Notes under the pieces: generated by a model
What the model saw: the letters and a program-made list of their open reading frames with translations, nothing else
Told to the model about the DNA's origin: nothing
Database searches by the model: none
In this document: positions 1-47,026 of the stretch, piece by piece
How positions within the stretch are numbered: position 1 is the first letter of the stretch
Layout: each line of letters begins with the position of its first letter
Made by a program: the position numbers and the translations under genes
DNA from: a virus
Reading direction: 5' to 3' (one strand)
Virus record (IMG/VR): IMGVR_UViG_3300021957_000066
Span: 1 to 47,026 of that record
Length of the DNA: 47,026 nt

Positions 1-3000
1 GCAGCCAGAAAGTCGATGATTGAAGATTTCAGAGCATTTGAAAAAAAATATGGTTCTCCATATTCTCATAAATCTAAGTTTAGACTTGATCCAGAATACC
101 CACTTGTCCTTTCTCTTCAGAGACAGAACATGATAAAAAATAATGGTAAAACTCCTGTTTATGAATATATCGATTCAGGTTTACTAAAAGGTCGTACTAG
201 TTGGCCGACAAAAACAGATCCAGACAAAGCAAAGGACTTGCAGGACGCAAAAGTCATATCAATGGCATACAAAGGTGGTATTGATATTGACTATATGGCA
301 AAAATGCTTGACTCAGAGCCAAAGGCTATTAGAAACGAACTTTTAGAAAGTGGAATGGCTTTTGAGGATCCGGTAAGTGGATTGACTGTTGAGAGATCTG
401 AGTATCTTTCGGGGCATGTGTCTAAAAAATTAAAGGAAGCAGAGAAAGAAAACTCTGATGGTAAATACAAGAATAATATAGATTCTTTATCAGAAGTTCT
501 TCCCGAAAGGCTGAAGATTGACAGTATTCGATTCAATATAAATTCTAGCTTTATTCCAACAAAATTGCATACTCAATTTATGAAAAAAGAGATAGGTGGT
601 TACGGCATCGACATCACCTATAGACCGACAACAAATACGTGGAAAGTCGAAGGTAGTTTTACAGAAGATCCTCGATACTCTACAAAAGACGTGAAGATCA
701 AAAGAGTTATAGAGCATGCGGTTTCTGGAAAGACGATACTTGTTCATGATAAAATTGAGAACCCTGATGGTTCAACTTCAAGACCAGTAAATAAAGAAAA
801 GTCAATGCAAGCAGCTGCGAAAGTGGAAGCACTTAAGTCTAAGTTCATTGAGGTCGTTAAAGCCAATACTGCTGCTCGTCAACTTGTGGAAGATTCATTT
901 AACGACACATTTAACGGCCATGCTCCTCGTGAATACTCTTCAGAAGGTCCAGACATATTCCCTGGTGCAGCCACAGAGGGAATGAAACTTCGTAGCTATC
1001 AGAAGAGAGCTGTCAACCGTGCTGTTCATCAACCTGCTCTTTTAGCTCATGCTGTTGGTTCGGGAAAAACATTGGAAATGATGACAATCGCCATGGAAAA
1101 AAGGAGACTTGGTATCGCTCGTAAAAACATGATCGTTGTTCAAAACTCAACAATTGGTCAATTTGCAGCTTCCTTTAAAGGTCAGTATCCCAATGCAGCG
1201 TTGTTAGCTCCACTAGACTCCAAAGATTTTTCTGGAGATAATCGGAAGATTTTTCTTTCCCGTATAGCAACGAGCGAGTGGGACGCAATCATTATTCCAC
1301 AGAGTTTCTTCAATAGTTTGGCAGATAATCCGGATACAATCACAGCTTTTTATGATGAAAAGATAGATGCCTTGCAGGAGATCTCTGACGAGTTGGCACG
1401 TTCTGGTGAAAATCAATCTGCTAGAACCATGGCAAACAAAATAGAAAAGCTCAGAGATAAAAAGGAATCTGATCTTAATCAGGCAAATAAAGACGGAGTT
1501 CTTCACTTTGGACAACTTGGAGTTGATTCATTAATTATAGATGAAGCTCATGAGTATAAGAAGGTTGGTCTTGAAACTCAGCTTAATAATATCAAAGGAC
1601 TTGATGTTACGTCAGGAGCTTGGGCCAGTTCTGCTTATATGAAGACTCGTTTTATTCATGAAGCCAGTGGTGGAAAAAATGTTATTCTTGCTACAGGAAC
1701 ACCAATAACTAATACATTGGCTGAAGCATACACTATGATCAGGCTAACGAATGAATCTCTTCTAAAAGAATATGGCATTACGAATTTTGACCAGTTCGCC
1801 TCAGCTTTTACTGATACAAACACAGAGCCAGAGCTTTCATCTCAAAACACGATTCGTATGGTCACTCGTATGCGAGCTTTTGTTAATCAGCCACAATTGA
1901 TAAGAATGTTTCGTCAAGTGGCTGATGTACTGACGGGTGCAACTCTTTCACAGCATGGAAGTGTAAATAAGCCAAATATTATTGGCGGTGGACCGACATC
2001 TATAGTAATTCCCATAGATCCATGGACACAAGATGTCATGGACCATATCAGAAAAGTCGTCAGGAATTTTGAAAACATGTCACCTAAAGAGAAAAGGGAC
2101 AACTCCCACATTCCTTTAGTAATGAGTAATCTTGCTGCCAAGGCTTCACTTGATCCTAGAAGTGTAGCGGGAGATCCTAGTTTACCTTCCCAGTTTGATG
2201 AAGGTCCAGACGTTGAGGACGGAAAACTCAATCGAGCTGTCAAGGATATGCTAGAAATTTATGAGCAGAGCAGTGATGATAAAGGTACACAGATGATGTT
2301 CTCGGACATGTACTATAATCGTCATAATGATTTCAATGTTTTTCATGAAGTAAAAAAGAAGTTGATTGAAGGTGGAGTACCAGAAAGTGAAATTTCTATT
2401 GTTACCGAAGTAAAAAAAGCTCAACTTGAGTCCGTGTTCACCAAAGTAAATAATGGTAGTATTCGCTTCCTTCTTGGTACAACTCGTAAAATGGGCGTTG
2501 GTGTCAATGCTCAAGAAAGAATGAAAGCATTGCACCATTTAGATGCGCCTTGGATGCCTATGGAGCTAGAACAGCGAAATGGTAGAATTCTTCGAGATGG
2601 GAATATTTTTGGTCTTAGTCAAGGTGGCGGTGTTTATATTCGCCAATATGGAGTAGAGAAGACTCTCGATGCTATGCGCTTCCAGAGACTAGCAATGAAG
2701 CAGCGTTTTATTGATGATGTCCTAGAAGGTAAGGTAAATGACGTTGCTGTGGAGAATGACGACAGTAGTAGCTTTGTTTTATCGGCAGAGCAAATGGCAG
2801 CAGCTTTTTCTGGTAATCCGGCAGTAATGGAAGTCTTCAAGCTTCAACACGATATTGAAAGGATCGAGATTGAGCGAAAGTCATACAACTCTCAGTTATC
2901 TGAAACCAGAGAAAGTAATGATAGAGTAAAATCTGACATTACCCTCATGGAAAAAAAGCTTTCAAAAATGAGAGATCAAGAAGCAGGTATAGATAAAGAG

Positions 3001-6000
3001 AGATTATTGCTTGAGGATGAGAAAGTAGAGTTATCTATCAATGGCAATAACTTAAACAATAACAATAAAAAAGTTAAAGCTGCAACAAAAGCTATAGATG
3101 CCAGGCTAAAAGAAATTATAGCCAGAACCTACGATAATGCACAATACGCCAATACAAGTTGGATAAAGCATGAGCTTCCTGCAAAGGGCTTCAAGCTTAA
3201 TGGCATGGAAGTATTATTAACTGGTCATGCTCGACTATCTCCTGACGGAAAGCCTACAGGAGAAACCTCTGTAAATTACAAGATTGACTCAGATTTCAAT
3301 ATTTCTGGAAATGTTACCACTGGTGCAGGATTCCTGACAAGCTTGAAGTCGCAGCTAGAAGTTAAGCAAGAATTATTAAAGGCTGAAGGAAGCATTGCTA
3401 GATCTAAGAAAAAACTTTCTGCCGGAGAGGATTTCTTAAAATCAGAATTCTCAAAAGAAGCTGAGTTGGCTGAAAAGTATGAAAGACTTGACGAGTTATC
3501 TGAAGATCTTGAGGCTACTGCTGAAGATCAACTTGATGAGAGCGATGCTGTCATAGAAGAACCAACGACCACAAAAAAAGATGATGTGCCTAATCTTAAG
3601 CATTCTGGTAAAAGAAGCTTAAAAAAAGTATTTAGTCGAGTTGAGTCTGCCAATGATACATTCAATCAAGATCAGGTTTTATTTAGATCTGAAGGCTCTT
3701 ACTCTTCTCTTAGTGGTCGTGATAAAGCCAAAGCTCGGCAAATCGTTCAAAAGATGACTGGTACAGCTAATGTCGAATTTGCCAAAAAACTTTTCAACTC
3801 TGAAGGAAAAGAGGTTTTCGGTAAATATTCAAATGAGTTGATTCAAATATCTGAAGGAAAAGGAGACTTTGACAATACAGCTCGACATGAAGCCATGCAC
3901 CAAGTTTATGATAAACTCCTTACTTCTGCTGAAAAGAAAGTTTTTGATGAAGCAACAAAGCGTCTTGAACTAACTCATGAAGAAGCGATCGAGAAAGTAA
4001 ACGAATTTGCCAATACTCAAAAAGGAATCACTGGAATGCTACGAGCAATGGCAAAGAGAATGATTCGCAGACTAAAAAAGATTTTTGGAGCAGACAATCT
4101 AATTGACAAGATGAATGACATTTATGATCGTACTTTGTCTGGAGAATTAGCGAGCAGAGGTGAGACTGGAGCTTCAAACTATGGATGGGACAGTAATAGA
4201 TCATCTTTATACCGGGACAAGGTTCTTGGAGATACTACCAATAGGCAAGGAATTTCCGGTAAGACTAGATCCAAAAGAAAATTTTCTGACTTCATGGAAA
4301 ACCTTTACAAATATGTTCCTTTGGATAAGCTTCAAAACTGGGACTCCTCAAACAAGGATATTAGTTGGTTCAAATCTCACTTTATGACTCCATTCTGGCA
4401 AGCAAAGAAAGGCGGTAAAATAAAACAAGCTGTCGATGTTGCCACACAAAAAGATGAAGCCAGAATGCATATGATGATTGAATTAATGGAGGGAACTAGC
4501 AGTTACTCTTCTTTAAACGACATCGAGAGAGATCGTGTAGGAAAACTAATACTTGAAGGCGGAGCTCAAGAGAAGGAGTTCTCAGCGGGTGATCCTGAGT
4601 ATGATGCTTTAAGTGCATCTGAAAGATCGGGCTACTTGGCGATTCGTGAGGTTTACAATAAAGTTCGTGATAAGAAAGTTGCGGAGATGGAGGCTGATCT
4701 TGATATTATGAAAGGAGCTTTGAAGGTTGCTCAGGATAATCAAAAGGCTAAAACAGAACGAGAAGGCGAGTTGACTGAAGACTTCTTAGATGATTCTCTG
4801 ATTCCTGATTCGGCTATTGATGGTCCATCTGATATTGAAGCTAAGTTTGAAATAATAAAGCAGGATATAAAGGATCTTGAAGGAGCTATAAAAGGTCTAA
4901 AAGAGGAGAAAGGATATTTTTCTCGCATAAGAGATAATGGCAGACACTTACTCTACCACAAAGGCGTGAATGCAAAAACTGGAGATCCGCAGCTTTATCG
5001 AGTGGCTTTTGAAGATAGCGCTCGTGGTAGAAAAGAAATGGAAGCTCATTGGCAGAGAGAGTTGGCTGACGGTGCAGTTAGTTATTTCAGTACGCCACAA
5101 GGACAATTCAAGAAAGCCATGGTAAGTACTCAGGGAATGTCCGAAGTTATCGGGGCACAGATCCGTGAAAAATTTGACAAAAATTGGCGTGGTGCGGATA
5201 TTTCTGGACTTTATGGTGTGGATGCCGAGCTTGCTACAAGGTGGCAGGAAACGACTAGCAACATGACTCCTGATCCATCAAACATATCAAGTATTGAAGT
5301 CACCAGAGAACTTGTTGAAGATTTTTATGCTGATGGTCTTAATGAAGCCAAGACAGTCGGACTCATGCAAGAGTACTTTGGAGTCAATAGTGCTTCTGAA
5401 TTAGGTTTAGATAAGGAAGTTTTGCAGAAAATATTCTTCACTCGTGGACATCGTAAACATGAAATAGCCAGAGTCAAGAATCAAGAGGGAGAGCGAATTT
5501 ACGTATCAGGTTATAGTGAAGATATTGGTGAAGTCACAGCACAATATGCTCAGAGCTTCGTCAATTCCTCTGTGAAAGCTGAAGCAGCTCAGAGATACTA
5601 CAAAGTTGTCTCAACTCTGGATCCGCAAAATAAACCAAACGAATATTCAACGGTATTGGATTTTGTTCGAGAAGAGCTACGTCAAAAAGGAAAAGCAGAC
5701 GAAGTTTCTGGAAGAGTAGCTAATGCCATATTTGGCTTTTACATGGCAGGAAGAGTGAGTTCTGCTGCTGTCAACTTAACTCAGAACTATATGATCGGCA
5801 TACCGACTCTTATGGAGTACTTGACAAAAGCAGGAAAAAAAGTTAACCCTGGCACTTATCTAAAAATGCTTGCAAGTACAGCCAAGGCACAGAAAGATTC
5901 AGCTTTATTCCGAGTCGGTAAGAGAGCTACTTTATCTAATGATGAGTTTGTTTTTCTTCGTCCTATTCTCAATGAGGCCATGGAAGCTGCTAAAGTCAAA

Positions 6001-7266
6001 GAAGCTGCCGATGAACTGAAGACTTCTGCTAGAACAAAGAATCGTGCTGAGAAAGGTTGGGACAAGATCAAAGAGTATGCAATAAAGCCTTTTGAAGAGT
6101 CAGAATTAAATAACAGAATTGCAGCTGCTCTTTTGTTTTATCGAGAGACTAAGAAAGCAGGAGTTGATGAAAAATCTATTTTAGCTGACTACAAGGATTT
6201 TGTTAAATCAGCTCACTTTGAGTATAAAGGTTGGAATAGAATGAGAATCATGAAGGATAAGCCTATAGCCAAGGCTGTTCTAGCTCCGATGTTTCACCTT
6301 GCGACATATGGCACAGAGTATACTCAGGCAATCGCAACAAGAATGTGGCCCGCGATTGTGGCAGCTGCTCGTGGTGATGTAAGGCTAGCTGCCGGAATGA
6401 TACCTTTCTTAGCTCCTGTATTTGCCTCAGCCTTACTTTTACGTGGTATGGCGGGCGAAGATGAGCTTGAAGAAGTTTATTTACGGGTAATGGGCCGAAG
6501 TATGAAGAAAGATATTGAAGGTACTTTCGGTAAATTTGCCAGTGATACATTCCAGAGAGGTGTGGTTGGTGCAATGGGACTTGATCTCTCAGGATCTCTA
6601 GCAGCTCAAATGCCTCCACAGATCGCAGCTCCACTGATGCTCGTTGGTCTTAAGGACTTTTCTGACACTCCACTATCTGGACTGTCCAAGAATCTCCTAA
6701 ACATTGGCTTTGGAGATAAGGAAGGAGTTTTTAATCGTGTGGTTGATGCAATGCCTCTAGCTATTAAATCGGCAGTCCAAGGATCTAAAGAGTTTACAGA
6801 GGGATATACAACTTATTCTGGTAAACCTATACATGTCGGTGGTGTTCAGCAAAAACTATCTGGCATTGGACTGGCAATGAAATTCCTTGGATTTAATCCT
6901 TCTGAAAGAGCTTCATTTAAAAATGATCGATGGACTGGTAGAAAGTTCAAAGAAAAGTGGACTTCCAAGAAACAAGATGTTGTTGATAGGCTGATCGTGG
7001 CTTTCAAAGAGGGAGATGCCAGTACGGTGAAAAACTTATCATCCACAATTGAAAACATGAATGATGAGATCATTAACCTCAATGAATTGTACCAAGATGA
7101 GAATTACAAAATTTCTCCTATAAAAAATTCTTACATCAAAGGTAGATCAAAGCCAGAGGGCGGAGAATCAGCGGTAACTACTGATTTGATAGTCGATCCT
7201 CCCACAGATAAGAAGAAATCAAAAAGTAGAAGATCGAGAAGAAGCAGGAGAGAACGATCAAGATAA
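1..7266 (+). CDS. Large polyvalent phage protein (DarB-like helicase with HExxH and LPD38-like regions), 5' end outside window
   Basis: The frame is open at base 1. The first ATG is at 16 and gives 2416 residues. The N-terminus (FRAFEKKYGSPYS... then DPEYPLVL) resembles the segment that follows the N6-adenine methylase domain in DarB-like antirestriction proteins, so the true start and a methylase probably lie upstream (inference). Numbering from the ATG, an SF2/SNF2 helicase spans about 315-940: motif I AVGSGKT at 346-352, DEAH at 509-512, LATGTP at 558-563, QRNGRILRDG from 853. A coiled coil covers about 945-1060. A zinc-protease-like HEAMH lies at 1291-1295. From about 1900 an alpha-helical, partly hydrophobic region looks like LPD38, and a very basic Arg/Ser tail ends the protein. 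Known relatives are virion proteins delivered with the DNA to block restriction or process incoming DNA. Helicase call is firm; protease and LPD38 calls rest on short motifs and composition. Confidence 0.85.
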   Translation, partial: AARKSMIEDFRAFEKKYGSPYSHKSKFRLDPEYPLVLSLQRQNMIKNNGKTPVYEYIDSGLLKGRTSWPTKTDPDKAKDLQDAKVISMAYKGGIDIDYMAKMLDSEPKAIRNELLESGMAFEDPVSGLTVERSEYLSGHVSKKLKEAEKENSDGKYKNNIDSLSEVLPERLKIDSIRFNINSSFIPTKLHTQFMKKEIGGYGIDITYRPTTNTWKVEGSFTEDPRYSTKDVKIKRVIEHAVSGKTILVHDKIENPDGSTSRPVNKEKSMQAAAKVEALKSKFIEVVKANTAARQLVEDSFNDTFNGHAPREYSSEGPDIFPGAATEGMKLRSYQKRAVNRAVHQPALLAHAVGSGKTLEMMTIAMEKRRLGIARKNMIVVQNSTIGQFAASFKGQYPNAALLAPLDSKDFSGDNRKIFLSRIATSEWDAIIIPQSFFNSLADNPDTITAFYDEKIDALQEISDELARSGENQSARTMANKIEKLRDKKESDLNQANKDGVLHFGQLGVDSLIIDEAHEYKKVGLETQLNNIKGLDVTSGAWASSAYMKTRFIHEASGGKNVILATGTPITNTLAEAYTMIRLTNESLLKEYGITNFDQFASAFTDTNTEPELSSQNTIRMVTRMRAFVNQPQLIRMFRQVADVLTGATLSQHGSVNKPNIIGGGPTSIVIPIDPWTQDVMDHIRKVVRNFENMSPKEKRDNSHIPLVMSNLAAKASLDPRSVAGDPSLPSQFDEGPDVEDGKLNRAVKDMLEIYEQSSDDKGTQMMFSDMYYNRHNDFNVFHEVKKKLIEGGVPESEISIVTEVKKAQLESVFTKVNNGSIRFLLGTTRKMGVGVNAQERMKALHHLDAPWMPMELEQRNGRILRDGNIFGLSQGGGVYIRQYGVEKTLDAMRFQRLAMKQRFIDDVLEGKVNDVAVENDDSSSFVLSAEQMAAAFSGNPAVMEVFKLQHDIERIEIERKSYNSQLSETRESNDRVKSDITLMEKKLSKMRDQEAGIDKERLLLEDEKVELSINGNNLNNNNKKVKAATKAIDARLKEIIARTYDNAQYANTSWIKHELPAKGFKLNGMEVLLTGHARLSPDGKPTGETSVNYKIDSDFNISGNVTTGAGFLTSLKSQLEVKQELLKAEGSIARSKKKLSAGEDFLKSEFSKEAELAEKYERLDELSEDLEATAEDQLDESDAVIEEPTTTKKDDVPNLKHSGKRSLKKVFSRVESANDTFNQDQVLFRSEGSYSSLSGRDKAKARQIVQKMTGTANVEFAKKLFNSEGKEVFGKYSNELIQISEGKGDFDNTARHEAMHQVYDKLLTSAEKKVFDEATKRLELTHEEAIEKVNEFANTQKGITGMLRAMAKRMIRRLKKIFGADNLIDKMNDIYDRTLSGELASRGETGASNYGWDSNRSSLYRDKVLGDTTNRQGISGKTRSKRKFSDFMENLYKYVPLDKLQNWDSSNKDISWFKSHFMTPFWQAKKGGKIKQAVDVATQKDEARMHMMIELMEGTSSYSSLNDIERDRVGKLILEGGAQEKEFSAGDPEYDALSASERSGYLAIREVYNKVRDKKVAEMEADLDIMKGALKVAQDNQKAKTEREGELTEDFLDDSLIPDSAIDGPSDIEAKFEIIKQDIKDLEGAIKGLKEEKGYFSRIRDNGRHLLYHKGVNAKTGDPQLYRVAFEDSARGRKEMEAHWQRELADGAVSYFSTPQGQFKKAMVSTQGMSEVIGAQIREKFDKNWRGADISGLYGVDAELATRWQETTSNMTPDPSNISSIEVTRELVEDFYADGLNEAKTVGLMQEYFGVNSASELGLDKEVLQKIFFTRGHRKHEIARVKNQEGERIYVSGYSEDIGEVTAQYAQSFVNSSVKAEAAQRYYKVVSTLDPQNKPNEYSTVLDFVREELRQKGKADEVSGRVANAIFGFYMAGRVSSAAVNLTQNYMIGIPTLMEYLTKAGKKVNPGTYLKMLASTAKAQKDSALFRVGKRATLSNDEFVFLRPILNEAMEAAKVKEAADELKTSARTKNRAEKGWDKIKEYAIKPFEESELNNRIAAALLFYRETKKAGVDEKSILADYKDFVKSAHFEYKGWNRMRIMKDKPIAKAVLAPMFHLATYGTEYTQAIATRMWPAIVAAARGDVRLAAGMIPFLAPVFASALLLRGMAGEDELEEVYLRVMGRSMKKDIEGTFGKFASDTFQRGVVGAMGLDLSGSLAAQMPPQIAAPLMLVGLKDFSDTPLSGLSKNLLNIGFGDKEGVFNRVVDAMPLAIKSAVQGSKEFTEGYTTYSGKPIHVGGVQQKLSGIGLAMKFLGFNPSERASFKNDRWTGRKFKEKWTSKKQDVVDRLIVAFKEGDASTVKNLSSTIENMNDEIINLNELYQDENYKISPIKNSYIKGRSKPEGGESAVTTDLIVDPPTDKKKSKSRRSRRSRRERSR

Positions 7267-7342
7267 TTTCATAAGTATATAGAAAATCAATGATAGTTAT
7301 GTTATATATTAATATAATCAATGATGATTAAGAGAGGACGCT

Positions 7343-7843
7343 ATGCTTGAAGTTTTCGAAGATAATACTTTTGAGGAAAAAGGTGTTGCAGTTAGGCCAT
7401 GTATAAAGCCTATCTATGACAGCGACCAAGAGTTCTATCTCAGCGAAGACTACTACCTGTGCTTCTCTCTTGACAATGACTTCTATTGTGAAATAGAAAT
7501 ATTTATTCCTGCATTCTTTATTTTTAATGGTGCATCTATCCCTCGTTTCTTCTGGAGGATGATCGGCTTTCCGTTGTCTCCACGATTCATAATTGCTTCT
7601 TTGATCCATGATGCCTTGTTTGGCAAGATCCATGGGCGGGTGAAGGTATGGGTGGATGGTCACGAATTAAAGAATCATCAAACGAATGGTTTTTTCAACC
7701 AGTCAACCACAGACTCGATCTTCAAAGGAATTTTAATCGCAGAGCAAAACTGTGGATGGAAGGTCCGTATGATGCACAGAGCTGTCCGGCTTGGTGGAAG
7801 ATTCGCTTTCCGTAAATCAGAAAACAAATTTTACCAAGGATAG
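7343..7843 (+). CDS. DUF1353 family phage protein
   Basis: This 166-residue protein contains the pattern NGASIPRFFW followed by ASLIHDALF. That is the recognisable core of DUF1353, a family of small phage proteins often encoded among late or lysis-proximal genes; its function is unknown. A clear ribosome site (gagagga) precedes the ATG. It is the first gene after the polyvalent protein and is followed 3 bases later by a membrane protein, so it is likely in the same late operon. The conserved His-Asp in IHDA suggests a metal site, but that is inference. Confidence 0.7.
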   Translation: MLEVFEDNTFEEKGVAVRPCIKPIYDSDQEFYLSEDYYLCFSLDNDFYCEIEIFIPAFFIFNGASIPRFFWRMIGFPLSPRFIIASLIHDALFGKIHGRVKVWVDGHELKNHQTNGFFNQSTTDSIFKGILIAEQNCGWKVRMMHRAVRLGGRFAFRKSENKFYQG

Positions 7844-7846
7844 ACG

Positions 7847-8212
7847 ATGCCCCCTAAAGAGACTGCCACAGAAACAACCGTTAGAAAAGCCACTTCATAT
7901 ATTCAATTACTCATAGCAGTTGCTGCGATTGCAGGTTTTATCGGTAAGATCTGGTGGGACGTAGAAGTCAGGAAAGATACAGATACAGCTCATCAAAAAC
8001 AAATCGCTGAACTAGAACGAGGGTTTAATGGCTTAAAAGAAAAAGCCGAAAGCGACAAAGAAAAAATTGATGAAAAATTTGGCAAAATCTCTGAAACAGT
8101 CGCAGTTGTCAAGGTCATCATAAATAACATAGAAGGTCAGAATCTACGCTTAATTGAAAAGCAAGACAAGATCTACGACATGCTCTATGATCGAATAAAG
8201 GTGAAGCCATGA
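7847..8212 (+). CDS. Small membrane-anchored coiled-coil protein
   Basis: The product is 121 residues. A single hydrophobic segment (about residues 18-37, QLLIAVAAIAGFIG) follows a short polar N-terminus. After it comes a long charged helix with heptad-like spacing (about 50-115). This layout resembles phage inner-membrane proteins near lysis genes, such as holin-like or i-spanin-like proteins, but no family signature is visible. A ribosome site (aagga) precedes ATG 7847, and the stop overlaps the next ATG as ATGA, so the two genes are translationally coupled. A lysis role is a guess from size, topology and position near a lipoprotein gene. Confidence 0.6.
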   Translation: MPPKETATETTVRKATSYIQLLIAVAAIAGFIGKIWWDVEVRKDTDTAHQKQIAELERGFNGLKEKAESDKEKIDEKFGKISETVAVVKVIINNIEGQNLRLIEKQDKIYDMLYDRIKVKP

Positions 8213-8622
8213 ATAGATTCAAGACAGGTGAAGACAAAACGATCAATTTAACTATTGATGTTCCGGCAGGGGATGACATCTCGAACTATACTCAGATAGT
8301 TGTTACTCTTTATTACTTGAAAAATGGCAAGCCTCAAAAATTTTCCCGATTCGCTTTAGATGTCGATGCAGGTGGACTTCCTTCTGGAATCACATTTAAT
8401 TCACTTTCTTTAGCTGCCAATATTGCTACATGCATTTTACCTGCCACAGATACTGATACTCTCGACTTTGAAGACAATGATGAAATTCCTATATATGCAG
8501 AAGTTGATCTTGGTTTAGTGGCTGATACGGGATCTAAAGCAAAAGCTTATCCTGAGAATTGTCCAGGCGAAGCGATCTCCATAGGTGTCATGACTAAATC
8601 TATTACTGAGGGGTGGGCGTGA
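8209..8622 (+). CDS. Hypothetical late protein, possible baseplate/fibre-associated beta protein
   Basis: The product has 137 residues, is soluble and beta-rich in composition, and has no signal peptide or membrane segment. It begins NRFKTGEDKTINLTIDVP and is rich in Thr, Asp and small residues, as is common in phage structural accessory proteins. It overlaps the previous gene as ATGA and the next gene starts in its stop codon, so it is part of a tightly coupled group leading to the fibre-like gene. No family recognised. Confidence 0.6.
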   Translation: MNRFKTGEDKTINLTIDVPAGDDISNYTQIVVTLYYLKNGKPQKFSRFALDVDAGGLPSGITFNSLSLAANIATCILPATDTDTLDFEDNDEIPIYAEVDLGLVADTGSKAKAYPENCPGEAISIGVMTKSITEGWA

Positions 8623-8816
8623 ACCTTAGAGTAATAGAAACAACAGACAATCAATATTTAGGCGCAGTTGTGCCTGTACCTTATGCAGATCTAGCAGGTG
8701 TTGATATTCCAATGGGTGTAGACATTATTTTTTCAATCGTTCACTATGAAGATTTAGGAAACGGCAAGCACAAATATTCAAATGCTCATTATGTTGCAAT
8801 CTGCGAGGAGGTCTAA
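8619..8816 (+). CDS. Small hypothetical late protein
   Basis: This 65-residue protein starts at GTG 8619. I chose that codon because it overlaps the upstream stop (GTGA) and has GAGG a few bases upstream; an in-frame GTG at 8613 is the alternative. It begins MNLRVIETTDNQYLGAVV and is predicted soluble. The stop codon directly abuts the ATG of the fibre-like gene and a GAGGAGG ribosome site sits inside its last codons. The context suggests a chaperone or accessory of the following fibre gene, without direct evidence. Confidence 0.6.
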   Translation: MNLRVIETTDNQYLGAVVPVPYADLAGVDIPMGVDIIFSIVHYEDLGNGKHKYSNAHYVAICEEV

Positions 8817-10856
8817 ATGGCAATCACTTTAACAGGAAATAAATACACAGGAACGTTAAGTTCAACAGGGACTAATACCCTGACAGATACTGGGGCTAGT
8901 TTCGTTAGTGGTGATTTCAATACGCCAAGAATGGCTTGGTTATTTCGTTCTGGGTCAGCAGTTGGACTTGCAAGGGTAAACAGTTATATTTCTGGGACTG
9001 TATTAGCCCTAGACCAACCTTTCTTTGATTACGAAGGGGATGAAGTCACTCAGGTTAGTGGTGACACATATTACATTTCACAGACAGCAACAGAGGTAGC
9101 TACAACTGGTTGGGCTGTTAGTGGTGAAGTAATTACAGTAACAGACAAGGTCAACTTTGGTACGGCAGGTAGTAAGACGAGCCTATTCCTACACATCGAG
9201 GATTATAATATCATAGCGAGTTGGGCATACACTAACACAGGACCATCAGCTTTTGAGCACAACGGGGGTTGTACTACTTTCGGAAATCCTCTTTCATTAA
9301 AGAAGAGAATAACAAGCTCTCCGTGTCGTATACAATCTACAGTTGGTGTAGATGGACAACTGACAGACTGCGGTGATGTTGCGGCAACACTTATGCACTT
9401 TGGGACATCATTCTCAGGTGCAGGTTCAGTGGTTAGAATTGGGGGGGGGAATCATCTTGCGGCAACGCCAGGGTTTTGGCAAGTGTACTGCAATTGTGTT
9501 TCTGACAGTTGTGACTTCGTATCGCCTGATGCTAAAGCGTGGACTAGCAGAGCGTCTTTTCAAAGAGTATACAATCTAACTTCATCAGGAGCAGGGCTTT
9601 ATTTCATAAATCTCCGATGGGCTGACGGATATGTAGAAGGTGGAGCTTTTAGAGGGAGTGGCCTGGCTCTTTCTGTTACTGGCTCAGACAATGCAGGGAC
9701 ATATAACTTCGGTGCGCCAGCAGAGCAAAGGTTGACGGTCATTGACCACATAAAAGCAATATGGAGGACTGGAACAGCAGACACACAGACAATGAACGCT
9801 ACAAATGTTTTAATAAAAGACTCGATTAAGCAAATCATTCCCCTTACAGAGATTCAAAAGGCAATTGACCTTGGTGTCAAGACCGGCATTGAATACGCTG
9901 CACTTTCCATTGAGAGAGAGTTCGCTACCCTTAACAATAAAGTCTTTAACCTTGAGAAAGAAGTACTTAAGCTCAAGCATCCTGAGCAAGCAAAACCTCA
10001 ATTCAACGTCTGCTCTAAAGCTAATTGTTTTGTTCATGAAGGTGAAACATGTGCCTCTGGTTGCATGAACCCTTTAAAGTGTATCTTTTATGAGGAAACA
10101 CTTCCTGATTTATTTGATGAAGTTGAATCTGTCGGTGTAGATGTTGAAGAAGGTCTTACTCTTGGTGAAGCTAGACAAGAGATGGAGGTCAAGCCCAAAA
10201 ACAATGATCCTGTTATGGTTGGTATGCTTGTCACCGAAACTGGTCGTTCTGTCACAAACGCCATTGACGCTCAGACGGTAGACTTAAAAGGAACCAGTGA
10301 CAGAGACCTAACTGAAGTGTTTGACAATACACCATCAGTAAATTTGGGTACAATGCCAGCTGATGTATTGGCCATCAAGTCAAAAACTGACTCTCTTAAT
10401 TTTACCGGTGATGACGTTCAATCCATTGCTAGTAATATGCGGGGGACTGATGGCGCCAATACGGTCACGCCTGATAACTCAGGGATAGCGGCCATTGAAT
10501 CAGCAGTTGATAACTTAAATGACTTCAATCCTGCCACTGATACAGTAGCAAATGTTGCCCTGGTTGATACTGTTACAACAAACACAGATCAGCGTGGGAC
10601 AGATGGAGCTAATACAGTGTCGCCAGATAATGCGAGTATAGCAGCCATACTTGCAGATACGGATGATCTACAAAGCAATCAAGGGAACTTCGCCACAGCA
10701 ACAGGCTTCTCAACTCCTGCGGATATATCAAATTCTCAAAGTGCGGTAATTGCGCAAGTGGATGCCAATGAAGTTAAAATTGATTCAATTGCTTCTGATA
10801 TGCCAACTGCGGAACAAATTGCACTAGAAATACTCGATAATCAAGAGGCTCCATAA
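8817..10856 (+). CDS. Tail fibre / receptor-binding-like protein
   Basis: The product has 679 residues. The N-terminal ~330 residues are Gly/Ser/Thr-rich and beta-strand-like. Next comes a short heptad segment (about 350-390), then a cysteine cluster (about 398-420, five Cys). The C-terminal part resembles a fibre shaft. A repeat RGTDGANTVTPDN starts at residue 542 and recurs at 593 as RGTDGANTVSPDN, each followed by IAAI and spacer-helix residues. Such Gly-Thr-Asp repeats are typical of fibre shafts. A run of nine G (9441-9449) encodes Gly-Gly-Gly at 209-211 and is a slippage-prone site. The stop overlaps the next start as TAATG. The fibre call is by composition and repeats, not a named family. 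Confidence 0.6.
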   Translation: MAITLTGNKYTGTLSSTGTNTLTDTGASFVSGDFNTPRMAWLFRSGSAVGLARVNSYISGTVLALDQPFFDYEGDEVTQVSGDTYYISQTATEVATTGWAVSGEVITVTDKVNFGTAGSKTSLFLHIEDYNIIASWAYTNTGPSAFEHNGGCTTFGNPLSLKKRITSSPCRIQSTVGVDGQLTDCGDVAATLMHFGTSFSGAGSVVRIGGGNHLAATPGFWQVYCNCVSDSCDFVSPDAKAWTSRASFQRVYNLTSSGAGLYFINLRWADGYVEGGAFRGSGLALSVTGSDNAGTYNFGAPAEQRLTVIDHIKAIWRTGTADTQTMNATNVLIKDSIKQIIPLTEIQKAIDLGVKTGIEYAALSIEREFATLNNKVFNLEKEVLKLKHPEQAKPQFNVCSKANCFVHEGETCASGCMNPLKCIFYEETLPDLFDEVESVGVDVEEGLTLGEARQEMEVKPKNNDPVMVGMLVTETGRSVTNAIDAQTVDLKGTSDRDLTEVFDNTPSVNLGTMPADVLAIKSKTDSLNFTGDDVQSIASNMRGTDGANTVTPDNSGIAAIESAVDNLNDFNPATDTVANVALVDTVTTNTDQRGTDGANTVSPDNASIAAILADTDDLQSNQGNFATATGFSTPADISNSQSAVIAQVDANEVKIDSIASDMPTAEQIALEILDNQEAP

Positions 10857-11047
10857 TGCCGACGATCAGAGAGAAGATTTTCGCCTTATCAAATATAAAT
10901 GGGACGGCCACTATCAGAGAGCACCTTGCTAGTGCGAATTCTCGACCGGCTTATTTAGAGGCTAAGGTTGAAGTTCTTGATGGTATTGAAGTCAGCTCTC
11001 AAGTGAGCGATGAACAAATAACAGTAACAGTGGAAGTTGAAGAATGA
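10856..11047 (+). CDS. Small hypothetical late protein
   Basis: This 63-residue acidic protein begins MPTIREKIFALSNINGTATI. Its start overlaps the fibre gene stop by one base (TAATG), and its own stop overlaps the next start (ATGA). It has no membrane segment or known motif. Coupling to the fibre-like gene suggests a fibre accessory or assembly role (inference). Confidence 0.55.
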   Translation: MPTIREKIFALSNINGTATIREHLASANSRPAYLEAKVEVLDGIEVSSQVSDEQITVTVEVEE

Positions 11048-11247
11048 TAAAAATATTTATGTTGATGATAATATTTCTTATATGTGGCTGCGCGAGTCTC
11101 CAAGTGAATCTAGGAGCTCCGGTCAATAATGTCTATGTAGTCAAGCCTCAGTTGATCAAGGGTAAGTCCGGGGCAATAATGAAAGGTGGAAGTTTAGAGG
11201 ACTTTGATTTGAAGCAGGAAGGTGAAGCTACTATTCCCGTAAAATAA
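11044..11247 (+). CDS. Small lipoprotein, last gene of the late unit
   Basis: The 67-residue product has a signal peptide (MIKIFMLMIIFLI) ending in a lipobox-like ICGC, so Cys16 would be the acylated residue. The mature part is about 50 polar residues. This is the expected form of an outer-membrane lipoprotein and could act as an Rz1-type spanin with a membrane protein such as that at 7847; however it is not Pro-rich as many Rz1 proteins are. It overlaps the upstream stop as ATGA and is followed directly by a terminator. It implies a Gram-negative-type envelope in the host. Confidence 0.65.
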   Translation: MIKIFMLMIIFLICGCASLQVNLGAPVNNVYVVKPQLIKGKSGAIMKGGSLEDFDLKQEGEATIPVK

Positions 11248-11249
11248 AA

Positions 11250-11291
11250 AAGAAGACCATTAAACGGGAAGTTCAAAAATGGTCTTCTTTA
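11250..11291. terminator. Bidirectional intrinsic terminator between convergent units
   Basis: An exact 12-base inverted repeat (arms 11250-11261 and 11278-11289) flanks a 16-base loop, with A-rich sequence on the left and T-rich on the right. It lies 3 bases after the lipoprotein stop and just beyond the end of the leftward replication unit, so it can terminate both. Confidence 0.85.
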
Positions 11292-11312
11292 AGCTAATAC
11301 TTTAATATAGCG

Positions 11313-11624
11313 TTAGTGCTGCTTTTTTTCTACCTTAAACTTCCTCCATTTATCCTGCTTTGTGGTCAATGGCCAAGGTATTAGATTTTTATTACCGTCA
11401 GCTCTTCTCCACTCAATTGAAGGCTTTGGAATAAATGGCGGTACTGGCCTGTCTTTTGGTAATTTCAATGTTGCGTTACACCTACAGCCTTTACCGAAGC
11501 AAATCATAGTTTTCGGCATATGGCCTTCATCAATTGCAACTGCTGTGAAGAGGTGAGCTTTCGGTCTGGCATTGCATACATAAACGCCAATTATGTAATC
11601 TTTTTTTCGCCATGATTCTTTCAT
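11313..11624 (-). CDS. Hypothetical protein, last full gene of the replication unit
   Basis: The product has 103 residues and is basic, with three central Cys (MICFGKGCRC) and a Pro-rich stretch (PKDRPVPPFIPKP). The cysteines could bind a metal, but no standard zinc-finger spacing is visible. A ribosome site (aagga) precedes ATG 11624. It is the distal gene of the leftward unit, 16 bases beyond the stop of a 27-residue ORF. No family recognised. Confidence 0.6.
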   Translation of the reverse strand: MKESWRKKDYIIGVYVCNARPKAHLFTAVAIDEGHMPKTMICFGKGCRCNATLKLPKDRPVPPFIPKPSIEWRRADGNKNLIPWPLTTKQDKWRKFKVEKKQH

Positions 11625-11640
11625 GTTGTTTTCCTTATTG

Positions 11641-11724
11641 TTATCCTAAATGCACGTCATCGAGCAGACCGCTTGCAAGAGCGTACACGATGACGAGAAT
11701 TACTAGTTGTTCTTCTGGCGACAT
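11641..11724 (-). CDS. 27-residue hydrophobic peptide ORF coupled to the RuvC-like gene
   Basis: The start ATG shares one base with the stop of the RuvC-like gene (TAATG), the coupling style used repeatedly in this genome. The peptide begins MSPEEQLVILVIVYALASGL and contains one hydrophobic helix of about 15 residues. It ends just before the ribosome site of the next gene. Size makes it uncertain; the overlap is the main support. Confidence 0.4.
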   Translation of the reverse strand: MSPEEQLVILVIVYALASGLLDDVHLG

Positions 11725-12167
11725 TAATTGAATTTAAAGTCTTTTTGAGCAAGGTCATAAATCCAACATGCGTCAGCGTGGTTGTCATCCACAGGCTGAA
11801 TATTAAGCTTCTCAATACAAGAACTAATCATTGCATCCTTATTTGAGTTTCCTTTGCCAGTTGCATGTTTTTTTATCTCGGACGCGGAATAGGCTTTATA
11901 CTCAATGTTCTCGTCATCTAAAAGAGACTTTAAAACACCATGCAATTCGGCTTGAACTATCAACGCTGCCTTATGATGACCTGCCGTTCTTTCAAAGACC
12001 ACAACGTCAGGACGATCAAGAGCAATGATCTCTTTAACCTTGGACTTGAATCTCATGAGCCTTAGTCCTCCAGACTCATCGCGTTTAATTGAAAAGTCCC
12101 AAGTTCCTCCTGCGAGGTTATTTCTCCAACCTGTTTTTGTTGCTACATCTAATGCCAGTATATTCAT
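11724..12167 (-). CDS. RuvC-like Holliday junction resolvase
   Basis: This 147-residue protein has the RuvC/RNase-H fold signature. The first catalytic Asp is in LALDVATKTGW (Asp7), a Glu ends strand 4 in VVVFE (Glu59), and the C-terminal helix carries HADA before the end. Length and motif order match phage RuvC-like resolvases, which cut branched DNA before packaging or during recombination. The start overlaps the upstream primase-helicase stop as ATGA. It sits in the replication unit with a Sak4-like recombinase and an SSB-like protein. Confidence 0.85.
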   Translation of the reverse strand: MNILALDVATKTGWRNNLAGGTWDFSIKRDESGGLRLMRFKSKVKEIIALDRPDVVVFERTAGHHKAALIVQAELHGVLKSLLDDENIEYKAYSASEIKKHATGKGNSNKDAMISSCIEKLNIQPVDDNHADACWIYDLAQKDFKFN

Positions 12168-14449
12168 GCTTTCTCCTTTACGATTGATTTTTCTATGGTT
12201 AATGTTGGGTGATTTTTTATGTACCTTCTCAGAGTTTTATCTGATACTCCTATGAGTTCGGCTAAAGTGGCTGAAGTGATAACCTCACCAGACTCTTGAC
12301 AAGCTCGAAACTCATTGCTTATGAGCTTGTTTCTATCATCTGTTTCTTTATCTTTTTTTTCTTTTTTATCCTTCTCTTTGGCTTCCTTTTCTTCCTCAGT
12401 TTGCTTTTTCCATGCAGGTTGAGATCCTTCTGCAAGTGCATCATCAAGCATGCCTTTTGTGTCTGGTCTGTGAACTGGATAATTAAAGAACATGTTACGA
12501 GGTTTGAAGCTTGGGAATTCTCGAAGAGTTCCTTCGATCCTCCATGCCGAAATACATTCAGCTCGTTGAATCGCTTGATTTATTATCGTTGGTAATTTTG
12601 CCGAGTCTCCGCCCAGTGCAGTCTCAGCATTCATTCTCATAAAGTTGGCGACCAATTGTTCATCCCCAGTGAGAGTATTTTCCCAGTTTGGATCAACTGT
12701 TCTCATATACTCTTTTATCGAGCTGCAAATAACTTCGTTCTCAATCATCTCCTTTGTTGGTTCGTTTATTGTCAGTGGGAGTAAATCAATAAGTGCGTCA
12801 GGATCTCTGGAAAAAACACCGGAGCCAGAAGATCGATCAGCAGACTTCTTATCGCCTTGAGTTCCTTTAGAGTGGTGGTGGCAACAAATCACTGAGGCTT
12901 TCAGCTCTGTGCAGACTTTATCGAATTGATTACAAAAATGCGCCATTTGGTCAGCAGAGTTTTCATCGCCAGTAATTACTTTGTAAATTGGGTCAATGAT
13001 AATGGCGCTATATCTTTTCTTAAGTGCTCTGCGAATAAGCTTAGGGGCAAGCTTGTCCATGGGAGCCGACTTACCACGTAAGTTCCAAATGTCGATATTG
13101 CTTATGTTGGGGTTCGTGATTTGAAATTTATCGTAGACTACTTTAAAGCGATTAAGACATGAAGGTCTATCAAGCTCTAAGTTGACATAGAGGACTTTAC
13201 CTTGTGCGCACTTAAACCCATTCCATACTCCACCTTCAGCAATTGCTATGCAGAGTTGAATCAAGCTCCAAGACTTACCCGCTTTTGATGGTCCGGCAAC
13301 AAGCATCTTATGCCCAACTCTCAGAAGACCATAAATTAATTCTGGAGCGAGTTCGGGTGGATTGTCCCAAGTGTCAGCAAGGCTTTCCATTTCTGGAAGG
13401 TCATCATTAATATCTTCAATCCACTCTTTCCATTCTTCCCAGTTTTCTTTACCCATGTTTGTATCAATTAGATACTGGGGTTTTCCTTTTCGCGTAATAC
13501 CTGGCATTCTTGAAAGTCTGGAAGGGTTTCTGTTTTGCTTGTCTATTGAAAAAGAATTTTTACGGCAAATCGAATAGAGGAAATCAACTCTCTTGCGGTA
13601 CTCTTCATATGTGGGTGCGTCAATCTTGACCAAAGCATGAAGCGACTTACCTCCACTGTGAACAAGTGTTGCTATCGGAAGTTCAAGTTCTTTGAGGATC
13701 GTGTACTGTTTTTCAATAGAAATTTCATCAGACTCGATCAGAGCATAGCGAAAGTCCTTAACGTTACTGTCATTAACTCCACATCCATCAAAAGGGTTTA
13801 CTCTTATCCATGCTCCGGCTTCTGGATTGTATGGTGAAAGGGGATCATTGCTGCTGCGGAGTATATCAATCATATCCTCTCTTGTGTGGCCGAAGATACC
13901 TGTTTTGGGCAAGAACTTATCTGGCGAATCTTCTGGAGAAAACGACTCCATTGTGTAAGCGACATATTCACCTTGCCTAAATAAGGTCAACAAGAAATTT
14001 ATTAGATCTGAGTTAGGTTTCCAATTTTCTGAACATGGTGGTACCGGAGTTTCACGAATCCAGTTTTGGTCAATGATCTGGTGTTCACCTTTACTTGAAC
14101 CTCCACCTATTTCACCATTCATGTCTAGGTCTTCGTCATCGTTGACCTTATCGAAATATTCACCAGTGCCAAAGTTAACGTTATGTCCTTGTTCCTTGGC
14201 AATCATAGCGAGAGTTGAGATTGATACACCTTTGCCACTACCGCGAAAACTTTTCCACTTGCGGTTACATTCGCCTTTTTCATACCTGTTGTCTGATTGG
14301 CTCCAAGTATCCCAGTCACTTGCTTGTAAGCCGACTGACTCAAGTGCCATTCCTACATTCAGCCAGTTTTCATAGTCGAGTGATGATGGGTCGATAAGGT
14401 CAAGTAGTTTTAATGCTTCTTCTTTTTTAGTCAAAATGATGTTATCCAT
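12164..14449 (-). CDS. Phage primase-helicase (PriCT-2 plus RepA/AAA_25-type ATPase plus HTH)
   Basis: The product has 761 residues. Residues about 5-90 (LDYENWLNVGMALE ... SISTLAMIAKEQGH) resemble PriCT-2, a domain attached to primases. About 200-340 look like a primase/replicase-type region (VHSGGKSLHALVKID; PSRLSRMPG). A RecA-like ATPase follows: Walker A AGPSKAGKS at 385-393, Walker B IIIDPIY, then a His-rich motif ICCHHHSKG, as in hexameric RepA/AAA_25 helicases. The C-terminus is highly charged (Lys/Glu-rich) and ends in an HTH-like segment (TLAELIGVSDKTLRRYI). It likely primes and unwinds phage DNA. It overlaps the SF2 helicase gene upstream by 19 bases. A catalytic primase centre was not identified with confidence. 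Confidence 0.8.
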   Translation of the reverse strand: MDNIILTKKEEALKLLDLIDPSSLDYENWLNVGMALESVGLQASDWDTWSQSDNRYEKGECNRKWKSFRGSGKGVSISTLAMIAKEQGHNVNFGTGEYFDKVNDDEDLDMNGEIGGGSSKGEHQIIDQNWIRETPVPPCSENWKPNSDLINFLLTLFRQGEYVAYTMESFSPEDSPDKFLPKTGIFGHTREDMIDILRSSNDPLSPYNPEAGAWIRVNPFDGCGVNDSNVKDFRYALIESDEISIEKQYTILKELELPIATLVHSGGKSLHALVKIDAPTYEEYRKRVDFLYSICRKNSFSIDKQNRNPSRLSRMPGITRKGKPQYLIDTNMGKENWEEWKEWIEDINDDLPEMESLADTWDNPPELAPELIYGLLRVGHKMLVAGPSKAGKSWSLIQLCIAIAEGGVWNGFKCAQGKVLYVNLELDRPSCLNRFKVVYDKFQITNPNISNIDIWNLRGKSAPMDKLAPKLIRRALKKRYSAIIIDPIYKVITGDENSADQMAHFCNQFDKVCTELKASVICCHHHSKGTQGDKKSADRSSGSGVFSRDPDALIDLLPLTINEPTKEMIENEVICSSIKEYMRTVDPNWENTLTGDEQLVANFMRMNAETALGGDSAKLPTIINQAIQRAECISAWRIEGTLREFPSFKPRNMFFNYPVHRPDTKGMLDDALAEGSQPAWKKQTEEEKEAKEKDKKEKKDKETDDRNKLISNEFRACQESGEVITSATLAELIGVSDKTLRRYIKNHPTLTIEKSIVKEKA

Positions 14450-16071
14450 TTGTCGTTAGGGTTAATGTCTTTTGTTTCTGGAACAAAAGTTTTTGCGTCG
14501 ATTTTTGGCGGCACATTCCAGTGATTCTTTTTTATGCGAGTAAACATCGAAGATGCTTGGTCCTGAGTCCAGTTTTGTACATTTTTGAAGCCATAGCGAT
14601 TGAGGAATCTTATTTGCTTTGCAGTAGTCATTCCGGCCGCAGTTCTGGCTTTAAGTTTCTCTATGAGCTTTGAAGCATACCCTGCACAACTCACGTCATC
14701 AGGGTTTATTCCATGCCTCTCTAGTAAGGCAAGTTGAGCTTTACTTGCTATGCCCATCTCATAAACTTCTGTTGGTATGTAGTTTTTGAGGTCATCACCA
14801 TCGATACTCAATCCAAAGGCGACTGGATCCACAAGTTTCTTTTTGCGTCCTTCTTTTTCTTTGAGCTGTTTAGCGAGTGCGTTTTCTCTTTCTTGGACGG
14901 CATCTTTTTTAGCTTCGTCTTCGACATCTTCAAGATCGAGAGCAGTAGGGTTTCCACTCTTGGAATTTTCTTCCATAATTTTTACCATGGCATCGGCTTC
15001 AAACTTATCGTGGGAGATCAAATGCGCAGGTCTACAGAGTTCATGCTTTTCTGTATGCCAAAGGAAATCGAGAACGAGTAAATCTTTTTTCCCAGTTTCT
15101 GGAGAGAGTCTGGTACCACGTCCAACTATCTGAGAATAGAGGGCTCGAACTTTCGTGGGACGAAGACAGACAATGCAATCTACACTTGGCTCGTCAAAAC
15201 CTTCGGTAAGCAACATCGAGTTGCAAATGGCATTATATTTGTCTGTTCCAAAGTCTGCTATAATTTCTTTACGGTCCTTGCTTTTTCCGTTGACTTCTGC
15301 ACATCTAAATCCACGATCATTTAAAAGCATCTGCATTCTTTTACTTGTGGCGATCAATGGCAGGAAAACCATAGTCTTTCTATCCATGCAGTGCGTCACC
15401 ATCTCTTCAGCGATTGACTCCAGGTAAGGAGCGAGTGCGTCATCTAGATCTCGTTCAGAAAAATCTCCGGCTTTGATCTTTAATTTCCCCAACTCTATAT
15501 TTAGTGGAAGTGTCAATGCCTTTATTGGCGAAAGGAATCCTGAGCGAATAGCTTCTGGCAAACTGTACTCAAAAGCGACTGACTGAAAAACCTTTCCTAT
15601 ATTTTTTTTATCTCCACGATCAGGTGTGGCTGTTACGCCAAGTATCTGAGCTCCGGAAAAATAATCAATGACACTCTGATAAGTCGGGCTTAAAGCATGA
15701 TGAGCCTCGTCAATAATTATGTAGTCATAATAGTCTGGCGAAAACTTTTCCTGCCTTGTTGGATTCTTCAAAGTCTGAACTGAGCCAACGGTAATACGAA
15801 ACCATGAGCCGAATGCTGTTTTCTCGGCTTTTTCTACAGCACATTTCAAGCCTGTAGCTTTCTGCATTTTGTCAGCTGCTTGAATCAGCAGTTCTTCTCT
15901 GTGAGCGAGAATTAGTATCCTGCTCCCTTCCCGAACCTTAAGCTCAGAAAGTTTGCAGAATACAATAGTCTTACCGCATCCTGTAGGAAGAACGAGCAGA
16001 GTTGAGCGAACTTTCCTCCACTCTTTTAGTATGCAATCGATTGATTGCTTCTGATACGGTCGAAGTTCCAT
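14431..16071 (-). CDS. SF2 DEAH-type DNA helicase
   Basis: I chose ATG 16071, which overlaps the upstream stop as TAATG behind GGAGG; an upstream in-frame start at 16113 would add 14 residues. The 546-residue product opens with MELRPYQKQSID (Q motif), then Walker A LPTGCGKT (28-35), LILAHR (Ia), IIIDEAHHA (DEAH 121-124), VTATPDR (III), and QIVGRGTRLS (VI). This is the layout of phage SF2 helicases related to UvsW/SSL2/RecG-like remodelers. The C-terminal third carries an EEAKKD-type charged region and an extra helical domain. It likely remodels replication forks or recombination intermediates. Confidence 0.9.
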   Translation of the reverse strand: MELRPYQKQSIDCILKEWRKVRSTLLVLPTGCGKTIVFCKLSELKVREGSRILILAHREELLIQAADKMQKATGLKCAVEKAEKTAFGSWFRITVGSVQTLKNPTRQEKFSPDYYDYIIIDEAHHALSPTYQSVIDYFSGAQILGVTATPDRGDKKNIGKVFQSVAFEYSLPEAIRSGFLSPIKALTLPLNIELGKLKIKAGDFSERDLDDALAPYLESIAEEMVTHCMDRKTMVFLPLIATSKRMQMLLNDRGFRCAEVNGKSKDRKEIIADFGTDKYNAICNSMLLTEGFDEPSVDCIVCLRPTKVRALYSQIVGRGTRLSPETGKKDLLVLDFLWHTEKHELCRPAHLISHDKFEADAMVKIMEENSKSGNPTALDLEDVEDEAKKDAVQERENALAKQLKEKEGRKKKLVDPVAFGLSIDGDDLKNYIPTEVYEMGIASKAQLALLERHGINPDDVSCAGYASKLIEKLKARTAAGMTTAKQIRFLNRYGFKNVQNWTQDQASSMFTRIKKNHWNVPPKIDAKTFVPETKDINPNDKWITSF

Positions 16072-16499
16072 TAGTCCTCCTTGGGTGGACTTGGAATTTC
16101 TTGCTTCATCCAATGACTAACTTCTAAAGCATCACACCAATAATCATCGTAATCTCTATCGTCCCAACATTTGAAATGTGTGTTGAATGGAAGATTTTCT
16201 ACGCATCCATTACGAATAACCCAACAGTCAACATGAGCAGCTTCGCCTTCTGGAAGGCTATCTGAGGTCTTCGTCCATTGAGGTGATTTCAGTTCCTCTA
16301 CAGCATCAATTTCTTTCTGGAGGTCATCAATTTCTTTAGCGGAGTCAACTGAATGATCTTGATACTTCTGAATTTCGCCTTCAAGAGAAATTACCTCATT
16401 GCTCAAGTCTTGAATTTCTTGAATGAAGTCATCAGGGTGGACGAATCTACCTTTCTGCATATCAAATAGCTCTCCGTCTGGCTCTTCTCTATATCTCAT
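16071..16499 (-). CDS. Hypothetical coiled-coil protein with Trp/Cys-rich C-terminus (DUF551-like)
   Basis: Start 16499 is preferred: its ATG overlaps the stop of the 39-residue zinc peptide (ATGA) and AAGGTGA lies just upstream; an in-frame ATG at 16541 is the alternative. The 142-residue product has a helical N-terminal half with heptads (about 30-80). The C-terminal half reads SPQWTKTSDSLPEGE ... VSHWMKQEIPSPP, which is the pattern of DUF551, a short domain found in phage proteins. Function unknown. It couples to the helicase gene by TAATG. Confidence 0.65.
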   Translation of the reverse strand: MRYREEPDGELFDMQKGRFVHPDDFIQEIQDLSNEVISLEGEIQKYQDHSVDSAKEIDDLQKEIDAVEELKSPQWTKTSDSLPEGEAAHVDCWVIRNGCVENLPFNTHFKCWDDRDYDDYWCDALEVSHWMKQEIPSPPKED

Positions 16500-16615
16500 G
16501 GTTTCACCTTCTTGATTCTTTTTGCTTGTTCGGTTCCGCAATGATTGCAGATCTTTGTGAATTTTGTGGACCCTGCTCTGAAGCTAATTCCAGAGCACTT
16601 TATGCATGTCTTCAT
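16496..16615 (-). CDS. 39-residue zinc-ribbon peptide
   Basis: This short gene starts immediately after the exonuclease stop (TAA then ATG) and ends overlapping the next start as ATGA. It encodes two CxxC knuckles, CIKC and CNHC, separated by 15 residues, in a basic peptide (ends KRIKKVKP). That is a minimal zinc ribbon able to bind nucleic acid or protein. Gapless packing on both sides and the four Cys make it a real gene despite its size. Confidence 0.65.
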   Translation of the reverse strand: MKTCIKCSGISFRAGSTKFTKICNHCGTEQAKRIKKVKP

Positions 16616-17464
16616 TTAGAGGAAGTCCAGTTTCTCGTTGATACCACGAAGCCATTCAACTTGATTCTTGGCATCTTCAAGAGCGTTGTGATTATTTTTT
16701 CCACAAGCTTCACGAGACTCTGGCCAGAATTCAGAAAGAGTTCTGCAATCCATTATCTGCCAATATCCCCATGGCACATAATCGTAAAACTGGGTAAATA
16801 TTGACTGAAGCTTTGTGATGTCGAAGGTTACGCCATTTGCCCAAATGTAGATCATGCATTCAACATCTTCGGGTATTTGTTTTTCAATGAAGCAATGCAG
16901 GTCAGCAAGTGGACCTTTAACGTCATCTCCGCCAAAAGGAGCCGGAGTCTTTTGCATACCCCACCACCGAAGTGTTTCTATATCAATTGAGCGACCTGCA
17001 TTGATTTGCTCTTGAAGACCAAGCTCAGTATAGAATTCATCTATGTTCTCTTTGTTATCAAAACAAACTGCTCCAATTGACGCGATAACTGCGTTGTCTT
17101 TTAAGCCGAGAGTTTCAATGTCGATCATTATGTGTCTAGTCATTGATGACTTTTTGACTTCTGGCTCTAGCTCTGGCTCCGACTTGAAGTCGAGGTCTAG
17201 TTCATCGAGCTTGTCATATGCTTCTCTGATAGCCTCGATCATTTTTACCAAAATTCTTTCATTCGATACTGGGGCAAATCCTCTCAATATTTTACTGACT
17301 GCATTTGTGTGTATTGAGCCTGTCGTTGCTTTAAGGTTGATGAAATCAGTTATGTCTGCTTGAGTCTTCTTTTTGATTTTTGATTTAATTTCACCGATTT
17401 TACTGACAAGCTCAGTCATGAGTGCTCCATCAAAGAGCGTGTATTCTTTCTTATTCATTTTCAT
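16616..17464 (-). CDS. DnaQ-like 3'-5' exonuclease with N-terminal HTH-like extension
   Basis: The product has 282 residues. From about residue 108 it is a DEDD exonuclease: MIDIETLG (Asp115, Glu117), a middle WANGVTFDI with the third acidic residue, and HNALEDA (His259, Asp264). This form is close to phage exonucleases such as T4 DexA. The first ~105 residues are unusual: DITDFINLKATTGSIHTNAV then SKILRGF looks like an XRE-type helix-turn-helix, followed by an acidic linker (EPELEPEV). An in-frame Met at 108 (MTRHIMIDIE) could give a separate short exonuclease. ATG 17458 is an alternative start. It likely degrades host DNA or processes ends for recombination. Confidence 0.8.
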   Translation of the reverse strand: MKMNKKEYTLFDGALMTELVSKIGEIKSKIKKKTQADITDFINLKATTGSIHTNAVSKILRGFAPVSNERILVKMIEAIREAYDKLDELDLDFKSEPELEPEVKKSSMTRHIMIDIETLGLKDNAVIASIGAVCFDNKENIDEFYTELGLQEQINAGRSIDIETLRWWGMQKTPAPFGGDDVKGPLADLHCFIEKQIPEDVECMIYIWANGVTFDITKLQSIFTQFYDYVPWGYWQIMDCRTLSEFWPESREACGKNNHNALEDAKNQVEWLRGINEKLDFL

Positions 17465-17690
17465 TTATTACGTTCCAAATTTTTATTACATCTTCTTGGA
17501 GTGCTCCGTACTTAGCTCGTGGGCTAGTTGGCCCTTTCCGGATGTCTCGTTGAAGTGATGTAAGGAATTTTTTATTATCTGTGGTTGTTACACAGCTGCG
17601 AAGTTTCCAAGGAGCCGAAGGTAAGTCCTCCGGCTTCAAGGTTAGCGCCCAGTCCATGAGCGCATATAGTTGGTTACTGGAATCCGCCAT
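17451..17690 (-). CDS. Small hypothetical replication-unit protein
   Basis: The start is taken at ATG 17690, which overlaps the end of the SSB-like gene; an in-frame start at 17735 would lie deep in that gene. The 79-residue protein begins MADSSNQLYALMDWALTLKP. It is helical and soluble with basic patches (LQRDIRKGP) and overlaps the exonuclease start. No family recognised; position suggests a replication or recombination accessory role. Confidence 0.6.
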   Translation of the reverse strand: MADSSNQLYALMDWALTLKPEDLPSAPWKLRSCVTTTDNKKFLTSLQRDIRKGPTSPRAKYGALQEDVIKIWNVINENE

Positions 17691-18429
17691 TGCCCCAATT
17701 ACCGGCTTGTCCAGTTGGGTTTGGCACGTTGCCATTCACAAGAGTAGCTTGCTGTTGTGGAGCAGCTTGTTGTTGCGGTTGCTGAAAAGTAGGCTGCTGA
17801 ACTTGAGTCTGCTGTGGAGCAGCTTGTTGTGGAGCCGATTCAGCAGGATCTAAATAACGGTCAACCTTGTTTGACTGCTTGGTAGATCCGTCGTTTCCTC
17901 TAAACGAATCAACTTTAATTTTAACCTTTCCACCTTTGCCTCGAATGTTATTCCAGTCCATTACGAGTCTTTCGCCTTTCTTGCGATCTCCAATTCCCTT
18001 AAACAACTGGCAGAACTTCCACTCCATATTCTTCTTAAGAGCTAAAGAGTCCTTAAGAGTGTGCTTTTGGCCTTCATGCTCAACTTGAATGCTAACGATC
18101 ATTCTCTTGCGAACTTTACCGGGCATCCCCTGTGCTTTTGGTTTCTCTTGGTAGGTTGTTTGCTCAAAGTCAACCACGGCAAACGAGTAAGTTCCGGCAG
18201 GAAGTAAGACAAAATCTTGACCATCATCTTCAATGGTCCCGTTCATATCAAGATCGTCATCGTCAGCTTGAACGCCTTGAGATTGCTGCTGATAACCTTG
18301 CTGCTGCTGTGGAGCTCCGCCATACGGCTGATTTTGGTTATACTGCTGTGGTGGTGTTACCTGCTGCTGCTGAGTTTGAGTAGGAGCTTGGTACTGCTGA
18401 TTTTCGAATTGTGTGTAATCGTTATTCAT
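17674..18429 (-). CDS. DUF669 family single-strand-binding-like protein with Gln-rich tails
   Basis: This 251-residue protein has the DUF669 core at about 60-200: LLPAGTYSFAVVDFEQTTYQ, IVSIQVEHEG, LALKKNMEWKFCQLF and MDWNNIRGKGGKVKI. DUF669 proteins stand in for SSB in many phages and sit beside Sak4/RecA-type genes, as here. Both ends are low complexity: the first ~50 residues are Gln/Pro/Gly/Tyr-rich, and the last ~50 are Ala/Pro/Gln repeats ending GNWGNGGF. SSB usually ends with an acidic tip, which is missing. It is 2 bases from the Sak4-like gene. Confidence 0.8.
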   Translation of the reverse strand: MNNDYTQFENQQYQAPTQTQQQQVTPPQQYNQNQPYGGAPQQQQGYQQQSQGVQADDDDLDMNGTIEDDGQDFVLLPAGTYSFAVVDFEQTTYQEKPKAQGMPGKVRKRMIVSIQVEHEGQKHTLKDSLALKKNMEWKFCQLFKGIGDRKKGERLVMDWNNIRGKGGKVKIKVDSFRGNDGSTKQSNKVDRYLDPAESAPQQAAPQQTQVQQPTFQQPQQQAAPQQQATLVNGNVPNPTGQAGNWGNGGFQ

Positions 18430-18431
18430 TA

Positions 18432-19565
18432 TTACTGACCTCTGTGTTGTTTAATTAATTCAAATATTTCGTTCCAAGATCCCACGAGGTGTTCGAGGTA
18501 GTCTTGAGGGTATTCGCCCATTTTCATTCCTTCTGGAAAATGGCCACTTCTGACTGCCATAGCTTCAATTTCTGACTGCCATACTTCGCAAGTATCCATC
18601 AGGTCAAAAAGAGGAGTATAGAAAGTCGGTTCTCCTTTAGTTTGTGGTTGAGTTTCTACTGGGGCTTGAGTCGTTGGCCGTGATCGCTGCCGACAAGCTT
18701 CAGCTGATTCTTGCACCGGACTTTGTGAAACCTGCTGCTGTGCTGCCGGATTAACGACCGCTTGTTGCTGAGGTTGAGTTTGTTGTTGAGTTTGTTGGAC
18801 AGGCTGTTGTTGAGCTTGTGGACTGGCTTGTCCTGTAGCTCTAACGGGGATGTGTCCTGCAATGGCATCATACAGAGCTTGTGGGCTTCCTTCAAAGTCG
18901 ATCTCGTCAGGCATTCCATATCTGTTTTTTGCGTCGTAAGAAGCATGGTGCTTAGTGCAGATAACTCTTCTGCCACCTTTAGCTTTTTTCTTAGTTTCTC
19001 CAACGAGGAAGGTTTTGAAATTACAAAAGATAACGGCATCAGCCCACTCCTTTGGAAGTGGCGCCACTTTCTTCTCAAGCCTTAATTCGTATTTGTCGAA
19101 TGAACCAGACTCTTCTGGAAGATCTACTTTTCGAATGTGGCTGTGGCCAAGGATGACAACGTTGATGCCATTATCAGTCACATGAGTGAGTAAATCGAGC
19201 ATTCTGCCCATCTCTTCAGCAAGATAAACGAATCCTTTATGCCAACCGAAGTCTGCAAGTCCTGCCACATTGCCGTGTTGACAAATGTGCTGAGCACACA
19301 ATCTCTCTGCCCAGTCAATGGTATCAAGAACAAAAGTCTTGAATGAGTGATTGTTTGGATTGCTTATCCATCTGATCTGCTCCATGAGCTGTGCCCAACT
19401 AGTGGGAGCATCGAGGCGACTGACATCAAGGTGGTTCGTACTACCTTCAGTATCTAAGAAAACTGGATCCGGAAATCGTGATGCCATTTCTGACTTACCG
19501 ATTCCTTCCACGCCATAAATGACGATTCTTTGAGCCTTTATTTTTTTACCTGTGGTGATATTCAT
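18432..19565 (-). CDS. Sak4-like phage recombination ATPase (AAA_24) with Gln-rich tail
   Basis: I chose ATG 19565, which overlaps the upstream ATPase stop by one base (TAATG). The product has 377 residues. A RecA-fold core opens with IVIYGVEGIGKS (Walker A at 18-25), has FLDTEGS, the Walker B-like FVLDTIDW, and VVILGHSH, as in phage AAA_24/Sak4 proteins. These act as single-strand annealing recombinases with a partner SSB, here the adjacent DUF669 gene. Residues about 240-310 are almost pure Gln/Pro/Ala/Val repeats, matching the low-complexity style of the SSB-like partner. The C-terminus is helical. Confidence 0.82.
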   Translation of the reverse strand: MNITTGKKIKAQRIVIYGVEGIGKSEMASRFPDPVFLDTEGSTNHLDVSRLDAPTSWAQLMEQIRWISNPNNHSFKTFVLDTIDWAERLCAQHICQHGNVAGLADFGWHKGFVYLAEEMGRMLDLLTHVTDNGINVVILGHSHIRKVDLPEESGSFDKYELRLEKKVAPLPKEWADAVIFCNFKTFLVGETKKKAKGGRRVICTKHHASYDAKNRYGMPDEIDFEGSPQALYDAIAGHIPVRATGQASPQAQQQPVQQTQQQTQPQQQAVVNPAAQQQVSQSPVQESAEACRQRSRPTTQAPVETQPQTKGEPTFYTPLFDLMDTCEVWQSEIEAMAVRSGHFPEGMKMGEYPQDYLEHLVGSWNEIFELIKQHRGQ

Positions 19566-20890
19566 TATGAGAATTCCCATTTTGGTTTGGTTTTTGTTTT
19601 GGTGATTGTGCGGTTCTCTGCCACGAGCCCATCTTCAATGATGATGGTGCATTCTTCGCGATCACCGACTGTTGTGCCGATATTCTGAAGACCTTGCTCG
19701 ATGAGCCAGTCGTTGAATGTGGCAATAGTGTTTGAATCCATCTGCTCAAGCTTGTCAGTGAGGACGAATCCACACTCAGGCTTAAGCTGTCGAATAATGG
19801 CAGTGGAAACGATTAGCTGTTCAGCTCCAGACATGCAGTCCCAGTTCTGATTCTTGTACGTCAGCTTGCCGTCAGATATGCCGAGCTCCGGTAGCGGAAG
19901 TCTGGCGCCATTGAGGAGGTCCAGTCTTTCTTGGCGAACCTTTTCAATATTCTCAGTCAAAGAGTCGTATTCTTTCTTCTTCTCTTTGGCTTCCTCTGTG
20001 GCTGATTGTTTTTCGAGATTGCAGCGAATATGAGTATTAGTGCTTTCGATTTGATTTAACTGCTTTTCGACTTCTTCAGTGCCTTCATCCTGTACTTGGT
20101 CGGCACTCTTTTTAGACTCAGAATATTTGGTCCTGATTTCATCACGATCTTTTTCTAAGTCCGAGATCTCTTTTGCGAGTGAGTCTAGTTGATCTTTTTT
20201 ATGAGTGATGACTGCTGCAATATTCAAGCCTTGGTCTTCTAGGCTCTTAGTTTGTTGCCTAAGCTTCTCATTCTCAGCATTTTTTAACAGTACTGAGCTT
20301 TGATGCTTGATTAATTCACTTGCGGAAATTGGTGTAAGTGGTAGATCAGGATAGAATGGCATTTGCTCAGCATGGCCACTCTTGCTCTTCAGCTCTCTAC
20401 CAACTACAGTACGCTCGTTTGCAAGTTCAGCTTCCTTGTGGTCGATCTCTGCCAATTTGTCACCAACACCCAAGATACTTAGGAGAGTTTCAGCTTTTTT
20501 CTTATCATTGGCTGTCATGAATTTTGGCAAATCCAGAGCAAGCTCACTAATAAAGGAGTTTAGTAAAGCTTGTCCGGCTGTCTTGCCTGTAGGATCCGTA
20601 ACAGTGAGAGTTGAATTTTTTCCTTTTCTCTCGACTATTAGGCCGTTCGATAAAGTTACTTTTATCTTAGGTGGAGCCATTGAGCCTTCGCGCTGAACGT
20701 TCGATGGTTTCTTGGCATTACCGCCAAGAGCGAAAGCGATACTATCTAGGATAGAGGTCTTTCCTTCGCCATTATTTCCGCCTATAAGTGTCAGTCCATC
20801 AGGAGAGAGAGTAAAGCATACAGACTGCACACGCTTGACGTTCTCAACTTCTAAAGAATGAATTTTAACTGGATTATTTTTATTCGACAT
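19565..20890 (-). CDS. SbcC/Rad50-like AAA_23 ATPase
   Basis: The product has 441 residues. Walker A IGGNNGEGKTS lies at 36-46, then a Q-loop region, a long coiled coil (about 195-330, heavy in Glu/Lys/Gln), and a C-terminal ATPase half with an ABC signature SGAEQL near residue 354 and a Walker B-like FVLTDKLEQMD. The Glu after the Walker B Asp is replaced by Lys (TDKLE), so ATP hydrolysis may be slow or use another residue. Short SbcC-like proteins in phage recombination units probably tether ends or cooperate with a nuclease; the DnaQ gene is downstream. This is the first gene of the leftward replication unit. Confidence 0.8.
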   Translation of the reverse strand: MSNKNNPVKIHSLEVENVKRVQSVCFTLSPDGLTLIGGNNGEGKTSILDSIAFALGGNAKKPSNVQREGSMAPPKIKVTLSNGLIVERKGKNSTLTVTDPTGKTAGQALLNSFISELALDLPKFMTANDKKKAETLLSILGVGDKLAEIDHKEAELANERTVVGRELKSKSGHAEQMPFYPDLPLTPISASELIKHQSSVLLKNAENEKLRQQTKSLEDQGLNIAAVITHKKDQLDSLAKEISDLEKDRDEIRTKYSESKKSADQVQDEGTEEVEKQLNQIESTNTHIRCNLEKQSATEEAKEKKKEYDSLTENIEKVRQERLDLLNGARLPLPELGISDGKLTYKNQNWDCMSGAEQLIVSTAIIRQLKPECGFVLTDKLEQMDSNTIATFNDWLIEQGLQNIGTTVGDREECTIIIEDGLVAENRTITKTKTKPKWEFS

Positions 20891-20921
20891 TTATGTTTCT
20901 CAATTAGGTTTGATGTTATCC

Positions 20922-20949
20922 AAAAGCTGTAATTCCCGTTACAGCTTTT
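20922..20949. terminator. Strong hairpin ahead of the replication unit, with the long T run on the + strand
   Basis: An 11-base perfect inverted repeat (20922-20932 and 20939-20949) has a 6-base loop. On the + strand it runs into eight T; on the - strand only TTTT follows. No + gene ends here. It sits between the leftward HTH gene and the leftward replication genes, so it may attenuate read-through or block antisense RNA. Confidence 0.65.
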
Positions 20950-20999
20950 TTTTATTTCCGGAAAATTCCTTTTCTTGTTTTATTTTTGTAGTAGATATC

Positions 21000-21022
21000 G
21001 GTATAAAATTATGAGTTATACC
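21000..21022. repeat. Inverted repeat GGTATAA/TTATACC
   Basis: Seven-base arms at 21000-21006 and 21016-21022 flank a 9-base spacer, followed on the + strand by six T. It could be an operator for the leftward replication unit or a weak terminator. It lies between the HTH gene end and the 20922 hairpin. Confidence 0.4.
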
Positions 21023-21096
21023 TTTTTTACAGAGACTTATAGCGTCCTCGATAGTTCTAACAGTTGGATTAACTGGATGGAAACTAGACAGGTTTT

Positions 21097-21288
21097 TCAA
21101 AAAAAGCCTAACTCAGTAACAGGAACCTGAAGAACTCGTGATAATTCCTTGATTGTTTTTACTCTGGGATTGTCAGCTTCACCTTTCAGTAATTTTCTAA
21201 GGTGTTGATCGGAGATCTTTGCCAAAATAGCAACATCTGTCTTGGCTAGGCCGCGATCCTTTATCGCTTTTTTTAGTGGTTTGTTCAT
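21097..21288 (-). CDS. Small XRE-family HTH regulator (Cro/CI-like)
   Basis: I chose ATG 21288 because GAG lies 6 bases upstream; ATG 21294 has no room for a ribosome site. The 63-residue protein is almost only a helix-turn-helix: KPLKKAIKDRGLAKTDVAIL, then ISDQHLRKLLKGEADNPRVK, then a third helix and a short end. Its size is that of Cro. It faces the rightward HTH/integrase genes across a region with overlapping promoters and TATAGTTT repeats, which fits a switch regulator controlling its own and the opposing promoter. Confidence 0.8.
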   Translation of the reverse strand: MNKPLKKAIKDRGLAKTDVAILAKISDQHLRKLLKGEADNPRVKTIKELSRVLQVPVTELGFF

Positions 21289-21317
21289 TTGCATCTCGTT
21301 TGGTTGATTGTTGAGAT

Positions 21318-21345
21318 ATGATAGTATGTCTATAGTTTATGTAAA
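21318..21345 (-). promoter_or_regulatory. Leftward sigma70-type promoter for the HTH gene
   Basis: On the - strand TTTACA (21345-21340), a 16-base spacer and TATCAT (21323-21318) precede the HTH start by about 30 bases. A TATAGTTT repeat (21331-21338) lies inside the spacer, so a protein bound there would cover the promoter. Confidence 0.6.
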
Positions 21346-21458
21346 TCAATGTATAGTTTCTGTTTTTTATGGACAAAAAAAACAAAAGTTGGACAAGGAA
21401 ACTCGTCTAGTTTTTGTTACTGTTGTATTGACATGAGGTTACAGAGAATATATAGTTT
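21331..21458 (+). repeat. Three TATAGTTT direct repeats, candidate operators
   Basis: Exact copies lie at 21331-21338, 21352-21359 and 21451-21458, the first two 21 bases apart (two helical turns). One falls in the leftward promoter spacer and one forms the -10 of the rightward promoter. A fourth copy is at 23902-23909 downstream of the integrase. The arrangement fits shared operators of a divergent switch. Confidence 0.55.
21428..21456 (+). promoter_or_regulatory. Rightward consensus promoter for the HTH/integrase pair
   Basis: TTGACA (21428-21433), a 17-base spacer and TATAGT (21451-21456) form a near-perfect sigma70 promoter about 65 bases before ATG 21521. The -10 overlaps a TATAGTTT repeat. 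A GGAGGAA ribosome site precedes the ATG. Confidence 0.75.
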
Positions 21459-21520
21459 GATGTAGCTATGTGTGTTTTTTTATCAATTTTTAAAATAAGC
21501 GAAATGTTGGAGGAAATATT

Positions 21521-22006
21521 ATGTTGACTAGGGTTACAGAAGATTTTAAAGCCGCCATACAGCAATGGCTAACTGAAGAGCAACTGACTCTTCGCGAAGC
21601 AGGGAAATTAATAGGGACAAGTCATGGAAGTATTGGGAATGTTTTGACGGGCATGACTAAAACAATAAGGCCTAAGTTGATGATGGCTCTTGAGCCTTAT
21701 ATTAATAAATACAGAGATCCAGAAGAGCTTCAAAAATCAATGAAAAGAAAAACATCTACATTTACTGACCAGACTGCTGCGCACTGTCGAATGGATGTGA
21801 ATATCATAAGCAACATTCAAAAATATAAAGATGACAATAAATTATCTTATGAAGACATGAGGAATAAATTCAACATACCTATTATAAAGCTCGCTGAGTG
21901 GATGGAGGCCGACTACTCGGAAGAAGATTTTTTTACACTAAGCGCAAATGACTTTCCTATATTCGCTGCATTTGTTTCTCAAGTGCTGAGTGAACAGTTT
22001 GTGTGA
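21521..22006 (+). CDS. HTH regulator of the integrase operon
   Basis: This 161-residue protein has an N-terminal helix-turn-helix (about 10-45: QQWLTEEQLTLREAGKLIGT then HGSIGNVLTG) and a second HTH-like segment at about 100-130 (LSYEDMRNKFNIPIIKLAEW). It has no peptidase or oligomerisation domain that I can recognise, so it is not a LexA-type repressor. It is transcribed from the strong promoter at 21428 and overlaps the integrase start by GTGA. Plausible roles are lysogeny repressor or excision/integration regulator; the switch layout favours repressor. Confidence 0.7.
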   Translation: MLTRVTEDFKAAIQQWLTEEQLTLREAGKLIGTSHGSIGNVLTGMTKTIRPKLMMALEPYINKYRDPEELQKSMKRKTSTFTDQTAAHCRMDVNIISNIQKYKDDNKLSYEDMRNKFNIPIIKLAEWMEADYSEEDFFTLSANDFPIFAAFVSQVLSEQFV

Positions 22007-23475
22007 GAAAGAAACCAAGGCTTAATTTAGAAAAAGGGCGAAGCAAGTACTCCTTCCACATCTATAACGTGGATGGAAAACGAAAGCAAGTTATGACTGG
22101 CGAGTCAGATAGGGACATTGCTCAGTCTTTGATTGATGAGTATACGCGAATAGTAGGTTTGAGCCAAGATGATGATATTGCCTTGGCTGTTGATGAGCGA
22201 ATATACAAGGCTTATTTCAATAAAGAAAAATCAAAGATTACTCTTAAGACAAATCTTACTGAAGAAATTTTCACGAAAAAAGAAATTATTGCATTAGATA
22301 AAATTCTCGATGTCGTTGAAGGCATAGACGAAAGTCTGGCAGAAACTTTTACTAGAATCATGGTGAAGATCCCTAAACTCCTGGTCAGCCACGATGAACG
22401 CGGAAAGACAATTCAGAAGCTCATTGAAGAGGTTAAGGGGTATGAAGACCTTAAGCGCTCAGTAATAGCCAAGCAGATCAATGCAGCCAATGACACAGGC
22501 ACTCTTTCCGAGTGTATTGATAAGTTCGAGTTAGAGTATCGAGATACAGTTTCTTATAGCACTTGCGTTGATATATTATCAATGAATAGAAGATTCGCAA
22601 AAAAAATTCCAGACGACATTTCTCCGGCAGAAGTCAGCAAGGCACAGATCAAAGACTTTATCATGGAGCTTGCAAAAAAATCTCCGGATCCAGAATACCG
22701 AAAAAAAAGAGTTCGTTCAATGCTCTCAGTATTTTTTACATGGGCTGCTGATCGGTACGAGTTCCAGAATCCCATTACAGGCCTAGTTCTCCTTAAGAAA
22801 AAAATTACCAAGAAGAAAAAAATAATCTGGCATGATCTAAATGTCATCGAGGACATGTTATTGGGTCTTGACTCTTACTGGAGCGCGATCGTTGCGACAA
22901 TGGCCTATGCCGGGATCGGTTTAAAAGAATTATCAGGCATTCGTGTGGATGACTTCACAAAAGCGACTAAGCAGATCAACGACCAAAAAGCGGAAGTTTA
23001 TTTTCTGAAAATCGAATGGCATGATGAACGAGGACTTAAAACGAAAAATAGAAGCGATTCTGTGCCAGTGGATGCTAAGTATTTACTTCCACATTTGCTC
23101 AAGTTTATTGAAGATGGTCATGTTGGAGAAAAATATTTTTTCGCGAAACCCAACTCCAAAAAAGAGCTGTGGACCAATGATGCTCTTTCACGAAAGCTGA
23201 ATGGCAGAAGGTATAGCCATGAAGGAAAAAAAGATACTTTCACAAAGCCTATACTGGCTAATAAAATAAAGGCTCGTGATCTTCGCCATACTTTTGGATC
23301 TCTACTGATTCGGAATGGTTATAGCATTGATGAGGCTTGCGCTCTGACAAGAAATAAGCGAGAAGTCTTTATGGAGCATTACGGCCACCTAACAGCGAAG
23401 GAGCTGCATGTTACTCTGTCAGGTGATGAAGCAAAAGTGAAGTATATCGATGAAGCGGTAATTGTACGCCAGTAG
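22003..23475 (+). CDS. Tyrosine recombinase / phage integrase with atypical catalytic residues
   Basis: The product has 490 residues from GTG 22003, whose codon overlaps the HTH stop. The N-terminal ~150 residues are a long arm-binding type region; a core-binding domain spans about 165-275. The catalytic domain has AGIGLKELSGIR, where Lys308 sits at the usual first Arg; a beta-hairpin TKNRSDSVPV with the expected Lys; and ARDLRHTFGS, where Arg425 replaces the usual His before Arg428. LTR (448-450) stands at the LGH position and EHYGHLT carries the likely nucleophile Tyr460. Fold and Tyr are clear, but three of six catalytic positions differ. Repeats just downstream are probable binding sites. 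Confidence 0.85.
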   Translation: MRKKPRLNLEKGRSKYSFHIYNVDGKRKQVMTGESDRDIAQSLIDEYTRIVGLSQDDDIALAVDERIYKAYFNKEKSKITLKTNLTEEIFTKKEIIALDKILDVVEGIDESLAETFTRIMVKIPKLLVSHDERGKTIQKLIEEVKGYEDLKRSVIAKQINAANDTGTLSECIDKFELEYRDTVSYSTCVDILSMNRRFAKKIPDDISPAEVSKAQIKDFIMELAKKSPDPEYRKKRVRSMLSVFFTWAADRYEFQNPITGLVLLKKKITKKKKIIWHDLNVIEDMLLGLDSYWSAIVATMAYAGIGLKELSGIRVDDFTKATKQINDQKAEVYFLKIEWHDERGLKTKNRSDSVPVDAKYLLPHLLKFIEDGHVGEKYFFAKPNSKKELWTNDALSRKLNGRRYSHEGKKDTFTKPILANKIKARDLRHTFGSLLIRNGYSIDEACALTRNKREVFMEHYGHLTAKELHVTLSGDEAKVKYIDEAVIVRQ

Positions 23476-23701
23476 TCACTCTTTTTGTACGCATTCTGTA
23501 CGCATAATCATACACTATATTCGTAAGTGTTTCTCTATTAACGATGTCACAAAGCCTTTCTAACTGTCGTCCCACCATTAAAATATAATCATAATACATT
23601 ATAGATTAATTATTTATGACTATATTCATCTTTTGACTGTACGCGTCTTTGTACGCCTTCTTGCGTACACTTTGTGCTTAAACTGTACGCATTCTGTACG
23701 C
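23463..23701 (+). repeat. Phased TGTACGC repeat array next to the integrase
   Basis: Copies of TGTACGC start at 23463, 23486, 23497, 23638, 23650, 23684 and 23695, with one inverted copy (GCGTACA) at 23663-23669; another is at 23934. Neighbours in a cluster are 11-13 bases apart, about one helical turn. The 18-base unit TGTACGCATTCTGTACGC occurs exactly at 23486-23503 and 23684-23701. Position and phasing fit integrase arm-type sites on both sides of an attP core; replication iterons are an alternative. Confidence 0.7.
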
Positions 23702-24080
23702 TCTCAGTGAGCATTAGCTTTTCTAGTGATCTGAAATCCTCTAACTTTAATACTTCCATGTGATCTTCCCTTTATTTACTTTTTTTACTCACCCTAGTAT
23801 AACAGGGGGTAGGGGACATTTATGTTACCTCCGACTAACTATTATTTATTAGATGGTATTTTTTTTGTTTATCCAATTCAATAATGATGTTTTTTTGAAT
23901 TTATAGTTTCACTTGATGGTTTGCAAAAACGTGTGTACGCGGTACATTCGATTACAACATGTTTAAACTTGTAAAGTTTGCATGTGTAAATTTTTTGAAG
24001 TATTTTAACATAAAGACATACTCTTATTTTTGCCGAAGATGTGGCATGGATAATGAGAATATAAATAGGAAATTGGAAAA
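23476..24080. other. Non-coding region holding the repeat array and candidate attP
   Basis: No credible gene is seen in these 605 bases. It holds the TGTACGC array, a candidate core at 23512, an inverted repeat TATAAT/ATTATA (23584-23589, 23598-23603), a G-rich patch near 23805-23817, ATTCAA/TTGAAT (23876-23881, 23895-23900), TATAGTTT (23902), and AAACTT/AAGTTT (23965-23970, 23974-23979). The stretch 23710-23870 is AT-rich without clear sites. Confidence 0.6.
23512..23530. other. Candidate attP core
   Basis: ACACT (23512-23516) and AGTGT (23526-23530) are inverted arms around a 9-base spacer, between the two TGTACGC clusters (23463-23503 and 23638-23701). This matches the layout core site between arm sites. 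No host att sequence is available, so this is a guess on position and symmetry only. Confidence 0.35.
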
Positions 24081-24386
24081 ATGGGAGATAGTTATGAAGA
24101 ACTTGTCAAAACCCAAGTCAGAGAAATATCAGAAGCCATTAAAGGACATAAGGGAAGAACGCTCACAGAAGAAGATGCTGCCGCTATCTGCAAGAGTATC
24201 ACTGATCTCGGAGAGCTTTCAATTGAAACTCAAAATGAAACATCAGCAAAATATGACGAAATTGGAAAAGATATCTCAAAGCTTAAAAAATCCTTAAATG
24301 CTGCAACTCACGACAAAAACGTGTATCTTGATCAGCTGATTGAAGCTCAGTTTGAAATAATCGAGCTAAAGCTATTGCATAGTTAA
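24081..24386 (+). CDS. Hypothetical helical protein
   Basis: This 101-residue acidic protein begins MGDSYEELVKTQVREISEAI and is almost wholly helical with heptad-like spacing. AGGAAATTGG precedes ATG 24081 and a strong terminator follows, so it is a monocistronic unit. A longer overlapping frame from 23959 exists but its product is basic and irregular; the chosen frame ends nearer the terminator. No family recognised. Its place between attP-like DNA and the early cassette suggests a small regulator or excisionase-like factor, but no winged-helix is visible. Confidence 0.6.
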   Translation: MGDSYEELVKTQVREISEAIKGHKGRTLTEEDAAAICKSITDLGELSIETQNETSAKYDEIGKDISKLKKSLNAATHDKNVYLDQLIEAQFEIIELKLLHS

Positions 24387-24400
24387 TTCAATGTATTCCT

Positions 24401-24432
24401 AGCCCTTGATTCTGAAATCAAGGGCTTTTTTA
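24401..24432 (+). terminator. Intrinsic terminator
   Basis: Eleven-base arms (24401-24411, 24416-24426) with a 4-base loop run into six T and an A on the + strand, 15 bases after the stop of the 24081 gene. The leftward Rha gene ends 33 bases further right, so it may also serve that strand. Confidence 0.88.
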
Positions 24433-24464
24433 TTGAGGCTATTGCAGTAGCCCCATGATAATTT

Positions 24465-25289
24465 TTACTTAGTTATTCCGGCCCGTCTACAAACATTAGA
24501 ATTTTCTATGTAAAAGTCGGGCATCTCCTTTACAGCTCTACGAATAGTCTTCCCACTACAATTAAAATAATCAGCAAGAGCGCATAGCCTAGAATCTTTC
24601 TCCAGAATAAAGCTCCAGTCTTCTTCAAGCTCTGCAATGATAGTTTCTCTAACGGAGGGAACTTTTACAATATCAGGGCTGTAAGTGTACTTCTTTGCTT
24701 TCGCAGGAATAAGAGGCTGTATTTGTCGCTCGTCATAGGCAAGGTACTCATAGCCGTTATTGATTCTCTTGATGTAGTCAATCTGGTTTGTCTTGACTAC
24801 TGACTCGATGACATTCCTTGTTCTCTTGAAAAATTTACTGAGCATACTTATTGATTTGAAGTACAAGAAGTGATCTTCTGTGAGGATTGCTTGGTCTACG
24901 ACTTGTCGAGTTGGATTCTTTAGGTTATTCAGCTCTTCGGACATATCCGCCATTTTTCTTAGGATAACTGGGTCAGCTTGCTCGATCGCTCTGGCTAGCT
25001 CTTGCCCGGCTTCTTCTACCTCCCTCCGTCTCTTAATTATCGCCATGCGCGTTTTAGTGTCGTACTTGGAGATGAGGCAGAGCGTCAGGTCTTTGTCCAG
25101 GTTGTAGCATTTTTGGTCACGATTTAGGCTGTCCTTGTAGATGCGCTCAAATTTGAGCCTATCTATTTCAAGCTCAAGAAACATTGTTTCAATATCTCTT
25201 GTTACATTTTTATGTTCTTTGCCTGTGCGTTCTGCAATTTCGAGACTGGACATTTCTGTGGTGGTTGGCATGTGTGCAATAGCATTCAT
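24465..25289 (-). CDS. rha: Rha family phage regulatory protein
   Basis: ATG 25289 is chosen because AAGGA lies 8 bases upstream and the Rha homology starts there; the frame stays open to a TTG at 25466. The 274-residue product has the Rha domain at about 8-95: MSSLEIAERTGKEHKNVTRD, YKDSLNRDQKCYNLDKDL and SKYDTKTRMAIIKRRREVEE. After it comes a helical linker and a C-terminal half with HTH-like parts (LADYFNCSGKTIRRAV). Rha proteins regulate phage development and are host-factor dependent in lambdoid relatives. A long leader with a hairpin precedes it. Confidence 0.8.
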   Translation of the reverse strand: MNAIAHMPTTTEMSSLEIAERTGKEHKNVTRDIETMFLELEIDRLKFERIYKDSLNRDQKCYNLDKDLTLCLISKYDTKTRMAIIKRRREVEEAGQELARAIEQADPVILRKMADMSEELNNLKNPTRQVVDQAILTEDHFLYFKSISMLSKFFKRTRNVIESVVKTNQIDYIKRINNGYEYLAYDERQIQPLIPAKAKKYTYSPDIVKVPSVRETIIAELEEDWSFILEKDSRLCALADYFNCSGKTIRRAVKEMPDFYIENSNVCRRAGITK

Positions 25290-25321
25290 AGTTGAATCCT
25301 TAATCTTCTTATTTAGTTTAA

Positions 25322-25352
25322 GGATCTCTTTCTTCTTAAGGAAAGAAGATCC
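25322..25352 (-). ncRNA. Hairpin in the Rha leader RNA
   Basis: In the - strand transcript GGATC pairs with GATCC (5 bp), then TCTTTC with GAAAGA (6 bp, one bulged base), with a short loop. It lies about 33 bases upstream of the Rha start within a leader of about 230 bases. It could regulate translation or termination; no known riboswitch was recognised. Confidence 0.35.
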
Positions 25353-25523
25353 ACTCAGGAGGTTAAGAACTCTGTAAGAAGTCAGAGCCACACGTCTTGC
25401 GATAGTGTGCCACCTGAGCAGACCAGAATGAAGTTCTAGTATGCTGCGTTTGTGGAAGGATACCAATTTGACGATATGGCCTTCGCTTCTTACTTTGAGG
25501 TTCTTAAGCCTCTTGCATTACCA

Positions 25524-25550
25524 AGTATAGCGAAAACTAAATTTTGTCAA
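25524..25550 (-). promoter_or_regulatory. Leftward promoter upstream of Rha
   Basis: TTGACA (25550-25545) and TATACT (25529-25524) are near-consensus boxes with a 15-base spacer, shorter than the usual 17. Transcription would start near 25517 and give a leader of about 230 bases before the Rha ATG. Confidence 0.5.
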
Positions 25551-25579
25551 ATTGATTTTTTGTTTTTATTTTTTTTATT

Positions 25580-26293
25580 TTAATATTTCCATAGCTCGTA
25601 TTGATTCCATAAATGCTTAACTTGTTCTCGACTAATCCCTAGCATGATTTTCCCATTTGAGTCTTTTGTATTATCGAATGCAAACTTCACAAATTTCTTG
25701 GCTGCTTTGTATTCTCTTTCTTCACACAGTATTTCACCTAGGCGGTAATTTGATGCAACCAAGCTTTTCTTTACCCCATCGATAAATAAACTAAAGGCTT
25801 TCTTTTTGTCTTTGAGTACACCATCCCCGTATATATGTGCCTGTGCGAGTAGATGAATGTAGATTGGGTGATCTTTTGATAATCTCTCCCACCTTTTTAT
25901 TCTATCACTGCTATTTTCTGGCTCTTCGTAAAAGTATTCTTTGTCTGGATGCTGCTCTTTAAGACGCTTTATAGATAGAGGTGATCTTGGCTGAACGCCC
26001 TCAAGGTCAAAGTAATCATAGTTAAAGTAATCCTTGTCATCCCACATTTCTTTGTATTTAATATACTCTTTGGAGTCTTTCTTAGATTTGGCTACTTCAA
26101 TCTTTGCCTTGGCTGCTCTATCCTTGTACTCTGGCTGTGATTTAGCTATATAGAAGGATCCAAATAAGGTACCTAGAGTTAAAGCAATTATTATAATAAT
26201 AATGGTGACATTTTCTTTCATACTGCTTTCCTTTAATTGTAGAAATTCCATCATACCATCTCTAGATTCTTTCTCTTTGTCAAACTTATTCAT
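25580..26293 (-). CDS. Membrane-anchored Sel1-like repeat protein
   Basis: Start 26293 is preferred as its ATG overlaps the stop of the upstream ribbon-helix-helix gene (ATGA). An internal ATG at 26221 with a strong AAGGAAAG site is a serious alternative and would place the membrane segment at the N-terminus. The 237-residue product has one transmembrane helix (about 29-50, run of six Ile), a charged linker with many Lys/Asp/Tyr, and a C-terminal Sel1-type helical repeat (AHIYGDGVLKDKKKAFSLF, then NYRLGEIL). Sel1 repeats mediate protein contacts. An early phage protein of this form could modify a host membrane process. Confidence 0.65.
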   Translation of the reverse strand: MNKFDKEKESRDGMMEFLQLKESSMKENVTIIIIIIALTLGTLFGSFYIAKSQPEYKDRAAKAKIEVAKSKKDSKEYIKYKEMWDDKDYFNYDYFDLEGVQPRSPLSIKRLKEQHPDKEYFYEEPENSSDRIKRWERLSKDHPIYIHLLAQAHIYGDGVLKDKKKAFSLFIDGVKKSLVASNYRLGEILCEEREYKAAKKFVKFAFDNTKDSNGKIMLGISREQVKHLWNQYELWKY

Positions 26294-26457
26294 GAATTTA
26301 GTTTGTCGGTAATCCATTTACTTAAGTTGCCGTCGGCTTGATTTTGCCACTTAGCTTTATTTTCGGGTGTTGCCTGGACAACTATTCGAGCGGTCTTCTT
26401 GCCTGTAAGCTTACTTGCATTCTTATTTTTGACTGGTGCGCCTACTTTCTTTGCCAT
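26290..26457 (-). CDS. 55-residue ribbon-helix-helix DNA-binding protein
   Basis: This short gene has AGGAATAAGG before ATG 26457 and ends overlapping the next start (ATGA). The product has a basic Ala/Lys N-terminus, a strand TARIVVQATPENKAKW, and a helix with NLSKWITDKLNS at the end. The pattern strand, helix, (N)LSKWI is that of Arc/MetJ-type RHH regulators. It probably represses an early promoter, possibly of its own cassette. It lies in the small-gene cassette with two other RHH proteins. Confidence 0.7.
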   Translation of the reverse strand: MAKKVGAPVKNKNASKLTGKKTARIVVQATPENKAKWQNQADGNLSKWITDKLNS

Positions 26458-26495
26458 TCCTTATTCCTGTAGTAGTGTGGTTGAAGTGTTATTCC

Positions 26496-26524
26496 GGCCC
26501 GTATCCTTTGCAGAGGTGCGGGCC
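26496..26524. other. GC-rich hairpin between small early genes
   Basis: GGCCCG (26496-26501) pairs with CGGGCC (26519-26524), and an inner CCT/AGG pair extends it. It lies between the stop of the 26545 gene and the RHH start. On the - strand no T run follows, so it is more likely an RNA processing or stability element than a terminator. Confidence 0.4.
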
Positions 26525-26544
26525 ATTTTTATCGTTCTAGGCCT

Positions 26545-26916
26545 TCATTGGCTAAAATCCCGTTGTATAACAAGTGATTGAAAATGTATATACTCACGAG
26601 GTCCGCAACTATTAGGAATCTCTCTGCCTTGATACTCGTTCATTTCATCTTCAGCAAAACTTTTCCATTCCTTAAGCTCTGCGTTCTCCTCAGCAAACAC
26701 ATCCTCATATAATTCACAGACTAATTCTTGAAGCTCATCTGGATTGAAATATAGCCGATCACTTGAACCACTCCTGTCATCACCGTCATTTACATTCGCG
26801 TCGAGCCATTCTTTAATTTTTTTCTTGTGTTCACTCATTCCGCACCGCCTTTCACGAATAAGCCCGCTATAGGTGAGAGCGTCTTGGCCCATTTCTCTTT
26901 TTACTGGCTCGTACAT
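26545..26916 (-). CDS. Acidic hypothetical early protein
   Basis: The product has 123 residues. The start ATG 26916 overlaps the upstream stop as TAATG and has AGGAGTG in front; ATG 26838 (MSEHKKKIKEW) is an alternative. It is strongly acidic, especially in the middle (DELQELVCELYEDVFAEENA), with helical character. No family recognised. Highly acidic small early proteins in phages often mimic DNA or bind host enzymes, which is speculation here. Confidence 0.6.
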   Translation of the reverse strand: MYEPVKREMGQDALTYSGLIRERRCGMSEHKKKIKEWLDANVNDGDDRSGSSDRLYFNPDELQELVCELYEDVFAEENAELKEWKSFAEDEMNEYQGREIPNSCGPREYIHFQSLVIQRDFSQ

Positions 26917-27092
26917 TATGCACTCCTGTGGTTGTCTAGTTCTTTTATGGCCATGAATGTTGCAAGGGATTCGCGAGTCGCTTTAGAGCTTGGAAAAGTT
27001 TTCTTGAACTCCAGTATGACTGCCATGGAATCGGGAAAGGATAAAGAATCATACTCAACTGCTGATTTTTCGATGTCGATTAGATCTCCCAT
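26916..27092 (-). CDS. 58-residue hypothetical early protein
   Basis: It starts one base after the previous gene's stop (TAA-C-ATG) and ends overlapping the next start (TAATG). The product begins MGDLIDIEKSAVEYDSLSFP and is helical. Its first five codons match those of the gene immediately upstream (both MGDLI), suggesting a shared start segment or a partial duplication. No family recognised. Confidence 0.55.
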   Translation of the reverse strand: MGDLIDIEKSAVEYDSLSFPDSMAVILEFKKTFPSSKATRESLATFMAIKELDNHRSA

Positions 27093-27093
27093 G

Positions 27094-27375
27094 TTATGCC
27101 CCCAGTTCGATATTGATGTATGCCACTACAGTCCAGTTTTCACCAAAGGTAGAAACATTTTCTTTTTTGACTACTGTATATTCTTGCATACCGTGATAAT
27201 CACAAAATGCCTTTAAACGATCATCTGGACTTGAGTAGATGGAGAATCCGCCTAGGTCACTGCTATAATAGCGAATTGAATCAGCTCCTGTCGAGATTAG
27301 AAAAGAGCTTCCTTCGCCAACGCAGTGATCAAAGACAAAGGTAACTTCACTTCTCAGATTTATTAGATCTCCCAT
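27094..27375 (-). CDS. Hypothetical early protein
   Basis: I chose ATG 27375, one base after the upstream stop and with AGGAG in the upstream gene end; the frame is open further up to 27444. The 93-residue product begins MGDLINLRSEVTFVFDHCVG. It looks like a small alpha/beta protein (FLISTGADSIRYYSSDLGGF; SPDDRLKAFCDYHGM). No family recognised. Confidence 0.6.
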   Translation of the reverse strand: MGDLINLRSEVTFVFDHCVGEGSSFLISTGADSIRYYSSDLGGFSIYSSPDDRLKAFCDYHGMQEYTVVKKENVSTFGENWTVVAYINIELGA

Positions 27376-27376
27376 T

Positions 27377-27673
27377 CTATGCGCTCCTTTCAAAATGCTG
27401 CTGAATGGCCATAAACGCAGCCTCCTCGCTATCTTTGGGATCAAACGTCACATTGTCGGTAATCTCGTCTAAAGCTTCTTGAATGAGCTCTATGCCGTTA
27501 ATGGAGTCAAGTTGGATGATTGCCCTATCGTACTTATCGCGATCATCGCCCACTTTTTTGAACATCGAAGCCATGTTGCTCAGAATCAGCAGCAAGGCCC
27601 ATGAATCATTAGTATCTGCTGTTCTTTCACACGCTGCTGCTAAAATTATTGATGTAATGGTAAATGCTTTCAT
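27377..27673 (-). CDS. Small early protein with hydrophobic N-terminus
   Basis: The 98-residue product begins MKAFTITSIILAAACERTAD, followed by another hydrophobic patch (WALLLILSNMASMF), and then an acidic helical part. A strong GAGGAGG site precedes ATG 27673, which overlaps the upstream micro-ORF stop (TAATG). It may associate with the membrane or fold as a helical bundle; no lipobox. No family recognised. Confidence 0.6.
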   Translation of the reverse strand: MKAFTITSIILAAACERTADTNDSWALLLILSNMASMFKKVGDDRDKYDRAIIQLDSINGIELIQEALDEITDNVTFDPKDSEEAAFMAIQQHFERSA

Positions 27674-27789
27674 TACTTCCTCCTCATGATTAGATTGATG
27701 AATTCCGTTTTCTCAGATGCAGGAGCAGCCAAGAAGCCGAGTAGAGCGCAGCCAGAGCAGCCGGTGAGATAAATCGCCACGTCGATCAT
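27673..27789 (-). CDS. 38-residue Cys/Gly hydrophobic micro-protein
   Basis: Its ATG overlaps the upstream stop (ATGA) and its stop overlaps the next ATG (TAATG), so both ends are coupled. The peptide begins MIDVAIYLTGCSGCALLGFL and ends in basic residues. The hydrophobic first half with CSGC suggests a small membrane peptide. Support comes from coupling and a ribosome site (GAGGTTCGC). Confidence 0.5.
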   Translation of the reverse strand: MIDVAIYLTGCSGCALLGFLAAPASEKTEFINLIMRRK

Positions 27790-28016
27790 GCGAACCTCCT
27801 ATAACGTCGTCTGTCAATGGCTTCACAATTCTTCTTAAACCATCCGCACTTTCTCCCGCCATAAAGGAGATGCTCTTCTAAAGACACAGAGTCAAGGACC
27901 GTCAAGTGGTTAATTTTTTTATGGTTATCAAAGTAAGCTTCATTCTTGTAGCTTAGATTATTCAACTTGAAGCCAACAAAGGCCTTATTGGTCATGTATT
28001 CAAATGAGTCCGTCAT
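27786..28016 (-). CDS. Hypothetical early protein, basic C-terminus
   Basis: The 76-residue product begins MTDSFEYMTNKAFVGFKLNN and ends CEAIDRRRYRRFA, a strongly basic tail with two Cys (RKCGWFKKNC). Start overlaps the upstream stop (ATGA), and its own stop overlaps the next start. A nucleic-acid-binding role is possible from the tail. No family recognised. Confidence 0.58.
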   Translation of the reverse strand: MTDSFEYMTNKAFVGFKLNNLSYKNEAYFDNHKKINHLTVLDSVSLEEHLLYGGRKCGWFKKNCEAIDRRRYRRFA

Positions 28017-28213
28017 GCGAACACCTCACGACATCCACATTGGCAATTAGGATTCGAGCTATTGTGCCCCTTATGCGGATCAGCCAGAATGTCGAGAGAT
28101 TGTTCTAGGTGAGCTCTCTCTGTGGATGTAAGGCTCTCAATGCTATTGAGCCAAGCTGCGCGATTCTGGTGATGCTTTATATCCATCGCAGTTTGTTTTT
28201 GAAATTCAGTCAT
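28013..28213 (-). CDS. Small early protein with C-terminal Cys cluster
   Basis: ATG 28213 is chosen, just after the RadC stop; an in-frame start 30 bases further up would sit inside the RadC gene. The 66-residue product begins MTEFQKQTAMDIKHHQNRAA. Its C-terminus has CQCGC with a nearby His (HKGHNSSNPNCQCGC), a possible metal site. It overlaps the next start by ATGA. No family recognised. Confidence 0.58.
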   Translation of the reverse strand: MTEFQKQTAMDIKHHQNRAAWLNSIESLTSTERAHLEQSLDILADPHKGHNSSNPNCQCGCREVFA

Positions 28214-28217
28214 GCTA

Positions 28218-28709
28218 CTACTGAGCCTCCGGCATTGTGCCATGCGCTTTCATACTGTGAAAGTCAACGCCCTTGTGAGTCGAACCGATAATGCAATGGT
28301 CCAGAACTTTTATACCTAGCAGCTCTCCTGCATCGACAAGTATCTGAGTAATTCTCATGTCAGCAGGTGAAGGTGAAGAATCTCCAGAAGGATGGTTATG
28401 TGCGATCGCGATTTTTGAACAGCCGTTAATGATAGCTGCTCTGAAGACTTCGCGTGGATGACAGGGCGAACGATCCAAAAGACCTTTCGTCAACATATCG
28501 AATCCTTTGATCTTCAAACGTGTGTCCAGAAAGAAGACAACAAAGTTCTCCTGCTCTGCCATGTGTAGGTCCAAACTCTCAAGAGCTTTTTGCATGGAGC
28601 ATGGAGAGTTAACCTGATAGTCGGTGGTGGTGTCTTCATTAACTGTTTGGTCGAACTCTCTCTTAACTGAAAATTTGTAGAGTCTGCGTGGTAGTGATAT
28701 GTCGCTCAT
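28218..28709 (-). CDS. RadC-like JAB/MPN-domain protein
   Basis: The 163-residue product has the JAMM metal motif: HNHPSGD with His104 and His106, and Asp117 in SPSPAD, preceded by HPREVFRAAIINGCSKIAIA. It matches the MPN domain of RadC but lacks the N-terminal helix-hairpin-helix half (RadC is normally about 220 residues). Short RadC proteins are common in phages and mobile elements; function is unsettled, with proposed roles in DNA metabolism or antirestriction. It is first in its operon behind a good promoter. Confidence 0.85.
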   Translation of the reverse strand: MSDISLPRRLYKFSVKREFDQTVNEDTTTDYQVNSPCSMQKALESLDLHMAEQENFVVFFLDTRLKIKGFDMLTKGLLDRSPCHPREVFRAAIINGCSKIAIAHNHPSGDSSPSPADMRITQILVDAGELLGIKVLDHCIIGSTHKGVDFHSMKAHGTMPEAQ

Positions 28710-28760
28710 AGTGTCATTCCTGTTTTGTTTTAGTTAGAGCCATTGCAGTGGCTAATTCTA

Positions 28761-28788
28761 ATTATATATCACTATGTACATAAAACAA
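28761..28788 (-). promoter_or_regulatory. Leftward promoter of the RadC/small-gene operon
   Basis: On the - strand TTGTTT (28788-28783), a 16-base spacer and TATAAT (28766-28761) lie about 50 bases before the RadC ATG. The exact -10 makes it the best candidate for the operon reading 28709 down to at least 26290. Confidence 0.6.
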
Positions 28789-29100
28789 TACAAGAACTGG
28801 ACAATTCTTTTTTTTATTTTTTTCCACACCTCCAGACAGCAGCTCCAAAGATAGGGATAGGGACAGGTGGTAGGGACAGGTTAACGAGCCTCAGCGCAGT
28901 AATAAGCGGTGAAGGATGAACCGCAATACCTGTCACGTTGAACCATCCTGTCACGTATCTTTATACACGCAAGAGTATTTATCTTTCAAAGACAGACAAA
29001 TTACTTAATATATCTTTAGATATATAAGGGTATCTTGTCCATTGTCTAATTGTTGATAATTAAGTATTTATGAATGAGGTAGCTAAATGGTACTTGTCCC
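28789..29100. other. Gene-free region with short direct repeats
   Basis: No gene is seen. TAGGGACAGGT occurs twice (28858-28868, 28871-28881) and CCTGTCACGT twice (28929-28938, 28947-28956); AGGATG/CATCCT (28913-28918, 28944-28949) form an inverted pair. An AT-rich stretch (28975-29080) follows. Candidates are regulator operators or a replication origin. Confidence 0.45.
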
Positions 29101-29107
29101 AAATAAA

Positions 29108-29139
29108 AAAGCTCCAAATCGTGGTTGACTTGGAGCTTT
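29108..29139 (-). terminator. Intrinsic terminator of the leftward 31053-29164 unit
   Basis: Ten-base arms (29108-29117, 29130-29139) flank a 12-base loop; on the - strand the stem is followed by a run of T. It lies 25 bases past the stop of the 29164 gene and separates two leftward early units. Confidence 0.8.
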
Positions 29140-29163
29140 AAAAATACTGTTATTTGGTTCGAG

Positions 29164-29517
29164 TTACTGGAGCTCAACTCCTATTGATATTGTGCAAATA
29201 GACCCCTCACAATATTCGACTCTTGCATCTTTTATGTTAAATACAATAGGACTGCAATCATCAAGAAAAGATGCCTCAGTCTCAGATAGTGTTGTTAAAA
29301 AAGCACCACACAGACTAGACTCAAGAAAGATTGAGCAGTGGCGGGCAACTGATATGCTTGAGCCAATTTGTGGACACTCTTTAAGCGGGAAAATATCAGA
29401 CACTTCATGCCAACTGTGCTTTGCAAGTAACAAGTCAATGTCTTTGGAATTTTTAAAATATATGTCATTGTCGACTGATTCAATATTTAAAAATACTTCT
29501 ACTTCTACTTCACTCAT
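29164..29517 (-). CDS. Hypothetical early protein
   Basis: The 117-residue acidic protein begins MSEVEVEVFLNIESVDNDIY. It reads as alternating beta segments with several Cys and no membrane helix. AAGGAG lies at the right distance from ATG 29517. It is the last gene of the second leftward early unit, before the terminator. No family recognised. Confidence 0.6.
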   Translation of the reverse strand: MSEVEVEVFLNIESVDNDIYFKNSKDIDLLLAKHSWHEVSDIFPLKECPQIGSSISVARHCSIFLESSLCGAFLTTLSETEASFLDDCSPIVFNIKDARVEYCEGSICTISIGVELQ

Positions 29518-29529
29518 AATTACTACTCC

Positions 29530-30027
29530 TTAGTCTCGATAATGCCAAACTTGGTTTAAAGGTCCTGATTCTTTCGACCCATCTAGCTCATGTACACTGG
29601 TAAATATATAAGTCAAGTGGGAGTGTTTAATCATCTTTATTCGATTAAAAATAACACTCATTCTATCCTCTGGATTGTGCTTAATTTCAATAAAGTCAAA
29701 ATCCGTAATGTGGACGGGGAAAGGAAGTTTCTTGCTACCTTTAATCTTTATGAATGCCTCCTTCGTATAATACTCATAAGGTGATCTATTCTTTAGATTT
29801 TCTATAATATTATCTTTGAATTCTCTTACCTTCTCTTGCTCTATCGTCAACTTCCTTTTAGCTTTACGTGGACGTGGTAGACTTGGATCACCTCCTTTAT
29901 GATTCATTAAAACACGATAGATCCACTCTGAGAGCTTTAGATTGCACTTTGCAGCTCTCCTTTCCAAAACCTTCTTATCTCGCTCTGTGACTCTGGTACC
30001 TGCCTGTCTTGTTCGTTTATCGCTCAT
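29530..30027 (-). CDS. RHH-domain protein, mobilisation-regulator-like
   Basis: The 165-residue product has an N-terminal ribbon-helix-helix: GTRVTERDKKVLERRAAKCN then LKLSEWIYRVLMNH. This spacing matches RHH domains of MobC-like and plasmid partition proteins. A basic stretch (RPRKAKRKL) follows, then about 90 residues of unknown type. It overlaps a 43-residue RHH gene by 11 bases. It is probably a DNA-binding regulator of the early region. Confidence 0.65.
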   Translation of the reverse strand: MSDKRTRQAGTRVTERDKKVLERRAAKCNLKLSEWIYRVLMNHKGGDPSLPRPRKAKRKLTIEQEKVREFKDNIIENLKNRSPYEYYTKEAFIKIKGSKKLPFPVHITDFDFIEIKHNPEDRMSVIFNRIKMIKHSHLTYIFTSVHELDGSKESGPLNQVWHYRD

Positions 30028-30148
30028 TCTTTAAGTACTCCGCTATAATGTGGTTGATTAGGTTGGCCAAGCTCCGGTTATCTTTCTTCGCCAGTTCTGC
30101 TAACTTCTCTTTGTTCTGTAATCTGATTGATGTAATCGGGGTGTTCAT
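30017..30148 (-). CDS. 43-residue Arc-like ribbon-helix-helix protein
   Basis: The product reads MNTPITSIRLQNKEKLAELA and continues with a second helix NRSLANLINHIIAEYL. The strand SIRL, helix, Ser-Leu-x-x-Leu-Ile pattern is a minimal Arc/CopG-type RHH. Start overlaps the upstream membrane peptide stop (ATGA). It is small enough to be missed by gene finders but has clear family form. Confidence 0.68.
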   Translation of the reverse strand: MNTPITSIRLQNKEKLAELAKKDNRSLANLINHIIAEYLKNER

Positions 30149-30261
30149 AATTTTTTTCCTCTAAAATCTGGTTTGTCATCATCACGACTGCCAAGCAGCC
30201 AGTTTATTAAAAGTATTGCCACGATAAAAAGGCAGCTGTTCATTAGAAATATATATATCAT
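30145..30261 (-). CDS. 38-residue single-pass membrane peptide
   Basis: The ATG overlaps the upstream stop (ATGA) and GAGGAG lies just upstream. The peptide begins MIYIFLMNSCLFIVAILLIN, one transmembrane helix, followed by a charged tail (SRDDDKPDF). Its stop overlaps the RHH start (ATGA). Function unknown; could be a membrane-acting early peptide. Confidence 0.55.
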   Translation of the reverse strand: MIYIFLMNSCLFIVAILLINWLLGSRDDDKPDFRGKKL

Positions 30262-30440
30262 GCCTTGCTCCTCGCAGACTTGAGCCTTTCTTGGTATGTC
30301 TCCTCAGGCATAACTTCAATGGGACCATGAGTAGTGCCAAACTTTCCAAGCCACATGCAACATTTCTTACCTTGAGAGATTCCCTTGGCGTCTTTGTGAG
30401 TGTGTTTGTAAATAAGATCTATATCTTTTTGGTTTCTCAT
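30258..30440 (-). CDS. Small basic early protein
   Basis: The 60-residue product begins MRNQKDIDLIYKHTHKDAKG and contains two adjacent Cys (GKKCCMWLGKFG). It is basic and soluble. Start overlaps the upstream stop (TAATG) and its stop overlaps the membrane peptide start (ATGA). No family recognised. Confidence 0.58.
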   Translation of the reverse strand: MRNQKDIDLIYKHTHKDAKGISQGKKCCMWLGKFGTTHGPIEVMPEETYQERLKSARSKA

Positions 30441-30631
30441 TACTTGTTCTCCTCAATAGTTCTTAGTGTGCTCAAACAGGAGCCGCAAGTTATCACATTG
30501 TTAGAAAGTCGCACCGCGTCACCAAAGTGGGGATTATAGTCTTTCAGCACCTCTAAAATCGTTACCGGCTGACCGTTGTAGTAAATGCTGTCTCCCGCGT
30601 GAAAGGCCGTCTGATTAAGTGTAAACGTCAT
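30440..30631 (-). CDS. Small early protein, YodC/DUF2158-like beta fold possible
   Basis: ATG 30631 is chosen since it overlaps the upstream stop (TAATG); an in-frame ATG three codons earlier exists. The 63-residue product begins MTFTLNQTAFHAGDSIYYNG and has VTILEVLKD and a CGSC pair. The pattern 'aGDsIyynGqpvtIlev' resembles small SH3-like beta barrels such as DUF2158, but the match is loose. Confidence 0.55.
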   Translation of the reverse strand: MTFTLNQTAFHAGDSIYYNGQPVTILEVLKDYNPHFGDAVRLSNNVITCGSCLSTLRTIEENK

Positions 30632-30807
30632 TACTTCCACTCCTTAATACAAATTTCGATGTTTCTTGAACAAGGACCATCGCTATAATAATTGATTAAG
30701 TCAGCCAAAGCAGCTTCTGCCATTCCGAGCATATTCTTCTCTTCTGTGAAATTGTCCTCATGCTCCATTCGCTTCTGAATGCTTTCTATCATTTCTTCTA
30801 GTGTCAT
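30631..30807 (-). CDS. 58-residue helical early protein
   Basis: The product begins MTLEEMIESIQKRMEHEDNF and is acidic and helical, ending in KEWK before TAATG coupling to the next gene. It looks like a short coiled-coil or host-factor-binding peptide; AAGGAATAAC precedes the ATG. No family recognised. Confidence 0.55.
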   Translation of the reverse strand: MTLEEMIESIQKRMEHEDNFTEEKNMLGMAEAALADLINYYSDGPCSRNIEICIKEWK

Positions 30808-30837
30808 CGTGTTATTCCTTATTGTTTTGTTTTTGTT

Positions 30838-31053
30838 TTAATAATTGCTATAACTTTTTAAAAGCTTGTCACTTGAGTCGAAAATGTGGATTTCAAAATA
30901 TTCGCCAGTAAAAACAAGCTTGTTAAATTCCTCTAAAGCTGTTTTGTAATTTGGTAAATTCGGTACACTTCCCTCATTGATTGAATAGCTTGCAGAGTCG
31001 CTGCCATGGTTATGGTGACAATTTTCGCTTAAGTATCCGATATAATAAGACAT
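30838..31053 (-). CDS. Small early protein, first gene of leftward unit
   Basis: The 71-residue product begins MSYYIGYLSENCHHNHGSDS and is rich in Tyr, Ser and Asn with an HHNH cluster that might bind metal. AAAAGGTAAT precedes the ATG. It is the promoter-proximal gene of the second leftward early unit and faces the rightward terminase operon. No family recognised. Confidence 0.55.
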   Translation of the reverse strand: MSYYIGYLSENCHHNHGSDSASYSINEGSVPNLPNYKTALEEFNKLVFTGEYFEIHIFDSSDKLLKSYSNY

Positions 31054-31095
31054 TTTTTTATTACCTTTTGTTTTTTTTGTTATCTCTGTACCCCT

Positions 31096-31123
31096 ACTGT
31101 ATTACACCTGTATTGTTTGTCCA
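31096..31123 (-). promoter_or_regulatory. Leftward early promoter opposite the terminase operon
   Basis: On the - strand TGGACA (31123-31118), a 16-base spacer and TACAGT (31101-31096) precede the 31053 gene by about 40 bases. The 142-base gap (31054-31195) also must hold the rightward promoter for the small terminase gene; its AT-rich right half (31140-31185) is a candidate but no box pair stands out. Confidence 0.45.
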
Positions 31124-31195
31124 GTTAATCTAGTTGTTGATTTATAAAAAAATTGATATATCATTAAATTATCTAACTATAAGGAATACACTGAA

Positions 31196-31639
31196 ATGGA
31201 CAAGCTCACTGCAAAACAAGAGAAGTTCTGTCAAGAATATATTATTGATCTAAATGCCACTAACGCAGCTATTAGAGCCGGATACTCGGTGAAAGCTGCA
31301 CATGTAACTTCATCAAGACTGCTAAGAAATGCTAAGGTGATGCACATAATTGCTAAAAAAAGGCAGGTTATTGCAGAAAAAACCGAGATTAATGCAGAGA
31401 ATATCCTCAACTCACTCATCCAGATAAGAGAGAAATGCCAAGAAGAAGATGATCGGGGTAAGATCGACTCGTCTGGAGCTCTTAAGGCAAACGAGCTCCT
31501 GGGCAAGCATATCGGTATGTTCACGCAAAAGATTGAAGCTTCTATAGTGGATGGCACCAAGAAAGCAGAGGTTAAGGCCATGTTCGACTCTATGTCCACT
31601 GAAGAGAAGATGCAATGGCTCAGCCGGAGGGACGCGTAA
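31196..31639 (+). CDS. terS: Terminase small subunit
   Basis: The 147-residue product has the Terminase_2 pattern: LTAKQEKFCQEYIIDLNATN, AAIRAGYS, and a second helix pair TSSRLLRNAKV, as in XtmA-like small terminases. These form rings that recognise pac/cos DNA. A long helical part and a short C-terminus follow. AAGGAA lies before ATG 31196. It opens the packaging/head operon and its stop overlaps the next start by one base. Confidence 0.85.
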   Translation: MDKLTAKQEKFCQEYIIDLNATNAAIRAGYSVKAAHVTSSRLLRNAKVMHIIAKKRQVIAEKTEINAENILNSLIQIREKCQEEDDRGKIDSSGALKANELLGKHIGMFTQKIEASIVDGTKKAEVKAMFDSMSTEEKMQWLSRRDA

Positions 31640-32037
31640 TGGATATCAAGCCACAAGTCGGGGATGTACTTAATGATTACGGTTGCGAATATGAGGTTTT
31701 CAAAGTTAATGGAAGTTCTCTACTGTTGGCTTCTTTCAAGCGATTAGGTGATAAGATCTCATATCAAGGTACACCATACTGGGAGACTAACGCACCTATT
31801 ATTGACACCCTTGTCATTACCCATCGCGACGGCAAGCCATACAAGCCAGAGCGAGTCTTTGAAGAAGGTTATACAACTATGTATGAGGCAATATTCAAAG
31901 GGGAGAGGACATGTGTTCATTATCTCGATGGATTCTTTTATATTCCCGCAACTTTTAGGAAATTCAAAGAATCTGACTTCGACTGGATAGGCGAGAAGCT
32001 GGACATAGACTGGCCGGAGGTGAAATCATGTTCATAA
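31639..32037 (+). CDS. Hypothetical protein after small terminase
   Basis: ATG 31639 overlaps the terminase stop as TAATG; the frame opens earlier at 31615. The 132-residue product begins MDIKPQVGDVLNDYGCEYEV and looks alpha/beta with many aromatic residues. No family recognised. GAGGTGA for the next gene sits in its 3' end. Confidence 0.58.
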   Translation: MDIKPQVGDVLNDYGCEYEVFKVNGSSLLLASFKRLGDKISYQGTPYWETNAPIIDTLVITHRDGKPYKPERVFEEGYTTMYEAIFKGERTCVHYLDGFFYIPATFRKFKESDFDWIGEKLDIDWPEVKSCS

Positions 32038-32258
32038 GCAACACAGCATCACTCGTTCAGCTCCACCTACTAGAAGGACTCAGCATGATTCGAGTAAATG
32101 AGTTCCACGACATGTTCGGGGACTTTGAATCTACTCGTCTACATCTACTTGCTTACCCTGGTGTTAAAGAGACTGACAATCCAAATATCCTATCACTCAA
32201 TGACTGTTACTCAGAGTCAGAAGGAGTCGAGATAGATTCATGGCAGGTGGTCGCGTGA
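32028..32258 (+). CDS. Small hypothetical protein in terminase locus
   Basis: The 76-residue acidic protein begins MFISNTASLVQLHLLEGLSM; GAGGTGA lies at the right distance from ATG 32028. It overlaps both neighbours (10 bases left, 4 bases right by GTGA). No family recognised. Confidence 0.55.
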   Translation: MFISNTASLVQLHLLEGLSMIRVNEFHDMFGDFESTRLHLLAYPGVKETDNPNILSLNDCYSESEGVEIDSWQVVA

Positions 32259-32566
32259 GTATGCCCACAGTAAAAACATGTCCAGTCATGGAAGCAGTCG
32301 CTAGAAGCATGTTCGGCATTCAGTCTGTACCGGTTAAGTATCAGCAAAGAATGATCAATAGAGCTGCGAAGGAAGCGAATAGAATCCATGAAGAGAAGAT
32401 CAAGGAGGTAATGGCCACTTTAGAGCGGAAGATCAAGGATAGAATGGAGTGGTATAAAAAACAACCAAGCTACGATCCAAGATACCCAAACACATATAGA
32501 GACTGCCATGACGAACTTAACGAAGTACTTGGAATGATAGGAGAAGGTCATGAAAATGATAGATGA
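32255..32566 (+). CDS. Small helical basic protein in terminase locus
   Basis: GTG 32255 overlaps the upstream stop (GTGA) and follows CAGGTGG; ATG 32240 and ATG 32261 are alternatives. The ~103-residue product contains VKTCPVMEAVARSMFGIQSV, then a long basic helix with many Lys/Arg (EEKIKEVMATLERKI). No family recognised; the helix may bind DNA or protein at the packaging site. Confidence 0.55.
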   Translation: MSMPTVKTCPVMEAVARSMFGIQSVPVKYQQRMINRAAKEANRIHEEKIKEVMATLERKIKDRMEWYKKQPSYDPRYPNTYRDCHDELNEVLGMIGEGHENDR

Positions 32567-32711
32567 TCATCGACAGCACTTTGCTCAACGCGAGAAGTTA
32601 GAGCCAGATCAAGCAAAGAGGAAGGAAGAGAAGTATCGAAGAGATAACAAGGAAGAGCTCGACAAATGGAATGTGTATATAGCTAGCTGCTCAAGGATTC
32701 TGCACTCATGA
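32550..32711 (+). CDS. 53-residue highly charged helical protein
   Basis: AGGAGAAGG precedes ATG 32550, inside the end of the previous gene. The product begins MKMIDDHRQHFAQREKLEPD and continues with a dense Lys/Glu/Arg helix. Coding density fits between the two neighbours. The 84 bases after it hold no clear gene, only a purine-rich ribosome region for the next gene. Confidence 0.5.
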   Translation: MKMIDDHRQHFAQREKLEPDQAKRKEEKYRRDNKEELDKWNVYIASCSRILHS

Positions 32712-32795
32712 ATAAACAGGAAGAAAAGAACTAATCAATAAGCAGGAATCGGAATTCGAGAATGCTTTTAATAAACAAAAAAAAGGAAGAATATC

Positions 32796-33080
32796 ATGAA
32801 ATACGGAAAAGATAATTTTGCAATCGCAAGCGGTGATGAACTAGTAGAACCGTCAACAGTATTCCCTCTATGGCAAGTCTCTGATGGTGATAAGACATTC
32901 ATTGAGAGCGACTGTCCTAGATTTATCACAAGCCAAGGTGATGGAACTATCACTATGGATGACTGGGCAACTCCACCAAACAACATCACTAGAAATGTAT
33001 CCAAAGGTCAGCCGATCGCATGTAGACCTAAGAAGATATATGCAGTTGGCACAGATGTTGATGTAATTCTGGAGTACTAA
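32796..33080 (+). CDS. Small structural-looking protein upstream of lectin-like gene
   Basis: The 94-residue product begins MKYGKDNFAIASGDELVEPS and is rich in Asp, Thr and Pro with a beta-like pattern. AAGGAAG precedes the ATG. Stop is one base before the next ATG. The composition resembles small capsid decoration or fibre-base proteins, but no family is recognised. Confidence 0.6.
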   Translation: MKYGKDNFAIASGDELVEPSTVFPLWQVSDGDKTFIESDCPRFITSQGDGTITMDDWATPPNNITRNVSKGQPIACRPKKIYAVGTDVDVILEY

Positions 33081-33081
33081 G

Positions 33082-34425
33082 ATGCTCTCAATTGGACCAC
33101 ACACTAGACCAATGGTCTTTTGGCTAAGGAATCTAGCCCGCTACTTTCACCGGCTTTCTTCTGGCGCAGGGATGTATTATGCAATCCCAGAGATCAGTCT
33201 GGATGGTGATTTTAAAGTAACTTTTAATGCTGAACCTACCGGTAGCGCAATTAGACCTCTTGGCGCTGCTGGAAATTTTTCTAATAATATTGAGCTGACT
33301 GCTAATTTATTAACTACTGATACGTCAGGTACAACATCCTCAGTATCGGGGACATTTAATATACAAGAGGATAAATATTCCTTATGGGAGATCGAGCGAG
33401 TAGGGACAGATATTACTTATAAGATAAATGGCTCTTTATTGGCGACTTCTACAGGTTCAACCGGATCTCTAGTTATTGACACAATTAATAATATCTCTGG
33501 TTTTTATGCTGATGGAATAATTGCAAATGCTAAAATATATGATAATGGCACTCTTGTTCTCGACATGCCCCTTGATGAATCCCTTATTGACTCCGCAGTT
33601 ATTCGCAATCGCGCGGCTACTTTGGGGGCTGAAATAATAAATGACACCCCTGCAAATTGGACTCCAACAAATGCAGATGTGACATTTCCGTCTGGAAGGA
33701 TACGCATAACGAATACAGCGAATTCTCAAGGTTCAGTTACTTTTGCACTAAATCAAAGTATAGGGGACACTATTTTAACTGGAGTATTCAACAAGACACA
33801 TTCAGGCCCAAATGGTGAAGCATGGGTTTCTAATCCATATCAAGGAGTAAGCGAAGATAGTTTAATGGTCACAACTGCGCTGACTAATACAGGATCATTG
33901 ACATTAAGATGTAATGGTACTTCTATAGGTGATTGGGTGGAATATGATTTACCTTCTGCTAAGAATGCCCCGGGCTACGGCATGGCTATCAATTCACCAG
34001 AAAGCAAGAAATTCAAACAAGTTGCTGATGGGTGGGAAGGTGAAGAGTTGATTGAAAACGCCAATTTCGATGATGATTCTTGGTGGACTACTGGAGCCTA
34101 CACAACTATACAGAATGGCAGAGCTGAGTTTGACGATACAGCCTTGGCGGGTTCTTCAGAGAATTATATATCAAGGTCTAACTTGCTGGAAGCAGGGTTG
34201 GTATATAGAAACAGACTCACCATGTCAAATTATGTTAATGGAGCCTTAAATCTCACGGCATTTGGAGCAGCTTTTCCAGATAATGTATTATCTAGTAACG
34301 GTGAGCACACAGTCACTGGATCCTCAGCAACCACTCTGCATAGGGTGCGAAGGAATGATTCTGGATCAACTAATATATTCAACCTTGATAACGTTTCCTG
34401 TAAAGAATTCTTGGAGAACGCATGA
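33082..34425 (+). CDS. LamG/concanavalin-like and CBM-like structural protein
   Basis: The 447-residue product reads as at least two beta-sandwich modules. Residues about 35-180 resemble a laminin-G/ConA-like fold (YSLWEIERVGTDITYKINGS, IANAKIYDNG, VLDMPLDESL). About 320-440 resemble a carbohydrate-binding module: ELIENANFDDDSWWTTG, NGRAEFDDTA, then YRNRLTMSNY. This pair is typical of phage adhesins that bind polysaccharide. It lies between the two terminase genes, not with the fibres. GGAG precedes the ATG and its stop overlaps the next start (ATGA). Family calls are by pattern only. Confidence 0.6.
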   Translation: MLSIGPHTRPMVFWLRNLARYFHRLSSGAGMYYAIPEISLDGDFKVTFNAEPTGSAIRPLGAAGNFSNNIELTANLLTTDTSGTTSSVSGTFNIQEDKYSLWEIERVGTDITYKINGSLLATSTGSTGSLVIDTINNISGFYADGIIANAKIYDNGTLVLDMPLDESLIDSAVIRNRAATLGAEIINDTPANWTPTNADVTFPSGRIRITNTANSQGSVTFALNQSIGDTILTGVFNKTHSGPNGEAWVSNPYQGVSEDSLMVTTALTNTGSLTLRCNGTSIGDWVEYDLPSAKNAPGYGMAINSPESKKFKQVADGWEGEELIENANFDDDSWWTTGAYTTIQNGRAEFDDTALAGSSENYISRSNLLEAGLVYRNRLTMSNYVNGALNLTAFGAAFPDNVLSSNGEHTVTGSSATTLHRVRRNDSGSTNIFNLDNVSCKEFLENA

Positions 34426-34874
34426 AACCCCGCATAATCGAAATACACAAACGGCCTGATACAATCGTTGAAGGATCAGGATATGAAAGGCAAATCAAGC
34501 GTTTTCCTCATGTTGCAAATCATGACAGGCGTGAAGGAATTGAAGAAGGCAATGATATTTTTGCTGAACATGATCCTCAAGCGGTCAATCCTATCAAAGT
34601 TCATGAAATGGAAATTGAAGAGGGTCAACTTCTAAGTGTGGTCGCAAAACTAATGCTTGCCGAAGACCGGAGCCGACCAATTCAAATGTTTCTTTCACAG
34701 CTGAATGAATTACACGCTTCTGATACTTGGCGGCTTTGGTGTTGCAAGTATGAAATTATTGAAGAGCTTCAAGCTGCTTACTTCAAAGTATTTGGTGTCG
34801 CTTTGGCTTACAGTGATTTAGAAACCTTAAAAACTCAAGTCAGAGAACAGTTAAAGGAGACATTGGCTAAATGA
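34422..34874 (+). CDS. Hypothetical protein preceding large terminase
   Basis: The 150-residue product begins MKPRIIEIHKRPDTIVEGSG. It has a basic N-terminus, an acidic middle (GIEEGNDIFAEHD) and a helical C-terminal half (LNELHASDTWRLWCCKYEII). It overlaps neighbours on both sides by ATGA, so it is expressed with the large terminase. No family recognised; a packaging accessory role is plausible. Confidence 0.55.
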   Translation: MKPRIIEIHKRPDTIVEGSGYERQIKRFPHVANHDRREGIEEGNDIFAEHDPQAVNPIKVHEMEIEEGQLLSVVAKLMLAEDRSRPIQMFLSQLNELHASDTWRLWCCKYEIIEELQAAYFKVFGVALAYSDLETLKTQVREQLKETLAK

Positions 34875-36355
34875 CAGCCAATCCGGACATAGATTATGAC
34901 GACCTCTGCAAGGCATCTTTAGCGAAAGATCATTTGCAGCAGTTCATGGAGTACAATTGGCTCAAGCCAAACACTCCTCTTATCGTGGGTAAACATACTC
35001 GCGAGATCTGTGCTCGGATTGACAAGGCTGTTAATGATTACAAGAACGGGATTAGTTCATACATTCATATCGTTGTTCCATTTCGACATGGTAAGAGTGA
35101 TATGAGCTCTCGTTATCTTCCGCCATTCTTTCTCGGTATGTTTCCAGACGATGAAGTGATTCAAGGTAGTTATGGAGCCAGTTTGTCGGAAGGTTTCTCC
35201 AAGGATGTAAAAAAGATCATGGAGTCGGAGAGTTACGGCAAGACTTTTGATACGAAGCTCGATACAAAGTCGAATAGTAGCTCTGAAAGACACATTCAAG
35301 ACCACGTTGGTAAATACTATGCCGTCGGAGCTGACGGTGGAGCTACTGGTAAAGGTGCAAATCTCTTAATTGTGGATGACTTCTTCAAGAACAGAGGCGA
35401 AGCTGACTCAGAAACAGTTAGAGCAAAGAGATGGGATTCATTCACTCAGGACTTTGTATCCAGATTAGCTCCAGTTCACATAGCTCTCGTTCTGAACACT
35501 CGTTGGCATGTTGGCGATATTTCCGGAAACATACTTAATAAGAACAATCCAGACCACAAGGATTATGATGAGGAGTTTCCAGTATTCGAGAATCTTCATT
35601 ATAAAGCTCGACAGGATGACGGTACTTATTTATTTCCAGAAAGATTTCCAGAATCATGGTACCGGAAGCAGTTTGCTATTCAAGGTAAGTATGGAGCAGC
35701 TGCACTTCTTCAAGGAGAGCCAACGCTGAAAGGCGGAAACATGTTTGCTATGGAAGGTCTTCGATACATCACAGAAGGACAACTTCCACTTGATTTGCTT
35801 TGGGTTCGCTTTTGGGACTTGGCCAGTACTGAGAAGGAACGAGATAAAGACGATCCAGACTGGACTACAGGAGTTCGTTGTGCATATCGCGAATACAAGG
35901 GCTTTCCCCAGTTTTTCATAAGTGCAGGATCCGGATGCCAGGAGGAAGCTCCTAAAAGAAACGCCATGATAAAGAGAGTCGCAGAGTCGGATGGTCCAAC
36001 AGTTTGGCAAGGAGTCGAATCTGTAGCCGGATATAAAGATACTTTCACCACAGTCAAATCAATACTGAGCGGAAAGTCGATCGTCCACAAGTGCCTAGTC
36101 TCGAAAGACAAGATAGTCAGAGCTTCTGTACTTGAGCCATTATTCGAGGCAGGAATGGTATTCATGGTCAAAGGATCTTGGAATGATGTCGTTTACGAGC
36201 AGTTAGAGCAATTTCCTGCATGTGTTCATGATGACTGGGTAGATGGTTGCTCGGGAGGTTATGAACTTGGAAAGAAAAGATACGAAGAGTCGAAGAAGTT
36301 AGCCGGAAGCTTAGGCAAAGGCGCTCAAAAAGGATGGAAGAATAATGGAAGTTAG
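34871..36355 (+). CDS. terL: Terminase large subunit
   Basis: The 494-residue product has an ATPase with Walker A VPFRHGKSD (69-77) and Walker B LLIVDDFF (Asp169, Asp170), followed by VLNTRWH (coupling motif). The RNase-H-like nuclease starts WDLAST with Asp316, continues with an E-containing GVESVAG, and ends with HDDWVDG (Asp454-455). This is the standard packaging motor with headful or site-specific nuclease. Start overlaps the upstream gene (ATGA). Three genes including a lectin-like one separate it from the small subunit. Confidence 0.92.
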   Translation: MTANPDIDYDDLCKASLAKDHLQQFMEYNWLKPNTPLIVGKHTREICARIDKAVNDYKNGISSYIHIVVPFRHGKSDMSSRYLPPFFLGMFPDDEVIQGSYGASLSEGFSKDVKKIMESESYGKTFDTKLDTKSNSSSERHIQDHVGKYYAVGADGGATGKGANLLIVDDFFKNRGEADSETVRAKRWDSFTQDFVSRLAPVHIALVLNTRWHVGDISGNILNKNNPDHKDYDEEFPVFENLHYKARQDDGTYLFPERFPESWYRKQFAIQGKYGAAALLQGEPTLKGGNMFAMEGLRYITEGQLPLDLLWVRFWDLASTEKERDKDDPDWTTGVRCAYREYKGFPQFFISAGSGCQEEAPKRNAMIKRVAESDGPTVWQGVESVAGYKDTFTTVKSILSGKSIVHKCLVSKDKIVRASVLEPLFEAGMVFMVKGSWNDVVYEQLEQFPACVHDDWVDGCSGGYELGKKRYEESKKLAGSLGKGAQKGWKNNGS

Positions 36356-36962
36356 ACCAAAGGCTGTCAAATGGGACGTGGACAACCGTTTATCCATACT
36401 GGTATTCGGTGAAAATGCTATTGCTCCAACCGGACGTTATCTGATGCGTGGGGGTATATGCTTTCCCATGATGACTGAAGCAGATGGACTTCAAGGTTTC
36501 GCGGTTATGTGTGGAATGAATTTAGAAAGCAAAAAGACTTACGTTTTTGAAGAGAAGTCTTTCAAGGTTATCGATCATGTAATTACAAATGGAGTACTGG
36601 AGCTCGAAGGATTATCTACTTGGTTTCCGGAGTTATGGCGCATCTACTTTGCCAATCACTTTTTTTATCGGCAGAACTACACTACGGCAAAAAAATACCG
36701 GACTAGAATTTATCGCTCCGATATGATCCAACCCAAACCGGCAATTATGCAAGTTGAATGGAAGGATGACGATCAAGCAATGCACACAATTTTCGAGAAG
36801 GATCTTTTGAATGAGCTTCTTTATGCTGAAGACGGAAGAGTCCACTTAGAAATGAAAATGTTTACGGCAGGTGATGACAGTAAAGAATTACCTGCACTCC
36901 ACGCTTTAAGCTGTGCTTTGAATGGCATGGACAGATATAGAATTGATTACGATATAAAATAG
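36345..36962 (+). CDS. Hypothetical protein between terminase and portal
   Basis: The 205-residue product begins MEVRPKAVKWDVDNRLSILV. It is mixed alpha/beta, with FPMMTEADGLQGFAVMC and a Tyr/Arg-rich part (YTTAKKYRTRIYRSD). It overlaps the terminase stop by 11 bases. Position between packaging and portal suggests a head assembly factor, but no family is recognised. Confidence 0.55.
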   Translation: MEVRPKAVKWDVDNRLSILVFGENAIAPTGRYLMRGGICFPMMTEADGLQGFAVMCGMNLESKKTYVFEEKSFKVIDHVITNGVLELEGLSTWFPELWRIYFANHFFYRQNYTTAKKYRTRIYRSDMIQPKPAIMQVEWKDDDQAMHTIFEKDLLNELLYAEDGRVHLEMKMFTAGDDSKELPALHALSCALNGMDRYRIDYDIK

Positions 36963-36970
36963 AGGTGAGT

Positions 36971-38926
36971 ATGAATACAAACGAAAATAAAACCGGCTTA
37001 GAGATGTATGTCTCAAAAGTATTTAAGGAATTCGAGACTGATAGAAAATGTCTTGAGTTAAAGTGGGAAGACAATATCAATGCTTTCAACAAGACTCTTG
37101 ATCAGAAGTTCAAGAAAGATGAGAAAGGTAAGTCTAAGAAGGATGACTGGAGAAGTAAGACTTTTATCGGAATTACCAAGCAAAAATGTATCTCTGCTCA
37201 TGCGATCATAATGGATACAATCATGCAAGGTGACAAGCTTCCTTATTTCCTTGATGAATCTGACGTTGCTTCACAGCAGATAGAGCAGATACCCAAAGAA
37301 GAGATGGAGGCTCAGACACAGCAGAAGGAGTTGATGACGGCCACGATAAACGAGCAGATGAAAGAATGCAGAGTTAGTGAAAAATTCTCTAAAAATGTAT
37401 TATCTGCTGCGATCTATGGCGAGACTTACGGAAAACAGACCGTTAAAACTATCAAGAAGTCTGGTTATGGATATGAGCCTCAAGAAGATGGTAGCGAAGT
37501 CTGGACCAAGCTTGTTGAAGAATATGACTATCCTAATTACGAAGATCTTTCTATATGGGATGTATTCAGAGACATTGAGGCAGATGACCTTCAGTCAGGT
37601 AGAGCTGTTATTCATAGACAAATGGTTTCTCCTTTTGATCTTCGCAAGATGAAAGGTGAATTTGTATTGAAGGATAAGATCAACTCGGTTATCTCGGAGC
37701 ACCAAGGCGATTATGATGAAGAAAACACAGCTTCATTAAGACCTGCTGAAAGAGAGATCAAGAATCGCAAGAAAAAAATTACCTTAATCGAGTATTGGGG
37801 AAGAGTTCCTTCAGAGCTCGCACAGCAATTTGAAGATGAATTGACTAAGACTCAGAAGAAAAAAGATTTCTCAGTCAAGCTCAATGATACTGTGGAAGTC
37901 AATGAGGAGGATGGTCGAGAAGTTGAAGTCATGATAAAAATGGCAAATCATCAAATTATCAGCTACGTCAAGACTGATGAAGGCGAAAGACCTTTTTATC
38001 GTTCTGTTTGGGAAGAGCCCATCGATGCTATTGGCGGAAATGGTATTGCTGATAACCTTATTGAGATCCAGAAGCTTCTTAATGGATCTGTTCGGAGCTT
38101 TGAAGATAACAAGAAGCTGACAGCGAATGCTATGTTTGCCGTTAAGCGTAGATTCCTGCTAGATCAACCGGACACATTTGTTCCAGGCAAAATGATTGAC
38201 CTGTCTGAAGAATGTGATGATGCGCGCCAAGCTATTCAACAATTAAACTTTGCGGACGTTGGCGAGTCGGCAGTCAGTATGATTAATCTTGCTCAGCAAT
38301 TTGCAGATGATGAGAGTTCCGTTCCAAGAGTCCAACAAGGTGCCGGAGGTTCTGGCCGTGAAACTGCATTCGAGTTATCACAGAGACTCGAGAAGTCGGG
38401 AAAATATCTCGCAAAAATTATCAAGAACTTTGATACTGGGATCATTCAGCCAGTTGTTGCAGCATTTCTCGACCACAATATGGACGATGAAGAAGCTGAA
38501 GGAAAAGGCAATTACAAAGTGGTCGCCAATGGATTCAGTAGTTTCCAGAGTCGCGTTACTCGTTTAGCCGGAATTCGTCAAGCTATTGAAATGATCAATG
38601 GAGATGAAGAGCTAAGTAAGAGCGTCAAACGTGAAGAGATGTACAAGGAGTTCACTGAATTGCTTGATATTGATACAGATCGTTGGTTCATGAATAAAGA
38701 AGACGAAGAAGCTAGAATCCAAGCCGAGCAAGAACAAGCAGAAGTAGAGCGTCAGGCTCAGCAGCTCAGTATGGATAAGTTACAGGCTGAGATTGATCTA
38801 GAAAAAGCTAAGAAGGAATCACTCATAGCAGAAACCAAGATGAAGGCTGAAGAGCTTAAGCTGAAAATGCTTGAAGAAGCCAACAAGTTAAAAGAAGGAA
38901 ATGCAGGTAGTGCGCAGAACTATTGA
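36971..38926 (+). CDS. Portal protein
   Basis: ATG 36971 is preferred with AGAGGTGAG upstream; GTG 36965 is in frame. The 651-residue product matches podovirus-type portals: an N-terminal helix with WEDNINAFNKTL, RSKTFIGITKQK, a crown/stem region around GNGIADNLIEIQKLLNGSVR, and a helical C-terminus with long Glu/Gln/Lys coiled coil (about 570-640). It follows terminase and precedes scaffold and capsid genes in the standard order. It would form the dodecameric DNA gate. Confidence 0.83.
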   Translation: MNTNENKTGLEMYVSKVFKEFETDRKCLELKWEDNINAFNKTLDQKFKKDEKGKSKKDDWRSKTFIGITKQKCISAHAIIMDTIMQGDKLPYFLDESDVASQQIEQIPKEEMEAQTQQKELMTATINEQMKECRVSEKFSKNVLSAAIYGETYGKQTVKTIKKSGYGYEPQEDGSEVWTKLVEEYDYPNYEDLSIWDVFRDIEADDLQSGRAVIHRQMVSPFDLRKMKGEFVLKDKINSVISEHQGDYDEENTASLRPAEREIKNRKKKITLIEYWGRVPSELAQQFEDELTKTQKKKDFSVKLNDTVEVNEEDGREVEVMIKMANHQIISYVKTDEGERPFYRSVWEEPIDAIGGNGIADNLIEIQKLLNGSVRSFEDNKKLTANAMFAVKRRFLLDQPDTFVPGKMIDLSEECDDARQAIQQLNFADVGESAVSMINLAQQFADDESSVPRVQQGAGGSGRETAFELSQRLEKSGKYLAKIIKNFDTGIIQPVVAAFLDHNMDDEEAEGKGNYKVVANGFSSFQSRVTRLAGIRQAIEMINGDEELSKSVKREEMYKEFTELLDIDTDRWFMNKEDEEARIQAEQEQAEVERQAQQLSMDKLQAEIDLEKAKKESLIAETKMKAEELKLKMLEEANKLKEGNAGSAQNY

Positions 38927-38982
38927 TAAAATCAATGATTTATTATAAAATAATATGAAATATCAATAACCAAGTGTATAAT
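38923..38982 (+). promoter_or_regulatory. Internal promoter region after the portal gene
   Basis: The 62-base gap contains the inverted repeat ATTGAT-AAA-ATCAAT (38922-38936), a TTGATA (38924-38929 approx.) with TAAAAT 17 bases on, and a perfect TATAAT at 38977-38982. The TATAAT ends 6 bases before the next ATG. It likely restarts late transcription for scaffold and capsid. Confidence 0.5.
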
Positions 38983-38988
38983 TAAAAT

Positions 38989-39243
38989 ATGAAGGCAATT
39001 GAATATCTAAACAGTTCTGAGTCAATAAGACATGTTGCTGACCTCACTTATAGCGAGGGAGGCAAGATCTTATTAGATGTTATTCAGAGCAAAAAGGAGC
39101 AAGCATTGAAAGATTCAATGATGAGTGCAAGCAAGGGTCAAAACCTTAAAGCGTTAAGATTGCTGACCGTTGCCAACTCCTGTAATGATATTCTCAAATT
39201 TATTAATGAAGCTACTAAAAAAATACAAGAGGTCGATGAATGA
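38989..39243 (+). CDS. Small helical protein before scaffold, possibly leaderless
   Basis: The 84-residue product begins MKAIEYLNSSESIRHVADLT and is helical and basic. No ribosome site is visible before the ATG; instead TATAAT (38977-38982) places the transcript start at or next to the A of ATG, so it may be leaderless. Its stop overlaps the scaffold start (ATGA). No family recognised. Confidence 0.58.
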   Translation: MKAIEYLNSSESIRHVADLTYSEGGKILLDVIQSKKEQALKDSMMSASKGQNLKALRLLTVANSCNDILKFINEATKKIQEVDE

Positions 39244-40145
39244 GTACTGTCGCAGATGAAGTTGGAGAAGAAGTATCGGATGAGTTTATTGGTGCATTTG
39301 AAACCGATGAAGTTGTCGAGGATGAAGGTACGGAGACTGATGTAGATTCAGAAAAAGCTGAAGATACGGAAGAGCCCGAAGATAAGCCTGACGATACAAA
39401 AGATTCTGACGAAGGCGACGATACTGATGAAGACAAAGGTGAAGCTGATGAAGGAGAAGAAGAAGGGGAACCCGAAGAAAAAGATAGTTCACCGGAACCT
39501 TCGGAAGCAGAAAAAGCACTTGAAAAGCGAGTTAAAGAGCTTGAGGCTGAAGTAGAAGCCAGTAAGAGCAAAGCTGAAGAGAAAGAAGATTCTCCAGAAG
39601 AGAAAGACGAAGAGCAGCCAGAGGTAAAGATTGCTTCTGTGGATGACATGGTTAGTGAATTCGACGAATCAACTCAAGCCGGACTCAAGGAGATCTTTAC
39701 AGACTTTCCAGAATTAAAGCTCGTTCTCGATAAGATCAATGAAAACGCTCAAGCAAAAGTTCCCGAAGCTCCTAAAAAGAATGAATCGGGAAAAGAAGCT
39801 CCATCTACTGAACAGTTAGAAGAAGGTCGTTTTTGGACATCTTTATTAAAAGAAAGACCTGATGCGAGCGATATATCATCTTCTAAAGAATTTGGTAAGT
39901 GGCTCGATGCTCAGTCAGCCGGAGTTCAAGCAATGGCCGGAAATCTTAATAAAGATGATGCTATTTCATTATTGGAAGCCTACGACGCTAGTCGTCAGAG
40001 AGCTGAAGAGAAGAAAGACGCTATCAAGCAGAAAAAAGAGCAAAAGAAGGAAATCAAGAAAGACCTCATTAGTGGCGACAAGAAAGCCGGTGATTCAAAA
40101 AAGAGTGGCGACTCTGATTTTGAAGACGCATTTAATGAAGCTTGA
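39240..40145 (+). CDS. Acidic scaffolding protein
   Basis: The 301-residue product has an extremely acidic first ~130 residues (Glu/Asp/Ser/Pro/Lys repeats). A helical middle follows (EAEKALEKRVKELEAEVEAS) and then a less acidic part with VDDMVSEFDESTQAGLKEIF. The C-terminus is basic (QKKEQKKEIKKDL), as needed to bind capsid protein. Position directly upstream of the major capsid gene fits scaffold. The Com-like gene begins inside its last codons. Confidence 0.78.
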   Translation: MSTVADEVGEEVSDEFIGAFETDEVVEDEGTETDVDSEKAEDTEEPEDKPDDTKDSDEGDDTDEDKGEADEGEEEGEPEEKDSSPEPSEAEKALEKRVKELEAEVEASKSKAEEKEDSPEEKDEEQPEVKIASVDDMVSEFDESTQAGLKEIFTDFPELKLVLDKINENAQAKVPEAPKKNESGKEAPSTEQLEEGRFWTSLLKERPDASDISSSKEFGKWLDAQSAGVQAMAGNLNKDDAISLLEAYDASRQRAEEKKDAIKQKKEQKKEIKKDLISGDKKAGDSKKSGDSDFEDAFNEA

Positions 40146-40302
40146 TGAAAACTTAATTGAGCTTAGGTGCTCAAATAAATACGAGAAGTTTAAAAGACCT
40201 TGTGGAAAGCTTTTAGCTAAAGCAAGTGGAATTGAAAAAGGCGCTGTTATCAAGCTTTATTGCAGAAAGTGCCAGAAAGATTCCAGAATAGAATTTCTCT
40301 AA
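40135..40302 (+). CDS. Com-like zinc-finger protein overlapping scaffold end
   Basis: ATG 40135 lies 10 bases before the scaffold stop in another frame. The 55-residue product has ELRCSNKYEKFKRPCGKLLA and LYCRKCQKDS: two Cys pairs in the order of phage Mu Com, a small zinc protein that controls translation of mom mRNA. Similar Com-like ORFs occur elsewhere in phages near other genes. Here its stop is inside a hairpin just before the capsid gene. Com-like call is by Cys pattern and GKLLAKA-type spacing. Confidence 0.65.
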   Translation: MKLDENLIELRCSNKYEKFKRPCGKLLAKASGIEKGAVIKLYCRKCQKDSRIEFL

Positions 40303-40318
40303 CTGAGTAGGTTAGAGA
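40296..40318 (+). ncRNA. Hairpin at the Com-like stop, upstream of capsid gene
   Basis: Eight-base perfect arms TCTCTAAC (40296-40303) and GTTAGAGA (40311-40318) enclose a 7-base loop and include the Com-like stop codon. It is followed by ttatatag rather than a T run, so it is not a clear terminator. It could be a processing site or a binding site for the Com-like protein, about 80 bases before the capsid ATG. Confidence 0.55.
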
Positions 40319-40396
40319 TTATATAGCCAGAGCCCCTTTGAAGGCCGGAGCAGAAATGCTAATCCCGTTGTTTCGGGTTTATCAAAGGAGGCGATC

Positions 40397-41413
40397 ATGG
40401 CTGTACAAACTTATGGTGATATTTCACCACGTACTGCTGCTTTTGCTGCTAAAAAACTCCTTTCACGTGGACAAGACATGCTTGTTACTGAAAGGTTTGG
40501 ACATTTCGATCCGCAAGGAAAGAAGAAGTCCAAAGTTAGGAAGTGGAGACGTTACGAGTCTTTAGTTCCTGCCACTACCCCACTAACAGAAGGTGTTACT
40601 CCTACTGGTAGTTCAATTAACTTCACTGACATCACAGCCACACTTTCTCAGTATGGTGACTGGGTTCAGATCTCTGACGTTATTGAAGACACACATGAAG
40701 ATCCTGTCTTGATGGAAATGATGGAAGTTTGCGGTGAGCAAGCTGCCGAAACTATCGAGCTTCTTCGTATTGCCGTACTCCAAGCAGGTACAAATGTTTT
40801 CTATGCTTCTGGCGTAGCTAACAGAGCTGCTGTAATTAACCCACCTTCGCGTGGTGACTTCCGCCTTGTCTATCGTGCTTTTAAGCGCAATAAAGCTATG
40901 GAAATTAGCAAAATAGTCAAAGCGACTGCAATGATTGCCACTGAACCGGTAAATAAAGCCTATTTCGCAATGGGCCACACTGACCTTGACGCAGATATTC
41001 GCGGTCTTACAGGATTTATCCCTTGTGAGAAGTATGCGAACTCTGACAAGTGTTTACCAGGGGAAATCGGCAAGATTGAAAACACTAGAATTATCCTAAC
41101 AAACCTCTTCAACCCTTGGGAAGAAGCCGGTGCGGATGGACAAGCTCTATTGTCTGGTGGTGTGGAAGTCAGTTCTGATGCTGCGGCTGATGTTTACCCT
41201 CTAATCGTAGTTGCTAGAAACGCTTACGGTATTGTTCCTCTACAGGGCCACAATGCAGTTAAGCCTTCTGTAATGAATCCGGGCAAAGTATCTAAGTCTG
41301 ACCCACTCGGTCAAACTGGATTCGTTTCTTGGAAGACTTACCAAGCTACTGCGATCCTTAACCAGTCTTGGATTGCAAGAATCGAGTGTGGTGCAACTGC
41401 ATCTCCTAGCTGA
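40397..41413 (+). CDS. Major capsid protein, N4-gp56 family
   Basis: The 338-residue product matches the N4-gp56 capsid family: TYGDISPRTAAFAAKKLLSR, KWRRYESLVPATTPLTEGVT, LSQYGDWVQISDVIEDTHED. This is an HK97-fold subunit forming the head. Length is within the family range. AAAGGAGG precedes the ATG at 40397 and a terminator follows the stop, allowing high expression of this gene alone. The family is found in many podoviruses and prophages. Confidence 0.92.
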   Translation: MAVQTYGDISPRTAAFAAKKLLSRGQDMLVTERFGHFDPQGKKKSKVRKWRRYESLVPATTPLTEGVTPTGSSINFTDITATLSQYGDWVQISDVIEDTHEDPVLMEMMEVCGEQAAETIELLRIAVLQAGTNVFYASGVANRAAVINPPSRGDFRLVYRAFKRNKAMEISKIVKATAMIATEPVNKAYFAMGHTDLDADIRGLTGFIPCEKYANSDKCLPGEIGKIENTRIILTNLFNPWEEAGADGQALLSGGVEVSSDAAADVYPLIVVARNAYGIVPLQGHNAVKPSVMNPGKVSKSDPLGQTGFVSWKTYQATAILNQSWIARIECGATASPS

Positions 41414-41436
41414 TTCTATCCATAACTGATTCACTT

Positions 41437-41466
41437 GCCGTCATTCTTTCGAGGATGACGGCTTTT
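41437..41466 (+). terminator. Intrinsic terminator after major capsid gene
   Basis: Eight-base GC-rich arms (41437-41444, 41455-41462) with a 10-base loop lead into TTTT. The short T run suggests partial termination, lowering expression of downstream head-tail genes relative to the capsid. Confidence 0.75.
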
Positions 41467-41504
41467 GAGGTGAATAACCACTAAATTAAAAAAGGTTCAT
41501 AGTC

Positions 41505-42080
41505 ATGCCATCAAATAAGAATAAAGGAAAGTCGGAGAATAAAAATGAAGATCTCGGCTTAAATATCGAAAGTGAAAACGCAGAAGTGAATCAAGCTGCT
41601 GAAGATAATGCTCTTGCTCAGGCAAATGCTAAAATCGAAGAACTCCAAGCTCAGCAGAAAGAATCTGAAGAAAAAATCGCTGCTGCTGAAGAAGCTCAGA
41701 AATTAGCTGAAGCTAACGAAATTGCAGCGAAACAAGAATCAAAAGAAATTGAACATGGCGATCATGACTTCTGGTGGGTAACTTTTGCTGCCAAAGATAA
41801 TCCCAATGCAGCTGATCAAGTTATGCTTGGTATCAATGGCAATATTCTTGTCATGAAAAGAAATGTTCCAGTTATCGTCCCTTCAAACTATCTTCAAGTT
41901 GCTGATCATGCTGTTGCAAAACAGTATCGCCAGTTACCTGGAGAAGAAAGAAGAGTTGTTGGCGAAATTAAAACTTTTCCTTACACGAAAATTAAGCCCG
42001 CCACTAAAAAGGAATATCTTGCTATGAAGAAGAAGGGCACACAGGCTAGCAAAGAATCCAACGCGAAGACAAGTAACTAA
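41505..42080 (+). CDS. Coiled-coil structural protein
   Basis: The 191-residue product has a charged disordered start, a coiled coil at about 30-80 (Ala/Glu/Gln heptads), and a C-terminal domain with HDFWWVTFAAKDNPNAADQV and MKRNVPVIVPSNYLQVADHA. Proteins of this form follow capsid genes in N4-gp56-type phages, but the function is not established. The stop overlaps the next start by TAATG. Confidence 0.6.
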   Translation: MPSNKNKGKSENKNEDLGLNIESENAEVNQAAEDNALAQANAKIEELQAQQKESEEKIAAAEEAQKLAEANEIAAKQESKEIEHGDHDFWWVTFAAKDNPNAADQVMLGINGNILVMKRNVPVIVPSNYLQVADHAVAKQYRQLPGEERRVVGEIKTFPYTKIKPATKKEYLAMKKKGTQASKESNAKTSN

Positions 42081-42637
42081 TGCTGCTTGTAGCCATAACC
42101 AGTATGACGAATGAGGTCTTGATGGAGTTGCCTGACGTACCGGCACCTCTTATCAATCTTCGTATGATCAAGACAACCACAGACTTTTGTGAGCGAACTA
42201 ATGCTTGGCAAGAAGAAAGTAGTCATACTGGTGTAGATGCTCAGAGAGAATACACTTTGGTAAAAAGTACTGAAGGCGAAATAATCAAGATAATGAAAGT
42301 CACTATCGACGATAATGAAGTCGCCTTGGGGAATTACGAACTAAAAGACGGAAATCTTTGTTTTCCTGACTATTACGTACCAAATGAAGGAGCAGCTGTC
42401 GTTGCTACTTTTTCTCTCATTCCCAATACGAACCAAGTTCCAGACTTTTTTGTCAGTAAATACAAGAAGCATTTAATAAGTGGATGTGTTTCATCTTTGA
42501 TGATGATGCCGAAAAGACCATGGACTGACTACAATGCGTCCAAGCTTTTCGAAAAGGATTATTTCAAAGGAGTCGGCTTGGAGCTTAATCGACAAGCCAA
42601 TGGTGGAGTTGGAAACGTTGGAGGTGTTCAAGCATGA
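42080..42637 (+). CDS. Head-tail connector-like protein
   Basis: The 185-residue product begins MLLVAITSMTNEVLMELPDV, then PLINLRMIKTTTDFCERTNA, and ends with VSSLMMMPKRPWTDYNASKL. The order of an N-terminal helix bundle, a beta region and a C-terminal helix with KRPW resembles podovirus neck/adaptor proteins that dock on the portal. Start overlaps the upstream stop (TAATG), and its stop overlaps the next start (ATGA). Confidence 0.65.
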   Translation: MLLVAITSMTNEVLMELPDVPAPLINLRMIKTTTDFCERTNAWQEESSHTGVDAQREYTLVKSTEGEIIKIMKVTIDDNEVALGNYELKDGNLCFPDYYVPNEGAAVVATFSLIPNTNQVPDFFVSKYKKHLISGCVSSLMMMPKRPWTDYNASKLFEKDYFKGVGLELNRQANGGVGNVGGVQA

Positions 42638-42972
42638 TCTCTTCAGTACCAATTAAAGAAGCTCGAAGAATACTTCACGATACGGAGAGCACAGGCTATA
42701 GATGGTCTGACGCTCAGCTAATCAAGTATTTGAATGAAGCTCAATATGATCTTAGGCATAAACGTCCTGAGTTCTGGCTAGACTCAGCAGGATCCCTTCA
42801 AGATCTTGTTGTCGTGGTAAGCCTTAGTACAGAAACTCTCCTAGAAGATAGGATCTCTGACAAACTCGCATCTTTCATAGTATTTAAAGCATTGTCTGAA
42901 GATGATGCCGATACGGAAAACTTGAATAGAGCGAATATCCACAAATCCCAATATGATGAATTGACGAGGTGA
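42634..42972 (+). CDS. Small head-tail adaptor-like protein
   Basis: The 112-residue helical product begins MISSVPIKEARRILHDTEST, then GYRWSDAQLIKYLNEAQYDL. This N-terminus is typical of adaptor proteins of the gp6-like/DUF6682-like type that ring the portal. It overlaps the previous gene by ATGA. Assignment rests on pattern and position. Confidence 0.65.
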   Translation: MISSVPIKEARRILHDTESTGYRWSDAQLIKYLNEAQYDLRHKRPEFWLDSAGSLQDLVVVVSLSTETLLEDRISDKLASFIVFKALSEDDADTENLNRANIHKSQYDELTR

Positions 42973-42976
42973 TCAA

Positions 42977-43342
42977 ATGAAATTCCTAAAATTAGTAAAT
43001 GTTCCTCTGAATATTTTCGGAAAGCAAAAAAATCGTTATGGAAAGCGACTTCGTGGTGGACCAATTCCTTGGATAAATATGGGTTTTTCCGTAGCCGTTA
43101 TTGGAGCTGCTGCTGTTCAGTATGTTGAAGGCGAGGATTCTATCGCTTATCTGCCGATCTCTGATGAAGTTAAAGTGAATGCTATTCTTCCTTTGATTGC
43201 TGAAGATATGTCCGATCTTGAAGTCGCTTTCCCCGACAAAGGATATATCTACGAAATTGTCGAAGATGATTCAGTTACTTGGAAAACTGCACAAACTGCT
43301 GCTAGAGCCGCACAGAAAGCTGCTGCTGAAGTACAAGCTTAA
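42977..43342 (+). CDS. Hypothetical neck-region protein
   Basis: The 121-residue product begins MKFLKLVNVPLNIFGKQKNR and has IPWINMGFSVAVIGAAAVQY, an Ala-rich hydrophobic stretch, and ends in an Ala-rich helix (AARAAQKAAAEVQA). GAGGTGA precedes ATG 42977. It is probably virion-associated by position; no family recognised. Confidence 0.55.
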   Translation: MKFLKLVNVPLNIFGKQKNRYGKRLRGGPIPWINMGFSVAVIGAAAVQYVEGEDSIAYLPISDEVKVNAILPLIAEDMSDLEVAFPDKGYIYEIVEDDSVTWKTAQTAARAAQKAAAEVQA

Positions 43343-43344
43343 TA

Positions 43345-44496
43345 ATGGTTAATAGACTTTATCATTGCGATGCTACTACAGATAAAATCTATGAGCTTGA
43401 CCTTGACACACGCTTAGATATTTCATCAGGGGGTGTTTCTAGTCCTGGAACTAATCCTTATGGTGTTGGCGGAATTGAACAACGCTTATATCATTGCGAT
43501 GCTGCTACAGACAAGTATTATGAGCTTGATTTAGATACTTTTCTTGATATCACAGCTGGTGGTGTTGCTGCTATAGCAGCTAATCCAGAAGGCATTGGCG
43601 GCACAAATACAAGGCTTTACAGTTCCGACTCCACTGATGATAAGTATTATGAGCTTGACCCCGACACACTACTCGACTTAAGTTCTGGTGGTGTAGGTTC
43701 TGGGACTGGGTATACTGACGCAATAGGCGGCACTGAAGATAGGGTATTCTCCACACGTCTTTTCAGTCTTTCTCAAGGTAGGCATAATGAGCTTGATCCT
43801 GATACACTACTTGAGATAAATAGCGTAGTTAGCCCATCTACAAGACCACATGGCATAGGTGGTACAAATGACAGGCTTTATGCGCTTGATTTCACTGTTG
43901 ACAAGATCTTTGAGCTTGATTTAGATACACTTTTGGATATTAGCTCTGGTGGTGCATCTTCTATAGGGACTAACCCTGAAGGTTTAGGCGGTATAAAGGT
44001 TGCAGCAGTTGTTCCAGAAAACTCTGAAAACAACAATGAAGTAAATACCTTAGTTCTCTGCCAAGTAGATGACATTGAAAACTCGAACGAAACAGAAAAT
44101 ACATCTGTATATACAAAGCTTAGTGAAGACTCTCAGAATCAAAATGAGATAGGTACCCTATCTTTTTGCCAAGTTGACTCTGTTGAAAGCTCAAACGAAA
44201 TAGAAGAATTAGTATTTTCTCTTGAATTAAATAATGTTGAGAATACGAACGAGATTGAAAGCGTATTACCTCGAAAGTTCCTGCAACCAGACCCTTTTGA
44301 ATTAAATCTGAATATGCAGAATTTTAATTTTATGGATACCACAGATGCTAGCATTAAAGAATCTTTATTAGTAGAATCAATATATAATTCAAATAATATC
44401 GAAAATACCAATGTAAAAGTAACTACCTTCCATTATGGTAAAATTAACTTTACAAGAATTTATCCAAGTATTGATAAATCAACAATCTATAAATAA
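43345..44496 (+). CDS. Repeat protein, propeller-like blades plus Asn/Glu repeats
   Basis: The 383-residue product has five repeats of 43-44 residues starting at residues 4, 47, 90, 133 and 177: pattern RLYHCDATTDKIYELDLDTL followed by SGG and a NPxGIGGT turn. The fourth repeat is degenerate. This resembles beta-propeller blades of NHL/PQQ type. Residues about 225-320 hold a second repeat family with NSNEI/NNEV every ~20 residues. The rest is polar. It may be an adhesin or decoration protein. There is no strong ribosome site before ATG 43345. Confidence 0.6.
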   Translation: MVNRLYHCDATTDKIYELDLDTRLDISSGGVSSPGTNPYGVGGIEQRLYHCDAATDKYYELDLDTFLDITAGGVAAIAANPEGIGGTNTRLYSSDSTDDKYYELDPDTLLDLSSGGVGSGTGYTDAIGGTEDRVFSTRLFSLSQGRHNELDPDTLLEINSVVSPSTRPHGIGGTNDRLYALDFTVDKIFELDLDTLLDISSGGASSIGTNPEGLGGIKVAAVVPENSENNNEVNTLVLCQVDDIENSNETENTSVYTKLSEDSQNQNEIGTLSFCQVDSVESSNEIEELVFSLELNNVENTNEIESVLPRKFLQPDPFELNLNMQNFNFMDTTDASIKESLLVESIYNSNNIENTNVKVTTFHYGKINFTRIYPSIDKSTIYK

Positions 44497-44508
44497 TAGG
44501 AGAATAGA

Positions 44509-44904
44509 ATGGCTAAATTTTTACTTGACGATGCATTAGATGCATTACTAGACCACCTCATTACGCTTAATGGATCTAACGGACTTAAGCTTTATGTAGC
44601 GACTAGTGCTTTCGTTCCAGGCACAACAGCAATAGCAGATGCGTCTGTATTGAGCTCAGTTGGCGTGAACGTAACACTTTCCGCAAAAGCCAATGGAGAT
44701 ACAGATGGTCGTAAGATCACCATTACTCCAGATACAGTAGTTGCTATCGATGCTGCCGGAGATGTAGAACAAATTGTTCTAGTCGACTCAAACGACTCAG
44801 ATTCACACGTCCTTGTTACGGATACAAGTTCGCCTATCACAGTCGCGATCGCAGAAGACTTGACAGTTCCTGCTTGGGACTACACAAGTCGTGATCCGGC
44901 TTAA
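44509..44904 (+). CDS. Small structural-type beta protein
   Basis: The 131-residue product begins MAKFLLDDALDALLDHLITL and continues with a Thr/Ser/Asp/Val-rich beta pattern (ITITPDTVVAIDAAGDVEQI). AGGAGAATAG precedes the ATG. It resembles small phage tail accessory or decoration proteins. No family recognised. Confidence 0.6.
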   Translation: MAKFLLDDALDALLDHLITLNGSNGLKLYVATSAFVPGTTAIADASVLSSVGVNVTLSAKANGDTDGRKITITPDTVVAIDAAGDVEQIVLVDSNDSDSHVLVTDTSSPITVAIAEDLTVPAWDYTSRDPA

Positions 44905-44914
44905 GGAGTAGATT

Positions 44915-45271
44915 ATGCCAGTAATGCTTCTTGATGAAATAGCGAAAGAGGAAAACACTTTCGCCATGACTGTTGATTTTATAGATGAGCATGGTAATGC
45001 ATTCACGCCTAACTCAGGAAGCATTGACTGGGGACTCTATGATAAAGATGGTGAGGTTCTGGCATCAGCTCCTTCTGCGCCAACTTCAGCAGAGTCTATT
45101 GATATTGTTATATCGGGATCAAGTATGACAATTCAAAAACATGAACGAAAGCTTGCTTCTGCGCCAAGATTCTTGAGAGTTTCTGCTTTATATGATTCTG
45201 CTCTTGGATCTGGCTTGAAGGTGGTGAGTGAATATAAATTTTTTCTGGAAAACCTTAAAGGGATTTCATAA
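44915..45271 (+). CDS. Small virion-type beta protein
   Basis: The 118-residue product begins MPVMLLDEIAKEENTFAMTV and looks like a single Ig-like or jelly-roll domain (VDFIDEHGNAFTPNSGSIDW; SEYKFFLENL). AAGGAGTAG precedes the ATG. The stop overlaps the next start by one base (TAATG). This kind of gene often sits before the tail-tube gene; function unknown. Confidence 0.58.
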   Translation: MPVMLLDEIAKEENTFAMTVDFIDEHGNAFTPNSGSIDWGLYDKDGEVLASAPSAPTSAESIDIVISGSSMTIQKHERKLASAPRFLRVSALYDSALGSGLKVVSEYKFFLENLKGIS

Positions 45272-47026
45272 TGCCAGTAGACTTAACTAGATTTGGGGGG
45301 ATTATCCCAAAGCTTAGCCCAAATGAACTTCCGCCTATGGGAGCACAGGTTGCTCAGAATTGTGACCTAGTTAGTCAGTCGCTAAGACCTATTAATGTCG
45401 ATAATCCATTCTTTGATCTAAAAGGTGATGATGGTCGGCTGAATAGTGGTATTGATGAGAGCGATGTTTTTACGACTCCCACGCCTTCGACTCCTTACAT
45501 TAAGGAGATTGAGTACTTTGCCAGAAACATTGATCAGTGGGTGGGAGTTAGACGTTCGATTTATGTTGCACAGGTAGCTACGGATTTGGATGGTAATACG
45601 TTTGATGACATCAGACATTTCCATGATAATAATTATTCAACTCCCACTAAAGTAGTTTATACTGAGACTGGCATGAGGTTGACATATTCACTGCCTTCTA
45701 TAACTCTTAGGCTTGAAGAAGGCTTTACTTATCAAGTTATTTCTCCAGTTTTTCAATTCAAGCTTTTGAATTCGCCATATAACGGAAGTCCAGACCAGAC
45801 ATTTTGTCTACCAACAGAGCTTGGAAGAGGTTACAATTCTATCATTCCTCGTGGGCGTATTCCATTAGTTTACAGAAAGCCGAAGCCAGACCAATTGATT
45901 ATTCGAGTTAATGATAGTGATGACTTCACGCAAGGTGTCATTTATGGATACTTTGAGATTGAAGATGTTGATGCTTTCCCAATTGATAAAACAATTACGA
46001 ATCCAGACGGTAATGGTGATTTAGTTGAAGTTCTCATTCCCTTTGAAGTTACTTTCACAATTAATCTCAATTACTCAGTTCCCAAAAGACGCACCTATTA
46101 CTACATGCAAACGTACCTCAAGAATAGGACTGAATTGATCGAGAGTGTTCCTTCTGAAATTTCAGAAGCCGTTGAGCTATTGCCTGGACAAATTGCCACT
46201 ATGCAGACTTATAGGACTAGTGCAGGCTACAGATTTAATAATATTTATAGGTCAGGCTCCGGTAATAGTTTTAGACTAGTGAGCCAAGCCGATGCAGACG
46301 AGTTTAGAGACACTGAATTCTTGCCACTCCGAGAAGAGTTACCTCCTTTTGGTAATCCTCCTGCGACCAGTGATGCCGAGCTTCAAGTTTTTCTTGAGGG
46401 AAGCATTGTTCATCCGGCTCAATTTGGGATTGCATTTAAAGATAAGGTTCTTTATTTTTCCGACTATTATAAATACCATATGTGGCCAGATGAGTATACA
46501 ATTACTTTTCAAGACGATATTCAAGCCATTATGTTATCGGGTGGAAGTGTCGTAGTATTTACTTTAGAGGACGTGTATATAGTGAGTGGGGGTAATCCTG
46601 CTACCATGACTAAATATCTTATATCAAGTGTCAATCCACTCCTTGACCCAAAATCTCTATCACGAATTGGCAATACTATTTTCTATACCTCTCATGATGG
46701 TCTTTTTGCTACTTCGGGATCCAGTATCCAAAGCTTAACGAAAGAATTTTATACTCGTTCAGAATGGCTTGACTTGTCTCCAGAAACTTTTTCGGCAAAA
46801 GTGGCAGATAATAGTATTTTTCTTGAAGGCAATGTAGTTAATCTTCGATTTGATCTTGATGAAACTATTCAAGCAATCACGACTTTCACAGCTACGGACT
46901 CAACAAGCGGTTTTACTTGGAAGTCAAAGAGGTATCACTTTACTCAGCCAGAAATATTTGATTACTTCAAAGTAGATGCTGATGGAGATATAACAGTAAA
47001 AGCTTATGTCGATGGTGTCTTGGCCG
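45271..47026 (+). CDS. Tail tubular/stabilisation-like virion protein, 3' end outside window
   Basis: The gene starts at ATG 45271 (overlapping the upstream stop as TAATG) and is open to the window end, giving at least 585 residues. The N-terminus GGIIPKLSPNELPPMGAQVA then QNCDLVSQSLRPI is the conserved opening of podovirus tail-tube-B / P22 gp10-like proteins (pattern G..P...P..LP..AQVA.NC.L..G.L.PI). The rest is beta-rich (propeller-like). It would cap the connector and form the tail tube. The C-terminus is missing. Confidence 0.72.
   Translation, partial: MPVDLTRFGGIIPKLSPNELPPMGAQVAQNCDLVSQSLRPINVDNPFFDLKGDDGRLNSGIDESDVFTTPTPSTPYIKEIEYFARNIDQWVGVRRSIYVAQVATDLDGNTFDDIRHFHDNNYSTPTKVVYTETGMRLTYSLPSITLRLEEGFTYQVISPVFQFKLLNSPYNGSPDQTFCLPTELGRGYNSIIPRGRIPLVYRKPKPDQLIIRVNDSDDFTQGVIYGYFEIEDVDAFPIDKTITNPDGNGDLVEVLIPFEVTFTINLNYSVPKRRTYYYMQTYLKNRTELIESVPSEISEAVELLPGQIATMQTYRTSAGYRFNNIYRSGSGNSFRLVSQADADEFRDTEFLPLREELPPFGNPPATSDAELQVFLEGSIVHPAQFGIAFKDKVLYFSDYYKYHMWPDEYTITFQDDIQAIMLSGGSVVVFTLEDVYIVSGGNPATMTKYLISSVNPLLDPKSLSRIGNTIFYTSHDGLFATSGSSIQSLTKEFYTRSEWLDLSPETFSAKVADNSIFLEGNVVNLRFDLDETIQAITTFTATDSTSGFTWKSKRYHFTQPEIFDYFKVDADGDITVKAYVDGVLA

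Follow-up and report, generated by a model that had tools for sequence, protein, structure and literature searches.

The locus raises the question of what is encoded by a giant viral reading frame that joins a helicase to a single metallopeptidase-like HExxH motif, and of what that motif may do. The window analysed here, the whole of IMG/VR record IMGVR_UViG_3300021957_000066 (47,026 bases), is linear and of viral origin, with no repeats at its ends. Frame +1 is already open at base 1 and reaches its stop at 7264–7266 after 2421 codons; no stop precedes it in the window and the contig edge cuts it, so that the N-terminus of the protein is missing. The protein is supported as a DarB-like phage polyvalent protein, as it had been classed earlier from the sequence. 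Iyer et al. 2017 (PMC5512222) described polyvalent proteins built from such parts, reported the zincin-like peptidase to be the commonest polyvalent-protein domain and listed cases in which it is fused to SNF2 ATPase and to adenine methylase; class and combination of parts are therefore known, and the protein is a further member. New here are the assignment of its C-terminal domain to 'tail-700', a rare subfamily of zincins together with its predicted fold, the distance between HExxH and tail-700, and an exchange of cargo.

Layout of a truncated DarB-like protein

The features of the gene and its neighbourhood are given in Table 1. Most of what the earlier note had read from the sequence holds, namely one frame of more than 2400 residues with a DarB-like helicase, a long coiled coil (coiled-coil-like by composition) and a basic Arg/Ser tail, which is Lys/Arg/Ser-rich and reads KKKSKSRRSRRSRRERSR. 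Three Pfam models match the helicase above their cut-offs (ResIII 3e-8, SNF2 1e-6, Helicase_C 3e-5), and the protein matches the 'DarB-like antirestriction' family PHROG 10089. A SWI2/SNF2-related SF2 helicase, by which DarB-like proteins are recognised (Iyer et al. 2017), is present with intact motifs: Walker A GSGKT at residue 353 (nt 1057–1071), DEAH at 514 (nt 1540–1551), TGTP at 565 (nt 1693–1704) and motif VI QRNGRILR at 858 (nt 2572–2595). The DEAH box of many relatives has the sequence DEAHEYKH (e.g. at residue 3543 of L006), placing a false HExxH inside the helicase, and the DEAH box must therefore be left out of HExxH counts.

A full-length relative of 4001 residues from another viral contig (L097) aligns to window residues 1–1172, 1238–1470 and 1814–2353. 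The first 310 residues of the window protein align from L097 residue 1440, directly after the L097 methylase. The linker between zincin and C-terminal domain (residues 1390–1830) has no significant Pfam or PHROG match, and its part up to residue 1470 can be aligned to L097.

Table 1 Features of the polyvalent gene and its neighbourhood in the window
Feature	Position (nt)	Strand	Evidence
Polyvalent protein gene, 5' end cut by contig edge	1..7266	+	Open frame (2421 codons + stop); PHROG 10089 DarB-like, E 6e-257
Residues 1–310, between methylase and helicase	1..930	+	PHROG 10089 positions 2024–2337, 3e-50
Residues 328–867, SNF2/SF2-type helicase core	982..2601	+	Pfam PF04851, PF00176, PF00271 above cut-offs; motifs
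Residues 940–1230, charged, coiled-coil-like, short non-helical insert	2818..3690	+	Composition; weak PHROG 10089 match
Residues 1239–1380, zincin-like metallopeptidase domain	3715..4140	+	Homologues L255, L097, L257; AlphaFold core pLDDT 80–89; PDB matches mostly zincins
HEAMH, residues 1296–1300, predicted catalytic and zinc-ligand motif	3886..3900	+	HEAMH in 4/4 homologues; HExxH in 10/10 of wider set
Glu1335, candidate third zinc ligand, helix after HEAMH	4003..4005	+	9/10 rows; model helix 93–106
Residues 1390–1830, linker from zincin to C-terminal domain	4168..5490	+	No recognised domain
Residues 1831–2356, 'tail-700' (PLxRFG) C-terminal domain, hydrophobic near 2129–2147	5491..7068	+	NCBIfam NF032893
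Residues 2403–2421, Lys/Arg/Ser-rich tail	7207..7263	+	Sequence; basic tails also end L097 and L255
Next gene downstream, tail-assembly-chaperone-like	7343..7843	+	PHROG 1158, 8e-16; 69% identical to L255 gene after polyvalent gene
Internal-virion-protein-like gene, right edge	45271..47025	+	PHROG 511, 2e-45; 72–76% identity and gene order in L255

The missing N-terminus and the methylase

The alignment to PHROG 10089 enters at profile position 2024 of 4647, so that the missing part of the protein may amount to roughly one to two thousand residues; L097 has 1439 residues before the start of its alignment to the window protein. The earlier note had placed a methylase upstream of the frame; this is supported through relatives, and no methylase lies within the contig itself, the domain being expected beyond the left edge. 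Of the helicase-bearing relatives that extend far enough upstream, 148/148 have an adenine-methylase motif (motif IV, N-[VPIFW]-P-F) 560–760 residues before Walker A, whereas shuffling gave an expectation of 19 under a somewhat looser pattern; many of these relatives are mutually similar, so that the count does not represent 148 independent events. As the window starts about 350 residues before its Walker A, the motif is expected about 270 residues further upstream. Motif IV is also present in L097, and an Eco57I methylase scores above the Pfam cut-off in three relatives (Y7, VvAW1 and Itty13).

A sister contig, IMGVR_UViG_3300021959_000113 (G001, L092), is 99.9% identical over window positions 10457–47026 and continues to the right of the window for 4.08 kb, which contain the remainder of the right-edge gene, two more genes and a portion of another. 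It stops before the start of the polyvalent gene and contains no methylase, and its last open frame, used as a query, retrieved nothing but itself. An LPD36 N-terminal to the methylase, a further mark of DarB-like proteins (Iyer et al. 2017), would likewise lie outside both contigs. Searches by whole protein, HExxH segment and portal returned no close relatives besides this contig. Circular completion of the record, joining the right-edge gene to the left-edge frame, was rejected, because the record lacks end repeats and its right-edge gene, which encodes a virion protein, reaches its stop within the sister contig. A hydrophobic N-terminal region is common to the polyvalent proteins of L097 and two further contigs, L255 and L257 (41% and 30% identity to L097; weak for L257), and the start of the window protein may resemble it, to judge from these relatives.

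A rare zincin-like domain around HEAMH

The window protein has one HExxH, the HEAMH at residue 1296 that had been noted as protease-like, with lack of conservation in homologues named beforehand as the refuting outcome. It is conserved in all four of the few direct homologues (the window protein included). The domain recurs in three other viral contigs at 24–55% identity, with HEAMH at the equivalent place in L097, while a further scan yielded L255 (55% identity in the HExxH segment) and L257. When IMG/VR was scanned directly for the DNA pattern, no contigs beyond these three came up, indicating that the zincin subfamily of the window is rare. No Pfam or PHROG library model covers the region, tblastn with the HExxH segment in phages and plasmids gave no significant match, and a sequence search of the PDB returned nothing relevant. 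The curated MPTase-PolyVal model (PF18818) does not match the segment, and the domain is claimed here as a member of the zincin-like superfamily, not of that Pfam family. The HExxH within the helicase arrangement, which the earlier note had singled out for attention, is real and conserved, but the arrangement itself is not new (Iyer et al. 2017).

The alignment was widened to ten sequences with six more distant zincin domains, gathered by sequence similarity and not by motif. HExxH, including its catalytic Glu, is invariant in 10/10 rows, and the Glu1335 column is conserved in 9/10, L257 lacking this residue as aligned. Two of the distant members have weak matches, one SprT-like and the other to lethal factor; the sequence link between close and distant groups is itself weak (profile comparison probability 62%). 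Across the wider family, HExxH follows the helicase in 34 of 150 helicase-bearing relatives, compared with 3.1 in shuffles (maximum 8).

An AlphaFold model of the domain from the ten sequences gave a zincin core with pLDDT of about 80–89, in which H6–20, E24–28, E41–44, E47–51 and H57–73 form the N-terminal helix, three-stranded sheet and HExxH helix characteristic of zincins. Its PDB neighbours by VIA-align 2 were mostly zincin metallopeptidases (Z ≤6.4), the neighbours including TTHA0227, acel_2062, a protease of DNA-protein crosslink repair, selecase, IrrE, ulilysin, anthrax lethal factor and the antirestriction protein ArdC, and its BFVD matches include large-polyvalent-protein and SprT-like entries. 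With these Z values, and with Foldseek giving no PDB match below E 0.001, the assignment draws on a pattern of many weak matches, and the predicted zincin fold is well supported, not proven. A model from four sequences (mean pLDDT 41.6) was discarded.

Other zincin types occur among the related proteins. The 2227-residue polyvalent protein of L257 (5789–12469) carries the window zincin type (HEAMH) together with a second HExxH (HEIGH), and has no match to the window helicase or tail-700. Two DarB-like relatives, L102 and L125, have HEAGH and HEVAH domains that group with the HEMAH type of VvAW1, a distinct zincin family whose VvAW1 member weakly matches MPTase-PolyVal.

The C-terminal domain and its distance from HExxH

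The hydrophobic C-terminal region had been read as LPD38-like; the region is hydrophobic, but is assigned here to tail-700 instead. Pfam found no LPD38 (PF18857) in the window or in the C-termini of ten relatives, a profile comparison of the domain with LPD38 gave a probability of 0.5%, and NF032893 matched in its place; LPD38 was thus rejected. The NF032893 score on the window protein (E 3e-28, 98.6 bits) lies just under the curated cut-off of 100 bits, which L097 (109.7 bits) and L255 (114.8 bits) both exceed. Within the loci that were fetched, a profile built from the window domain picked up about 90 ORFs related to it.

HExxH lies upstream of tail-700 in 25 of the 39 non-redundant carriers of the domain, against about 1.2 in shuffles (a count that omits the window protein owing to a spurious helicase overlap). 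In 13/39, the window protein included, it lies 440–560 residues before tail-700, compared with 1.5 by random placement (maximum 6), and these 13 proteins fall by loose sequence clustering into at least four zincin groups. For the annotation of such proteins, a simple rule follows from assigning tail-700 and from the repeated placement of HExxH ahead of it.

Gene neighbourhood and cargo exchange

L255 (IMG/VR contig 3300038701_003149) is a related phage in which the gene order around the polyvalent gene is that of the window and its sister contig. Identities are 76%, 73%, 30% and 37% for the four genes before the polyvalent gene and 69% and 45% for the two after it, and three genes of short or medium length separate the polyvalent gene from the upstream L255 homologue of the internal-virion-protein-like gene. 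The polyvalent gene accordingly has the late-gene, virion-protein context of DarB-like proteins. An integrase (22003–23475, PHROG 1, 2e-27) and an anti-repressor Ant-like gene (24465–25466, PHROG 63, 7e-21) in the window mark the phage as probably temperate. Beyond its phage genes, L255 has an RHS-core-like frame and a prepilin-like frame (MRKNFTLLELILVVFILGL) at 15049–20231. These two frames are possibly host sequence at the border of a prophage, and could reveal what the host is.

The L255 polyvalent protein retains the zincin domain (48–55% identity), tail-700 (22%) and the basic tail. It has no methylase, and a search with the window protein against the whole 56.5-kb L255 record found no helicase; LPD5, LPD1 and a second HExxH (HEWFH) are present instead. 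Cargo has thus been swapped at one gene position between the two phages while zincin and tail-700 were kept. The pair shows which parts stay and which swap, and hence which fragments to look for. It is possible, if on balance doubtful, that zincin and tail-700 form a delivery chassis (spacing often about 450–540 residues) for exchangeable injected cargo released by the zincin; if so, the window phage and L255 would represent one lineage with methylase-helicase cargo in one and LPD5/LPD1 in the other.

Proposed mechanism and alternatives

Taken together, we consider it likely that this is a packaged and injected DarB-like protein that acts in antirestriction through methylase and translocase and is cleaved by its own zincin. 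The polyvalent protein would be the product of a late virion gene in a phage that is probably temperate, and most likely it is packaged and injected along with the DNA; the DarB-like homologue JC1 gp69 was found in virions by mass spectrometry (51 unique peptides, PMC9144972), and the Dar proteins of phage P1 are co-ejected with DNA (PMC12810830). The methylase, beyond the contig edge, and the SNF2-type translocase would modify or shield incoming DNA against restriction. The zincin-like domain would most likely cut its own polypeptide, in the capsid or after entry, and so separate the methylase-helicase cargo from the C-terminal tail-700 part. Methylase and translocase as antirestriction and zincin as processing enzyme were proposed by Iyer et al. 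(PMC5512222), and the earlier note's idea of an injected protein acting at once on DNA and host defence is plausible by analogy with these systems. Self-cutting by polyvalent-protein zincins has been proposed since 2017, and we found no direct test of it in the literature. The retention of the zincin with tail-700 while the cargo changes favours a role in cis.

Cleavage cannot be assumed, since the N4 virion polymerase has a zincin domain and is nevertheless packaged unprocessed (PMC5512222). Together with ArdC and TraC1, zincin proteins that are transferred full length (PMC5512222), it lends some weight to a rather unlikely alternative, also allowed by Iyer et al. (PMC5512222), in which the zincin is an injected effector cutting a host target, e.g. 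a defence protein; the retention of the zincin beside tail-700 through the change of cargo, and its recurring distance to that domain, fit action in cis better. Still less probable is a non-catalytic structural or packaging element whose motif is kept for zinc binding and stability: the region of the N4 polymerase required for encapsidation does include the zincin domain (PMC5512222), but a structural site would not need the catalytic Glu that is invariant in the ten-sequence alignment. That HEAMH arose by chance within a helical stretch is extremely improbable, given its conservation in three homologues, its correct placement in the predicted core and the strong enrichment of HExxH in the family over shuffles, even though library models fail to recognise the segment.

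Comparison with known systems

The preferred reading, a packaged DarB-like protein with a self-cleaving zincin, can be set against several other proteins. BcepMigl gp69 and JC1 gp69 (Bcep22-like phages) are, like the window protein, giant late-gene proteins with an SNF2-type helicase, and have the methylase that is expected for the window protein. BcepMigl gp69 likewise has an HExxH domain downstream of the helicase, but of another zincin sequence family, and differs in its N-terminal transglycosylase and C-terminal LPD38, with about 28% identity over the shared part. The DarB-like protein of Pseudoalteromonas phage vB_PalP_Y7 (WPJ30526.1) joins a methylase and a helicase to the C-terminal domain type seen in the window protein (26% identity, split over two pieces), but carries an ADP-ribosyltransferase and a ddrB-like ParB domain and no HExxH. 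L255 matches the window in gene order, virion neighbours (69–76% identity for the best), zincin, tail-700 and basic tail, and differs in having neither methylase nor helicase. DarB of phage P1, of about 2000 residues (PMC12810830), is by description a methylase-helicase pair and the archetype of the antirestriction dyad (PMC5512222). Phage P1 DdrB and the N4 virion RNA polymerase are, as proposed here, virion proteins with a zincin-like domain (PMC5512222), but with other cargo, and of the two DdrB is processed before packaging whereas the N4 polymerase is not.

Follow-up and report, generated by a model that had tools for sequence, protein, structure and literature searches.

A TGTACGC array adjoining a tyrosine integrase gene as the probable attP of an IMG/VR virus

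As seen in Table 1, nine copies of the heptamer TGTACGC are gathered at the end of a tyrosine integrase gene (int) in the window, which is the whole stretch of 47,026 nucleotides of an IMG/VR virus record. Judged from sequence comparison, the DNA between the int end and about position 23701, or perhaps 23940, is very probably the attP of the adjacent integrase, with TGTACGC as its arm sites. A tyrosine integrase gene adjoins the site, and repeats are placed on both sides of a core (three copies, five copies and one outlier), the core being located by analogy only. Support for the attP reading comes from the layout of the nearest relative, L004, from the 24 comparable arrays among the matches listed, of which 15 lie just 3' of an integrase, and from the joint change of word and integrase N-terminus in an integrase family gathered by protein, the L008 family. 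These comparisons favour the arm sites flanking a core that an earlier note on this DNA had proposed. What is odd about the array is that it has as many as nine sites, one of them inverted and one outlying, and that its integrase is altered in catalytic residues.

Table 1. Coordinates of TGTACGC words and associated features in the window.
Feature	Position	Strand	Basis
Tyrosine integrase, 490 aa, GTG start	22003..23475	+	PHROG, Foldseek
TGTACGC copies of the array	23463, 23486, 23497, 23638, 23650, 23663 (inverted), 23684, 23695, 23934		
Putative int-proximal arm cluster (TGTACGC at 23463, 23486, 23497)	23463..23503	+	word positions
Candidate core region between the two clusters	23504..23637	.	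analogy with L004 and other families
Putative int-distal arm cluster (TGTACGC at 23638, 23650, 23684, 23695; inverted one at 23663)	23638..23701	+	word positions
Inverted TGTACGC of the distal cluster	23663..23669	-	word position
Outlying ninth TGTACGC, 239 b past the distal cluster	23934..23940	+	assigned by word only
Tenth TGTACGC, outside the array	11681	-	

The array is genuine and strongly non-random. With both strands counted, the whole record holds 10 exact copies of TGTACGC against an expectation of 1.62, and 10 or more copies were reached in none of 100 dinucleotide shuffles. Nine of the 10 copies, one of them inverted, fall within 23463-23940, and the word is therefore not equally frequent elsewhere in the record. 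Their exact positions agree with the earlier description of nine copies beginning in the last integrase codons; the first copy lies inside these codons, with the int stop at 23473-23475. Start-to-start steps between the nine copies are 23, 11, 141, 12, 13, 21, 11 and 239 b. The spacing of 11-13 b that had been claimed for neighbours was found in four of the six within-cluster steps, and the other two, 23 and 21 b, correspond to about two turns. Phasing within clusters is thus by one or two turns, not 11-13 b throughout. The 18-base unit said to occur twice, TGTACGCATTCTGTACGC, was recovered exactly two times, at 23486 and 23684, 198 b apart.

The number of copies in the array exceeds chance, as the earlier note had held. 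Of all 7-mers in the window, TGTACGC clusters most tightly, with 9 non-overlapping copies in 600 b, followed by AAAAAAT with 6; the best other word with at least four G+C reaches 5. Among 60 order-2 Markov genomes of equal length, the best 7-mer with at least three different letters reached 4 copies (41 genomes), 5 copies (15) or 6 copies (4). No one-mismatch copy exists in 23201-24200 besides the nine exact ones, so the array word is sharp. Only the seven bases are common to the array copies, and their flanks vary. The two ends of the 47,026-b record have no exact direct repeat of 10-200 b in common.

The product of the adjoining gene matches the PHROG integrase family phrog_1 (E 1.9e-27); a Pfam search with this protein gave no match, and PDB sequence searches gave 0 matches with A1 and 39 with A2. 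A structure model from a two-row alignment was not usable (pLDDT 35), and the model from an 11-row alignment has a mean pLDDT of 64; its core-binding part is well modelled, whereas residues 1-44 and 46-88 stay under 50. In Foldseek comparisons against the PDB, the latter model matched tyrosine recombinases with a best E of 2.2e-7 and low TM-scores by query length (0.25-0.37), among them XerA, Tn1549 Int and lambda Int. The predicted parts are an N-terminal unit of two strands and a helix, at low pLDDT, followed by core-binding and catalytic parts.

Y460, R428 and H429 are invariant across the 11 aligned integrases (the window integrase and ten others), Y460 being the nucleophilic Tyr and R428 Arg II. 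In the column of Arg I and the columns of the two catalytic His, the window integrase has G306, R425 and R450, and L004 is alike. The fold, the nucleophilic Tyr and Arg II of tyrosine recombinases are thus present, and the full catalytic set (Arg I and two His) is not. The full set is not taken here as defining tyrosine recombinases, since the integrase of locus L046 likewise has no Arg I. Without Arg I and both catalytic His, the activity of the window integrase is not assured. Upstream, a 161-aa ORF (21521-22006) runs 4 b into int, over its GTG start; it has no Pfam or PHROG match and is a possible regulator.

Related integrases in IMG/VR were found in two contigs. In the twin contig (L003/L040) the array is unchanged, and the five differences in 22003-24080 all lie within int. 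The second contig, L004 (7,458 b), encodes an integrase 58% identical to that of the window and contains no TGTACGC. Five exact copies of TGTGCCC exist in it instead, at 5220, 5265, 5420, 5453 and 5464 and nowhere else in the locus, with one-mismatch copies at 5254 and 5407. This array (5220-5470) is situated 3' of int, past one inserted ORF. The first two exact copies are separated from the last three by a perfect tRNA T-arm, GCGCG TTCGAAT CGCGC (5341-5357), which is followed by an acceptor-like end; Rfam gives only a weak partial match to tmRNA at the T-arm (E 0.16). Comparison of L004 with the window therefore indicates a layout that is kept and a word that differs at two of seven bases.

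Viral contigs were scanned for TGTACGCN4TGTACGC, giving at least 119 stretches, and the backward-read word CGCATGT served as control with 100 stretches. Single pairs mean little, as 14 fixed bases must recur by chance in such a collection. Among the 119 matches listed, 24 hold at least four TGTACGC in 600 b and 14 hold at least five. The control gave four copies in 600 b in 3 of 100 stretches, five or more in none, and an integrase in none of those three. The profile used to look for integrases drew on eight proteins, of which six came from word-scan loci, each confirmed by Pfam and PHROGs. An integrase was found with 15 of the 24 arrays among the matches listed, without exception upstream of the nearest pair, at a distance of 4-322 b; these 15 include the window's twin and form 11 groups once loci sharing 200 identical bases are merged. 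Pairs within 1 kb of an integrase number 17 among the 119 matches listed, compared with 2 of 100 for the control, one of which (L217) lies 250 b 3' of int and the other inside the integrase ORF. The word takes either direction relative to int among the loci. With L004 set apart, the integrases aligned with that of the window are 11-19% identical to it. The integrases of L014 (2342-4105), L021 (3442-5208) and L109 (3896-5677) are about 590 aa long with a C-terminal HNH endonuclease-like part, and have two Arm-DNA-bind_4-like stretches, the better of which is C-terminal in L014 and L109.

As the loci were found by searching for TGTACGC, its conservation cannot be inferred from them. Relatives of the L008 integrase, 11-12% identical to the window integrase, were gathered by protein and not by word, giving 17 loci, of which 16 were analysed (L284 is truncated). 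In all 16 loci, two pairs of one word are placed 3' of int with a T-arm-like hairpin between them. Spacing within pairs is 11 b, and the pairs are 201 b apart in 15 loci and 183 b apart in L285; the first site lies 6-17 b past the coding end in 15 loci and about 66 b past it in L285. TGTACGC is present, on the other strand, in 6 of the 16, all of which share sequence with word-scan loci. The other ten carry TGGTGCC (2), TGTCCAC (3), TGTCCGC (3), TGTGTACAA (1) or GCGGAACAT (1), and in each of these ten the word is changed at all four sites.

If arm sites are read by the integrase N-terminus, word and N-terminus should change together. Fifteen integrases of the L008 family were aligned, L284 and L270 (100% identical to the query, like L269) being left out, and identities were averaged over 14 with L285 excluded. 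For the 17 same-word pairs, mean identity is 95% over residues 1-70, with no pair under 89%, and 98% over residues 71-355. The 74 different-word pairs average 70% (at most 81%) and 91% in the same two parts; in neither set are the pairs independent. Among relatives of a 587-aa integrase (8 found, 7 analysed, L296 being truncated), all seven loci hold 4-7 TGTACGC each; only L291 is new, since six share sequence with word-scan loci. The L073 family gave three loci: L286, which is identical with L073 and carries TGTACGC, L288, with pairs of GGTGCCG, and L287, with only a weak repeat. The idea of TGTACGC as an ancient conserved arm word was rejected as an inference, since the loci had been sought by word and closely related integrases are accompanied by other words. 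Recurrence of TGTACGC beside unrelated integrases is probably convergence, which is the simpler account because words change fast within a family, the collection is very large and the loci were sought by word.

The stretch between the clusters was compared in 11 regions. A perfect T-arm hairpin exists there in eight (L004, L008, L043, L064, L089, L112, L046 and L107) and in none of L073, L014 and the window. The term T-arm rests on the hairpin pattern, as neither the window nor ten loci gave a whole tRNA with ARAGORN. Rfam gave a tRNA match under the cut-off for L046 (24.1 bits against 29) along with other weak families, no match for L008 or for the window array, and none at gathering cut-offs in seven sources. 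In L021, L082 and L109 a gene with a SEC-C motif (CGSGKKYK..CCGR. stop) has its 3' end in the gap. A strict search for this pattern had no match in L014, L056 and L100; in L240, the seventh region examined for it, the motif is present with only one cluster. In the window gap, neither a T-arm hairpin nor a protein-gene 3' end of the SEC-C type was seen. Cores of attP usually carry gene 3' ends, and cases of tRNA gene 3' ends are given in excerpts of PMC8074189 and PMC3203893.

Binding of the repeats by an excisionase (recombination directionality factor), and not by the integrase, is an improbable account. It is a real rival, as factors of this class likewise bind direct repeats about one helical turn apart: at the att of phage 186, the Apl protein binds a set of five, spaced by 10-11 bp, according to an excerpt of PMC7498355. 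In the window, however, the sites flank the inferred core on both sides and begin within int, and the excisionase account does not predict the link between word and integrase N-terminal domain found in the L008 family.

Less probable still is an array of operators for a phage or host DNA-binding protein controlling int or the rightward genes, with the integration sites elsewhere. Other proteins may use TGTACGC, as 9 of the 24 arrays among the matches listed had no integrase found by the profile (L016, L060, L067, L101, L106, L108, L110, L113 and L119), and 23 copies of TGTACGCN4TGTACGC are scattered in one Rhodobacteraceae genome, with 0 of the backward-read control. The word alone is therefore no proof of an arm site. 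Against operators, two clusters surround a gap just 3' of int in the window, as in families that carry a tRNA-like or gene 3' end in the gap.

Several loci of this kind have features of their own. L067, L101 and L108 hold 8 TGTACGC within 600 b with no integrase found; in L067 and L108 the words form two facing groups, and L067 and L101 add TGTACAC-like repeats. The array of L113 (9880-10500) is part of a tandem 11-b repeat (acatatagcca-like), four units of which read GCGTACA. In the Rhodobacteraceae genome (G002, uncultured, 4.5 Mb; L247-L266), 20 of the 23 copies were read and have a common context like tgtacatacaggttcTGTACGCnntcTGTACGCnnnncatat; this element is perhaps a promoter element or operator. 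A similar stretch in similar flanks exists in two Octadecabacter contigs (L232 and L241).

Replication iterons, which the earlier note had offered as a second role, or a partition site of a plasmid-like phage, resemble the array in form only, by the number and phasing of direct repeats; this account is scarcely tenable, no evidence for it having been found, as the array abuts int about 9 kb from the primase-helicase gene (12164-14449), no replication initiator gene stands beside it among the annotated ORFs, and among the matches listed 15 of the 24 comparable arrays are situated 3' of int, several of them with a tRNA-like or protein-gene 3' end between their clusters.

For the attP reading, the core and a host site were also sought in other genomes, and neither attB nor a host was found. 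An 18-mer of the window core was found in the twin contig only, and two short peptide patterns gave no relatives of the window integrase in genome contigs. The integrase profile, in a search without positive control, had no match in 290, 398 and 296 genomes of three phyla. A plasmid BLAST gave 16 records with a best E of 0.4. Core DNA gave 3 matches in the 398 genomes, spread over 2 small ones and with a best E of 1.1e-5; all fall at query 79-129, the AT-rich part, and they were set aside. Terminase relatives in phages name no host, as they are below 60% identity and their hosts are many and different. A scan of genome contigs for lysogens with TGTACGCATTYTGTACGC gave 15 stretches, and the profile found no integrase near them. 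In an Oscillospiraceae MAG contig (L240:4233-4960) a 3' stub of a SEC-C gene adjoins a TGTACGC pair. By its sequence this looks like one junction of an integrated element; an L014-like integrase was not found in that genome.

The layout of the window array is of a known kind. Its possible status as a distinct attP architecture, raised in the earlier note, was not upheld, since phased pairs beside int exist in other families and in Cluster K mycobacteriophages, similar layouts being already in print (excerpts of PMC3203893). Eight phage records were fetched by integrase similarity, picked from the match lists for variety. A TGTACGC array is absent from all eight, with a single copy in two of them, and an arrangement of another word in two clusters is clear in Idris, MD8 and MT835537, partial in MT835551, phiHugo and Tadhana, and not seen in Dulem virus 33 and Aster.

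Sites on both arms are known for lambda attP. Like the lambda type and other arm-binding-domain tyrosine recombinases, as outlined in an excerpt of PMC8138268, the window integrase has N-terminal, core-binding and catalytic parts and sites on both arms; unlike them, it has no counterpart of three canonical catalytic residues. In the excerpts of PMC3203893, Cluster K1 mycobacteriophages have pairs of 11-bp repeats flanking the attP core, and in Pixie three repeats face a pair that is joined by an inverted extra across the core. Changes of the K1 repeat consensus accompany integrase N-terminal substitutions at positions 17 and 19. The window resembles Cluster K in having repeated sites on both sides of the inferred core and, like Pixie, an inverted extra. 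Cluster K cores match a known attB and those of K1 lie 5' of int, whereas in the window the array, with nine copies, is 3' of int and an attB was not found. In the excerpt of PMC8074189, the attP sites of Oenococcus IntF/IntB have 10-bp direct repeats, two and four per arm, with the core at a tRNA-Leu 3' end, and the changes among these integrases are concentrated in the first 66 residues. Unlike the window, the Oenococcus repeat is ATTTGCACAA, its copies are fewer, and attL/attR are known from lysogens. The excerpt of PMC6109161 holds nothing on such sites. In two papers on TGTACGC with an integrase, the word is found within primers only, and its newness as an arm word is not claimed here.

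If the region is attP, the integrase N-terminal domain would bind TGTACGC, one molecule per site. Pairs of sites one turn apart, on the same DNA face, could hold neighbouring integrase subunits, and a few integrases would bridge the high-affinity arms to weak core sites. The DNA would be bent, probably with host factors, and the bent complex may bring the core to attB, where the core would recombine with the host site.

An attP is thereby probably placed for a virus with few known relatives, together with a clean set of putative arm sites for an odd integrase. In the L008 family, switching of arm words at four equally spaced sites along with the N-terminus makes an arm-recognition code testable with natural pairs, and could help build orthogonal integrases. 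The same idea was proposed earlier for Cluster K1 phages on fewer changes (excerpts of PMC3203893). It is tentatively suggested, at a little less than even confidence, that arm words serve as a modular address that switches fast: among closely related integrases, every arm site would change in step with the N-terminal strands, while spacing, core and catalytic part would stay. The difference between the window and L004 (TGTACGC/TGTGCCC) would be one such switch, in an integrase working without Arg I and two His. If this is true, the recognition code of the N-terminal domains would be readable from sequence alone.
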